Below, one piece after another: positions 1 through 64,000 of a stretch of 64,000 nucleotides of DNA (the stretch's first letter is position 1; each line of letters opens with the position of its first letter). Made by a program: the position numbers and the translations under genes. This DNA is from Siphonodentalium dalli (lineage: Eukaryota > Mollusca > Scaphopoda > Gadilida > Siphonodentaliidae): contig CP136063.1 in the NCBI GenBank assembly GCA_032622095.1, forward strand, positions 145,505,379-145,569,378. The letters are read 5' to 3'. The notes under the pieces are model-generated. The model saw only the letters and a list, made by a program, of their open reading frames with translations. It ran no database searches and had not been told where the DNA came from.

Positions 1-375
1 ATGGCCGAAATTGTCACAAGCAAAGGCCGTTGATCCCTAATGAGTGGGGAAAGTGTATACAACGCACATAATTGATACAATGGTTATATTTTCTGGATTA
101 AATTTGGTATTTGTTAGGTCAATTTTGATAATGGTTTCAAAAATGGCCACCAAGACGGTGGCTTCGAGGCGCAAAACTCTTTGTACTAAATTTCAACAAA
201 TGACCCTTAGTTCATGAAATGCGATGCCACATTGGATGCAACAATAACATATTTACCAAACTAAGTCTTCATTCCGACATGAAATATGTTTGAATGAGGT
301 ATAATGAAGAAAGTCATTTGCTTGAATGAATGTGATCATGTCATACATAACATGGTCGTTGAGACTCGATTTTGA

Positions 376-1210
376 GGTGAACCTAGAACAAATTGTCGAA
401 AAGCTGCTTTTGGTGTCATTTTGTCGGGCATAATGTGGGGAGCAATTATTATATCCAAAATCCGCTGAAATCCGCTTTGGTGGGAAATTTCAACTGCCCT
501 TTGAGATAGGGTCGTATTTATGGCTTTTTGTGACAATTTTGCTGTTCCTTATTAGTCTAGCCAATTTGATGGAAAGAAACACCCAACCGTGATCAAATTG
601 CTATGTAATGTCTTGGTGTTTTTGAATGTGACTACACCCATATAATAACATAACCAAAATCACCATGAATCCCAGGGTGGGAAAGTCGTCAATTTAGGTT
701 CAAAAGTCAGGAATATGTAAAAAAAAATTGTAATTTTCTGGTTGATACTGTTTAAGGTGAACATATACTAAATTGATCAGAAGCTTTTGTGTTATTTTCG
801 GGCAGAATCTGGGGAACAATATATCCTAAATTCGCTTTGGGGGAAATTTTCTACATATCTTTGAAATAGGGACTTTTTATGGCTTTTTGTGTACATTTAA
901 CAAACTTCCAACCGTGAAAAAACTTGCTATATGACTTTTGGTGTTTTTGAATGTGACTATACTCATATAATAACAAATCCAAAATCCCCATGAATTCCAA
1001 AATGGGAAAGTCGTTAATTTTGTGTCACTGAAAAGACTGGGGAAAAAACGGGAAAATTGGAATTCTGTTAGTAAACAAAGCTGCAAACCATAAACACTCA
1101 GTCGAGTCCCCTGACTGCCAAATGTGACCAAATAATAACGTATCCAAAATTGCCATGCGTTGCATGAAGGGAAAGTCGTTAATTTTGGATAAAATGAAAA
1201 AGAAATATGT
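376..1210. repeat. Diverged ~330-380-bp direct repeats inside the macrosatellite
   Basis: Two diverged copies are visible. Each contains GGTGAAC..., a motif like GGTGTCATTTTGTCGGGC, an AAATCCGCTTTGG block, a TATGGCTTTTTGTG block and GGTGTTTTTGAATGTGACTA. They start near 376 and 756. A partial third copy with GGGAAAGTCGTTAATTTTG begins near 1114. The same array recurs at 8478-9312. The open frames here are repeat-derived and resemble no protein family I know. Confidence 0.75.
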
Positions 1211-1714
1211 AAGAAAATGGTGAAAATTGGAAGTTTTGTCCGGGAACCAGGTTGGCCAACGGGCACCAAGAATGGGGCCCCAGTATTAAACTTGATTCAT
1301 TTTGTTGTTGGTTAGGATGTCTGCTCAAAGAACTTCGACGATAACACGTGGCCGTGTATGTGCCAGGCAATATGGCGGAGTGCACTATCAATCACTTCAA
1401 TGTCCTCTAAATTGATTAATGTGAAAGACACCTGCAACAAAAAACGAATTATTCTTGTTGCCATATTATATGCCTGCCATTTCGTACATAATATGACTCA
1501 AAACCTATAAAATGGCGAATCCCAATCCGTTATAATAAGTCATATCCCGAGGATTTGACAATTCGGTGTCTAAATAATTTTTAAATTGACAAAGAAAATG
1601 GAAGTAGGAAGTGAACAATTGAAGTGTTTTATTTCTTTGTTTTTTTTAACTAAATTTTACGATATCAAATAATGTATAGCCAATATGTAGTCATATATGT
1701 CATCTTACGAATTT

Positions 1715-3040
1715 CCAAAGCCACCAACTAGTTTCATAATACATCAAAGGAGTGTCCCAAACCATATACAGAGTTACAAAACCCATTTAGTATCCAAAAG
1801 CCAACATGTGAGTATCCCAATCCATACGATGGTGGCCCCAAAAGGTAGTGCCCCAAACAATACTCAACTGGCGTCACAACCCAGACATAATTTATAGTCC
1901 TCCAAACCATGTATCTGGTATTCCAACCCACCCAAAATGACTGACCCAAACCACCAAATGAGTGTCTCAATCGACCCAATCCATTCAACGAATGTTTCCA
2001 ACATTTTCAACCGATGTTCGAAACCACACAGGTGTCCCAAACCATCATACAGGTGTAAAAAACTATCCAATGAGTGTCCATAACCATCGAATGAGTAAAA
2101 CAAACCATAAGATGAGAACCCATCGAGTGTTTCAAACCACTCAGTCAGTGCCCCAAACCACACAATTGGTGTGCCAAGGTAACCAAACCATCCATCGAGT
2201 GTCCGAACTCACACGAGTGGAAGACATCCAATATGTACGCCATGCCATGCACACAACTAATATACGGTGAGTGTCACATGTCATACAACATACAACTGTC
2301 GTCTCAATCTATTCGACTATAGTGTCCCAAACAGTGACCGAGTCGGCCACACAGTGTCTCAAATGCACATAAACAGTGTCTAAAATCTATAGCGAGTGTC
2401 ACAAACAACTCAATATGAACAAAACACCCACCAAATGAGTGTCTCAATCGACCCAATCCATTCAACGAATGTTTCCAACCTTTGCAACCGATGTTCGAAA
2501 CCACACAGGTGTCCAAAACCATCAAACATGTGTCAAAAACTATCCAATGAGTGTCCATAACCATCGAATGAGTAAAACAAACCATAAAATGAGAACCCAT
2601 CGAGTGTGTCAAACCACTCAGTCAGTGCCCCAAACCACGCAATGGGTGTACCAAGGTAACCAAACCATCCATCGGGTGTCCGATCACACACGAGTGGAAG
2701 ACATCCAATAGGTACGCCATGCCATGCACACAACTAATATCCGGTGAGTGTCACATGTCATACAACATACAACTGTCGTCTCAATCTATTCGACTATAGT
2801 GTCCCAAAACAGTGATCGAATCGGCCACACAGTGTCCCAAATTCACATAAACCGTGTCTAAATTCTATAGCGAGTGTCACAAACCACTCAATATGAACAA
2901 AACACCCAATCGGTGGCCCAAAACCATCCAACTGAAGTCACAAATCACCAAGCGGGTGACCCAAATCATAAAACTAACTACCAGCTGTCACCTCAATACA
3001 TCTACAATAGTGTACAAAACCATCCGAGTATTTTAGACGA
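1715..3040 (+). repeat. Minisatellite (forward arm) with a 477-bp higher-order repeat
   Basis: Short degenerate monomers of about 20-25 bp, built on CAAACCATCCAATGAGTGTC, follow one another. A higher-order period is clear: the block beginning CAAATGAGTGTCTCAATCG at about 1957 recurs at about 2434, 477 bp later, with high similarity through the CACATGTCATACAACATAC segment. Because the period is close to a multiple of three, several frames stay open for up to about 100 codons. Their Asn/His/Thr/Gln-rich translations come from the monomer, not from a gene. It recurs at 9817-11142. Confidence 0.9.
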
Positions 3041-3053
3041 TCAAGTGAGTTTA

Positions 3054-3200
3054 TAGGATAGGATAGGATAATTTATTTACAATATACACATGAATAATAC
3101 AATGACAGTAACATATAATAATATAAATGCTGTATATATTGTTGGGGGTTAGCCTAGCCCTATCGGGCTGTCTTCCTGCTACCCCCTAAAACAGGTATCA
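3054..3200 (-). mobile_element. Retroposon 3'-end fragment with (TATCC)n tail
   Basis: Between the opposing minisatellite arms lies a short block that, read on the minus strand, contains a GC-rich hairpin-like segment (AGCCCGATAGGGCT). It then becomes AT-rich and ends in AAATAAATTATCC plus repeats of the pentamer TATCC. A 3' UTR running into a pentamer tail is typical of a truncated non-LTR retroposon or SINE. I cannot name the family. A possible short target duplication (GTTTAT near 3048 and 3251) is too short to trust. The block recurs at 11156-11302. Confidence 0.45.
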
Positions 3201-3257
3201 CTATAATTATTTGCATCGATGGCTTGTATTTGTATCCACGCATACGTATCGGTTTAT

Positions 3258-3900
3258 CAAACCATCCAATGAGTTTACCAAAACATGGTTTGATATATTT
3301 GATGGATGGTTTTGTACACTAGTTTGGGCCACTCGTTAGATGGTGTGGGACATTCACTCTGTGGTTTGAGACACTAGTTGGACGTTTTAGACACCCCTGG
3401 TGGTTTGAGACAATCATCGTGGTGCTTGGGAAGCTCATTGGATGATTATGGACAATCGTCTGTTGGTTTGGGACACCAATTGGATGTTTATGATACACAG
3501 TTGATGGTCTGGGACACCCGTTTGTGTGGTTGCGACACCACGTGCATGAATTGGGACACTCGATGAGTGACATATGACAATCGTTAGATAGTAGATGGTA
3601 TGGAACACACATTGGACTGGTTTTGGGCACTATTTGGATGTTTTGTGACACTATTTCGGTGGACTGTGTTACATATTATGTGGTTTTGGGACACCAGTCT
3701 AGTTGGCTAATTTGCGACGCCAGTTCTATGGACTGGGACACACAAATTAATTTGGTATATTATTAAGCAGGTGGTTGAGACACATGTTGCGTGGTCTTAC
3801 GCTCCTTAGATGGTTTCGGACAACGGTTAAGTGGTTTTGGACACTCATTGGATGTATTTCGATACTAGTTTGGTTGCTTTGGACACTCATCAAATTATAG
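3258..3900 (-). repeat. Minisatellite (reverse arm)
   Basis: The monomers are the reverse complement of those at 1715-3040: GATGGTTTGGGACACTCATTGG-type units (written here only as a type) recur across this stretch. With the forward arm it makes a large imperfect inverted repeat whose spacer is 3041-3257. The copy in the next unit is at 11360-12002. Confidence 0.85.
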
Positions 3901-4556
3901 TCGGCATGAGATGATTTAGTTACAAATCAATGACAAAATTTTAATTTTTGACTTTCGATCCCAATTTTCGGCGCCATTTTGGGACACTGTAGGGACAACT
4001 TCTCGACACAAAGCTCTTTATTATCAGATTAGGATCCGACATCATTTACTGTGGTGCTAGCCACTATATCAACAAATTTCGTCTAAATGGAAACAATCTG
4101 GTGAACTTTAGAGAAAATGACCCTATTTTACTACTTTCGGTAGCCATTTTGTCCCTATTTTGGGAAGTGATGGCCTCATTTCTGCTAAAATGGGCACCAC
4201 TTGTTCATATTTGACATCTAATGAGTATTATTCTGGGCATTAAAATAATAATTGATGTTTCTTCGAAATTTAGTACATCTATTTCGAATTTGAGGAACAC
4301 TGAAGGGCCCAAATTCCCAGACCAAAATTCTTATAAATGGAATTTTACCACTTTCGGTCGCCATTTTGTCCACGATTTTGAATTTTGACAATGGGATTGT
4401 ACACGAAATGACATACGTCTGTCATGACAACAATAATAATTTGTTTATGTTGCATGTTCCTGCCAGTGCCATCTGTATATATAACTTTAATTTAAATGTC
4501 ATTCAAGTGTATATTTCATAAGGAAAATCATACATAAAAACCACAAAATAAATTAT

Positions 4557-4650
4557 CCCAAAAGCGGATTTTAGATATCTTGTTCCGCAGATTCTGCCCG
4601 ACAAAACGACACCAAAAACAGTTTGTCAACAAATTGTTCTAGTTCCAACG
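4557..4650 (-). repeat. Inverted copy of the 386-480 motif
   Basis: Read on the minus strand this stretch aligns well with 386-480. It shares CTAGAACAA, TTTTGGTGTC, TTTTGTCGGGCA and AAAATCCGCTTT. The related forward motif also occurs near 756-850 and 5335-5410, so at least four copies exist per unit, one inverted. These outer copies bracket the opposing minisatellite arms. The equivalent in the complete unit is 12659-12752. Confidence 0.7.
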
Positions 4651-6249
4651 CTTGAACGACCAGACTAGTAACACAGATAATGTAGTAATAATAATTTGAC
4701 GTGAAAACATGTTTGTTCTGTGAATGGACCTCTCTATATATGCATGTATACCAGTCATGAAACAATGAAGGAAAGAATTTTCAAAGCTTTTTGGTCTAAT
4801 CAAATCAAAAAGTATAGAAACACTTGCGACTACAAGATGGACAGATAAACTATTTTTGGATTTGATAGTAATAAATGTTCTCTCTCGGCTTTGTTGATCT
4901 GCAGCGCCCGTGATAACTGTTGTCATTAGACGTGGTATAAGATCGTCACATGTTTGGCAGTTATGCTGCAAAACTCCAAACAAATGGCATGAGCGATCAT
5001 TGATGTTAATGGACTATTAATGGACTCTTTATTTTAAACAATAATGTTGGCAATGAATATGGCAACCAGCGGCTCAGGGAAAATTAGTCCATGGATTATA
5101 GCGACAGTGAATTTGATTCTTTGTCCATATTACTACGGAAGGTGATCGATAATCAGAAAAATGAGTTGACTTTATAATACTCATTCATTGTTCTATTGCG
5201 AATCAGAAATCTACCATAGTCCTAGTAATATGAGAACATAGGCATAGTTCTTCCTTGAATTTTAACCGCTTTTGACACATTGTATGGTCGTGGTACGCGT
5301 AATGACGGGTTAATCGGGAATAAATTGGTAAAGAAGCGATTTTGGTGTAAAACAAAAACGCAGGAGAGTCCTCGGTATAACATATCTAAAATCCGCTTTG
5401 GGAAAACTTTGTTATCCAAGATGGCGTCCAACATGGATGTCTATATTACATCAGTTCTCGAAATAAGTCATTATACGATATATTGTGTCACAGGAATTAC
5501 AAAATTATGCCATTCTGTGTGGAATTGTAGTACGAAAGCGAATAGAGTGACACGGACAGAAACAAATACAACCGCGAACATGAAATGGCTGTCAAAATGG
5601 CCGCAACTCCAAGCCATACCACGACGAAAGCAACATATTAGATAACCACATAGGATCTAAAATAGGTATTGGTAATCTTCAAGTATGTTGTTAAATATCT
5701 TTCAAGGTACACAGCTCAATAAAACAGGTCCACCTGAAGGATTTACCAGCCACTGCAACGCAAGTCAAACCCAATGATTTACGTATTTAAATTTCGGGTT
5801 TTCTGCTTAGAATACATCGAACAGTCGCCAAAAATAGTAATTTCGGGCATGCGACACACAAAGTAATGTTTAGCCACACAGTGCGTGGTAATTTCATTCG
5901 GCGTGATGATTAAATGCATAAATGGATTCACGGATTCACACACTTTGTTTAATTATTCTGCCGGTCAAAATCAACCCCAATCGATCTTCAAGTCATTTCT
6001 TAATTAAAGATGTTATTTCAATGTTGTTTCACTCAATGGGCTATTTATTACTCCCTCTGGTGTATTCTGTGAATGAGTTTTTGACGTGTGATATGACATA
6101 GGAGTTATAATATTATACAACTGTGAAGCTATATTTTTCGAAGCAAACAAATACAATGATGTAATTTCTTCAACTCAAGTAACTATCAAACGCCTCAGCT
6201 TGATAAGGTATGTGTATAATGCATATAATTCCGTGTTTGTCTCATCTTG

Positions 6250-7370
6250 CGATGTATTGTATTATTGGGGTGAGGGGTGCAATAACGTAACCAAACAAAT
6301 TCGACAGAAGATGATACAATCCGACAACATTCATATACATTATGTGTCTCGTCAACTCTTGAGAGTTTGTCCTAGATCATTGTTCAAAATGGAATTGAAT
6401 TATCACCCATGTAGAGGGGCAAAACAAGTTTAAATTTCACGATTTTCGGTCTACTTTCACCAGAACACTCCGAAATATTGCCATCTGTAAATTATACCAT
6501 GGCATTATCACAATGTATATCTCGAAGTGGGTAGACTGCAATATAATAGCACAAAATAATCGGAGTTGTTGTGCTTTTGTATTCTGCATACCGAAATTTC
6601 TAAAACTGATTTTTTTTCTTCTGAATTTTGGGGTGGTGGTGACACTATCTAACACCACATATCACCTATGACAAAGAATGACATCTTTATCCTACAATCA
6701 TATGCGGTATATATTTCCACATGTTTCTAGATTATATACGGGATCTCCATCCAATGCAATATTGAATAATCGCCTATTAAGAGGGGCGAAACAACTGAAC
6801 ATGAATGATTTTTTGTCTATTTTCCAAGTAAATTTAAGAAATTTTTACATCTATCACCGAAATCATGGTATTTCAATATTATGTATTTATCAGTATGTAA
6901 CCTGCTATATCGTAGCACAAAAATATCCCGAATACCTGTTCTTTTGTATTCATTTGTGATGAATTTCCATAAAACAGTGACTTTTTGCTGAATTTTGGGG
7001 TGAGGGTTGATATAATCTTACATAACACAGCACGTGTTAAATATAGTGACATATTCAGCATATTGTAATATGCGGTATATATATCCGCACTTTTCTAGAC
7101 TATATACGATATTCCTGGTCAAAACTATATTGATCTATCGCCCATTAAGTGAGGCAAAGAAATTGAAACATTGCGCTGTTTTGTCTATTTTTACAATAAA
7201 TCTAAAACAAAACCTTCGTTATATCAGAAAAATCGTAACACTATCATAGTAAATATCTAGAGGTATGTAGACTACAATATTTAGCGCAAAATGTTCGCGT
7301 TTCTATACTTTTATTTCTCATTTTGCCGCATTTTACAAAAACAGGGATTTTTGCTGAATTTTGGCACTTA
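6250..7370. repeat. Diverged ~367-bp tandem repeat, 3-4 copies
   Basis: The landmark CTGAATTTTGG occurs at 6621, 6988 and 7354 (spacings 367 and 366). Each copy also carries variants of GGGGTGAGGGTTG, TATGCGGTATATAT, TTTCTAGA.TATATACG and a CCC/GCC-TATTAAG..G.GGC.AAA.AA segment. An older copy begins around 6265. Conservation is loose (perhaps 60-75%). No coding function is apparent. Confidence 0.7.
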
Positions 7371-9816
7371 ATCCTCTAATCCTCATCTTTTGCATCATTT
7401 GTATATTTCACACCGGGTCCTACCCGCGGCGGAATGTCATAACCTTCAAAATGATGTATTACAAGCTTGTGTGTGGTCCCGATGGACTAAATTTTCTGAA
7501 ATCGGTTCCGTCCGCTCCATGCACTATAGGCACACGCTGGTAAATTTTACTTGCTATCATTATCATCGTTATGATTTCGTTGGGATTCTCACATAACATT
7601 TAGAAAATTGTGAGGAGTTTGATGCTGATTGAAGAATCCCGTGATCGTGGCGTATACCGTACACGAAATTTCAATTCCCGGTATACTGCACCGTTATACT
7701 GGTAGTTCGAGTTTCCTTTGGTCTTCACATGTCTGATAAAACGTATACACATCCCATTGTACTGCTTTGATATCCATATATATTTCAAATATCTGGAAAT
7801 ACATCTATATTATAGACACATTGTCAAGATATAACCGATGTCGTGCGAATAATGACTACCTAGTTCCATCGCCATATATTCCCTTGATTATACACTGCAA
7901 ACAGTACGCTCATATTGGTTCCGAATTAGGGTTAGTTTGGTTCTTTTGTGCAACTGAAATATGGCCGCTCAGTCATGCAGGAAAACAGACTTTAATGTTC
8001 ACTCTATTTGTTTTACCCAGACGTAAACGACCAGACATAAACACAATTATGTCAGAATTTGAGAAATATACCAGGCAAATCAAGAGGGTAGTCAAACTTA
8101 AAATGGCCGAAATTGTCACAAGCAAAGGCCGTTGATCCCTAATGAGTGGGGAAAGTGTATACAACGCACATAATTGATACAATGGTTATATTTTCTGGAT
8201 TAAATTTGGTATTTGTTAGGTCAATTTTGATAATGGTTTCAAAAATGGCCACCAAGACGGTGGCTTCGAGGCGCAAAACTCTTTGTACTAAATTTCAACA
8301 AATGACCCTTAGTTCATGAAATGCGATGCCACATTGGATGCAACAATAACATATTTACCAAACTAAGTCTTCATTCCGACATGAAATATGTTTGAATGAG
8401 GTATAATGAAGAAAGTCATTTGCTTGAATGAATGTGATCATGTCATACATAACATGGTCGTTGAGACTCGATTTTGAGGTGAACCTAGAACAAATTGTCG
8501 AAAAGCTGCTTTTGGTGTCATTTTGTCGGGCATAATGTGGGGAGCAATTATTATATCCAAAATCCGCTGAAATCCGCTTTGGTGGGAAATTTCAACTGCC
8601 CTTTGAGATAGGGTCGTATTTATGGCTTTTTGTGACAATTTTGCTGTTCCTTATTAGTCTAGCCAATTTGATGGAAAGAAACACCCAACCGTGATCAAAT
8701 TGCTATGTAATGTCTTGGTGTTTTTGAATGTGACTACACCCATATAATAACATAACCAAAATCACCATGAATCCCAGGGTGGGAAAGTCGTCAATTTAGG
8801 TTCAAAAGTCAGGAATATGTAAAAAAAAATTGTAATTTTCTGGTTGATACTGTTTAAGGTGAACATATACTAAATTGATCAGAAGCTTTTGTGTTATTTT
8901 CGGGCAGAATCTGGGGAACAATATATCCTAAATTCGCTTTGGGGGAAATTTTCTACATATCTTTGAAATAGGGACTTTTTATGGCTTTTTGTGTACATTT
9001 AACAAACTTCCAACCGTGAAAAAACTTGCTATATGACTTTTGGTGTTTTTGAATGTGACTATACTCATATAATAACAAATCCAAAATCCCCATGAATTCC
9101 AAAATGGGAAAGTCGTTAATTTTGTGTCACTGAAAAGACTGGGGAAAAAACGGGAAAATTGGAATTCTGTTAGTAAACAAAGCTGCAAACCATAAACACT
9201 CAGTCGAGTCCCCTGACTGCCAAATGTGACCAAATAATAACGTATCCAAAATTGCCATGCGTTGCATGAAGGGAAAGTCGTTAATTTTGGATAAAATGAA
9301 AAAGAAATATGTAAGAAAATGGTGAAAATTGGAAGTTTTGTCCGGGAACCAGGTTGGCCAACGGGCACCAAGAATGGGGCCCCAGTATTAAACTTGATTC
9401 ATTTTGTTGTTGGTTAGGATGTCTGCTCAAAGAACTTCGACGATAACACGTGGCCGTGTATGTGCCAGGCAATATGGCGGAGTGCACTATCAATCACTTC
9501 AATGTCCTCTAAATTGATTAATGTGAAAGACACCTGCAACAAAAAACGAATTATTCTTGTTGCCATATTATATGCCTGCCATTTCGTACATAATATGACT
9601 CAAAACCTATAAAATGGCGAATCCCAATCCGTTATAATAAGTCATATCCCGAGGATTTGACAATTCGGTGTCTAAATAATTTTTAAATTGACAAAGAAAA
9701 TGGAAGTAGGAAGTGAACAATTGAAGTGTTTTATTTCTTTGTTTTTTTTAACTAAATTTTACGATATCAAATAATGTATAGCCAATATGTAGTCATATAT
9801 GTCATCTTACGAATTT

Positions 9817-12002
9817 CCAAAGCCACCAACTAGTTTCATAATACATCAAAGGAGTGTCCCAAACCATATACAGAGTTACAAAACCCATTTAGTATCCAAA
9901 AGCCAACATGTGAGTATCCCAATCCATACGATGGTGGCCCCAAAAGGTAGTGCCCCAAACAATACTCAACTGGCGTCACAACCCAGACATAATTTATAGT
10001 CCTCCAAACCATGTATCTGGTATTCCAACCCACCCAAAATGACTGACCCAAACCACCAAATGAGTGTCTCAATCGACCCAATCCATTCAACGAATGTTTC
10101 CAACATTTTCAACCGATGTTCGAAACCACACAGGTGTCCCAAACCATCATACAGGTGTAAAAAACTATCCAATGAGTGTCCATAACCATCGAATGAGTAA
10201 AACAAACCATAAGATGAGAACCCATCGAGTGTTTCAAACCACTCAGTCAGTGCCCCAAACCACACAATTGGTGTGCCAAGGTAACCAAACCATCCATCGA
10301 GTGTCCGAACTCACACGAGTGGAAGACATCCAATATGTACGCCATGCCATGCACACAACTAATATACGGTGAGTGTCACATGTCATACAACATACAACTG
10401 TCGTCTCAATCTATTCGACTATAGTGTCCCAAACAGTGACCGAGTCGGCCACACAGTGTCTCAAATGCACATAAACAGTGTCTAAAATCTATAGCGAGTG
10501 TCACAAACAACTCAATATGAACAAAACACCCACCAAATGAGTGTCTCAATCGACCCAATCCATTCAACGAATGTTTCCAACCTTTGCAACCGATGTTCGA
10601 AACCACACAGGTGTCCAAAACCATCAAACATGTGTCAAAAACTATCCAATGAGTGTCCATAACCATCGAATGAGTAAAACAAACCATAAAATGAGAACCC
10701 ATCGAGTGTGTCAAACCACTCAGTCAGTGCCCCAAACCACGCAATGGGTGTACCAAGGTAACCAAACCATCCATCGGGTGTCCGATCACACACGAGTGGA
10801 AGACATCCAATAGGTACGCCATGCCATGCACACAACTAATATCCGGTGAGTGTCACATGTCATACAACATACAACTGTCGTCTCAATCTATTCGACTATA
10901 GTGTCCCAAAACAGTGATCGAATCGGCCACACAGTGTCCCAAATTCACATAAACCGTGTCTAAATTCTATAGCGAGTGTCACAAACCACTCAATATGAAC
11001 AAAACACCCAATCGGTGGCCCAAAACCATCCAACTGAAGTCACAAATCACCAAGCGGGTGACCCAAATCATAAAACTAACTACCAGCTGTCACCTCAATA
11101 CATCTACAATAGTGTACAAAACCATCCGAGTATTTTAGACGATCAAGTGAGTTTATAGGATAGGATAGGATAATTTATTTACAATATACACATGAATAAT
11201 ACAATGACAGTAACATATAATAATATAAATGCTGTATATATTGTTGGGGGTTAGCCTAGCCCTATCGGGCTGTCTTCCTGCTACCCCCTAAAACAGGTAT
11301 CACTATAATTATTTGCATCGATGGCTTGTATTTGTATCCACGCATACGTATCGGTTTATCAAACCATCCAATGAGTTTACCAAAACATGGTTTGATATAT
11401 TTGATGGATGGTTTTGTACACTAGTTTGGGCCACTCGTTAGATGGTGTGGGACATTCACTCTGTGGTTTGAGACACTAGTTGGACGTTTTAGACACCCCT
11501 GGTGGTTTGAGACAATCATCGTGGTGCTTGGGAAGCTCATTGGATGATTATGGACAATCGTCTGTTGGTTTGGGACACCAATTGGATGTTTATGATACAC
11601 AGTTGATGGTCTGGGACACCCGTTTGTGTGGTTGCGACACCACGTGCATGAATTGGGACACTCGATGAGTGACATATGACAATCGTTAGATAGTAGATGG
11701 TATGGAACACACATTGGACTGGTTTTGGGCACTATTTGGATGTTTTGTGACACTATTTCGGTGGACTGTGTTACATATTATGTGGTTTTGGGACACCAGT
11801 CTAGTTGGCTAATTTGCGACGCCAGTTCTATGGACTGGGACACACAAATTAATTTGGTATATTATTAAGCAGGTGGTTGAGACACATGTTGCGTGGTCTT
11901 ACGCTCCTTAGATGGTTTCGGACAACGGTTAAGTGGTTTTGGACACTCATTGGATGTATTTCGATACTAGTTTGGTTGCTTTGGACACTCATCAAATTAT
12001 AG
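9817..12002. repeat. Second copy of the opposed minisatellite
   Basis: This is the same structure as 1715-3900, shifted by 8,102 bp. The forward arm is 9817-11142, the retroposon-like tail 11156-11302 and the reverse arm 11360-12002. No sequence difference from the first copy was noticed. Confidence 0.9.
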
Positions 12003-14154
12003 TCGGCATGAGATGATTTAGTTACAAATCAATGACAAAATTTTAATTTTTGACTTTCGATCCCAATTTTCGGCGCCATTTTGGGACACTGTAGGGACAA
12101 CTTCTCGACACAAAGCTCTTTATTATCAGATTAGGATCCGACATCATTTACTGTGGTGCTAGCCACTATATCAACAAATTTCGTCTAAATGGAAACAATC
12201 TGGTGAACTTTAGAGAAAATGACCCTATTTTACTACTTTCGGTAGCCATTTTGTCCCTATTTTGGGAAGTGATGGCCTCATTTCTGCTAAAATGGGCACC
12301 ACTTGTTCATATTTGACATCTAATGAGTATTATTCTGGGCATTAAAATAATAATTGATGTTTCTTCGAAATTTAGTACATCTATTTCGAATTTGAGGAAC
12401 ACTGAAGGGCCCAAATTCCCAGACCAAAATTCTTATAAATGGAATTTTACCACTTTCGGTCGCCATTTTGTCCACGATTTTGAATTTTGACAATGGGATT
12501 GTACACGAAATGACATACGTCTGTCATGACAACAATAATAATTTGTTTATGTTGCATGTTCCTGCCAGTGCCATCTGTATATATAACTTTAATTTAAATG
12601 TCATTCAAGTGTATATTTCATAAGGAAAATCATACATAAAAACCACAAAATAAATTATCCCAAAAGCGGATTTTAGATATCTTGTTCCGCAGATTCTGCC
12701 CGACAAAACGACACCAAAAACAGTTTGTCAACAAATTGTTCTAGTTCCAACGCTTGAACGACCAGACTAGTAACACAGATAATGTAGTAATAATAATTTG
12801 ACGTGAAAACATGTTTGTTCTGTGAATGGACCTCTCTATATATGCATGTATACCAGTCATGAAACAATGAAGGAAAGAATTTTCAAAGCTTTTTGGTCTA
12901 ATCAAATCAAAAAGTATAGAAACACTTGCGACTACAAGATGGACAGATAAACTATTTTTGGATTTGATAGTAATAAATGTTCTCTCTCGGCTTTGTTGAT
13001 CTGCAGCGCCCGTGATAACTGTTGTCATTAGACGTGGTATAAGATCGTCACATGTTTGGCAGTTATGCTGCAAAACTCCAAACAAATGGCATGAGCGATC
13101 ATTGATGTTAATGGACTATTAATGGACTCTTTATTTTAAACAATAATGTTGGCAATGAATATGGCAACCAGCGGCTCAGGGAAAATTAGTCCATGGATTA
13201 TAGCGACAGTGAATTTGATTCTTTGTCCATATTACTACGGAAGGTGATCGATAATCAGAAAAATGAGTTGACTTTATAATACTCATTCATTGTTCTATTG
13301 CGAATCAGAAATCTACCATAGTCCTAGTAATATGAGAACATAGGCATAGTTCTTCCTTGAATTTTAACCGCTTTTGACACATTGTATGGTCGTGGTACGC
13401 GTAATGACGGGTTAATCGGGAATAAATTGGTAAAGAAGCGATTTTGGTGTAAAACAAAAACGCAGGAGAGTCCTCGGTATAACATATCTAAAATCCGCTT
13501 TGGGAAAACTTTGTTATCCAAGATGGCGTCCAACATGGATGTCTATATTACATCAGTTCTCGAAATAAGTCATTATACGATATATTGTGTCACAGGAATT
13601 ACAAAATTATGCCATTCTGTGTGGAATTGTAGTACGAAAGCGAATAGAGTGACACGGACAGAAACAAATACAACCGCGAACATGAAATGGCTGTCAAAAT
13701 GGCCGCAACTCCAAGCCATACCACGACGAAAGCAACATATTAGATAACCACATAGGATCTAAAATAGGTATTGGTAATCTTCAAGTATGTTGTTAAATAT
13801 CTTTCAAGGTACACAGCTCAATAAAACAGGTCCACCTGAAGGATTTACCAGCCACTGCAACGCAAGTCAAACCCAATGATTTACGTATTTAAATTTCGGG
13901 TTTTCTGCTTAGAATACATCGAACAGTCGCCAAAAATAGTAATTTCGGGCATGCGACACACAAAGTAATGTTTAGCCACACAGTGCGTGGTAATTTCATT
14001 CGGCGTGATGATTAAATGCATAAATGGATTCACGGATTCACACACTTTGTTTAATTATTCTGCCGGTCAAAATCAACCCCAATCGATCTTCAAGTCATTT
14101 CTTAATTAAAGATGTTATTTCAATGTTGTTTCACTCAATGGGCTATTTATTACT

Positions 14155-17100
14155 CCCTCTGGTGTATTCTGTGAATGAGTTTTTGACGTGTGATATGACA
14201 TAGGAGTTATGGGCAAATGTGATTATAAATGTACTTGGGTATTTTCGTACTCGAACCGTGTAACGAAGATCGACAATTGTGGTCTGCTTATTATTCTGCA
14301 TGCTATATCTCATGTATTATTCAGTTGCATATAGTGTAATAATGGTACTTTGGTATACAACACCATTTTACTTTACTAACAAGGGACGTACTTGAAAAAT
14401 GCGAACCGGTTAGACTTTTTGTAGGTCGATGTATGTATTCGCGTGCGGATGTATCTTCGCGGATGTCTCATTGTTGCAGTATGTAATGTTTATGACCGCA
14501 TTAATGACAATTGGCGGAATGGGGTGGAAAGCTGAACAGAATGACAATCTACTGAACAGAATGTGAAATTGCTCTGGACGGCCGATATATCCAGGAATAT
14601 GGCACGAAGAGGACTCATTTTGGTGTCTGACGAAAGGCCGATATTCTTCCCAACCAAATATATTAACCACTGACCAGACAACAGACGTTTCATTACAAGC
14701 TACAAAGCAGGGTTCAGTCCCATCGCTACGCTTTGTCTGAACGTTGCCGGCATGTGTATTTTCTTAATTAAATCTAACATCTAAATCTAAAGTGCTCTGT
14801 CAGTTACAATTTATTCTGGCCTGATCTGGACAATTTTCAGTTTCTCAGAATAACGCAGAATGAATTGTAACCTACAAAAATCTCAAATAAATAAATGTGA
14901 CATTTCTTCACATTACGTGTAGGTGCGGGCAGCGGTAAGCCATGCATAGGGGACTGAACTCCTGAGCTTGGTTTCATTGTTCGATCGACGAGTGCATGAC
15001 TGACCTACCATCAAATTGTCGAAAATCAAGGCTGCGGAATTGTATTTTGCAGCGATAAAGTCATTCCCAATAGCAAACGTTGTATTAAAATGAAGTTTAG
15101 CTTCTATTGCACAACATCATTCGACCGAAGGGGTTGTTTTTGTTTAGAGACCGATTAACCCTCTGGTGTATTCTGTGAATGAGTTTTTGACGTGTGATAT
15201 GACATAGGAGTTATGGGCAAATGTGATTATAAATGTACTTGGGTATTTTCGTACTCGAACCGTGTAACGAAGATCGACAATTGTGGTCTGCTTATTATTC
15301 TGCATGCTATATCTCATGTATTATTCAGTTGCATATAGTGTAATAATGGTACTTTGGTATACAACACCATTTTACTTTACTAACAAGGGACGTACTTGAA
15401 AAATGCGAACCGGTTAGACTTTTTGTAGGTCGATGTATGTATTCGCGTGCGGATGTATCTTCGCGGATGTCTCATTGTTGCAGTATGTAATGTTTATGGC
15501 CGCATTAATTGCTTTCGATATTTAGGTGTGAACCATGGCTGATAAGTCTCAAGAGTGTAAGTAAATAATTCGAGACATGACAATTGGCGGAATGGGGTGG
15601 AAAGCTGAACAGAATGACAATCTACTGAACAGAATGTGAAATTGCTCTGGACGGCCGATATATCCAGGAATATGGCACGAAGAGGACTCATTTAGGTGTC
15701 TGACGAAAGGCCGATATTCTTCCCAACCAAATATATTAACCACTGACCAGACAACAGACGTTTCATTACAAGCTACAAAGCAGGGTTCAGTCCCATCGCT
15801 ACGCTTTGTCTGAACGTTGCCGGCATGTGTATTTTCTTAATTAAATCTAACATCTAAATCTAAAGTGCTCTGTCAGTTACAATTTATTCTGGCCTGATCT
15901 GGACAATTTTCAGTCTCTCAGAATAACGCAGAATGAATTGTAACCTACAAAAATCTCAAATAAATAAATGTGACATTTCTTCACATTACGTGTAGGTGCG
16001 GGCAGCGGTAAGCCATGCATAGGGGACTGAACTCCTGAGCTTGGTTTCATTGTTCGATCGACGAGTGCATGACTGACCTACCATCAAATTGTCGAAAATC
16101 AAGGCTGCGGAATTGTATTTTGCAGCGATAAAGTCATTCCCAATAGCAAACGTTGTATTAAAATGAAGTTTAGCTTCTATTGCACAACATCATTCGACCG
16201 AAGGGGTTGTTTTTGTTTAGAGACCGATTAACCCTCTGGTGTATTCTGTGAATGAGTTTTTGACGTGTGATATGACATAGGAGTTATGGGCAAATGTGAT
16301 TATAAATGTACTTGGGTATTTTCGTACTCGAACCGTGTAACGAAGATCGACAATTGTGGTCTGCTTATTATTCTGCATGCTATATCTCATGTATTATTCA
16401 GTTGCATATAGTGTAATAATGGTACTTTGGTATACAACACCATTTTACTTTACTAACAAGGGACGTACTTGAAAAATGCGAACCGGTTAGACTTTTTGTA
16501 GGTCGATGTATGTATTCGCGTGCGGATGTATCTTCGCGGATGTCTCATTGTTGCAGTATGTAATGTTTATGGCCGCATTAATTGCTTTCGATATTTAGGT
16601 GTGAACCATGGCTGATAAGTCTCAAGAGTGTAAGTAAATAATTCGAGACATGACAATTGGCGGAATGGGGTGGAAAGCTGAACAGAATGACAATCTACTG
16701 AACAGAATGTGAAATTGCTCTGGACGGCCGATATATCCAGGAATATGGCACGAAGAGGACTCATTTAGGTGTCTGACGAAAGGCCGATATTCTTCCCAAC
16801 CAAATATATTAACCACTGACCAGACAACAGACGTTTCATTACAAGCTACAAAGCAGGGTTCAGTCCCATCGCTACGCTTTGTCTGAACGTTGCCGGCATG
16901 TGTATTTTCTTAATTAAATCTAACATCTAAATCTAAAGTGCTCTGTCAGTTACAATTTATTCTGGCCTGATCTGGACAATTTTCAGTCTCTCAGAATAAC
17001 GCAGAATGAATTGTAACCTACAAAAATCTCAAATAAATAAATGTGACATTTCTTCACATTACGTGTAGGTGCGGGCAGCGGTAAGCCATGCATAGGGGAC

Positions 17101-17307
17101 TGAACTCCTGAGCTTGGTTTCATTGTTCGATCGACGAGTGCATGACTGACCTACCATCAAATTGTCGAAAATCAAGGCTGCGGAATTGTATTTTGCAGCG
17201 ATAAAGTCATTCCCAATAGCAAACGTTGTATTAAAATGAAGTTTAGCTTCTATTGCACAACATCATTCGACCGAAGGGGTTGTTTTTGTTTAGAGACCGA
17301 TTAACCC
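14155..17307. repeat. Triplicated ~1.0-1.07-kb tandem repeat
   Basis: There are three head-to-tail units: 14155-15158 (1,004 bp), 15159-16231 (1,073 bp) and 16232-17307. Each starts CCCTCTGGTGTATTC and ends ACCGATTAA before the next CCC. The first unit lacks 69 bp present in the other two (around 15508-15577) and differs from them by a few substitutions; units 2 and 3 look identical. The first 56 bp (14155-14210) are also the last 56 bp of the 8.1-kb unit. Each unit holds an imperfect hairpin (14803-14818 with 14856-14871 in unit 1). The minus-strand frames of 60-90 codons resemble nothing I recognise. Confidence 0.93.
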
Positions 17308-18965
17308 ATTATGCTAAGGTGCCATGAAACATCTAAAACTGCAATCGACATCAATGTTTAGAATTTAGATTTCTCGATAAATACGCTAGCAAACAACAAG
17401 TATTAGGTATCAAATGACGTAGTGGACTACTACGCATCCATTTTTTGTGGTAAAATGTCTACTGACTCGGCGAACATGCAAACTTAATATGTCGATGCCT
17501 ATGGAAAATAATAAAAAAATAGACTCGGTGTTTACATTATAATATAATTATATATCATAAGTTCAGTCTGGCAAGTCCAATTTTTTAAATGTTTTCACAT
17601 GCTTTCTCACAAAGCGCACACTATACACACACACAAAAACAATTACATATAACCAAATACAATGATAGCCATTTCCTATATACACCTTTTTCACAATCAC
17701 TGCATTAAAGCTTCAATATATTTTACAAAATATATATTAGATATATGCCTAATGATATGATCTTGAGGGCGTTACCATTTCTGACAATGGTTTTCCTGTG
17801 GTGTGCAGCGGATACGTGTAGCATAATGGAGAAGGGGTAAATGTGATTATGTTGTTAAATATCTTATGCGGTTGCAGAAAACGTAGTAAGTTAAGTATAA
17901 TACCGTTGCCTTGGTGAATATAACCAAATATAATTTCCAGGTATAAACATAGTCTCTGCCACAGAGTATGTAGGCAATTTTGGTTAAATTTATTATTTAT
18001 TGAAGATACTTTTTGGCACCCTTTGTATTTGATAAATTGCATTCATAGTATACTACCATGCATTCTTGAGATAAGAGCGTAATATTCGTATTTCATCACT
18101 TGATCGGAGGCAACTACAATTTTGAGACACGGAAAATAGGATCTACATATTTTACCCAGTACTTTGTGAATAATTAACTTTCAAACTGTTCTATAGCATG
18201 CATTGCATTTTGAAAGGTTTGGTGTTGCACATGTCAAAATAAATGATGATCGGTCACATTCATGAGACTGCTCTGAGTACATTAGATATCTGCTTCTAGG
18301 AACGGTCACATAACCAATACATCGCTATTAAATCCCATTTAACTATTTCATTACATATAGATCACACAATTTAAGATAAACAGAACAGATAAAACTGCGT
18401 TATTTTTCCGTTTCTGGGCACCCAAAAGTCCGGATTTAAATGTTGTATGAGACCCTGCTTTTGCAGATAGAATTCGTACATATATGATCAAAAGTTTCTC
18501 TCATACTCTGCAATAATTATTTCTCACATAATTAGTGTATATTTCAATTTATTACAAATTTGGCATTAATTGGTGCACCTACAGCAGATATTCAGCATTT
18601 TCCCGATACCAACTGCCATTTTAGACGCCGTGTTTGGGAATTTTCGCCATAGCGGAAATTATATATGTTGTTCAGCAAACCAGTTTGCACAATTTGAGAC
18701 CAAAAACGGCTTCTTTACCAATTTATTCCGGGTCAAACCGCCTAACAACCATACTAACAGGGAATGACTTGTTATAAAGGAATCTCCATACACTGACCCA
18801 TCAAATAACGTAACTCTGAATTAAAGGAACCATTTTGGGCATCACTGTCGGATTCAGGTAATTAGTATCCACAACAATTAGTATCTCTCTAAATATTGAC
18901 ATCAAAATATGCACAAAACACTCAAATTTGGTAATGGCAGTGATTACTATAGTTACAACAAGAAG
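17308..18965. other. AT-rich stretch without recognised features
   Basis: This is single-copy-looking sequence with only short open frames. I found no convincing splice-bounded exon, tRNA or transposon terminus. It contains scattered A/T runs and one short CA-rich stretch near 17624-17640. Confidence 0.5.
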
Positions 18966-18969
18966 TTGC

Positions 18970-19403
18970 ACCTTCATTGATGGGATACCCCCATGGTGCC
19001 AATTGAAACATGGACACGACGGAAACTAAAGTTTAAAAGATTTTGAGCGGATGGACAAAAATTCAACATTTTCATATGAACAAAGAATGGAAAATTCAAG
19101 CAACATAATTGAACCGTCGTTTGAAAGCCCTCCTAATGCCAAACCGCCATACCAAATTTCAGCAGAATCCAATAACCCATGGCTGAGATATATGCGCGGA
19201 CAGATGAAAATCCTACATTTTCAGATATAATAATGAGGGATAACTCTTGAACGGAAAATGTGAAGGTCAATGGACACTCTTTTGAAAGCCATCTTGATGC
19301 AAAACCTGCAAACCAAATTTCATCGAGATCCGATAACCCACGGTTGATATACAGACAGATGTGTGTACTCCAGTATACACCCCATTTTGGATGGGGGTAT
19401 AAT
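18970..19403 (+). mobile_element. Tandem-core element with terminal hairpin
   Basis: It begins near GGGATACCCCCATGGTGCC and ends with ACAGACAGATG, GTATACACCCC and then ATGGGGGTATAA. The two end motifs are complementary (subterminal inverted repeat) and the end itself forms a hairpin. Between them are about two units of ~150 bp (AAAG.ATGGAAAATTCAA.. with a CCAAATTTCA segment). A fragment of the same 5' module lies at 58190-58300. The architecture resembles the Helentron-associated non-autonomous elements of invertebrates, but that assignment is an inference. Confidence 0.5.
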
Positions 19404-19429
19404 TAACCAAAGTGTTTCAGTAATCAACG

Positions 19430-19907
19430 TATAGAGGGCAGACTACAATCACAACTTTTAAACGATTGCAGGGCACATTGAGGCAATATCTACCATTTTC
19501 CATATTTTGAGCCAAAGTTACAAGTTTGGTTCCATTGATGTGGAATATTTCTAGGTAATGTTATGCCTCACATACATCGGCCAGTTCGGCTTATTTCTAG
19601 TTGAAATATGACTAGAATCCCAATGGAGAATTTTGATTAAATTTTATACCGCATTCTGTAAACTCAAATTTTTTATGGATCGGAAGGAGTTGATACCCAA
19701 AGAATGGCAAATGTCATTGCTCAAATGATCAGATGACATGGAAAATACAAATGAAGTAACATTTCTCCACCAGTTCCAAACAGCAGAAACTGATCTAGAA
19801 GATATTAGTGAAAAATAGAAAAAAATTCCACTCACAGAGTTCCAAATTTGCCCTAAAATAGTGGCATTATGTGTTAGCTTCACAAAAATATACACAATTA
19901 TATACAA
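19430..19907. repeat. Dispersed repeat R, copy 1
   Basis: It is similar over most of its length to 52450-52990. Shared blocks include GATTGCAGG.CA, ACCATTTTCCATATTTTG, TCCATTGA.TTGGAATAT-like segments, ATGACTAGAATCCCAAT and ATACCGCATTCTGTAAA. The end of this copy is cut by the Helitron-like element starting at 19908, whereas the other copy continues. No open frame of note. Confidence 0.7.
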
Positions 19908-20671
19908 CTAGCAGGTGACCCGACTTCGTCCGGACTTTGACCTTGAATTGACCATTTTGAAGGTCAAGGTCAGGGTAACAATTTGACCCGTCCAAAACAC
20001 TCCCCGGACAAAAGTATCCCTAGGTATAAAATTTCGTCGAAATCCATCCGTTTTACCCGATTTGACCATTTTGAAAGTCAAGGTCAGGGTCACACTCGAC
20101 CGACAAAAGTATCCCTAGGTATCAAATTTCGTCGAAATCCGTAAATTTTTAAATTTAATTTGAGTTAATTCTGCCTTTTTAATCAAGAGAAATGATGGTA
20201 CCCGTCTCGTGATGGTACCCGTCCCTAAAAGAGGTACGTTTGTGGGTACCCATTTCAAGGTGAAGATCACCTCGGGCGGAAAAACTTACCCGATGAAAAT
20301 CTCCCCTGTTCCTTGCAACCCCTAAGTATGATGACAGACACAAGAATCACACAACACTCTCAGGTCTGGATACAGACACACTCACGTCTGGCCCCAGACA
20401 TAAGAATCACACTACACGCATACGCTCTTTATCAACGACACTACGGATACGAACGCTCTAACTATCAACGCGATTAACCCCACAGCGCCAAGGACGGTCA
20501 TTTTGGTGACTGAGGGTGGATAAAGGGAGCTCGGAGCTTCTCCAAAACGGCGGTAATCACTGCCCGTGGCTTTTTAACCTTAGATTGGAAGTTTGAGCTC
20601 AATCGGTCCAGCCATTTTCCCGGCCATAGCTAACAAACAAACAGACAGAAGTCCCAAAATAATATAATAGA
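19908..20671 (-). mobile_element. Helitron-like non-autonomous element, minus strand
   Basis: On the minus strand it starts TCTATTATATTATTTTGG next to a host A (complement of the T at 20672). It ends in a CCCG...CGGG hairpin and CTAG (19908-19911) followed by a host T (complement of the A at 19907). These are the classical Helitron hallmarks: 5' TC, 3' hairpin plus CTRR, insertion between A and T, no target duplication. The 3' half carries the AAGGTCAA/TTGACCTT units found at 53431-55855; the 5' half differs. It interrupts repeat R on its left side. No Rep/helicase gene is present. Confidence 0.75.
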
Positions 20672-20675
20672 TTGA

Positions 20676-21101
20676 CAAAATTATGCATGTTGTGAAAATG
20701 TTCTTAGTCGAAAAATGGGACTAACTCCACACAAAAAAAGTCGGACAGACGTCATAATCGCAGGTGCACAGGTTCCCATGGTACTAAATATCAGTGCCAA
20801 GATTAAAAAACATTGACCTAAAAATGTAGGAATAAAAGCTCAGACAAAATTATGCATGTTGCAAAAAACAATTCTAAGTTGAATGAAAAAGGGGGCTAAC
20901 TCCACCAAAAAATAATCGGACAGACCTCATAATCGCAGGTGCACAGGTTCCCAAGGTACTAAATATCTGTGCCAAGTTTCAAAAATATTGACCAGAAAAT
21001 GTAGGAATAAAAGCTCGGACAATATTGTGTTCACGGACGGACGGACAAGCTGATTCCAGTATACCCCCCACAACTCGTTGCGGGGGGGGGTATAAAAACT
21101 G
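20676..21101 (+). mobile_element. Tandem-core element with G/C-run terminal hairpin
   Basis: It has two core units about 169 bp apart (AATTATGCATGTTG at about 20679 and 20848). Each holds a TAGTCGAAAAATGGG-like or AAGTTGAATG segment, a GTCGGACAGAC segment and CATAATCGCAGGTGCACAGG. The 3' end is GGACGGACGGACAAGC followed by a hairpin of GTATACCCCCC against GGGGGGGGTATA (about 21059-21095). The same core without this end appears at 34830-35030. Confidence 0.6.
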
Positions 21102-21219
21102 GGGCCATGTATGGTGTCTACATGTTTGTGTACTGTTTGCGTTCACAGTATGTGCTAAACAAGAGGTGGGATTTTGTCAAAAATCCTGGCTTGCGATCTC
21201 ATATTAGGTACTAGCCATG

Positions 21220-21808
21220 TGACGTTGTCCATTTGCACAAAAAATAATAAACAAAGTTCAATAACTCTGCTGAAAATATCCGGCCGGACCTGGTTTGCGA
21301 ACTCGTTCTAGATACTGGTCATGTGAACTCATATACCAAAAATCTTTGAAATCCGTTGACATTTGTGTAAATGAGCCCTGGACGTCGTCTATTTGCTATT
21401 TGGTAAATTCGACAAAAATAATAAACAAAGTCCAATAACTCCAGTAAAAATATCCAGCCGGACCTGGCTTGCGAACTCATTCTAGGTAATGGTCGGGTGA
21501 ACTCATATACCAAATATCTTTGAAATCCGTTGAGATTTGTGGAAATGAGCCCTGTGACGTCGTCTATTTGCTATTTGGTAAATTCGACAAAAATAATAAA
21601 CAAAGTCCAATAACTCCGGTAAAAATATCTGGCCAGACCTGGCTTGCGAACTCATTCTAGGCAATCGTCAGGTGAACTCATATACCACAAATCTTTGAAA
21701 TCTGTTTACATTTGTTCAAGTTATGACTCTTACAAATTCGGGATGGACGGACGGACGGAACCCATTACTATATCCCCCGCAAATTTAAAATTTGGCGGGG
21801 GATAAAAA
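21220..21808 (+). mobile_element. Tandem-core element, three ~175-bp units, terminal hairpin
   Basis: The landmark AAAATAATAAACAAAG occurs at 21241, 21415 and 21590. Each unit continues with TCCAATAACTC, a GGCC(G/A)GACCTGG segment, TTGCGAACTC and TCATATACCA. The end is GGACGGACGGACGG, then TATCCCCCGC (21771-21780) paired with GCGGGGGATA (21795-21804). Open frames in the array come from the repeat. Confidence 0.65.
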
Positions 21809-21959
21809 TGAGTGGGGTGAAGTTAAGTCCTGGGAGGGGGGAAACATGCCATCAGCTCTATATGGGCTTAGCGATCACAAGGGGGATAAACCCAAAACAC
21901 GTTTACAGCCTTTGGGGCATCAGTGGTCAGGGGTTGATCTTTGGCATTGATAAAGAATG

Positions 21960-23490
21960 AGGAATTATTAGCCCATTCTTTATATGTAATTGTTAGTGGT
22001 TATGAAACCATGTTAAAGGTTTGGAAAAACCCAGACAATGCCAGGCAGCGCAGCTAGTTTCATGTATTTGTGGACCGTGAGCGATCCCCAGAACATGACA
22101 TGAATAAATGAGGGTCCAAACTCCCATGGACTTTTCTTTAATCAGTTTATCATATGGACAACATACTTTTTGGGCCAATGGTTGACGAGCTGATTTCAAC
22201 ATCCCACCTGAGTTTGACCGGCATACAGTCAGTCACTTCTGGGAGTAATGAAATGAATATCATTAAGTTGTTGTGATATAAATAAATTTATGTTAACTTT
22301 TTAATAGTTACAAATTCAAAACATAGAATACCATATGACAAAAGTATGTTAAAATTAGTCGGCAACATGTAAGGCAACAAAACATTACAAACTAAAATAG
22401 CATGGCACTGCCAAGTCATCGATAAAAAAATCCTCATCTTTATACACAAGATGCAATTTTTAACTATCAGTATTAACAAATTTGATTTATATAAAGGTAA
22501 AACATCAATAAAATGTGAACGTATGTCCATGAAAAATTCCAGCTCCCAATTTATAACCATGTCTCACAAGAGAGTTTGAGAGGACGAAACTTAATTTTTA
22601 ACAAAAGCCTCAATAAATAAATTCCTTCAGCATAATTATAGCAGAGCCCATTCCTGATGTAAATCTTCAAATAGGTTGGGGTGCCAGGTTTCCACAACAA
22701 AATCCCAAAAAAGAAGTCTTACTATAACTCGATCTTGAACAGATTTCACTGTTGTCTGAACATTGGTTTGGTTTTCCATTAACTAAGTTAATTTACATAT
22801 CATAAACCAGATGAGGCAACATGTGAGCAAAATAAATATCCCAAAATATAATTGAGAGTGAATTATGCAGCCATGTAACATAAGTATCGCGTTCAGTTCA
22901 TTATGTCGAAATGGACATAATGCACTGCACAACTCATTTCCCACCCAATCACCATATATTGATGCAAGGGAACATATAAATGGCTCTATGGACAGTCTTC
23001 AGTGGGTGACCATGGGAAATATAACATGGGAACATTCACTTGGTAGACATTAGTGTTTATGCAGACTCAATTATCATCTAGATTCCATCAGTCACAAACA
23101 TTTAAAAACAAATGAAGAAGGATGAAAACATTGTTCCAGCAAATGTGTATTGTATATGCTTTGAAACATTTTTAAAAGGTTCATAAAATTACAGAAAATT
23201 TAAAGGAATGAGATAAAATAAGAAACTGACAAATTGTAATTGATTTTGTAATTTTACCAACTTTTTGCTTTGTTTATTTCTGAAATCGTAAATAAGTATT
23301 TGCATTTGTAAAAGCATTAATCTCTCTCAGGGGAGTAAGCAAGCAAGCATAATATATTGCTGTTGAAAGCAGCAAGAGCTTCAGACGTGTCAAAGTACCA
23401 CCGTTACCAATATTGTTGGGACAAAGGCTGTGCTTGGGTAGTATTGCACTACCAGACTACCAGTATCAGTACGGCCTGTTATGGTGTGTG
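21960..23490. other. Stretch without firm features
   Basis: No gene or transposon terminus could be supported. A 69-codon minus-strand frame at 21993-22202 contains no recognisable domain. The rest is AT-rich with short, unremarkable frames. Confidence 0.4.
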
Positions 23491-23496
23491 AGGAAA

Positions 23497-23739
23497 TTAA
23501 CATTACTTTACAGAATGGATTCTCCAACTCAAGTTATAAAATTCTACAGACGGATGGTCTATTATTCATCTGGATGGATATTCAGGTAATAAAAGCGGAG
23601 GACAGACGGAAATATAATACAAGTGCAGAAGGATTTCTACTAATTGGTGGAACATGTTCAGATATTAAGTTCAACAAACATTATCTGAACATTTCCTAAG
23701 GGAATTACTTATTAATGTATTTAGTATAGATATGGTTAA
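23497..23739 (+). mobile_element. piggyBac-like MITE (TTAA family 2), copy 1
   Basis: It is bounded by TTAA at 23497-23500 and 23736-23739. The right end, read inward, is close to the family terminus seen at 24252 and 62739. It shares with the second copy GGATATTCAGG.AATAAAA, AATACAAGTGCAGAAGGA, an internal foldback around GAACATGTTCAGAT...ATCTGAACATTTCC and TTTAGTATAGA. TTAA flanks point to a piggyBac-type transposase acting in trans. Non-coding. Confidence 0.65.
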
Positions 23740-23771
23740 AGCGCCAATGGGTCAATCAAATGAACTTATTA

Positions 23772-23982
23772 TAGTAATGCCCTAAATAATCGACTCCTTA
23801 ACCACAGCAGAATTATGGGTATTTTCAGGATTTAGTCGGAAATATGGCTTGTTGCAATTCATCGGAAAGCTCTCAGTGAGAGCTTTCTGATGAATGGCAA
23901 CAAGCCATATTTCCGACTGAATCCTGAAAGATAACACATAATTCTTCTGTGGTTAAGGAGTCGATTATTTAGAGCATTACTG
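23772..23982. mobile_element. TA-flanked foldback MITE (CAGTAATG family), copy 1
   Basis: This is a 211-bp, almost entirely self-complementary element flanked by TA. Its arms are about 100 bp each and meet at a GAAAGCTCTCAGTGAGAGC turn near 23870. The terminus is a variant of CAGTAATGCCCTAAATAATC; the first base here is T, not C. TA target sites and CAGT ends suggest Tc1/mariner-type mobilisation. The family recurs at 25324, 32638, 41392 and 63903. Confidence 0.8.
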
Positions 23983-24251
23983 TACATGTTAATATTATGT
24001 TGCATCCATAAAACGACTGCCAATATCTACCAGAAAAATTAACTCACCAATGTGGTGCAACTATTTTATTATTTTGGAGGCAATTAAAATATGAAGCTTT
24101 AACATGACACAATATCAACAGTGTGAACAGGCGCAATATTTTAAGTAAATGCTCAGATTAATTACGTGAACATCGAGCAGCAAAGTTACAAACAACTTTC
24201 AATATAAATTAGATAGGTAGCAATCTTTATGATGGTCAGCATTTCTTCTCT

Positions 24252-24505
24252 TTAACCCTTTCTATACTAAATGGACACCCCCAACAAGTTATAGCTATAC
24301 ATTGGAATAGTGTATTATCCACTTTGAGGGATATTCAGGGAATAAAAACAGATAATACAAGTGCAGAAGGAATCATATTCTTTGGTGGGAAATGTTCAGA
24401 TAATAAGTTCAACAAACAACATATTCAACATATTATCTGAACATTTCCTAAGGAATAACTACTTGTCAATCTGTGTCAATGAGAATTTAGTATAGAATTG
24501 ATTAA
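24252..24505 (+). mobile_element. piggyBac-like MITE (TTAA family 2), copy 2
   Basis: TTAA flanks lie at 24252-24255 and 24502-24505. The left terminus CCCTTTCTATACTAAAT is matched by TTTAGTATAGA at the right. A central inverted repeat around AATGTTCAGATAATAAG and TATTATCTGAACATT could fold. Orientation is as in copy 1 and opposite to the copy starting at 62739. Confidence 0.75.
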
Positions 24506-24565
24506 CATCTGTGGAAACGGAGTGTCAACAGACATAACAACCAAAGCTACTGTGGATTAGAGTTG

Positions 24566-25284
24566 ACAACTCGTTGCATCAGAACTATAAGGTCGTAACT
24601 CACATTTTCAACTTGAAAATGAAGATTGAAGTTTTCAGACAACATTTCTCATAATGTTGACAAAGCATGATGTTTTGTTGTATTTATCCCAATGAAAACT
24701 GGCATTAGCTGTCCATTGAACCACATAATTTTTCTGTTTACTCCCTCATTTTCTTTTAAAAAGCAATAAATTGTTTGGAGATACGACCTTTTGCATACTC
24801 AAACGACGATTGGTTTCCATGCTATAAGGAAGTTGTGCTAATAAATACAGATCAAGCTAAATATGCTGGCAATCGCATGTTTCTATGAACTAAAAAAGTG
24901 TCTATTCTATGTTATGAATATTCACTCATGTGCATAATCATACAGAAATTTGTGGAACAATCAGAAAATTTAAATCACCAAATGATCACATGGAGATACA
25001 ACCATATAGCACACATTTGAGAAGTTACAAACACAAAACAGAAGTCACGTGGACAACCTGAAGCATCTGATTGGCTGCTGTTGGACATACGACCTTATAG
25101 CACGAATGATTGTGAAGATTGCTGGAGATACATTTGTGTTGCTGGTTTGTGAGAATATTTGCCATCCAATGCAAAAACAGTTTGGCCCATCGGATTGGAA
25201 TTTTTCTCATGATTCGAATGATATCAAATACTCATTTCCTGCCAAAATGGAGTTACGACCTTATAGTTCTGATGCGACGAACTG
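24566..25284. mobile_element. Candidate TIR element (~720 bp)
   Basis: The left end CGTTGCATCAGAACTATAAG, continuing into GTCGTAACTC (24576-24605), is matched in inverse orientation at the right by GAGTTACGACC followed by TTATAGTTCTGATGCGACG near 25243-25275. That makes inverted repeats of about 35 bp. Related ACGACCTTATAGCAC-like motifs occur inside near 24990 and 25090. I could not define a target duplication. An open frame of 98 codons at 25049-25345 crosses the right repeat into the next MITE, so it is not a gene. Confidence 0.45.
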
Positions 25285-25323
25285 TTGTTATTTATCTATA
25301 AGAACCTTTGCTGGTACAATATA

Positions 25324-25534
25324 CAGTAATGCCCTAAATAATTAACTCCTTAACAACAGCAGAATTATGGGTAATTTTTCAGGATTTAATCAGAAATATG
25401 GCTTGTTGCCATTCATCGGAAAGCTCTCAGTAAGAGCTTTCCGATGAATTGCAACAAGCCATATTTTCGACTAAATCCTGAAAACACCCATAATTCTGCT
25501 GTGGTTAAGGAGTCGATTATTTAGGGCATTACTG
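25324..25534. mobile_element. TA-flanked foldback MITE, copy 2
   Basis: The termini are CAGTAATGCCCTAAATAAT and its complement, with TA on both sides (25322-25323 and 25535-25536). The two arms fold almost perfectly around GAAAGCTCTCAGTAAGAGC near 25420. Length 211 bp, same as copies 1 and 4. Confidence 0.85.
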
Positions 25535-25790
25535 TACTACCAAAAGGTCTGAGTCTCATTTGCACCGGTATTGGTACTGATTCTGAGCGAGCTTGACAAG
25601 CCTGAAGTGTACTAGTTCAAAGTTGGGAAATGCACTAGAAAGAAAATTATTTTAAAGAGGAATTTCTCCAAAGATGCCCATGACAAGAGTAAGATTTCTC
25701 TGGGAAAAAAACATATGTTTGTAAAAAAAGAAAAAGAATAATAAATTAAATATACAATTCCACATGATTCTTATAGAAGACATGACATAA

Positions 25791-26772
25791 ACAAGACAGT
25801 CAATGACTGGGTCGCTCACCAGACTTTAAAGACTGAGAAGACTGGGACTCTGAAGACTAATTCATTCAGATGTTGACATTATGTGCACATATGTGTACCT
25901 GTATTGGAAGACAAAATTGTATTACAATAATATATATACAATCAGAAGATTTTTTTAAATCTGAAATGTGTATGTTATCAGGAACTGATTCTACACGTAG
26001 TTCATACTCAAATTTAAAAGTTAAAACAGTATGATAAAACAGGCAAAGGGTATGAAAGGTTTTAAATTACCACACCAATCATGTAAGTTTAAAGACATTT
26101 ATCTTTTATTTATCTTTAACCTTCATACCAAATACAAACTCATTCAACCTGATGATACATGAGAAGTCATTTTAAGAATTACTATGGAGGGATAGAGTTA
26201 TGGCCCTGGCTTCACAACTATTTGACCAAGTGACCTCATTTGAATAAATCTGAATGTGACAGGGACCAGCCTAGGGTCAAAATATAGGGAGAAGTGACTT
26301 CTCCCTCTTGGAAAAATAAGGAGAAGTGAGGGCTTACCAGGGAGAAGTGGAGCGTTAGTGCGACTATTTGTCGCTAGTAACTATTCATTAGAACTGATTG
26401 TTTTAGCTGTTATTATTGTCCACAATAGATTTTCTACATGGGTGAGGATAAACTGGAAGTGTTAAGCTGAGCAGTAGATCATCCAGTCACCAATTCTTCA
26501 GGGAGATTTTTTTTTTTTAAGGGAGACATCCACTTCTCCCTGACGTCATTTCAGGGAGACTTGCGGCCACACAGGGCGACTATTTGGCCCACGTCGCCCC
26601 TAGGCTGGTCCCTGGAATGTGAGTCACCTAGCGAACATCCACACCAAATATGAACCCATTCGGCCCTATGGATATAGAGAAGATGTTCAAAGAATTGTTG
26701 ACAGACGGACGGATGGACGGACAAGGAGTGATGACTATAGCTCTGCCGGAGACTTGGTCTGAGGTGAGCTAA
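25791..26772 (+). mobile_element. Tandem-core hairpin element (family S1), copy 1
   Basis: The 5' module (ACAAGACAGTCAATGACTG...GTCGCTCACC) and the following TGTATG(T/C)TATCAG.AACTGATTCTAC block match 38212-39480. Core units carry CTGGCTT.ACAACTA and CACCAAATATGAACCCATTC. The 3' end is GACGGACGGATGGACGG, GTGATGACTATAGCTC and a hairpin closing in GAGCTAA, ending CTAA at 26769-26772. A hAT MITE (26260-26614) is nested inside. The CTRR end and hairpin fit a Helentron/Helitron-derived element; the assignment is inferred. Confidence 0.6.
26260..26614. mobile_element. hAT-like MITE nested in the S1 element
   Basis: The terminal inverted repeat is CAGGGACCAGCCTAGGG at the left and its complement at the right. 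It is flanked by a perfect 8-bp duplication, GAATGTGA (26252-26259 and 26615-26622). The related S1 copy near 35257-35275 shows the uninterrupted site (CTGAATGTTAGTCACC), giving a paralogous empty site. The element is 355 bp, non-coding, with an internal T/A run at about 26509-26518. Eight-bp duplications and CAGGG ends are typical of hAT. Confidence 0.9.
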
Positions 26773-29700
26773 AAAATTTATGCATGTTGCAACATCGAGT
26801 TCATGGTCAACACTGGACAGTTTCACTCACGCTAGACCAAGATCTCATTACAATCAACTGGGTCTAGAGTCTCTGGTACTTACGTTGATTTCAGAGATGA
26901 ACGGGGAATTCTCCGCTTGTGACAGCTAATTAATATTCATGTTCCAAATAAAGTACTGTTCACTATTTTGATTGACGTCCGACAACGCCCCTGTGTAGAT
27001 AACAAGGACAATTGCTTAAACATCCATCAAGCCAGTTCTGTCATAGAAAAAGGGAGCAAACTGTGATAAATGATTTATCCTTCACGGGGCTTATCATAAG
27101 CTCAAAAGTCAATTGCGAAGTAGTGACAAAACGTATAATAAACTTGAAGGAAATGGTGATAAAAATCATAGTATGGAAAACAAGCTATATGTTCATGAAA
27201 TTCTTTGTGATGTTGCATCATATCCTTATTTAGAACATGAGCATGCAATTTACTACAATTTAGACTACAACCATAGTAAATTCCTTATTTGGTGTGTGCG
27301 TAACTATATTTGTTAGGAGAAAATATGAACTGGATTAATATATTTTAATCTCTTTGCAAAATCAATTATATTAAGTACACAATTTCTGTTATTCCCCAAT
27401 TATGAAGGAACATTTATCACCTGATTTTAGAACCCACAATGGATACGATGGGTTTAGTTAACTAAGTCAATGTTTGATCAGTTAACAAGGGCGACATAAC
27501 ACATGGGTTGTAATAAACCGCTGAGACTGCAATCAAACACTGCAGATGTGGCTTGTGTAAATAAGTGAAAAAGTGTGAATAATATGTGGCTTTTGCAGGA
27601 AGCTAATGATTGGTTGAAGTTTTGCATTCCTCGATGTGATTGTTCTGTGGGAGAAATTTCAATGGCACGGTTGCTCCGGTTTGAAATAATATATTCCATG
27701 GGCCAGATGATTGCAATAAGATCTTGGTCTAGCTTTACTGAGACTGCACAATGTACAGATTGACGATTATAGGTGCACTCACCACATGCCGTTTCAGCTT
27801 CAGAAGAGATAAAAAAATTAACAAATCTTATTGAATGGTAACACTTATAAAAGTTCCTTTGTTTTAATTACAATTCTTTACAATTGTTTCAATATTGTAA
27901 AATTTACAAAGGAGAAACTTATGGCATATGCATCCCTTTCAAAATACATAATGTAATTTAACAGCAGCAAGATTGGCTCACTTGAATCAATGGGTATACG
28001 ACGATTGCTGCAGCCTGCGCGAAATATAGTATAATTCAAATGCCTTCAAGCTCCAAATTAAGCACAAGAGTGGGTAGGAAATTGTGTAACTCTAGCCAAA
28101 CCAGAAACTGTTATCCGGAAAAGAAGACAACCTAATCATTTACACATATACGTTTTGCTACAGGTATAGAATTCAGGAAGAAATTAAACAAACGCCTTCA
28201 GTTAACACTGAAAATAGCAGCAAATATCTCAATATTCTTAGTTAACCTGTGTCTATTCACATACATGTGGTATGGTACATGTATTTACCTACCCTGAGGC
28301 AACCACTTTCCTGGCTAAGTGTAGGTAAAAACCTGTACTTCAAGATAAGCAGTTATAACATTTAACTATCAAATTTTAGCATCCTATTTTATCCAATGCC
28401 CAAAATGTCAGTTGAGACCAAAAGGCTTCTAAATGGTACAGAGAATTTCTGAGTGAAGATGGGGCCCCCATAACATGTATCGATCAACCAATAATATGAA
28501 CGAATGCACACTAGCCAATAGATAATATAATATACCAATGTATCTTGAAAACTAATTGAAAACTTTCCCTATGTGGTTTGATAGCAATTTGGTGATGAGG
28601 ATACTGGTTTCCTACCCACTTAATCTATTGAATATAATTCTATGGTCAGGTTGGGGCAATGGGAGTGAGAGTTATGTTTCCTATGTTTGGCAGTTGGGGG
28701 CAGTCTTAAATTAAATACTCAGTGCCATTACTTCAACATGTATAACATTTGCTTTCCAGCTAAAAATGTACAACATTTGCTTTCGATCATCACAATACTT
28801 TCACACATATTGTCGGCAACATGACTATATACCTCATTATGGCACCTTCAGCAAACTGCTTCTATCAAGGTATGCATTTTAATACAAGCTCACTAAATGG
28901 TATCTTAAAAGTGCCTAGTTTGATTAGAGGGTCCTGTGTATCATCCAGCCACGGAAACCTCACCAAAATCAGTTTTATCGATTGAAATTACTTTATTACA
29001 ATTTATTATGCACCCATAGATGTGAGACATATGTATTCAATGGAATACAATCCATTGAATACATACTGTTGTGTACCACAACTGGAATAGAAGCTAGAAC
29101 TGCGTGATCATTGCAGTGTGCGCTAGACAAGGTTGGTGCAGGTTCAAACCCCAACATGTATGAAAATCAGGACAGATTTTTAAGCTTGATCTGAGTTGAG
29201 GGATATCTCAATGTGTCATTCCGATCTGGTATATGTATGCATCCGCACACGAACTATCAATCCACATGTGCCCGTATATATATATTTCCAGAGAGAATCC
29301 AGTGGAGTTTTTGTTTTCTTGACTAAAATTTATGGGTGTCGAATCAGACCAGGCATCTTTAAGAAATGTGTTTCCATGTTACACAAGAATCAAAGGTAAA
29401 CAATGGAATAGTTTTTTACTTGAATTTTTATTTGCAAAATTTGCCAGTGTATTTATTATAACAACATATTTCCTCACACGACTGAAACAAATAATTAATC
29501 CATGCAGTGTGGGCTGGAAATGCTCAAGTTGCTTCCTGGTGAGAAAATATAAATTGGGAATGAGAATTTCAAAACATGCAGAGTTGCAGATAAATGACAG
29601 AAAGCACATACATAAGATATTGTATCAATAATTTAATTATTACTAAAATTATTAGGATAAATTGCTAAGATCAATATCAGCTGGGATGTCAAATTAGGCA

Positions 29701-29802
29701 AAATATGACAAACAACATACGCAACTGGCAAATTATCCAGAAGGTTTGTCACACTTGTGCCAGGCGTGTAAACTCACAAACATTTCAAATATATTTTTAG
29801 TA

Positions 29803-29880
29803 TTATAACCTTTCTATTCTAAATACTTATTGACAAGTAGTTATCCCTTTGGAAATGTTCCAATCCATTTAGTATACATG
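29803..29880. mobile_element. Fragment of TTAA MITE family 2
   Basis: The end motif ACCTTTCTATTCTAAAT is followed by GACAAGTAGTTATCC and GGAAATGTTC, all shared with 62739-62850. It stops within 80 bp near TTTAGTATACATG. It is too short and degenerate to define its boundaries. Confidence 0.5.
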
Positions 29881-32637
29881 TAGAAAGATAAAAGCGAAAA
29901 TTTCCAAGACTTCAAAAAAATAAACTAGATGGAAGAGCAAAACTGATTTACACTATTACCATATCTTGACAGTTGCCCTATTCCCAGTGATTTGAAATCA
30001 AACTGAGGTGGGGATGTCGATATTGACCCAATATATTTATAATGTTTATATATATGCTCTTCATTATATGGAGGAATAAAGATATATATATATTATATTT
30101 GCTGATTTGAAGTCAATGAACTATGGTGCTTGATGTAGTGTCAACTAAATCACACTGAGAAATATGCATAGTGAATCAAGGTTCTATGCTATGAACTACT
30201 CTCACGTAATATTTGGCCAAATGCACCAAATTCATGATTGAATTAAAGGCCCTTATAATTCTGGAGCGCCTGATTATTTTCTTTTCCGAGATATCAATAT
30301 ACCATTTTATTCATAAAATTGCATCATAAAATAGGGGCAAAAATATTTTTTCTGCCGAGATAATAAAATTCTGAGGCATAGAAGTATCCGTTTAGCGACA
30401 GAAAATTGTTCCCTTTGGCATTGAACATATTCCCCTCTTTTCAATCAAGAATCATTTCTGCATGGATAAATAAAGAGCGTTCCTTATTAGTTTTTTAGTG
30501 GCGTTTGCTCACCGCTGTGCAGAAAGTTGATAACAAATAATTCATTCCTATGACCTCAGTAATAGACTTTTCATGGTATATAAATTCCCCGCTATAGTAA
30601 ATAACAAAAAGTTATAAATTGGTAGATTTTGAGGCTCTAAAATGATGTGGGCCTTTAACAAAATAGCACCAACAAATAAACTGATAAACATTGATTAATA
30701 ATATCTGTACACCAAAGTTTAATACTAGGCCGAAGAAGTATGAAAATTTAGATGTTCATGATGATGAGAACAAGGTAAATGCCATTAAAATAAATATTCT
30801 GTGTTCTCAGGTGTTTTTAATTGTTTCTATGGAAAACTCCTACAATTGTCCAAGCAATCCATAGGATGTATCCTCTGATGCCTTTAGCCATTAAATTTCA
30901 AACAGAAACCAACCTAGATTTCTTATAGTGGATAAATTGGAGATAAAACTTCGAACTCTGAAAATTCTAGATAAATGTGTATTTATATATGTTGAAGACT
31001 TTTTTGATTGATCAGTGAGGTGCCGCAGAACACAGTATTTATATGTTTTTTGTCCTAATAGTATGATCAATTTGGGTATGCGAGTTAAATAGTCAAACTG
31101 AACAACGTAATTGAGATTCTGTATAGCTAAAGATGACAATGTTGTTATAATATCAGTGATATAGACTTGGCACTTTAATTAAGTGGGATACTAACCAATA
31201 TGTGAATATGTAAGTTCTCACTGAAATAATAATGTCTTTACACTATAGCACTACGCTCAGGTTGTTTTGGATTGAGCACAATTGGTGTAAGGCTACCAGA
31301 GCCAGAGGCAATAGTGGCATCCTTGCACCAACTGTTCAAATGTGGTAATTGATAACCCATCCCAAAATAAGTGTAGCTGCATATTTATTTAATACTCCAA
31401 ATGCAAAAAAAGGATATTATTCAGATTTTCTAACTGACATATTGATTGTTTTCAATGATTTTAATGTTACAAATTTTTGTAATAACCATTATGATGCCCT
31501 TAGCAGTATAAATTGCATGGTGTGTCTCCACGGCAGTCTGGATTACACAAGAGCAATATGTCGAAAATCTCCACATTTCATGGAGCCGGTGCATTTGCTA
31601 AGTGTTCAACAATGGGTATTTAGTAACTAATAAAAAAAAACTCAACGCCTAAACATCGTACATATATTTACCATATTGTTCAAACGGAATTTACCACCAG
31701 TAAATATAGAAAATCAATTCCAGCAACAATAATCAATATATATAACTTTTATATGATTGTTTCAACTGTCTTACTGCAATAATCTGCCAAATTTACCACA
31801 AATCCATATATTATGTACAGCTATATAATTATTGTAGAGGTTGTAACTCTAAATTTATTTGCAGTACCGAAAACCAAACCATCAGCTAATGAAGATTACT
31901 GAAGATATCAAGAAAATCATTTGGGACAGGTGGACAGACTGGTGATGTCAGAACAATCAAAGAGTCAATGATATTTAAGACTAGCTGCTATATGATTTGC
32001 TACTATATGATTTTCAATTATTAATATGCAAATAAACAGAAGAAATCAATCATTAATTTCAGTCTACGATATTACAGTATTATTATAAACACATGAGCAA
32101 AAATTTGAAAGATTTCGCTAAAATAAATGTCTCCAAACCTAGGTAACTATTGTCTTGTCTTGCCAGAAGTTCCCACGTTGATTTGTCGCTGCACCACAGT
32201 GTGTGGAATCCTAATCCTTCAGAATGGCTAACAGTTTTTTGTGTGAAGTACCATCAATCAATATGGATAAGTCACTAGTCACTATATACAGTTACTCTGT
32301 TATTGAAATTGGTGTTAAATATTCCTGATTTATTTTTACATGGTGTTGGTTGTAATGTGTTGACTGAAAGAATCTGTAAAATACTCATTACTTAAGCAAA
32401 CAAATTATTCATTTGGACAAAATAAATAAAAATTCTATGTTCTCAGGCCCCTTCCTTATCTCTGAAATTTTCTTTTAAAAACCTCGTCAAATATTTTATT
32501 TAAACATTTTCTGTTAGAAATAACGGATTAGAATTTTGTATTCTGGAGCATGTTTTCCAGATTTGTAGAACAAATTAAAATAGCCTTCCTCCCTCATCTC
32601 ATAAGTGAGATCTAATTTCCAGGGAACACAGATATTA

Positions 32638-32786
32638 CAGTAATGCAGTTACAGTTGCCATTCAATCGGAAAGCTCTCGGGGAGAGCTTTCCGATGAATG
32701 GCAACAAGCCATATTTCCGAATAAATCCTGAAAAATTACCCATAATTCTGCTGTGGTTAAGTAGTTGATTATTTAGGGCATTGCTG
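32638..32786. mobile_element. TA-flanked foldback MITE, copy 3 (internally deleted)
   Basis: It starts CAGTAATG and ends CATTGCTG with TA on both sides. Most of the left arm is missing: CAGTAATG jumps almost at once to GTTGCCATTC and the central GGAAAGCTCTC. Length 149 bp against 211 bp in intact copies. With one arm gone it cannot fold fully. Confidence 0.75.
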
Positions 32787-34524
32787 TATATTCTAATGGC
32801 TTTTGTTTCAGAGCAAATACCCTCAACAAATTGATATTCAGAAGTAAACAAGATACAAGTGACACAGACAGAATGTTACTCAGAGTAGAAATAACACTAT
32901 AATATGCAAGAACCATGCATGGCCACTGGGTGGTATGTTTGTAGAGGATATTCCGAATGCGAGCATCTCCATCTTTCCTTTAGTTTTATGCTAACGGAAG
33001 GTGATTGCAGCAAACATATTTTCTCCAATATAATTAATAGAACTAAGCTTAAATCTTGAAGCTGTAACATGCCGGTATGTGTATATTGGGCATAAATTAT
33101 CCACTCTTATTTTAGAGTTATTTCCCTTCATATGCAGCAAAGTAGTCTGGAGGTACTTAATTTTTTTCGAAACTTGACAGAAGAGCAACGGGGATGTAGT
33201 TATTTCAACTTTTTTCATAACCTGATGCCATGTGTTCTTCAGTTAAAGATTAATGAATAATAGTTTTATTTCTGACTAGAACATTTAGCGATGTGTTGAA
33301 AATTACTATATTTCTCATAAGAAAGTGGCTTCATGTTATAGTGGGTACATAGCTTAAATTCACTAATTCTTATAAGTTTGATAAATCAACTAGTTTTTAA
33401 TTGTCGCTATAACTGTCTGTAGTCTTATTGCTCCATAAGATGAACCATTCAACATAAGATGAACCATTCAGGATAATTCAACCACAAAAATCTTAAGTCA
33501 GATTTTTATTCAGAACAGTGAATCAACATCAGCATGGCACCACTACTGTGGGCCATTTTTTTAACAACCCAACTATGAATCATGTTTAGCAACCTGACTA
33601 TAAATGCAGATGAGTGCCAATATAAGCCATAATGCTCAAAATGCCACGCTGTCATCTAACTAGATAAGTAGCACACAGCGTAATTGCATTAACTTGCCTG
33701 GGCAAATTATCATAGATAGAAAAATACAGCTGACAACTCATCATCACAGTCATACACACATCACTATCTCTCTCACACATATAACAAATATCCATTTTTC
33801 AACATTTTAAAAACTTGTTGATCATAAAATTAAATATCTCATACATGGGACATAAATGCTATGTACAAACTATGTTTTATGTGTAAATGAATCTTCATAA
33901 ATGAGCGGCAGGCAGCGACAATAATAATGTCTGAGTCTCTATCCAGTATGTACAGGAGGCTGAAAGATACAATAATAAATATATTGTTTACTACATAAGC
34001 ATTCAGAATAATAGATATAACTAGAGGTGGAACTATCCCAGTGGGACTAAGGATCAATCTCTACCAGAGCACACCAGTCATACTTTCTGACTCTGACACC
34101 GGCTGGGTACAAGTCCGTTGTTTTCTATATTTAGCACAGGTTTTTCCAACAAAAATGGCGAATTTGAACCCCCATATTCAAATGTCTTTAATAAAGTATC
34201 TAAAGTCATATATTTTCATTTTTTTCAATCAAAGACATTCAATGAGTTCATAATATAGATAATAAAAATTTGCAACTTAACTTAAGCAACACTGTTTGTG
34301 TTTGAAGCATTTTTCATTGACACAAAAATTATTAATTAACTGTAACAAGAACATTTTCATACAATTTGCTAGTCTTAGTAAATAAACTAATTCAAGCACT
34401 TTTCATTGACTCTAATGGCCTACTCCAAGTCTGGAAAAAATGAAGTCTAATTCAAGGTTATCCAGCACCTGTATGAACCTAGGCTTGATCAGGGCATCGT
34501 GTGGCTCTGTCCGCTTAGTATATA

Positions 34525-34640
34525 TAAGTCAGGGTTGGGGTAATCGTAATCAAAGTAATCGATTAAACAATTTGGAGTAATCACCTGTAATCTGTAATCA
34601 TGACATTTTTTGATTACAAGTAATCGTAATCGTATATTAT
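34525..34640 (+). mobile_element. Possible hAT terminus fragment
   Basis: CAGGGTTGGGGTAATCG followed by repeated AATCGTAATCAAAGTAATCG-type motifs has the look of a subterminal hAT region. No opposite end or 8-bp duplication was found, so this may be a solo end or chance. Confidence 0.3.
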
Positions 34641-34734
34641 AAGTATATATTAATATCTCAGAAGTCCACAAATTGTGGGTAAAATGTTGCCCGTTGACAG
34701 TGGACTTATCGAGTCATCGAGGGAGATAAATCCT

Positions 34735-35035
34735 GCATGGAGTTTGACTAAGGATACCCCCGCAGTGCAACTGGGCTACATTAAGGGTAGTCATATTAAC
34801 ATAATAGTTTTTCGAAAACAAAACACTGTTTATGCATGTTGCAAAAAATAATTCTAAGTCGAAAAATGGGGATAACTTCACTAAAAAAAGTTGGATCAAG
34901 CTCATAATCGCACATCGGTAAATAGCTGTGCCAAGTTTCAAAATATTTTACTGGAAAATATAGGAATACAAGCTTGGACAAAATTATGCATGTTGCAAAA
35001 AATTTGACAAACTCCACTATCAAAAGTATAAATTT
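34735..35035 (+). mobile_element. Tandem-core element fragment
   Basis: The 5' module GGATACCCCCGCAGTGCAAC is followed by a core unit shared with 20676-21000 (TTATGCATGTTGCAAAAA, TTCTAAGTCGAAAAATGGG, CATAATCGCA, TGCCAAGTTTCAAAATAT). It stops in a second partial unit and lacks the GGGGGTATA hairpin. Confidence 0.5.
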
Positions 35036-35039
35036 TTTT

Positions 35040-35422
35040 TTATTTTTTTTAAGAGTTTATGTCCTTGACTCTGCCCCTAATTGGCCCAGTGACCCCATTT
35101 GAACAAATCTGAACCCCAGTCACCCAAGGACCCTCCATACCAATTATAAACTGAATAGGCCTGACTGTTCTCAAGAAGAAGTTGTTTTAAGAATTACAAT
35201 GGTGGGAAAGAGTTATGGCCCTGGCTTTGCAACTATTTGACTAGGTGACCTTATTTTAACAAATCTGAATGTTAGTCACCCAGGGAACATCCACACCAAA
35301 TATGAACCCATTCAGTCTTATGGTACTGGAGAAGAAGATTATTCTTGACTGACGGAAGGACGGATGAAGGATGAGGAGTGATGACTATAGCTCCACTGGA
35401 GACTTTGTCTCAGGTGAGCTAA
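35040..35422 (+). mobile_element. Tandem-core hairpin element (family S1), copy 2
   Basis: It has two core units of roughly 170-180 bp (GAGTT(T)ATG.CC.TG.CTCTGCCCC and GAGTTATGGCCCTGGCTTTG). These are followed by ACGGAAGGACGGATG, GTGATGACTATAGCTCC and a hairpin ending GGTGAGCTAA (CTAA at 35419-35422). The 5' module found in copies 1 and 3 is absent. This copy supplies the empty site for the hAT insertion at 26260. Confidence 0.6.
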
Positions 35423-35665
35423 AAACTGAGAAATACACAGAACTGGACTTGTGTGTGTGTTATATTGCAGTGCAATATCATAAGGGTAATATGTTATCCT
35501 TCCACAATGGTAACAGTGCTGTATATTGTCAACCAGTATTAACAAATGTGAAGTTCGGTGTTTATTACATGGCTGACTTGTTCATCTGCTTTCTAACACC
35601 TTATTGCTCTGGAAGACAATGGACTAATAGACTTAGAGAATCAGATATATAAAATATGTAGCTAC

Positions 35666-37616
35666 CGTGAGAGGATCTATTGGGCAAGGCTCTGCCGAGT
35701 CCAACCGATGCCAAATCCCCAAAGCGGACATAAACAGTTATTCGCTCAATATAAAGCAGCACAACCTACCAGATGCATTCGGTGAGTTCTTCTCCAAGAA
35801 AATCAAAGATATACACTCTGAATTAGATTCATCCAACCTTGAATCAGATTACGACACCTTCATGGGAGAAACTTTCTGTGAATTTCAACCTGTCACCAGC
35901 GATCAACTGAGAAGAATAATTCTTTCATCACCACCCAAGTCATGCCAGTTAGATCCACTCCCAACTAGTCTTATTATCAAACACATTGATGTCATGATCG
36001 AACCACTGACAAAACTGATAAATTCATCTCTTAAGGAAGGACAAGTGCCACCAAGTTTTAAAGAAGCGTTAGTCATTCCACTGATAAAAAAGAAGTCTTT
36101 GGATCCTAACGTACTCAAGAACTACCGCCCAGTTTCAAACCTGCAATTCATGTCAAAGATTTTGGAGAAGGCTGTTCTATTCCAACTGAAAAAGCACATT
36201 GACAACAATAACATGTGGGAGCCGTGTCAGTCCGCTTATCGTGTTGGACACAGCACCGAGACAGCTCTGATTCAAATTACATCAGATCTACTGACAGCCA
36301 GCGATAAGGGTCTAGTGTCTATTCTTTGTTTATTAGATCTGAGTGCAGCTTTCGACACTTTGGACCACAGGATTCTCCTGAAACGACTCGAAATTTCTTA
36401 CGGCATCTCTGGCAATGTTTTGAAGTGGTTCGAGTCATATCTCACAAATCGTCAACAGACAATTCTCATCGGTAGTGAAAGTTCTGAACCCTACCCAATT
36501 GATTATGGTGTTCCACAGGGATCTGTTCTTGGACCTATTCTATATCTACTTTATACTAGGCCCATCGGTTCTCTTATTCGCTCCCAAGGAATTAATGTTC
36601 ACATGTATGCAGATGACACTCAATTATACCTCTCTGGTGATCCGAACGACGAAAGCAGTCTGGTTAGCAGAATCAGAAATTGTATTCTAATAGTCAAAGA
36701 CTGGATGACTTCAAACCGCCTCAAGCTAAATGACGACAAGACTGAAATCATCTGGATAGCAAAACCATCAATAGTAAACAACGTGCGTACCACCAAGCTA
36801 GAACTGGGTGATAGTTCCATCGTCTTCTCGAATAATGTGAAAAATCTGGGCGTCCATCTTGACCAGACTCTCTCCATGACGAAACAAATAGACTCTCTCT
36901 GTCAGTCCATATTTATTGAACTCCGCCGACTAGGACGAATTAGACAATACCTCACCACTGAAGCAGCGAAAAGACTGACAGTATCTTTTGTTCTGACAAG
37001 AATGGACTATTGCAATGCACTGTTGTTCCGAGCCCCAGACTACCAGCTTCGGCGAATACAGCGTCTGCAAGACTGTGCTGCAAGAATCGTGTGTAGGTTG
37101 AAGAAAGGCAATAGTCCAACCACCATGAGATCACAACTACATTGGCTGCCTATTCAGGATAGAATTTCTTTCAAAATTGCAACATTCGGATATAAACGTT
37201 TAAAGAATTCAGAAACCGCCCCTACTTACATGAAAGAGCTCATTTCTCCTTATGTGCCAACAAGAAATGTTCGATCGAAGGATGCAGGCCTACTAACACC
37301 AAAAGGCGCCAACCTGAGAACTGTTGGAGATCGCGCATTTTGTGTTTCATGTCCGTTCACCTGGAATTCCTTACCACAACCCATCAGAGAATCGCCATCA
37401 TTCGGAGAATTCAAATCAACACTGAAAACATATTTGTTCGAGCGGAGGTATCGAGACATTTTGAACCTTCAACGATGACATTCTGTACATTCTGTATATA
37501 TCACTGCATTTTCTCTTTTTCTCTCTATATATTTGAAACAAATCATGTGAAGCGCCTAGGGCCCATCATCACGGGGATAGGCGCTATACAAGAACAATTA
37601 TTATTATTATTATTAT
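35666..37616 (+). mobile_element. 5'-truncated CR1/L2-like LINE with target duplication
   Basis: The insertion is bounded by the 7-bp direct repeat TAGCTAC at 35659-35665 and 37617-37623. It starts abruptly inside the coding frame, with the endonuclease and ORF1 missing. It runs through an intact reverse transcriptase frame and ends in a 138-bp 3' UTR. Near its end the UTR has an 8-bp perfect stem, AGCGCCTA (37551-37558) with TAGGCGCT (37578-37585), then an (ATT)n tail. A 3' stem-loop plus microsatellite tail and 5' truncation are the normal result of target-primed reverse transcription by CR1/L2-group elements. The intact frame suggests a young insertion. Confidence 0.9.
35667..37478 (+). 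CDS. LINE reverse transcriptase (5'-truncated ORF2, CR1/L2-like)
   Basis: RNA-directed DNA polymerase of a non-LTR retrotransposon; it copies the element RNA at a nicked target. Counting from 35667, the fragment has 603 residues. Visible motifs in order: NYRPVSNL at 152-159, LLDLSAAFDTLDH at 222-234 (catalytic Asp 224), GVPQGSVLGP at 281-290, MYADDTQLYL at 313-322 (catalytic Asp pair 316-317), a WMTSNRLKLNDDKTEI thumb-side motif at 346-361, NLGVHLD at 393-399, then the usual CR1/L2 C-terminal domain with HWLPI at 492-496 and FTWNSLP at 564-570. The first codon is GTG where the element is cut, so this is no real start; the AP endonuclease domain that normally precedes is absent. There are no internal stops. 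It cannot move on its own. The clade assignment (CR1/L2 group) is by motif style. Confidence 0.93.
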   Translation: MRGSIGQGSAESNRCQIPKADINSYSLNIKQHNLPDAFGEFFSKKIKDIHSELDSSNLESDYDTFMGETFCEFQPVTSDQLRRIILSSPPKSCQLDPLPTSLIIKHIDVMIEPLTKLINSSLKEGQVPPSFKEALVIPLIKKKSLDPNVLKNYRPVSNLQFMSKILEKAVLFQLKKHIDNNNMWEPCQSAYRVGHSTETALIQITSDLLTASDKGLVSILCLLDLSAAFDTLDHRILLKRLEISYGISGNVLKWFESYLTNRQQTILIGSESSEPYPIDYGVPQGSVLGPILYLLYTRPIGSLIRSQGINVHMYADDTQLYLSGDPNDESSLVSRIRNCILIVKDWMTSNRLKLNDDKTEIIWIAKPSIVNNVRTTKLELGDSSIVFSNNVKNLGVHLDQTLSMTKQIDSLCQSIFIELRRLGRIRQYLTTEAAKRLTVSFVLTRMDYCNALLFRAPDYQLRRIQRLQDCAARIVCRLKKGNSPTTMRSQLHWLPIQDRISFKIATFGYKRLKNSETAPTYMKELISPYVPTRNVRSKDAGLLTPKGANLRTVGDRAFCVSCPFTWNSLPQPIRESPSFGEFKSTLKTYLFERRYRDILNLQR

Positions 37617-38211
37617 TAGCTACATATTTTATCATCAATCACACAATACTTGCATTTTGTGGGGGAAATCTGTCATTTTCCTAAGTTTTTCATTTGTTAA
37701 TTTGATGACGCCCTTACATTAATGTGGTCAAGTGAACAAATTAGTGTTCATAACCAGAGTGCAGCTGAGAGCGAAATTGTTCTTTAAAAAGTAAAGCTAC
37801 CTTGACTTAATAAACGTAATGTAACGTAATGTAACGAAGACAGGTTTCATGTAAGCAATAGAGGTAGTGAGCGCTGGATAAATACATGTATCTATGTTTA
37901 CCTATCGGTTTTCTTGTTTGCCAAGTTGAGTTTCACCATCTATATTCAGCTCATACCTCTGCTGCCTTGTTACAGACACCTTAAACAAGAAATCAATTTG
38001 AAAATGTATATGTATAAATCAGTTATGTAAGACTTAACAATAACATGCTGAATAGAACATTCTATGCAGGAGAATCCCTGACTCCTTTCGTGATTTACGT
38101 TCTCAGCCTTGATTGTAAGCTGAAACCGTTCCAATCAGCCTAATCTTAACTGTATTGCTTACGGACATAAAAACCAATCAGCCCAATCTAAATCGTACTG
38201 CTTACGGAATA

Positions 38212-39793
38212 ACAAGACAGTCAATGACTGTGGAGTCGCTCACCTGACTGTAAAGACTGAAAGACTCCGAAGACTACAAGAGTTAGTACTTTAAAATAAG
38301 TAGTTAGAGCAAATACATTCAGCTTAGCAATTAAATTAAAGTGTTCACACTGACATACATACTTATTCTTAATTCAATTACTTTGAGTGCAGAGTATTAA
38401 ATCTGCAATGTCTGCCCCTTCTTGAATAACCAATCTCATTTGAACAAACCTCATACCAGTACAAGATGCAGATGTTGACATTATGTGCACCATATGTGTA
38501 CATGTGTTGGAAGACAAAACATTGTATTGTAAATGAAAGTGTCAATGACACTGTAGCTCAACTTGGAAAGGGAATAATTTAATGTGTTACTGTCGATGGA
38601 GTGATTAGGAATGTGGAAAGTTGAATGTCTAATACATGAAGAGAGATATACATACATGTATATAAAAGTAAAATCTAAGATGGTTGCTGGCGGCTATGTT
38701 TTCCAACAATTCAAAAACATTTGATAGCTTTAGTCATGCAGAGTAGAATCCAAGATGGCCGCTGGCAGCCATGTTTTAATGTTGAATAACCCCAAGATGA
38801 CTCGTTCCCATCTACATGTCAATGTCAAAAGTCAAGACAAATTTCATAATGATCGGACCAAAGGTACGACCTGTAGCCCGTGCCAAAGAATTTAGTCATG
38901 CAAAGAGTAAAATCCAAGATGGCTGCTGGCGGCCATGTTTTTTGGCCGAATGACCCCAAAATCACTCGTTCCCATCTACATGTCAATATTAACATCCATG
39001 ACAAATTTCATGACAATAAGACGAAGAGTACGGCCTGTAGCCCGTGCTAATGGATTTAATTTTGAAATCCAGGATGGCCGATGGCGGCCATGTTTTTTCC
39101 CCGAATGACCCCAAAATGACTCGTTCCCATCTACATGTCAATGTCAACATCCATGACAAATTTCATAATAATCGGACCAAAGGTACGAACTGTAGCCCGT
39201 GCTAAAGGAAATTGTTGACGAATCACACACGCATACACGCACACACACACAGATGACGGATACCAAGCCATGGCAATAGCTCAAACTTTACAAAGTAAAG
39301 TTGAGCTAACAATAACAAACATCAGCAGATTTTTAAAAAATCTGAAATGTGTATGCTATCAGAAACTGATTCTACAGGTAGGTCATACACAAATTTAAAT
39401 GTTAAAACAGAAGGATAAACAGACAAATGGTATGAAAGGTTTTAAATAACCACACCGATCATGTGAGCTTAATGAAACTTTATCCTCATCAGAAGCCAGG
39501 ATATAACTTTTTAAAGAGTTATGTCCCTGGCTCTGCCCCTATTTGAACCAGTCACCCCGTTTCTGAACCCCAGTCAGCCAAGGACCCTCCATACCAAATA
39601 TAAGCTAAATCGGCTCAATGGGTCGTAAGAAGAAGTTGTTCTAAGAATTACTATGGAGGAATAGAGTTATGACCCTGGTTTCACAACTAATTGACCTGGT
39701 GACTTCATTTTGGAGAAGAAGACGATTCTTGATGGACGGATGGACGACGGACAAGGAGTGATGACTATAGCTCCTACGTCTCAGGTGAGCTAA
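38212..39793 (+). mobile_element. Tandem-core hairpin element (family S1), copy 3
   Basis: The 5' module matches 25791 onward. The right part resumes at about 39310 and follows the same order of blocks as copy 1, through GGAGTGATGACTATAGCTCC to the terminal GGTGAGCTAA (CTAA at 39790-39793). The middle is occupied by a second element (38529-39309). Comparison with 25915-25960 shows the undisturbed arrangement. Confidence 0.65.
38529..39309 (+). mobile_element. Tandem-core hairpin element (family S2), nested
   Basis: Its 5' end has TAGCTCAACTT near 38554. This is complementary to the 3' end, where AGCTCAAACTTTAC and GTAAAGTTGAGCTAA form a hairpin closing in CTAA (39306-39309). Between them are three to four ~158-bp units with AATCCAAGATGGC.GCTGGC, ACTCGTTCCCATCTACATG and a CCTGTAGCCCGTGC segment (landmarks near 38749, 38911 and 39066). 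Subterminal inverted repeats, a 3' hairpin, a tandem core and CTRR match the published layout of Helentron-associated elements. A second copy is at 58640-58951. Confidence 0.65.
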
Positions 39794-39799
39794 AAACCC

Positions 39800-41390
39800 A
39801 TCAGCCTAATCTAATTGTATTGCTTACAGACATAAAATGCTATGCTCAGACAGTGCAAAACTGTAACACATAAAGAATATAAAAGAACAGTTTAATAGTG
39901 ATTATATGCAAATTATCTTGGGTATAGACAAAATATCAAACTATATGCTTTATGTATCCACTAACAATAACCTTTTAATTCATGAGATAATCCTGATGAC
40001 TGCTCAGAAACCTAGATATCTTCTTATGTTCCATCCAACAGTCGATGGTCCATTAGAAGAGTAACACAATGAATAAGCAATGAAATTTATTATAATATAG
40101 ACAAAGGACTTTCAGATCTTCATTTAGAAGCAAATGCACCAAAATTCAACTTCTATCACACATTTCTTTTAGAAAGTGACATGTATTGGAGTTGCTGGTA
40201 CCTTAAAATGATGTGAGACTCTTTGCTGAGATGTACATCATGGAATAACAAATAATCATGCCACAATTAGTTATTTTCATATATTATATAACCAAATAAG
40301 TGGTAATCAGCATCATTCTAATTAAAAAATTACATTTAGTGACTAGTGTTGGCGGAATCATGTTTATCAGCCAATAATTCGTCCCGAATCAAGTAGTAAA
40401 TATTCACATTTGTGCATAGTTCAAACATTGTATTCTCTGAAATGGTACGGTTGACATGGTTGGAATTTCGACAATCTTACTTGATTGATATATTCTTGCT
40501 ATGGAGATACTAACTAGTCGGTTTTATTCACTGTAATAATCCACAATAAGTCTAAGTTATTTTCTTTCGAATGAATATGTATCAAGCTAGAGAGAAAATA
40601 CTGCCGAGACTAAAGTGAGGACATCACAGAGTCATGTTAAGTTTTGATATATGAGCAGAAGTTGCAGCATGCTCAGTCTACAAATCAAATTTGACAGAAA
40701 ATATGGAGATATCATATAATCATATCAAGAAAAGTTTGTTGGAGTAAAGACGTTCACCCACCCACATTACAAAAGACTACACTTGGTATACACGGTTTAT
40801 AGTACCTGCACTACATCCATACTCCAATGCCCAAATCTTATGGTATACAAATATTCTTCATTAAAAAGAAGTTCAGATAATTTTAGCATTACACCAGGCA
40901 GAGAGACACCATAAAAACAAACAACCTCATATAAACAGAACAAAATATATATATGAAATGAATGGGAAAAAAGTAACTCACCATCAACTTGTATTCAGTT
41001 ATCAAAAGGCTAATATTTTCCATCTGTTTGGAAACCGTTAACCTATTATATATTTACATTAACATCTAGGAAGATAATGAGATGGACCTTGAATCCATTC
41101 GTTGGAATGGTAACCAGCTTCTGAAAAACCGTGTTAGCTGCCTGTGGCAGTGTACATTATAATGAAGTAATTTATCTATGGTGCTAAAAAAACTGCAACC
41201 TCATTGCAGGATATGGAGACAAATAATAAAACTGAAAGCACAAAAGCCAAGCAAACAGGATTCAAATTGATTACAAATGCCATAAACCATCATGCTTCAA
41301 TGCATCCAGACAATGTCTAGAAGGATGCTAGAAATAAAGGTAACACTTAATAAGTTTCTATAAATAATATTATTTAAATTACCCACAAGT
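39800..41390. other. AT-rich stretch without recognised features
   Basis: I saw no gene, transposon end or strong repeat here. Short random frames only. Confidence 0.45.
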
Positions 41391-41391
41391 A

Positions 41392-41602
41392 CAGTAATGC
41401 CCTAAATAATCAACTTCTTAACCACAGCAGAATTATGGGTAATTTTTCAGGATTTAGTTGGAAATATGGCTTGTTGGCATTCATCGGAAAGCTCTGTGAG
41501 AGCATTCCGATGAATGGCAACAAGCCATACTTTCAACTAAATCCTAAAAAATGACCCATAATTCGGATGTTGTTAAGGAGTCGATTATTTAGGGCATTAC
41601 TG
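41392..41602. mobile_element. TA-flanked foldback MITE, copy 4
   Basis: Termini CAGTAATGCCCTAAATAATC and complement, TA on each side. The arms fold around GGAAAGCTCTGTGAGAGC near 41485. It lies about 50 bp left of the TTAA-bounded element. Confidence 0.85.
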
Positions 41603-41674
41603 TAGAGCTTCCTCCATGTTTAATTAAAATCTGTAGTGTTATATGCTCTTTCTATTAACCTCTTCGCGGCTATG

Positions 41675-41702
41675 ACGTCCGTAATAGTACTATTACGGAC
41701 GT
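41675..41702. other. 28-bp perfect palindrome
   Basis: ACGTCCGTAATAGT is followed immediately by its exact reverse complement. It lies 17 bp inside the left TTAA terminus. It may be a transposase-binding or cruciform site; that role is inferred. Confidence 0.85.
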
Positions 41703-42993
41703 GACGTAACTATTAAGGACGTGAAAGTACACATCATATGCTATATGGTCAGTAGTACCTACGGACATATTTCAGCACACTAGCAGTAGGCCATTATTCA
41801 TAATTGGAACTCAAGAGATTGGTGCATCAGACTAACTGTATCTCAATGTTTCAAACAGCGTATTTAATATGTTCCATTTAATAGTCGCTTATGTACTTCC
41901 GTGGGAATTTTTTGAACAAATGTAGAGATTATAATATTATGATAGGGTATCACTAACTTTGTAGGAAAAAGTTTGTTAGACTTCATAGGTCCGCGACTGG
42001 AGGTGAATTATGACGTCACAAAGATGACGTCATTGTCAGTACAGTTCAGATGTAGGGTTGTCCTAAGAACTGACAAATTCTGCGCATATTTCTTAATTGT
42101 TTTACATTTTGTTTCAGCAATTCATCAATAGTAGTTCTCAAAGTACAGTACCCTAGTTTACAGGAAAATGTTATTCCAGTCAAAAGATGGCTGTCAATAT
42201 GGCACAAGAAAATCAACAATTTTGTGATTTTCAAGAATTTCATGTAAATGACCTTCCGTTTGGTAGCGACTGCGAATTGTGACAATTCAGTGTTTACTTA
42301 TTGCTTCAGCAATGTAGTGCACCAATTGTATTGTACAAAACCTGTTCGATCTGTCAAAAATCCACTTTAGACAACTGAATTATAGCATTTTTCAAAAATA
42401 AATTCCGACATTTTAGCAATAGATTTAAATAAATGAGCGCAATTCAGTGAGGGGACAGAAATATTTGTGCCACATGCAGAATTATTATTACACTTCAATA
42501 TAACTGTTCAATTTCATCCAAGTTGGCTACCAAAATGGCAGTCAAAATACAAAAGTCAGTGTTAACAAACAATCAATTGTCACCCTGGCATTCCACCATA
42601 GGAATTACATCAATCGGCTACGCATAACTTTAATTTCTTATACAAATTAACGAATGTGATATACTGCATACGTGCCATGTCTTAAAATTTCCTGATATGA
42701 AGTGACGATTGAGTTGAAGAGAAAATCCAACTCTCTGTGTGAAATTAGAAAGTACATATTTATATAGACCTCCATCTGTTCTTAGATTTAGGGACAAGTG
42801 TTACAATCCCAATGTCTAGCCTTATGCTATACTCTAAGCCAAAAGTACACATTGAGAAATATTGGTGGTTAACATATCAAATGATGATGATGTAGATACG
42901 CACTGGTGTTAGTTCTTTTCATGCCCATCTCCTCGGTAGAAAATGCCTATATTGTATCATATAAGGTAGCAACACACAACTGTTTATTGTGAT

Positions 42994-43895
42994 TAGTGTT
43001 GAAACGATTAGTGAATTTCAGAGTCGACTAGTCGAGACCCAAAAGTCGCGTTACGTCGACTAGTCGGTACCCGATATCAAAACTTTCAAACATAACATGG
43101 TACGGAAAATTCATCGTACATGGCGTACACTGATGACTGATGCAATGACGGTCTATTGCGTAGCGCATTTCCCTGCATAGACACCAATTTATTTGGGAAA
43201 TAATACTGTAAAGATCTTGATATTTATCCAACACACTGAATATAATTATATAATTATATAATGTGGTGGATAATGATTAGAAACTCGATCATTTATACAG
43301 GTTTTAAATTTAATATCTGCGTTCGAGATTTTGTTTAGTCACGTGATCACCAATAAACCGGTGCCGAGCGGTGTCACTATAAAATGTTAATGTTCCGACT
43401 AAATACGCCCTATAGAATAGGCTATGTTGTAGAATACGATAGCCAGTTCTTAATGTCAGTATCATTTATATACGGTAGCAACAATGACATCACCTTAAGC
43501 GACCTTCAATTGATCAATTGAAATATACACAGTGTTTAGATCAAAGCGGTCTCCGACAAACAATAAAGCCGCGTCAATCATTGCCATCATGTCGCAGTGA
43601 TGTCTTTGACCTCAAACGACGAGTGAGACATTGTGTTGTCAATTTCATTCATTCGATTAATAGTCGGGCCACCGTGTGTGTCTATACTAGTAACACTGTC
43701 AATTCCGGGTGCCACCAAACGTTATACTTACCGTAACTTACGTGCAGTTAACACCGTTTATGTCGGAATCGATCTTGAAAACGTTATACATGGAACTAAT
43801 ACACTATGTTCCGACTAGTCGACGGCAAAATTCAGAGTCGACGTTCTGACATTTCAGGGTCGTCTACGACTAGTCGATTAATCGTTTCAACCCTA
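42994..43895. mobile_element. Non-autonomous hAT element with perfect 8-bp duplication
   Basis: ATTGTGAT occurs at 42986-42993 and 43896-43903. The right terminus read inward is TAGGGTTGAAACGATTA; the left is TAGTGTTGAAACGATTA. Both continue into several GACTAGTCG motifs (subterminal repeats) reaching about 43070 and from 43808. The 902-bp interior holds only short frames and no hATC dimerisation domain. Such CGACTAGTCG-rich ends are common in animal hAT families. Confidence 0.92.
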
Positions 43896-46800
43896 ATTGT
43901 GATAGCTATGAGTGGGGATTGTACTTCTCAGTTATACCATGATTATTGGCAAGCAAGAAATAACACATCCTTGTTTATAAAACACAAGCAATAGTAGAAT
44001 TAATTATATGGCTGTCATTTGGCCTGCTTGTCTCGCAGATAGTTGCGCTGTAACCTTGAATTAAATTTGCATGGGAGCACCATTTAAACCTCGTTTGGCT
44101 GAACTTAGCAGGTTTCAATCGTATTAATAAGCATGGCAGATCAAAATAGAATAGACCCCCATAGGTGGATACTATATCTGTATAAGGGGTAGTGCCCCTT
44201 ATCAAGATTAAAGTGGTGTATTGTGAATAGCAGGTTCTGAAATCTGGATGATGGTATTCAACACAGTAGTCCAACCACTTTCATAGCATTTGAGAAGTAA
44301 GTATAAGTTGTTGACCTCCCAGGACATGTTTATTAAGTTGAAATAAACATTATCATACACCAGGCTAGATCCCGACACCAGACAAATGTGTGTCTCTGGT
44401 TCTTGGCATTCGTCGTGTTCAGTTAATTGGTGGTAGCCCCACAAAGTGATTCGTCCAATATACGCAAGGTGTCTTGGCATGAACACAGTAGGCTGGTATT
44501 GACCATTGCTAGTATACAGCAAAATGATATCCCATATTGAATTCTATGATTTAGGCATGTGAATAGTTTAGTGGGACAATGCATTGCGTTTGTACATCAT
44601 TTCTACAGGAAAGTTGTTCTTGGCAATGGTTATGACTGTGCTGCTGGTCGCACTTGATTAATGATTATTTTGAAGTTTATCGAAATCAACAGGAACTGCA
44701 CAACAGCTCTGCATATCCAACCCTGCAGTTTTGATTACACAGTAGGAAGTGGGTGAAGAATCCATTGGTAGTGATGAGTCTTCTGGTGTCATATCATCAG
44801 TTTGATTTATTATGTCCAATATACTTTGGAATCCAGGTTCTGAATACTGAATGACATTATGGGGCAACTCAGTCGACTAACTTCTTACAACATAATGTAA
44901 AGTAATAGTTGGTTAATGACAGCTCGTGACATGCCATGTTCATTCTGGTTAGAGCGTTATCACGAACCAATGGAAATGGGGAAATGAAGGAAGTTGAATT
45001 ATCACACGTAACTTTGGAGGTGACCATGGTTCACTATTATAATAATGGCAACTTTCAGATCATATTATACAGGCGGATCTATTTATTAGGATATAGTATA
45101 TGGCTATATGCCTCAAACTGTTCTAATTATGTTCGACTAAGAGTTATCAGATCAGCCTGGCTATATCCCATGCATTGTATATATCATGCATCATGATAAT
45201 CTACCCCAACCATGTGACATATATAGCTTAACTTCAGCAGAAATCTAAATGGTCATGGGGAGGCTATTATACGAAGAGCTCCATACTTGTTCATTTGATA
45301 AGCAATCCAGTTTGATCAGATACACCTTAGTTTAAAAAGTATTTTTCCATAAATAAAACAACAATAAGTATATGTTTCATCGTGGACCGGATTCGACATC
45401 AACTGTGCAGACTTATGTGAGTCATTTCAGAGAATCAATGTATATTCACCCCACCTAACACAAGAGCGTGATTGTCCCGATGCACATTAGCTATACTTGT
45501 ATATGAGATAAACTAATTTTATATATACATGTAGTAATATAACAATATGCTAATATCGCTGTAATTCAAGTAAACATATTGCTTGAGTTCTAGTTCAAAT
45601 TTGTCACGATCCCATCTTGGTCATCATATTAATTCACATGCGGAATGTACCGGTACTCAGTATGAATTGGTGACAAGAAGCAGTTTAAGCACGAGGCAAT
45701 CCTCAACATTTCTTCCTACACATATATGTTTACCAGAATGGTAGAAGCGGGTTTCAGATAATTCTGTGTCGAATTTCCATCACAAAGAGTACCCATACAA
45801 GGATTCATTTTGTGAAGACTTGTATAGATATTGTGTCAGAAAACTTTTGTGTAACTTCGACAGACTATACAACCTCGTTCATCAACCAAGCCTATATGCC
45901 GGAGGTATACACGTATCATTGTGAAATGGACAAGATTAAAGTATAGCTATACTCTCTTAGCAAGGCCCCGGGAGATCTCCTGGTTTATATTTTAAATTTC
46001 AGGCTTCAAAAAGTCAGTCACTGTTAGCTATATACAGTAATCTGATTCAATCCGTCGCTAAACCTTTTATTATAGGAGTAAATATACTCAATCGTTATCG
46101 ATATGCAAGAATGTATGGCGATCACATGCATCATTTGATCATTGGCAGCTGACAGCGCCTGAAGTTGGCAACTTCACTATTTTCTCCACATCCCATGTTG
46201 GTCTCTATTAAAATATTTATATAAAATCATAATCCAGTTTGGCACAACTCCATATGCTTAACGTGCTAGAACATATGTGTTGGTTTATATAGTGAATGGT
46301 ATGTTCTCACCGAAAGCCCATGTATGATAATGATATGCTTATGTGTCCTTCTTACACGATGGGATATAATGCGAAAATTTCGACATTTCCGCCACATTGG
46401 CGGCCATCTCGATTACAATAAAATATTAATAACTTTGGATTATCTAAATCGGAGTACATTCATTCATATATCTAAACACCGAGATATACTTCACCTGGTG
46501 GACATCTTATTTGACGTATAAAAATATTTGGCAAATGTTTGGCAAATTTTCACGATACTTATTTGGAAAATAATAGTTATATGAACTTGGTATTTTGAGT
46601 CATTGCGGTAAAACAACTATTAGGAATGTATCATAACATGGCGATTATTTATTTGGAAAAGCAAATTAGTCTACTACATTCACCTTCTACGTGACAGAAC
46701 GGTAAATGGGTGAAAGTGGGTAAAATTTGAGTATTATCGTATTTTGGAAGCCATCTTGGATTATGTTGACATTTTCGAGATCCAGTTAGATGTAAATACC

Positions 46801-47699
46801 GTACGTAATGATCCTACTCATTTCCATCACCGATTAATTCTAATTTTCTTCAAGGAAATTGTTAGAAAATAAAAAAGTATATTTTGGCGAAAATTCATAC
46901 CACTTTCTTTAAAACATCACATTTGGAAAATACAATCAAAGTAATCAACTAATGTGATGCCTAAGTGATTTGTTCTCAAGATTGAAGAGAAGTATATTCC
47001 ATAATCAACACCAGTTCGATACAATCGAAAATGATGTAGGCGACATGTATGGAAAATCATCAATTTCCCCACTTCCTGTCGCCATTTTGGCGGCCATCTT
47101 TGATCGAGAGGACAAACTTTTATATACAAATATAACATGGCATCGCACCATACACTGTACAAAAGGATTGTCATATATTTTATATCACAATTATATTTTT
47201 ATCATGAAATCCAACAATAGCGAACTTATGAAAATGAGCATGGCAGCCATCTTTGTGACGTCATCAGACAACCCAGTCGCGACACCAGGGGGGGGTCTAA
47301 CAATTTTTTTTCGGACGTACAAACCATATACTGGCTCATGAGCATGGTCTCTATATTTGTTCAGGATTTTCCCACGGGAGCCCAAAATCAGACATAAGCG
47401 ACTCTACTAATTATTCTGAAAGATACTAACCTTTCAACTGAGTGAGTTTTATGGTTGTTGTGATATTCTTGTTATATTTATCCACTGGAAAATGGCAATA
47501 ACATCAACAGCCCAGCAAACGACGTCATAAAGTCATTTAGCAGCGAAGAGGTTAACATGTCCTTGATATATTTATCATGAAGATTCCAAAGAATTTATAG
47601 GATTTAAAACTAATTTATGAAGTAAGTGAGTATATATTATATAATGTTTGACTCTACTTTTATCCTTGAATCAAACTTTGCTTGTTACCATATTTATAT

Positions 47700-48110
47700 A
47701 CCAGAATAAAAAGAAGAAAATTCTAAGTTGAAAAAGCGCATAACTCTTTCAGATATAATCGGACCAAAGCCAAATTCGAATTTGATCTGTATTTTCATGT
47801 GATTAATGCACATAATAAATTTGAAAGCTATTGGATAATCACAACTAGTTATCAAATGTTCAACAAAATAATCAGAAATTCTAAGTCGAAAATGGGCATA
47901 ACTCAGCCAGAAATATTCAAAGTGGATTCAAATTCAAACTCTATCAGGACTTTCCCATATGGAAGCCACATACAAAGTTTCATCAAATTCTGTTGAATAC
48001 TGTACATATTATAATCCAGACAAAAATCTTCCAGAGTGATGGCCAGACACGCAGATGGATGGACGGATGGTATGACACCTTTCATTTCTGCAGTCCATTG
48101 CATCAGCTTT
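47700..48110 (+). mobile_element. Tandem-core element fragment
   Basis: Two units of about 180 bp share AAATTCTAAGT(T/C)GAAAA, GCATAACTC and a TCATGTG/CCATATGGAAGC segment. They are followed by GCAGATGGATGGACGGATGG, the kind of tail seen ahead of the terminal hairpins elsewhere. No clear hairpin end. Confidence 0.45.
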
Positions 48111-48315
48111 ATATAACCTAATAAGCCAAAATTCACCTGAGTTACAGCTATACATTTTTAAATCCAAGATGGTCACAACTCTTTTGTAACCTGTATGGAG
48201 TCACCAAGATGGCTACATATGGTTTATGACTATGGACACATTCCCTTAACATGAACACTGGACATTCATGCATGTTTGTACATGACATTTGGCAGCTCAG
48301 TGGCCTTCTGGGTTA

Positions 48316-49385
48316 TCTCATATATATTTTGAAGACCTCTGTTTGTTTGTCTGTCTGTCTGTATGTCTGTCATTAATACAAATCTACGATTCTCGACCGA
48401 TCGAGACGAAACTTGGTACGTGTGTGTAGTTTGACCGGGCGGTGGACGTTGTCGTATTGGCGAGCCCGTGCGGCGCCCGCTTCGCGCATGCGCAGACGAG
48501 ATCTCGGAAACGGGTGGAGCTATCGACTTGAAATTTGCTATGTGAATGTATCTTGCCCCGGATGCGAATTTTATCGGGTCGCCGAGCCCGTGCGACGCCA
48601 GCTTCGCGCATGCGCAGACGAGATCTCGGAAACGGGTGGAGCCATCGACTTGAAATTTGCTATGTGAATGTATCTTGCCCCGGATACGAATTTTATCGGG
48701 TCGCCGAGCCCGTGCGACGCCAGCTTCGCGCATGCGCAGACCAGATCTCGGAAACGGGTGGAGCTATCGACTTGAAAATACGAATTTTATCGGTGCGGCG
48801 CCCGCTTCGCGCATGCGCAGACGAGATCTCGGAAACGGGTGGAGCTATCGACTTGAAATTTGGTATGTGAATGTATCTTGCCCCGGATACGAATTTTATC
48901 GGGTCGCCGAGCCCGTGCGACGCCAGCTTCGTGCATGCGCAGACGAGATCTCGGAAACGGGTGGAGATATCGACTTGAAATTTGGTATGTGAATGTATCT
49001 TGCCCCGGATACGAATTTTATCGGGTCGCCGAGCCCGTGCGACGCCAGCTTCGTGCATGCGCAGACGAGATCTCGGAAACGGGTGGAGATATCGACTTGA
49101 AATTTGGTATGTGAATGTATCTTGCCCCGGATACGAATTTTATCGGGTCTCCGAGCCCGTGCGACGCCAGCTTCGCGCATGCGCAGACCAGATCTCGGAA
49201 ACGGGTAGAGCTATCGACTTGAAATATGTGAATGTATCTTGCCCCGGATGCGAATTTTATCGGGTCGCCGAGCCCGTGCGACGCCAGCTTCGCGCATGCG
49301 CAGACCAGATCTCGGAAACGGGTAGAGCTATTGACTTGAAATTTGGTTTTTGAATAGCCCGGACAACGTCGGGCTCATCGGCTAG
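48316..49385 (+). mobile_element. Helitron-like element HelA-1 with eight ~122-bp monomers
   Basis: It starts TCTCATATATATTTTG after a host A (48315). A TCTG/TTTG microsatellite and a unique ~110-bp leader follow. Eight head-to-tail monomers then come, mostly 122 bp (landmark TTCG.GCATGCGCAG at 48481, 48603, 48725, 48806, 48928, 49050, 49172 and 49289; one is cut to 81 bp, one is 117). The end is AGCCCGGACAACGTCGGGCT (a hairpin with one bulge), then CATCGG and CTAG (49382-49385). The 5' TC, 3' hairpin and CTRR are Helitron hallmarks. The next element starts with no intervening base. Open frames in both directions are periodic by-products of the array. Confidence 0.8.
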
Positions 49386-49808
49386 TCTCATATATATTTT
49401 GAAGACCTCTGTTTGTTTGTTTGTCTGTCTGTCTGTCTGTCATTTATACAAATCTACGATTCTCGACCGATCGGGACGATACTTGGTACGTGTGTGTAGT
49501 TTGACCAGGCGGTGAACGTTGTCGTATTGGCGAGCCCGTGCGGCGCCCGCTTCGCGCATGCGCAGACGAGATCTCAGAAACGGGTGGAGCTATCGACTTG
49601 AAATTTGCTATGTGAATGTATCTTGCCCCGGATACGAATTTTATCGGGTCGCCGAGCCCGTGCGACACCAGCTTCGCGCATGTGCAGACGAGATCTCGGA
49701 AACGGGTGGAGCTATCGACTTGAAATTTGCTATGTGAATGTATCTTGCCCCGGATACGAAGTTTATCGGGTCGCCGAGCCCGTGCGACGCCAGCTTCGCG
49801 CATGCGCA
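48481..49808. promoter_or_regulatory. Repeated NRF-1-like palindromes in the HelA monomers
   Basis: Each monomer carries a version of CGCGCATGCGCA. This fits the animal NRF-1 consensus YGCGCAYGCGCR in eight of eleven monomers; the ones at about 48930, 49052 and 49675 carry a single change. Whether a factor binds here is inference, but the spacing is regular and the CpG content is far above the surrounding DNA. Confidence 0.45.
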
Positions 49809-49915
49809 GACCAGATCTCGGAAAAGGGTGGAGCTATCGACTTGAAATTTGGTTTTTGAATAGCCCGGACAACGTCGCCCGGACAACGTCGGGCTCATCG
49901 GCTAGTCTATTATAT
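49386..49915 (+). mobile_element. Helitron-like element HelA-2 with three monomers
   Basis: It starts TCTCATATATATTTTG directly after the CTAG of HelA-1. It has the same leader and three 122-bp monomers (landmarks 49551, 49673, 49795). The terminal hairpin segment is partly doubled (CCCGGACAACGTCG twice) before CTAG at 49912-49915. Confidence 0.8.
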
Positions 49916-50350
49916 ATTTTGGAAGATCTGTGTGTGTGTGTGTGTCTGTGTAGTCCAGGAGATCGGGGGGTAGTGCTGCTCATATTGACGGACAAGCTGC
50001 GACCATGTTATTTTTAATGTTTCATGTATGGTAATGAAGAAAAATTATGATAGCAAGAACAAATTTGTAGCCTTCTTCGTTTTTTTTTTTGCGAATTTTT
50101 GGCATTTTTTAGCCCAAATTTTTTTTCAATTTAGTATGATTTTGGTGATTAAGTTGAATAGTAATTGTGTTAATAATGTTAAATAACTAATCGTGCTAAA
50201 AAAAATTGAAGAATTTAAAAAAAATTTAAATTTTTTACCATTTAATTTTTTTTTTAATGCAAAATCGTCCAAATTGCAACCATTTCATCTTAGTATGATT
50301 TTAATGGTTAAATTCGCCATTAATTATTTTAATAGTGTTAAATAATTTAC
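49916..50350 (+). mobile_element. Third, divergent Helitron-like 5' end joined to HelA-2
   Basis: TCTATTATATATTTTGGAAG begins immediately after the preceding CTAG and is followed by a GT/CTGT microsatellite and GTCCAGGAGATCGGGG. The 49950-50005 segment occurs in reverse orientation at 53350-53427. Downstream, AGTATGATTTT..TGGTTAA and GTGTTAAATAA recur at about 50133 and 50293, amid long A and T runs. No CTRR end was located, so the right limit is approximate. Confidence 0.5.
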
Positions 50351-51410
50351 AATTTGTCTTCTGCAATGTTTTTAAATGGATTTAAGAAGGTTTCTACTTG
50401 TTTTCTAAGTTGAGGGGGGTCTAATTCAAATCCAATTAAACATTGAACTGTTCAAAATTAGATCAATTTCTTAAGGCGTATGGTAGATATACGTAACTAG
50501 TTTTCAAAACTTATACATATGCCTTTCTATCATGTGCGTTATGCACGCGAGTCGGATTTTACAAATTAAATTATGATGAAAAACCCTGAATTTTGGGTGT
50601 GATCACATTTGTGGTCATAATATTCCAATTAGAGAGTGGATGGACATGGGGCATGCGACACTGTGCAGTATATATGTATATGACAAGCATGACATGAGAT
50701 ATTAGTATCTTTCTACTAAACTGTGCTTCCAGAGTTATCAGGAATAGAGTATCGGTGTTATTTCTTACCCAAATAAATTTTAAAACGGGGTATGTGGGTT
50801 AAAGGACCGCTGGGAGATAATAGGATGTCCAATGACTCCTATATTTCTATCGTATCACAGTAAAGCTGTTTTTGTAAAATTGGCGCGGTTTACACGATCA
50901 AAGTTCGATTTTCTTTACAATATGTTACAAGCAACTAATTATATAGAGTTACGCTTCTTGAATTTGTGTAGGGAAACTCGAGTCAGCATAACAAAAAAAT
51001 CTGGCTGCTGATTGGTTGATTATCATTGAGGGAAATATGGAAGGGGTCTGGATATTTTTATGCTGCTGATTTATGTGCAGTAAATGGAGTAGTTGTAGAA
51101 ATGCAAGATTATCGTTTGAAAAAAAATACCGAAAGGTGCGCGTTTGTTGTCACATACTGGTGCAACGGATGACGTTCTAAGGAAAAATTGACCACTTGAA
51201 GTTCAAATAGGCTTAACCCATGGCCGGAGGGACTTTTAGTTAACACTGTCATCTATGGAAAATAATTAGGTGTTTGTAACCTATAGATACGAAGCTTCGG
51301 TACATTAATTATTATTCATATATTACTATATTTAAATCAGACGTATGCATACAGTCGGTGTCGAAACAAAAACACGAATGTACCGATTATTCGTGACATT
51401 CAAGTTAAAT
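50350..51410. other. Stretch without recognised genes
   Basis: AT-rich sequence with short frames only. One CGAAGCTTCG palindrome (51290-51299) links it to the duplicated module that follows. Confidence 0.4.
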
Positions 51411-51569
51411 GTTCAATAATAGAAAATTATACTGTGACTGCTCCATTCATCATGTTAATCAAGGTGTATCGTTATTAATAACAGTATACAGTAATATCGA
51501 AATAAGAAGAATCACGTGGCCCTGGGTACTTATCCCCCAGCGCTGTGGCAAACAAATTGACAATGTATT

Positions 51570-52225
51570 CTTAAACCCAAACCTGTGGCGGTTTTTCATC
51601 CAATGTACCGAAGCTTCGTGCCATGTACCGAAGCTTCGTGACGTGTCAGAACTCCAGGAATATACCACCACAGGACATCATATGGCACCGATAACAAACG
51701 TTGAATGGTGACCAGAAACCCGGATATTAATAATTTCAGATCATAATTAGCATCGATATTAACCCATCGAGGAATATGTCATAATGACACACTATATTAC
51801 ACCCACCCCTATATAACTGCCCCCTCTCTGACACAGGGCTACATGTAAGAAGATTATCGATGTCTACTTAATGAGACTATACAGTTCCGTCAAAATCTGG
51901 TGAAAAATGTGACCTCGCATCGTTAACCCCAAATCTGTGGCGATTTTTCATCCAATTTACCGAAGCTTCGTGACACGTACCGTCAAATGGCATCAGACGT
52001 TGAATGGTCACCATAAACTGCGATATCAGTCATTTCAGATCGTAACTATCATAGAAATATATATTAATCCATGGTGTAATTATATCAAAATGACACACTA
52101 TATTACACCCACCCTATATAACTGCTTTACTTCAGCCCTGACACAGTGCTACATACAAGACGTTTATCCATGTCTACTTAATGAGAGTATACAGTTCTGT
52201 CAAAATCGGCCGAACAATTTGGTCT
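51570..52225 (+). repeat. Duplicated ~310-350-bp module with TATA box and CGAAGCTTCG palindromes
   Basis: Two diverged tandem copies share, in order, CTGTGGCG(G/A)TTTTTCATCC, ACCGAAGCTTCGTG, ACGTTGAATGGT, AATGACACACTATATTACA, CCCACCC(C)TATATAACTGC, a GACACAG.GCTACAT segment and TGTCTACTTAATGAGA. TATATAA lies at 51810-51816 and 52115-52121. The 10-bp palindrome CGAAGCTTCG lies at 51609, 51629 and 51961 (also 51290). A core TATA element with a conserved flank in two copies suggests a duplicated promoter or LTR-like region, but no dependent gene is visible. Confidence 0.6.
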
Positions 52226-52449
52226 ATAAATGCCGCAGTGTGACACATTTAAGATAGACCAAAACAATAAACACCTTTCAACCCAAAGATAGTTACATTT
52301 TAATTGAAAAAATAGTCCAAGCATGAAAAGTTTATTTTTGCCGATATTTAAGTCAAGTTTTTGAGAGAATAGTCCAATATTTTTGGTGATGTCAGTGGTG
52401 ACAATAGTAACAATTAACCATGGTACATCAGACATGTTAGTATTCAATG

Positions 52450-52990
52450 TATAGAAGGCAGAATAGCCAATTTTGTACATCATCCACAACTTGTAATCGA
52501 TTGCAGGACATGCTGGGGCAATATTTACCATTTTCCATATTTTGGCAGCCATTTTGGCAGCCATTTCGGCCAAAGTAAGAATTTTGGGTCCATTGAGTTG
52601 GAATATTCATAAGTAATCATGTGCATCACTTACATTTCAAAGTTATGTTCATTTCTTGTTAAAATATGACTAGAATCCCAATTGTGATGTTTTTGTGTGA
52701 AATTGTATACCGCATTCTGTAAATTCGTATTTTTGAGGGAAGGGGTAATAGGACCCCAAAAAGTGCATATTGAATTGCCCCAATGATCAGTTAATATACA
52801 AAATACAAAATAAAGTCACATTACTCAACCTGTTCCAAACAGCATGAATCGATCTAGAAGATATTTGTAAAAAGTTATATTTTCAACTTCCGGCGGCCAT
52901 TTTGGTGGCCATCTTGGATGGTGAGTTTCAATTTTGCCCCAAAAAAGTGACATTATGTCTTACCTTCACGAAAATATATACATTTGTATA
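52450..52990. repeat. Dispersed repeat R, copy 2
   Basis: Homologous to 19430-19907. This copy is longer, with GGCAGCCATTTTGGCAGCC and CGGCGGCCATTTTGGTGG inserts and an uninterrupted right side. It shows what the first copy looked like before the Helitron-like insertion at 19908. Confidence 0.7.
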
Positions 52991-53430
52991 CATTTTACAA
53001 GATTGTTACCGCTATAATTTGCATAAAACTGACTTAGAATCTGGTCTGAAAAACAGCGGCCATGATGGACGCCATTTTGACTGGAGTCTATATGGCCACT
53101 TTTTTTTCTTGTTAACATTGCTTAAAAGTTGAAGGACATAATAAGGAACAAAATGAGTGGGGAGAAGTTAAGTCCCAAGGGGTGCAAGGGTGCCAATATT
53201 AGCTCCCGGAATACTAGTAGTACTATGACGTCGCCGGAAAATTCTTCTATTTTCGGTCGTCGGGGTAGGTCAATAAAAACATGTTTTTCGCCAATTAAGC
53301 TACAAATTCACCACTGCTATCATGGATTTTCGTAATCTACATATATTTTACTACAAAATTAGACTGGATAGCACTTGTCCGTCAAAATGAGCAACATTTG
53401 TTATTTCTTGGGGTCGATCTCCTGGACTAG

Positions 53431-54125
53431 TGTGTCTGTGTGTGTGTTCGCGATGGACTCGAAAACGGCCGACCCGATTTCGATGAAACTTGGTATGTGT
53501 GGGTATTTTCGGCCGAGAACTGGCATAGGCCTATTAATTTGTCCGTGCGACGTGACCTTGACCTTGAAATCGGGTAATTTCAAGGTCAAACGCCCGAATA
53601 TCACGGTATTTCGATGAAACTTGGTATGTGGAAGTATTTTCGGCCGTGGGGTGGCATGGCCCTATTAATTTGTCCGTGCGACGTAACCTTGACATCGGGT
53701 CATTTCAAGGTCAAACGCCCGAATATCACGGGATTTTGATGAAACTTGGTATGTGGGGGTCCTTTCGTATGGGGAGTCTCATAAACATATTCATTTGCCC
53801 GTGCGACGTGACCTTGAAATCGGGTCAATTCAAGGTCAAATCGACAATTTTTATGGGATTTCAACGAAATTTGATACATGGGGGTACTTTTGTCAACTGA
53901 GTGTTTTGGACGGGTCAAATCGTGACCCCGACCTGGCCTTGACCTTCAAAAGGATAAATTCAAAGTCAAATCGGGTAAAACCGGATGGATTTCGACGGGC
54001 ACGTTTGTCCGGTACTTTTGTCCGGGCAGTGTTTTGGACTGGTCAAATCGTGACCCCACTTGACCTTGACCTTCAAAATGGACAATACAAGGTCAAAGCC
54101 CGGACGAAGTCGGGTCACCTTCTAG
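53431..54125 (+). mobile_element. Helitron-like element HelB-1 (5' end lost)
   Basis: Core units of about 125-131 bp (GAAACTTGGTATGTG at 53485, 53616, 53741) alternate with TTGACCTTGAAATCGGG / TTTCAAGGTCAAA blocks. The end is GCCCGGACGAAGTCGGG hairpin, then CACCTT and CTAG (54122-54125). The 5' end is replaced at a GT-rich run by an inverted fragment of the 49916 family (53350-53427). Confidence 0.7.
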
Positions 54126-54586
54126 TCTATTATATATTTTGGAAGATCTGTGTGTCTGTCTGTGTGTTCGCGATGAACTCGAAAACGGCCCACCCGATTT
54201 CGATGAAACTTGGTATGTGGGGGTATTTTCGGCCGGGGACGAACATAGGCATATTAATTTGTCCGTGTGACATGACCTTGACCTTGAAATCGGGTCATTT
54301 CAAGGTCAAATTTTTATGGGATTTCGACGAAATTTGATACGTGGGGTTACTTTTGTCCACTGATTGTTTTGGACGGGTCCAATCGTGACCCCGACCAGAC
54401 ATTGACCTTCAAAATGATAAATTCAAGGTCAAATCGGGTAAAACCGGATGGATTTCGACGGGCACGTTTGTCGGGTACTTTTGTCCGGGCAGTGTTTTTG
54501 GACTGGTCAAATCGTGACCCCACTTGACCTTGACCTTCAAAATGGACAATTCAAGGTCAAAGCCCGGACGAAGTCGGGTCACCTAG
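54126..54586 (+). mobile_element. Helitron-like element HelB-2
   Basis: It begins TCTATTATATATTTTGGAAG directly after the preceding CTAG and ends at CTAG 54583-54586 after the same CCCG..CGGG hairpin, here without the TT of the other copies. It is 461 bp, shorter because it has fewer core units. Confidence 0.8.
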
Positions 54587-55156
54587 TCTATTATATATTT
54601 TGGAAGATCTGTCTGTCTGTGTGTCTGTCTTGTGTGTTCGCGATGGACTCGAAAACGGCCAAACCGATTTCGATTAAACTTGGTATGTGGGTGTATTTTC
54701 GGCCGGGAACTGGCATAGGCCTATTAATTTCAAGGTCAAACGCCGGAATATCACTGGATTTCGATGAAACTTGGTATGTGGGGGTACTTTCTTATGGCGA
54801 GTCTCATAAGCATATTCATTTGCCCGTGCGACGTGACCTTGACCTTGAAATCGGGTAACTTCAAGGTCAAATCGCCAATTTTGATGGGATTTCGACGAAA
54901 TTTGATACTTGGGGTTACTTTTGTCAACTGATTGTTTTGGCGGGTCCAATCGTGACCCCGACCAGACCTTGACCTTCAAAATGATCAATTCAAGGTCAAA
55001 TCGGGTAAAACCGGATGGATTTCGACGGGCACGTTTGTCAGGTACTTTTGTCCGGGCAGTGTTTTTGGACTGGTCAAATCGTGACCCCACTTGACCTTGA
55101 GTTTCAAAATGGACAATTCAAGGTCAAAGCCCGGACGAAGTCGGGTCACCTTCTAG
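54587..55156 (+). mobile_element. Helitron-like element HelB-3
   Basis: TC start abuts the CTAG of HelB-2; its own CTAG is at 55153-55156. It is 570 bp. The ordering of GACCTTGACCTTGAAATCGGG-type blocks (motif class, not exact) is the same as in the neighbours. Confidence 0.8.
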
Positions 55157-55855
55157 TCTATTATATATTTTGGAAGATCTGTGTGTGTGTGTGTCTGTCT
55201 GTCTGTAATTGATGGACTCAAAAACGGCCGAGACGATTTCGATGAAACTTGGTATGTGTGGGTATTTTCGGCCGGGGAGTGACATGGGCCTATTAATTTG
55301 CCTGTGCGACGTGACCTTGACTGTGAAATCGGGTAATTTCAAGGTCAAACGCCCGAATATCACGGTATTTCGATGAAACTTGGTATGTGGGTGTATTTTC
55401 GGCCGGGGAGTGGCATAAACCTATTAATTTGGCCGTGCGACGTGACCTTGAAATCGGGTCATTTCAAGGTCAAACGCCCGAATATTACGATGAAACTTGG
55501 TATGTGGGGGTACTTTCGTATGGGGAGTCTCATAAGAATATTAATTTGCCCGTGCGACGTGACCTTGGCCCTGAAATCGGGTCAATTCAAGGTAAAATTT
55601 TGATGGTATTTCGACGAAATTTTATTTGACTTTTGTCCACTGGGTGTTTTGGACGGGTCAAATCGTGACCCCGACCTTACCTTGACCTTCAAAATGATCA
55701 ATTCAAGGTCAAATTGGGTAAAACCGGGTGGATTTCGACGGGTACTTTTGTTCGGGCAGTGTTTTGGACGGGTCAAATTGTGACCCCACTTGACCTTGGC
55801 CTTCAAAATAGACAATTCAAGGTCAAAGCCCGGACGAAGTCGGGTCACCTTCTAG
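55157..55855 (+). mobile_element. Helitron-like element HelB-4
   Basis: TC start abuts HelB-3. The terminal hairpin and CTAG (55852-55855) are followed by a host T and unique sequence. It is 699 bp. This is the last member of the concatemer. Open frames through the array (up to 194 codons at 53753-54337) have periodic translations that track the repeat and are not genes. Confidence 0.8.
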
Positions 55856-55920
55856 TTAAATATAAAATTGAATTAGCTTATACTCTTTCGTGTACATATG
55901 TCATACTGTTACATGCTGTT

Positions 55921-55965
55921 ACAGTAAAACCTCACAAAATCTCCCCTTTGGACTAAACTTTCTTT
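55921..55965. mobile_element. Possible pogo/mariner-like solo end
   Basis: ACAGTAAAACCTCACAAAAT resembles the CAGT..AACCTC ends of some Tc1/mariner and pogo families. No partner end was seen. Confidence 0.25.
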
Positions 55966-56189
55966 TTGGTTTATTGAAAATCGTGCCATGAGGAAACATG
56001 AAGCTGCCATTAAAAAGAGTGAACAGCAAATAGTCCATTGATGCAACTTTAATAACAACACAATAATAAAAATAGTTATTTTAAACTGATGATGCACATG
56101 CATATATTAACAAGGGGTTCGCATCTAAGATGCTTTTGTCGAGTTTTTTGGCAGTCAAACCAAACTTCTGCCAATAAGGTGCACAACCC

Positions 56190-56960
56190 TCGGGGAAAAA
56201 AGTTGGACGGTGGTATATTATTGCAACCGACCTATATACCAAATATCAATTGAATCCGTTAATATTTCATTGAGTTATCGCACTAACGGTGATAAAATTG
56301 TGATTAAAATAGACAAACTAAGACCCATAACTCCGCGAAAACAACTCGGACAAACCTGGTTTTCGAACTCGTCCGAGATATTGTTGCAGGAGACGCATAT
56401 ACCAAATATTGTTGAAATCAGTTAATATTTCATCGAGTTATCGCGCTAACGGTGATAAATTTGCTAAAAATAGACAAACTAAGACCCATAACTCTGCGAA
56501 AAAATTCGGACAAACCTGGTTTTCGAACTCGTCCGAGATATTGTTGCAGGAGACTCATATACCAAATATTGTTGAAATCGGTTAATATTTCATCGAGTTA
56601 TCGCGCTATCGGTGATAAGATTGCTAAAAATAGACAAACTAAGACCCATAACTCCGCGAAAATTTTTTGGACAAACCTGGTTTTAGAACTCGTCCGAGAT
56701 ATTGTTGCAGGAGACTCATATACCAAATATTGTTGAAATCGGTTAATATTTCATCGAGTTATCGCGCTAACGGTGATAAAATTGCTAAAAATAGACAAAC
56801 TAAGACCCATAACTCCAGAATTTTTTTTCGGACAAACCTGGTTTTCGAACTCGTCCGAGATATTGTTGCAAGAGTCTCATATACCAAATATTGTTGAAAT
56901 TGGTTATCGTGCTATCGGTGAAAAACTAAACTAAAAACCATCTAAGATGGATAACTCTTG
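56190..56960 (+). repeat. ~161-bp tandem array, four to five units
   Basis: AGACCCATAACTC recurs at 56321, 56482, 56642 and 56803 (161, 160 and 161 bp apart). A degenerate unit sits at each edge. Each unit contains GACAAACCTGGTTTT, GAACTCGTCCGAGATATTG, ATATACCAAATATTGTTG and TTATCGCGCTAACGG. The style matches the other tandem-core elements. A homopolymer of 15 C (57087-57101) follows after 130 bp. Open frames are repeat-derived. Confidence 0.85.
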
Positions 56961-57233
56961 TAAAAAAGTTCGGACATGACCCATTTTCTACAGGCAGTAA
57001 ATAGTCATTGGGGGCAACTGCCATACCAATTTTTTTTTGAATCCGTTCACAAATGTCAAAGTTATAAGGCATTCTTTAGGTCGGAACCCCCCCCCCCCCC
57101 CATTACCACCATTATATATCTAAACCATGTTCCCCCAAACACCTGTGATAAAGACAAAGGAAATCTACAACATAGCAGCAAACACCCACAATCAAGCTGT
57201 GTGTACCTCATGTTCTACTATCCGTTCTATCAC

Positions 57234-57395
57234 CTGGTACGTTCTGAAAGTTGGGTTCCCAGTTTGCTGATTAATGTGTGCCTGAGTGTTAGTAAATGAT
57301 TTTTCTCCAATAATCCGAGAGGTCTTTTTGACCATGGTGTCACCATCATGTCCAGCGACAACAAGAGGCAAGTCAGGACCACCTTGAGTGACATT
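57234..57395 (-). CDS. Candidate internal coding exon of an unrecognised host gene
   Basis: On the minus strand a pyrimidine-rich tract ending TTTCTCTACCAG precedes the segment and GTGATAG follows it, giving AG and GT borders. The segment is 162 bp, a multiple of three, open in one frame, and starts NVTQGGPDLPLVVAGHDGDT, ending in FRTYQ. The 54 residues are of mixed, protein-like composition, unlike the low-complexity frames elsewhere. I do not recognise the family. The frame has no ATG at its start, so it would be an internal exon of phase 0. No partner exon was established: a small AG-bordered segment near 59100-59127 on the same strand is possible but weak. It could still be a chance open frame or part of a transposon. 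Confidence 0.4.
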
Positions 57396-57606
57396 CTGGT
57401 AGAGAAATCAGCAATACATGCGGTTAGTAGGTGCTCAGGCAAGAATGATTTCTCCCAAAAAAGATTAGTGAGAAATGACAAAATATCTGATGTACTTTTT
57501 TTTAAAGCAAATATTTTGTTTCAGAAGTCACTGTGATGTTATAAAAATATTGCAACAATTTTCCTAAGGGCTTCAGAAATAAATTCCCACATGCCTAAAT
57601 ACAGGA

Positions 57607-57821
57607 TTAACCCTTTCAGTGCCAAGTCCGAATTTTGTATCAACCCATATTTTCTTGATCATTTTTCAAATTTATTGATTATAATAATGTGATACATTGA
57701 TGGAAAGAGCTCTAACAGCTCTTTCCATCAATGTATCACATTATTATAATCAATAAATTTTAAAAATGATCAAGGAAATATGGGTTGATTCAAAAATCGG
57801 ACTTGGCACTGAAAGGGTTAA
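57607..57821. mobile_element. piggyBac-like foldback MITE (TTAA family 1)
   Basis: TTAA at 57607-57610 and 57818-57821 flank a 207-bp, near-perfect inverted repeat. The terminus is CCCTTTCAGTGCCAAGTC and the arms meet at AGAGCTCTAACAGCTCT near 57714. The arms are about 100 bp with very few mismatches, so the element is young. Non-coding. Mobilisation by a piggyBac transposase is inferred from TTAA and CCCTTT ends. Confidence 0.92.
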
Positions 57822-58639
57822 ACAGTTCTGCCAACCCGTTAAAAATTCTGCTTCAGAAAATGAGTCAAATGTGCTTGAATGCACTTCCAGCCTTTTGAGT
57901 TGAAATTATTATTAAAATCATGTATAACTTATTTTAAGCCACAAAACCTCTTTCTTCGGATGATATCATGAGTATATAAGGTCTAGTGGTTCAGGATATG
58001 ATAGTTAATGAGATGTTAATGGATAGACAATAGACATTAATGACACCAGGCCTGATGGGAGCTAAATGCAAGCAATATATTTTGATTACAGGATTAAAAT
58101 GTTCAATTACGGTTTTCTAAGATTCTTGAACAATATGGAGTATGGGGGCTGATTTATTTCCAATCAAGTCAAACTATAGTCGGGTACTGGGATACCCTCG
58201 TGGTGCTAATTGAAGGACACAAATTCAACATTTACATATGGACAAAGAGGGATAACTCTTGAATGGAAATTGCAAACAAAAACATAACTGAACCTCCATG
58301 TGTATCTGATTAAAAGCACCATACCTGTCGGCATTGTTACGTCAACATTTTTAGGAAAACCCGGGGAAACCCCAAAATAGTAGTTGTGATGTCATACATG
58401 TGCTTTCTATATTTAGGAAGCGAACATCTCAGTGTGGCCGCATTTGACAGGTCTGCGTGTTCAACAATAAATTAGTATTGATACAGACTATCACCCAAAT
58501 GATATCCAAGTCGCCAACCAATAAAATCCTTAGCATATCCCCGTAAACATGGTATTATTGCCTGTTATTCTCGAAAATTATTATCGGGCTGCGGTGGTGA
58601 ATGTAAATTACGTCGTGCCGCTAAAGCGGGCTGCAGTGT

Positions 58640-58951
58640 TGAAAGAGTTAACATCCATGACAAATATGATGATGATCAGACAAACAATACAGCTTGTAGC
58701 CCGTGATAATGGATTGAATTTTGAAATCCAAGATAGTTGCTGGTAGCCATGTTTTTTTGCCGAATGACTCCAAAATGACTCATTCCCATCTACATGTCAA
58801 TGTCAACGGCCATGACAAATTTCATAATGATCCGACCAAAGGTGTGACCTGTAGCCCATGAAAATTGTTGACAGACAGATGCACCAACACACAGACGACA
58901 GATACCAACCCATGGCAATAGCGCAAACTCTACAAAGTAAAGTTGAGCTAA
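58640..58951 (+). mobile_element. Tandem-core hairpin element (family S2), second copy (5' truncated)
   Basis: It shares with 38529-39309 the AACATCCATGACAAAT, TGTAGCCCGTG, TTTTGAAATCCAAGATAG and ACTCATTCCCATCTACATG blocks and the closing hairpin (CAAACTCTAC with GTAAAGTTGAGCTAA). CTAA is at 58948-58951. Only one and a half core units and no 5' module remain. Confidence 0.65.
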
Positions 58952-59267
58952 AAATTATTCATACATTCATAAATTTTTTTAATTTTTAAGAACACGGGTA
59001 ATTATTTTGATGGATTTAATATTTTTTGCTTAATAAGGAGAACGTATATAAAAAATGAAGATAGTTTAAGTATTAAGAATGGACCAAAAAGTACAAACCT
59101 CTGTCTGACCATGTGGATGAGAGACACCTGCAAATGAAATAAGTATGAATAACCACGAAGGTCAACTTGTTCAAACAGATAGAAAATATTACAAAAATCT
59201 ATCACAGCGCATACAGCTACCGGTATGCTCTAATTAATTGACCCCTTTAACGAGGTTATGAGCTGGT

Positions 59268-59462
59268 AATGACCGCGGTCATACCGCCACTACACCGCTA
59301 TAGTACACTGTCCATTCGCGGTGACCCGCGGTAACGCGCGGTATCTGACCGTGGTAGTTTAGGAAGTCCAACGCAGTAATCTAGTCCGTTACTGGCGTAC
59401 ACCGCGGTAGTATTTTCCGTGACCGCCTTCCACCGCGGTCATTTCCCGTGTAAACTGCGATA
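59268..59462. other. GC-rich patch with repeated CCGCGG palindromes
   Basis: ACCGCGGT occurs at 59272-59279 (within the palindrome GACCGCGGTC), 59401-59408 and 59432-59439. Variants (CCCGCGGTAAC, GCGCGGTA, ACCGTGGT) lie between. The patch is CpG-dense against an AT-rich background. It could be a small CpG island, a regulatory cluster or the core of an uncharacterised repeat. Confidence 0.5.
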
Positions 59463-59479
59463 GAACAATCTGCTGATAA

Positions 59480-62400
59480 GAATATTTTTTCAATGTTGCT
59501 TTGAAGACACAAGGCTGTGTAAGATATAACGGCGATTTTTGATCTGTCTTGTTCAATTTTTCCTATAATATGCGTTAATTTATGAAGAAACTGAAGCTTA
59601 CATTCATTACTCTCCTGAAACTAAATTTATTTTAGAGTACTAACGTCTTCAATCATTATGGTTGACATCACGTGCAAATAGGTGATAATGTGCTAGGATC
59701 TATATTCAGACATACTTCCAAGTCTACTCGTACGTAACCCAACTGGAATATTCGGATAGCGAGTTTTTAGCGGAATTTTGCAGAATAAACGCGACCACAG
59801 GTAAGCCAATGAGACTGAGAATCTGCAAATTAAATTCCAAATATGACGACACAAGCTACTTCAAAGAATAATAAAATCCGATATAAAGAACTATTAAACA
59901 CCACCTCAGTGTCTTTATATTATTCTCTGCCCCAGATGTTTAAGAAAATATTTATCAGAAAATATTTATTAGTATTTGAAAACTCGACACATATAAGCAC
60001 GAGAGTAGGTCACGATATACTGTAAACAGTGTGCGTCCTTGACCTGACTCATTGCATCATGTCTGCATGGGCACGTGTGCATGATAGACCCACATTCAAT
60101 GACTGCGGCATAATCCATTTGATGTATCTAATATTGCGACATAGTTAACTGCACGTGTTTACAGCCTATAATTTCTACTGGATGACGTCACATTTGGAAT
60201 GATGTTTTTTAAAGCCCGGAAACGATCATTGTACAAACCCCAACAACCTGTCCTCGTATTTAATGAAGCAAAAGCGTGAACCTGTGTACATGGGTATATT
60301 CAATTTCAAATGACATTGTGCTTTCTAATATCATTTTCTTCAAATTTGAAATGGATAAACGTGACGTCAAAAGTAAATGTCTTTTAAAGTTACGAAAGTT
60401 GGACTGCCATACAGATACACGGCTGCCGGTACAACTGACTTAGTTTGTCTTGACTATGATACCTCATTTTCAATTGCAATATGATTGATAGGTTAATGTT
60501 TAGAGAAGTCGCGACTCGAGGGAATTCCCAGGGAACCCCCATGCGACAGTGGGTCTGTGGGGTTTCAACTTGTAACACACGGTGCGCCCCAGTGCGTTCT
60601 CGGTTGTTTATTGTATGGCGTCTATATATGGAATGTGAATGCCTCGCAACATACATTTGCCTTATAAAATCTGAAGCTTTTATGGATTTTAATAATAGCA
60701 TCATGCTGTTTGTGATATATAAAACATTTAGATAAAATAATAAAGAATTTAATTACAACATAATCATTACATGTACTGAATTTAATGTTTTTAATTTTGA
60801 AAATGCTGATCGAGTTTGTTCACTTACTGGTATGTATTAATGAAACCTACCGTAGGCATACCTGCCTTAGTTTCCAACCATGTATACATAATTATATAAA
60901 TGATGCTACCTGCATTTCTGCAATGACAGTATATCACAAACGAATTCAACATTTGAGGGTTGTTTCACAACTGGTACCGAAATTACGTTGTCCCGTTAGT
61001 TACATGATTACTATATACTACTTACAAATACAACCGTAACACGGCGTTGTAACAAAAGGTTATCACCACACCTATTACCATGACACTGCTGATTGCCGTG
61101 GATAATTTTGAGTTCTGTTCTATTATAGTTAAATCATGATTAGTTGCACATAACACAACCTCGTTAATTAGAGCATAGCTGTATATCAGTTTGGCCATTT
61201 ACTGCTATTGTGTGACTGGAGACCCAATACAATTCTTTAATAGAACTTTACACCATCTACTATCACAAAATTTATAAATGTGGGGCATAACTCATTATCC
61301 AAGTTATGTACATGTAAAATAAAATCCTTGACAATCCATTTTATAAAATGTTCTTACGCTCCGATACATGCGATAAAACATTCAAGTTCATGAAATCAAC
61401 GAAATACAATTGCAGCATTTGCCCATGCTATATAAGTTGTATGGAATTTCTCAGATATGGTGATCTAAGAGCACAATGAAACATGCAGTATTAAAGTTGT
61501 TTATATGGACTAGACTATAAACAATGCCCCAATGCTTTGACATCTGTAACCAATGTCTTTTTTGTTGCATTTATGGGCATATAAAATTGTAAGAGTCTTG
61601 ACAATATACTGTATAAATTTGTAAAGTCACAACCAAATTATAAAAAGTATGATGTCGGCCACTTATAATTTTATACGCCCATATTAAAATGCAATAAAAA
61701 AGGATGTTAATTGCTAATAATTATGCCCCAGAACATTACTATCAACATATTAAAGATGGATTATCTCTTCATATAACACTTTTGAAATAGTTTAGTGGGT
61801 CTAAATAATAAATACGATTTGAAGACCCAAGTCCAGAAATGGTTCTATCAAATAATATTGATTTTATTTCAAATATTTTATTATAAAATGAGATGATGAA
61901 GTGGTTTATTTTTAGAACAGACCATGCAGGCGATACCATATAGCGATAGAGATCATTAGGGCATTCACATAGCTATTTTACAAATGTCCCAGATTGCTTG
62001 TTAGTATTGTTTTATTAAATAGTTATAAGTGAAAATGAGTTTAATTAAAAGTTTATTTGTGACTAAATTACACAATAAAATTTCTGGTAACAGTAACCAA
62101 TATTGTTCGTTTGCAAAACAACCACACATTTTTAGACCAGAAAATATTCTAAATATAATCAATATTAATCGACAGGGGTTTTCGATTAATATCTATTATT
62201 TTATACCCCAGTAACTATATAGCACATGATTAGAAAGAGATAGACCATCTTTAAAATGAATTATATCAAATCATTTTGGGGTAATAATTAAAAATTTCCA
62301 TTAGACGAGTATACAGTTCAAACGATTGGTCAAAATTTTTATGGCTGAATTTTGCTTCCAAAGAAAAGGCGGGAAAAAGAAGTTGAATGCCGATCAAGTA

Positions 62401-62730
62401 ATTGACTTGAAAGTAAACAAGATGAAACTGATGCAGAGGAAAAGAAAACAGATATGTCATCAGCTACAGAGTAGCTCAACATGGAGAGGGAATAATTTGG
62501 AATATGTTAAACATTGCAGTAAATGGGAGGAATAAGGAAAGTTAAAAAGTTAAAGTAATTCACTGAAGGGGTTGAATTGATGATGCAAACGAATTGCATC
62601 AGAGATGTGGGGTCGAGATGCAGCAGTTTCACCAAACATGGGCTTGGATTGAAAATGCATTGCTGTCGCGATAAAAATTGACAACAGGACAGTAAATGCT
62701 CACCTCACTGTAAAGGCTCTGACGACCACA
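59480..62730. other. AT-rich stretch without firm features
   Basis: Only short frames occur. A 69-codon lysine-rich plus frame at 62326-62535 and an 84-codon frame at 60481-60735 have no recognisable domain. No transposon termini were found. Confidence 0.4.
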
Positions 62731-62738
62731 AAATCACT

Positions 62739-62880
62739 TTAACCCTTTCTATACTAAATACTAATTGACAAGTAGTTCCCTCAGGAAATGTTCAGATCAT
62801 AGATCATTTGTTGAACTTATTATCTGAACATTTCCCACCAATGAATACTTCTGCACATCTACTATATTTTTGTCTCTCTG
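62739..62880 (-). mobile_element. TTAA MITE family 2, inverted and truncated copy
   Basis: TTAA (62739-62742) is followed by CCCTTTCTATACTAAAT, GACAAGTAGTTCCCT, GGAAATGTTCAGAT and TTATCTGAACATTTCCCACC. This order is the reverse complement of the right half of 24252-24505. Similarity fades after about 62860 and no right TTAA end was found. Confidence 0.6.
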
Positions 62881-63219
62881 TCGTAAGCTCATTTTTGCTA
62901 AACACCACTCCAAATGAATAATGGACCATACCAAAGTATACTACTTTGTTACAATTAGTTTAAAACAGGTACATAGCTAGATTATCTCCTTTGAGCTGTT
63001 GGGGATGTCCACTTTAAAATTTCCAACTGCACACCCCCCTCCCCTCCCCCATAGTCCGTCCCCTCACTCAAAACAGGACCAAACTCTCTGGCCATAAAAT
63101 TCCTTTTGCACATCCCCCATAGGTCGGACACTTTTCCCACTTTTGAAAATTTCCAAACTGATATGCTACTTTTTTTTACCGACATATTTTTTAAACATAT
63201 TTGAATCCCAATTATCCAT

Positions 63220-63560
63220 GGACCCTACACACCAAATGTCTTATTAATCAGTCAGGTGGTTCCAGAGAAAATAATATTTTAATGAGTTTTATATATCAAT
63301 GATTTCATTGGAAAGAAGTGGTAAGTCCCCCATTTTAACAGACCTGTATCCCAGTATATCCCTGGCCTCACCTCTATTTGACTAAGTGACCTATCTGAAT
63401 AAATTCAAATCCCAGAGTCACCAAAGGACCCTCAATATTAAATGTCAGCTAAATAGACCTGTCGGTTCTTGAGAAGTAGTTGTTTTAAGAATTAGTATGG
63501 AGGGCAGTTGTTATGCCCCTGGCATTCTGCAATTTGTGTTGATATTTGATCACATGTGGA
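63220..63560 (+). mobile_element. Fragment of tandem-core family S1
   Basis: GACCCTACACACCAAATGTC, CTATTTGACTAAGTGACC, AGTCACCAAAGGACCCTC and GTTGTTTTAAGAATTA match the S1 cores at 35040-35330. The terminal hairpin is absent. Confidence 0.5.
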
Positions 63561-63902
63561 ATTATGCCTTTGAAAATTGAGCTTGAAGTTTGTCGATTAG
63601 CAACTGGCCATTAACCATCTGATTATTACAGGTGAAGCCAGTTATCAATCAATCAATCACAAAATATGTTATTCTCACTTATGTGAAAAGTCTCATCAAT
63701 GACAATTTGGCTCATGTTCTAAATACAAATTCCAATAGTTTTACTATGTTAAGCTTTGAGAATGAAAATGCCAAACACGCTTCATGCCATCCAGTATTCA
63801 GGATTCCACACCTCCACTTACAAAACAACATACAAATTGTAATTAAACATTTGTTTCACTGAAAAAAGTTAGAAACCAAATGCCACATATAAACTTGATG
63901 TA

Positions 63903-64000
63903 CAGTAATGCCCTAAATAATCGACTCCTTAACCACAGCAGAACTATGGGTAAATTTTCAGGATTTAGTCGGAAATATGGCTTTTTGCCATTCATCGGAA
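63903..64000. mobile_element. TA-flanked foldback MITE, copy 5 (cut by window end)
   Basis: It starts CAGTAATGCCCTAAATAATC after TA (63901-63902) and proceeds through GGATTTAGTCGGAAATATGG to TTCATCGGAA, where the window stops just before the central turn. Confidence 0.8.

Follow-up and report, generated by a model that had tools for sequence, protein, structure and literature searches.

Helitrons in tandem are on record from bats, silkworm, rice, maize and Drosophila, where they are mostly put down to read-through or to circles (PMC4067079, PMC5148889, PMC5876387). Exact head-to-tail junctions like those described below occur in the Myotis lucifugus, Bombyx, rice and maize centromere arrays, which have been ascribed to terminator bypass or to rolling-circle amplification of one element (as cited in PMC4067079, PMC5148889, PMC5876387). 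Circles with joined ends are real intermediates of Helraiser transposition (PMC5876387), and Helitron circles also form in wheat (PMC13286980). Insertion has been considered as well: three tandem copies in Metarhizium were explained either by two 5'-end insertions or by rolling-circle replication (PMC5148889), and for two adjacent head-to-tail Helitrons in maize, Du et al. (2008) stated left- and right-edge options (PMC2267711). As at our locus, CTAG in the maize pair is followed directly by TC and the two units differ; consecutive insertion was inferred, and a model of A^T insertion at the 5' end of the resident element was proposed (PMC2267711). Distantly related Helitrons also lie side by side in bat and maize (PMC4067079), comparable to the mixed neighbours found here. 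Since the bat and maize reports, read-through and consecutive insertion have been debated mostly on single examples.

Here we describe a Helitron array in the scaphopod Siphonodentalium dalli, within a stretch of 64,000 nucleotides (hereafter the window; GCA_032622095.1, contig CP136063.1, positions 145,505,379 to 145,569,378, forward strand), together with its relatives across the genome (2.23 Gb in nine contigs). Tandem Helitrons are already known; what is new is their extent, the mixing of families and the sequence evidence that most neighbours are not sister copies, in contrast to the one-element origin ascribed to the arrays cited above. Whereas the maize case is a single pair whose insertion order was unsettled (PMC2267711), the two families described here, HelA and HelB, have about 12,900 exact junctions, which make the question countable through a sister test, insertion order and polymorphic intermediates.

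One array of six units

Six Helitron-like units, two HelA followed by four HelB, form one array at 48316-55855 of the window, all on the + strand and with zero spacer:

48315, +: host A, left flank of the array (A^T target), read in the sequence
48316-49385, +: HelA-1, non-autonomous Helitron-like unit of 1070 bp, 5'-TC...hairpin...CTAG-3', with about 8 internal repeats of ~122 bp
49386-49905, +: HelA-2, 520 bp, with about 3 internal repeats of ~122 bp and a 14-bp duplication before the 3' hairpin
49906-54125, +: HelB-1, unit of a second Helitron-like family, TCTATTATATATTTTGGAAGATCTG ... GGGTCACCTTCTAG, split by an inserted element
49953-53427, unstranded: inserted element within HelB-1, not an array member, with inverted ends GTCCAGGAGATCG/CGATCTCCTGGAC and TA on each side, read in the sequence
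54126-54586, +: HelB-2, 461 bp, 3' end ...CACCTAG
54587-55156, +: HelB-3, 570 bp
55157-55855, +: HelB-4, 699 bp, final unit of the array, right flank TTAAATATAAAATTG

The preliminary description of this locus had HelA-1 ending in a hairpin and CTAG at 49385 and HelA-2 starting with TC at 49386, no base between them, with an A (48315) to the left of the TC start at 48316, and all of this is seen in the sequence. Its next boundary, 49915/49916, has to be moved 10 bases to the left, to 49905/49906. A third TC end does exist there, but it opens a HelB unit (TCTATTATATATTTTGGAAGATCTG) and not, as had been thought, another HelA. Likewise, what were taken for two separate arrays are a single six-unit array ending at 55855, in which HelB-1 appears fragmentary because a 3.5-kb element with terminal inverted repeats (TIRs) interrupts it: the element begins about 45 bases into HelB-1, and HelB sequence restarts at 53430. 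No long open reading frame was noted in the TIR element.

The HelB units of the window are about 85-90% identical to each other, and the two HelA units are 97% identical over 462 bp. The greater divergence of HelB and the element gained by HelB-1 fit an older right side of the array, though they may reflect family age alone.

Anatomy and class of the two families

A HelA unit starts with TCTCATATATATTTTGAAGACCT and continues with a GTCT/GTTT microsatellite and about 110 bp of conserved sequence. Then come one to eight ~122-bp repeats, and the hairpin GCCCGGACAACGTCGGGC and the tail TCATCGGCTAG make up its 3' end. The terminal hairpin of HelA-1 has a 6-bp stem and an 8-nt loop, with a DNA fold of -6.4 kcal/mol (z -1.65); the short tail after it closes with CTAG. 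HelB units start with TCTATTATATATTTTGGAAGATCTG and end with GCCCGGACGAAGTCGGGTCACCTTCTAG.

Canonical Helitron-like ends and A^T insertion had been proposed for these elements, and the genome-wide data agree: 96% of the exact HelA and HelB 5' ends, which begin at TC, are preceded by A or by CTAG, and the HelA 3' end, in which CTAG comes shortly after the hairpin, has 18,344 exact copies in the genome. Insertion appears to be between A and T without target-site duplication, as the leftmost HelA unit in sampled arrays follows an A in 14 of 14 cases and the right host flank begins with T in 10 of 10. A TC start, a hairpin, a CTAG end and A^T insertion mark HelA and HelB, as judged from these ends, as non-autonomous canonical Helitrons rather than Helentrons. 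The HelA ends show no pair of sub-terminal inverted repeats of the Helentron/HINE (Helitron2) kind, and have CTAG and A^T insertion instead. We know of no Helentrons with CTRR ends. Helentrons insert into TT (PMC4067079). The Cg_HINE elements of Crassostrea gigas resemble the elements described here in that they are short and non-autonomous, carry satellite-like repeats internally and have a microsatellite on the 5' side, but they are of Helentron type with sub-terminal inverted repeats, whereas HelA and HelB have 5'-TC, CTAG-3' and A^T insertion (PMC7492417).

At window 48440-48453, some 125 bp from the 5' end of HelA, the motif GACGTTGTC is the reverse complement of the 3'-hairpin sequence GACAACGTC (49868-49881), and pairing between the two ends is possible.

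Zero-spacer junctions across the genome

The genome contains 16,295 exact HelA 5' ends, 7,552 (46.3%) of them after A, 8,127 (49.9%) after CTAG and 616 (3.8%) after other sequence. The 9,119 exact HelB 5' ends divide in a similar way: 3,978 (43.6%), 4,782 (52.4%) and 359 (3.9%), respectively. Seen from the other side, TC comes next in 13,950 (76%) of the 18,344 exact HelA 3' ends, with a HelA 5' end (TCTCATATAT) following in 7,070 and a HelB 5' end (TCTATTATAT) in 3,228. A search of the genome for junctions of CTAG with TC between family members, as the preliminary description had called for, returned 12,074 for HelA at up to 3 mismatches, of which 8,127 are exact; a control with reversed patterns returned 0, so the junctions are not due to chance. 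Judged by their 5' ends, roughly half of the copies are thus joined with zero spacer, in both families and across them, which bears out the earlier suggestion of a systematic process.

These counts bear on two further explanations. The 6,108-bp duplication at 100% identity elsewhere in the window could be a haplotype duplicate, and would thereby lend some colour to an assembly artefact, yet the exact junctions number about 12,900, belong to two families, lie in varied contexts and join neighbours too diverged to confuse an assembler, which makes such an origin extremely improbable. Alternatively, a chance HelA-HelB or HelA-HelA pair might move as one, its inner terminator being bypassed, so that a few founders were multiplied. 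Bypass of Helitron ends is documented (PMC5148889, in an excerpt citing Grabundzija), and such composite transposition would account for many mixed junctions without any targeting. However, in about ten mixed junctions sampled, the HelB sequence that follows the junction varies by locus, as do the HelA alleles that precede it, which speaks against a single founder pair, and we regard composite movement as very unlikely to be the main source of the arrays.

Junction spacings in a large HelA array at C1:31736873-31757836 recur 13.31 kb apart, pointing to duplication within the array, and successive HelB junctions at C1:63517955-63534489 (-) lie ~3.04-3.10 kb apart, as in a satellite-like higher-order repeat.

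Are neighbours copies of one template?

A multimer copied from one template would consist of units identical at birth, so that neighbours should share common subfamily alleles. We compared 49 HelA units whose core was clean, drawn from 17 arrays and the window, at seven subfamily sites, each with at least two common alleles; the 17 arrays all come from one contig and were picked for an exact HelA junction, and so constitute a biased sample. Distances were computed on clean modules, with the variable first repeats set aside.

Adjacent HelA pairs agreed at 0.66 of the subfamily sites (n = 29), as against 0.50 between arrays and 0.51 for non-adjacent units of the same array. The excess of 0.66 over 0.50 was reached in 0 of 5,000 permutations, and all seven sites were alike in 5 of the 29 adjacent pairs versus 2.6% of unrelated pairs. 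Adjacent units are more alike than random ones, so some of them are sisters. If the agreement of one-template copies is taken as 0.97, an assumed value of nearly 1, the sister share of adjacencies could be about one third (0.34, bootstrap 95% interval 0.17-0.51). Adjacent units in this sample are therefore sister copies in a minority of cases only, their agreement of 0.66 being set against 0.50 for unrelated units.

The window itself provides an example. HelA-1 and HelA-2 are 5.1% apart, the 37th percentile of unrelated pairs, and each has a closer relative on another contig: L004_971 for HelA-1 (2.8% apart) and L019_1947 for HelA-2 (1.7%). The 14-bp duplication before the hairpin of HelA-2 is absent from HelA-1 and recurs at another locus (L024_730). 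By these sequence comparisons, HelA-1 and HelA-2 are judged not to be sisters.

The preliminary description had offered rolling-circle read-through as one route to such joins: replication past the 3' terminator, or around a circle with joined ends, would give a one-template multimer inserted in a single step. It would yield exact CTAG/TC joins, a circle with this junction has been demonstrated for Helraiser (PMC5876387), and a few neighbours are near-identical (no differences between L026 units 2165 and 2581; identical 5' modules in L006 units 1507 and 2163). As the main route it is nevertheless unlikely, given that neighbours mostly differ in subfamily alleles, with full seven-site agreement in only 5 of the 29 adjacent pairs, that they vary in unit length and repeat number, that the HelA pair of the window is non-sister, and that thousands of junctions, the 3,228 HelA-HelB joins, unite two families.

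Unequal crossing-over or segmental duplication could instead have amplified a rare first junction. The adjacent sisters fit this, as do the C1 array at 31.737-31.758 Mb with its spacings repeated 13.31 kb apart and the HelB junctions in 3.04-3.10 kb steps at C1:63.52-63.53 Mb. But duplication makes sister units, which are the minority here; it is unable to create HelA-HelB joins at unrelated sites with differing HelB sequences; and the distinct closest relatives of the two units of the window pair are incompatible with such an origin. It seems quite unlikely that duplication accounts for most of the arrays.

Probable insertion at the left edge of resident Helitrons

Host flanks point to the kind of site that is used. 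Ten right host flanks all begin with T and are ~94% A+T over 12 nt (counted by eye); the background, taken behind typical AT steps of the window, is 67%. Left host flanks, at 66% A+T, are background-like. The preferred target is thus an A^T that leads into an AT-rich stretch, just as the 5' end of a Helitron itself offers. Among sampled 3' ends outside the selection criterion, a Helitron 5' end was abutted at offset 0 in 25 cases, versus 0 at an internal AT of a resident 5' end in the sampled loci (counts after by-eye correction of three rows: L001:1905 and L015:1356 were false 3' ends, and L001:3360 was host flank). Because internal AT steps were not hit in this sample, which is biased towards loci with a HelA-HelA junction, the exact 5' end seems to matter beyond base composition.

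We suggest that the arrays probably arise, in the main, as Helitrons insert serially into the A^T at a resident element's left edge, with local duplication or read-through contributing a minority. A new copy would insert, one event at a time, where the host A beside the resident's own 5'-TC presents a fresh A^T target with an AT-rich tract after it; the AT-rich 5' end of the resident would mimic the preferred host target, and the transposase may be directed to it. The newcomer would take the resident's orientation, leave no base between the two and recreate the target at its own left edge. The enzyme would presumably come from a RepHel Helitron elsewhere in the genome. Local duplication or read-through might supply the remaining third or so of adjacencies (17-51%).

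Repeated insertion at the junction had also been raised in the preliminary description, and it fits better than read-through, but the site was probably the left A^TC of the resident rather than the CTAG/T right edge named there. A copy arriving on the right would require a G^T target, whereas the host A and the resident's first T give exactly A/TC...CTAG/TC; from this we infer left-edge insertion, and hence the order in which units arrived. An alignment-based count of private sites, small in number, rose from the first to the last unit in most A-anchored arrays. By whole-unit k-mer privacy, the gradient predicted by left-edge insertion, from a young left to an old right, was not significant (8 of 13 A-anchored arrays, p about 0.09), and we set age gradients along arrays aside as evidence. 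No allele with an empty or half-filled insertion site was seen either.

More tentatively, and with some doubt on our part, integration in this lineage may be actively aimed at the 5' ends of resident Helitrons, of the same or another family, for instance if the site of the transposase's own 5'-end cleavage, A^TC, serves as the target. Were that so, each insertion would renew the target, and arrays would lengthen on their own, always towards the same side, and give rise to satellite-like DNA. If 5'-end insertion is confirmed, it would provide a target that renews itself with every insertion and a simple way for transposons to become satellite-like arrays, and tandem Helitrons would be no proof of rolling-circle replication.

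Candidate sources of the enzyme

The Helitron_like_N domain has at least 150 matches in the genome, and two scanned proteins carry a PIF1 helicase. Neither HelA nor HelB ends were present within 1.5 kb to each side of the Rep loci examined. The Rep at C1:13743912 has a HelA 5' end on its own strand at a distance of 3.8 kb; we rejected it as a HelA partner, as the region is dense in HelA and the proximity is likely due to chance. The ~70 kb at C1:13714967-13787159 (-), beside a Helitron Rep domain, are dense in HelA and HelB ends, and the exact ends listed there are all on one strand. Helitron Rep genes also occur as same-strand neighbours 8-12 kb apart (L044/L045/L046 and L041/L042/L052); the value for the local pair L044/L045, 99.2%, does not exceed the 99.35% between L045 and L046, a copy on another contig.

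Other features of the window

Positions 1-6108 and 8103-14210 are the two copies of the 6,108-bp duplication at 100% identity, which may be a segmental duplication of recent date or a haplotype duplicate left unpurged in the assembly. They are followed at 14504-17307 by tandem copies of ~1.07 kb with 99.7-99.9% identity. A 603-aa open frame with a YADD motif at 35667-37478 resembles, by eye, a non-LTR reverse transcriptase and is putatively assigned as such. Short satellite-like blocks at 56234-56906, 20710-21715 and 38729-39207 (units of 161, 175 and 155 bp, respectively) are perhaps further repeat-carrying elements.
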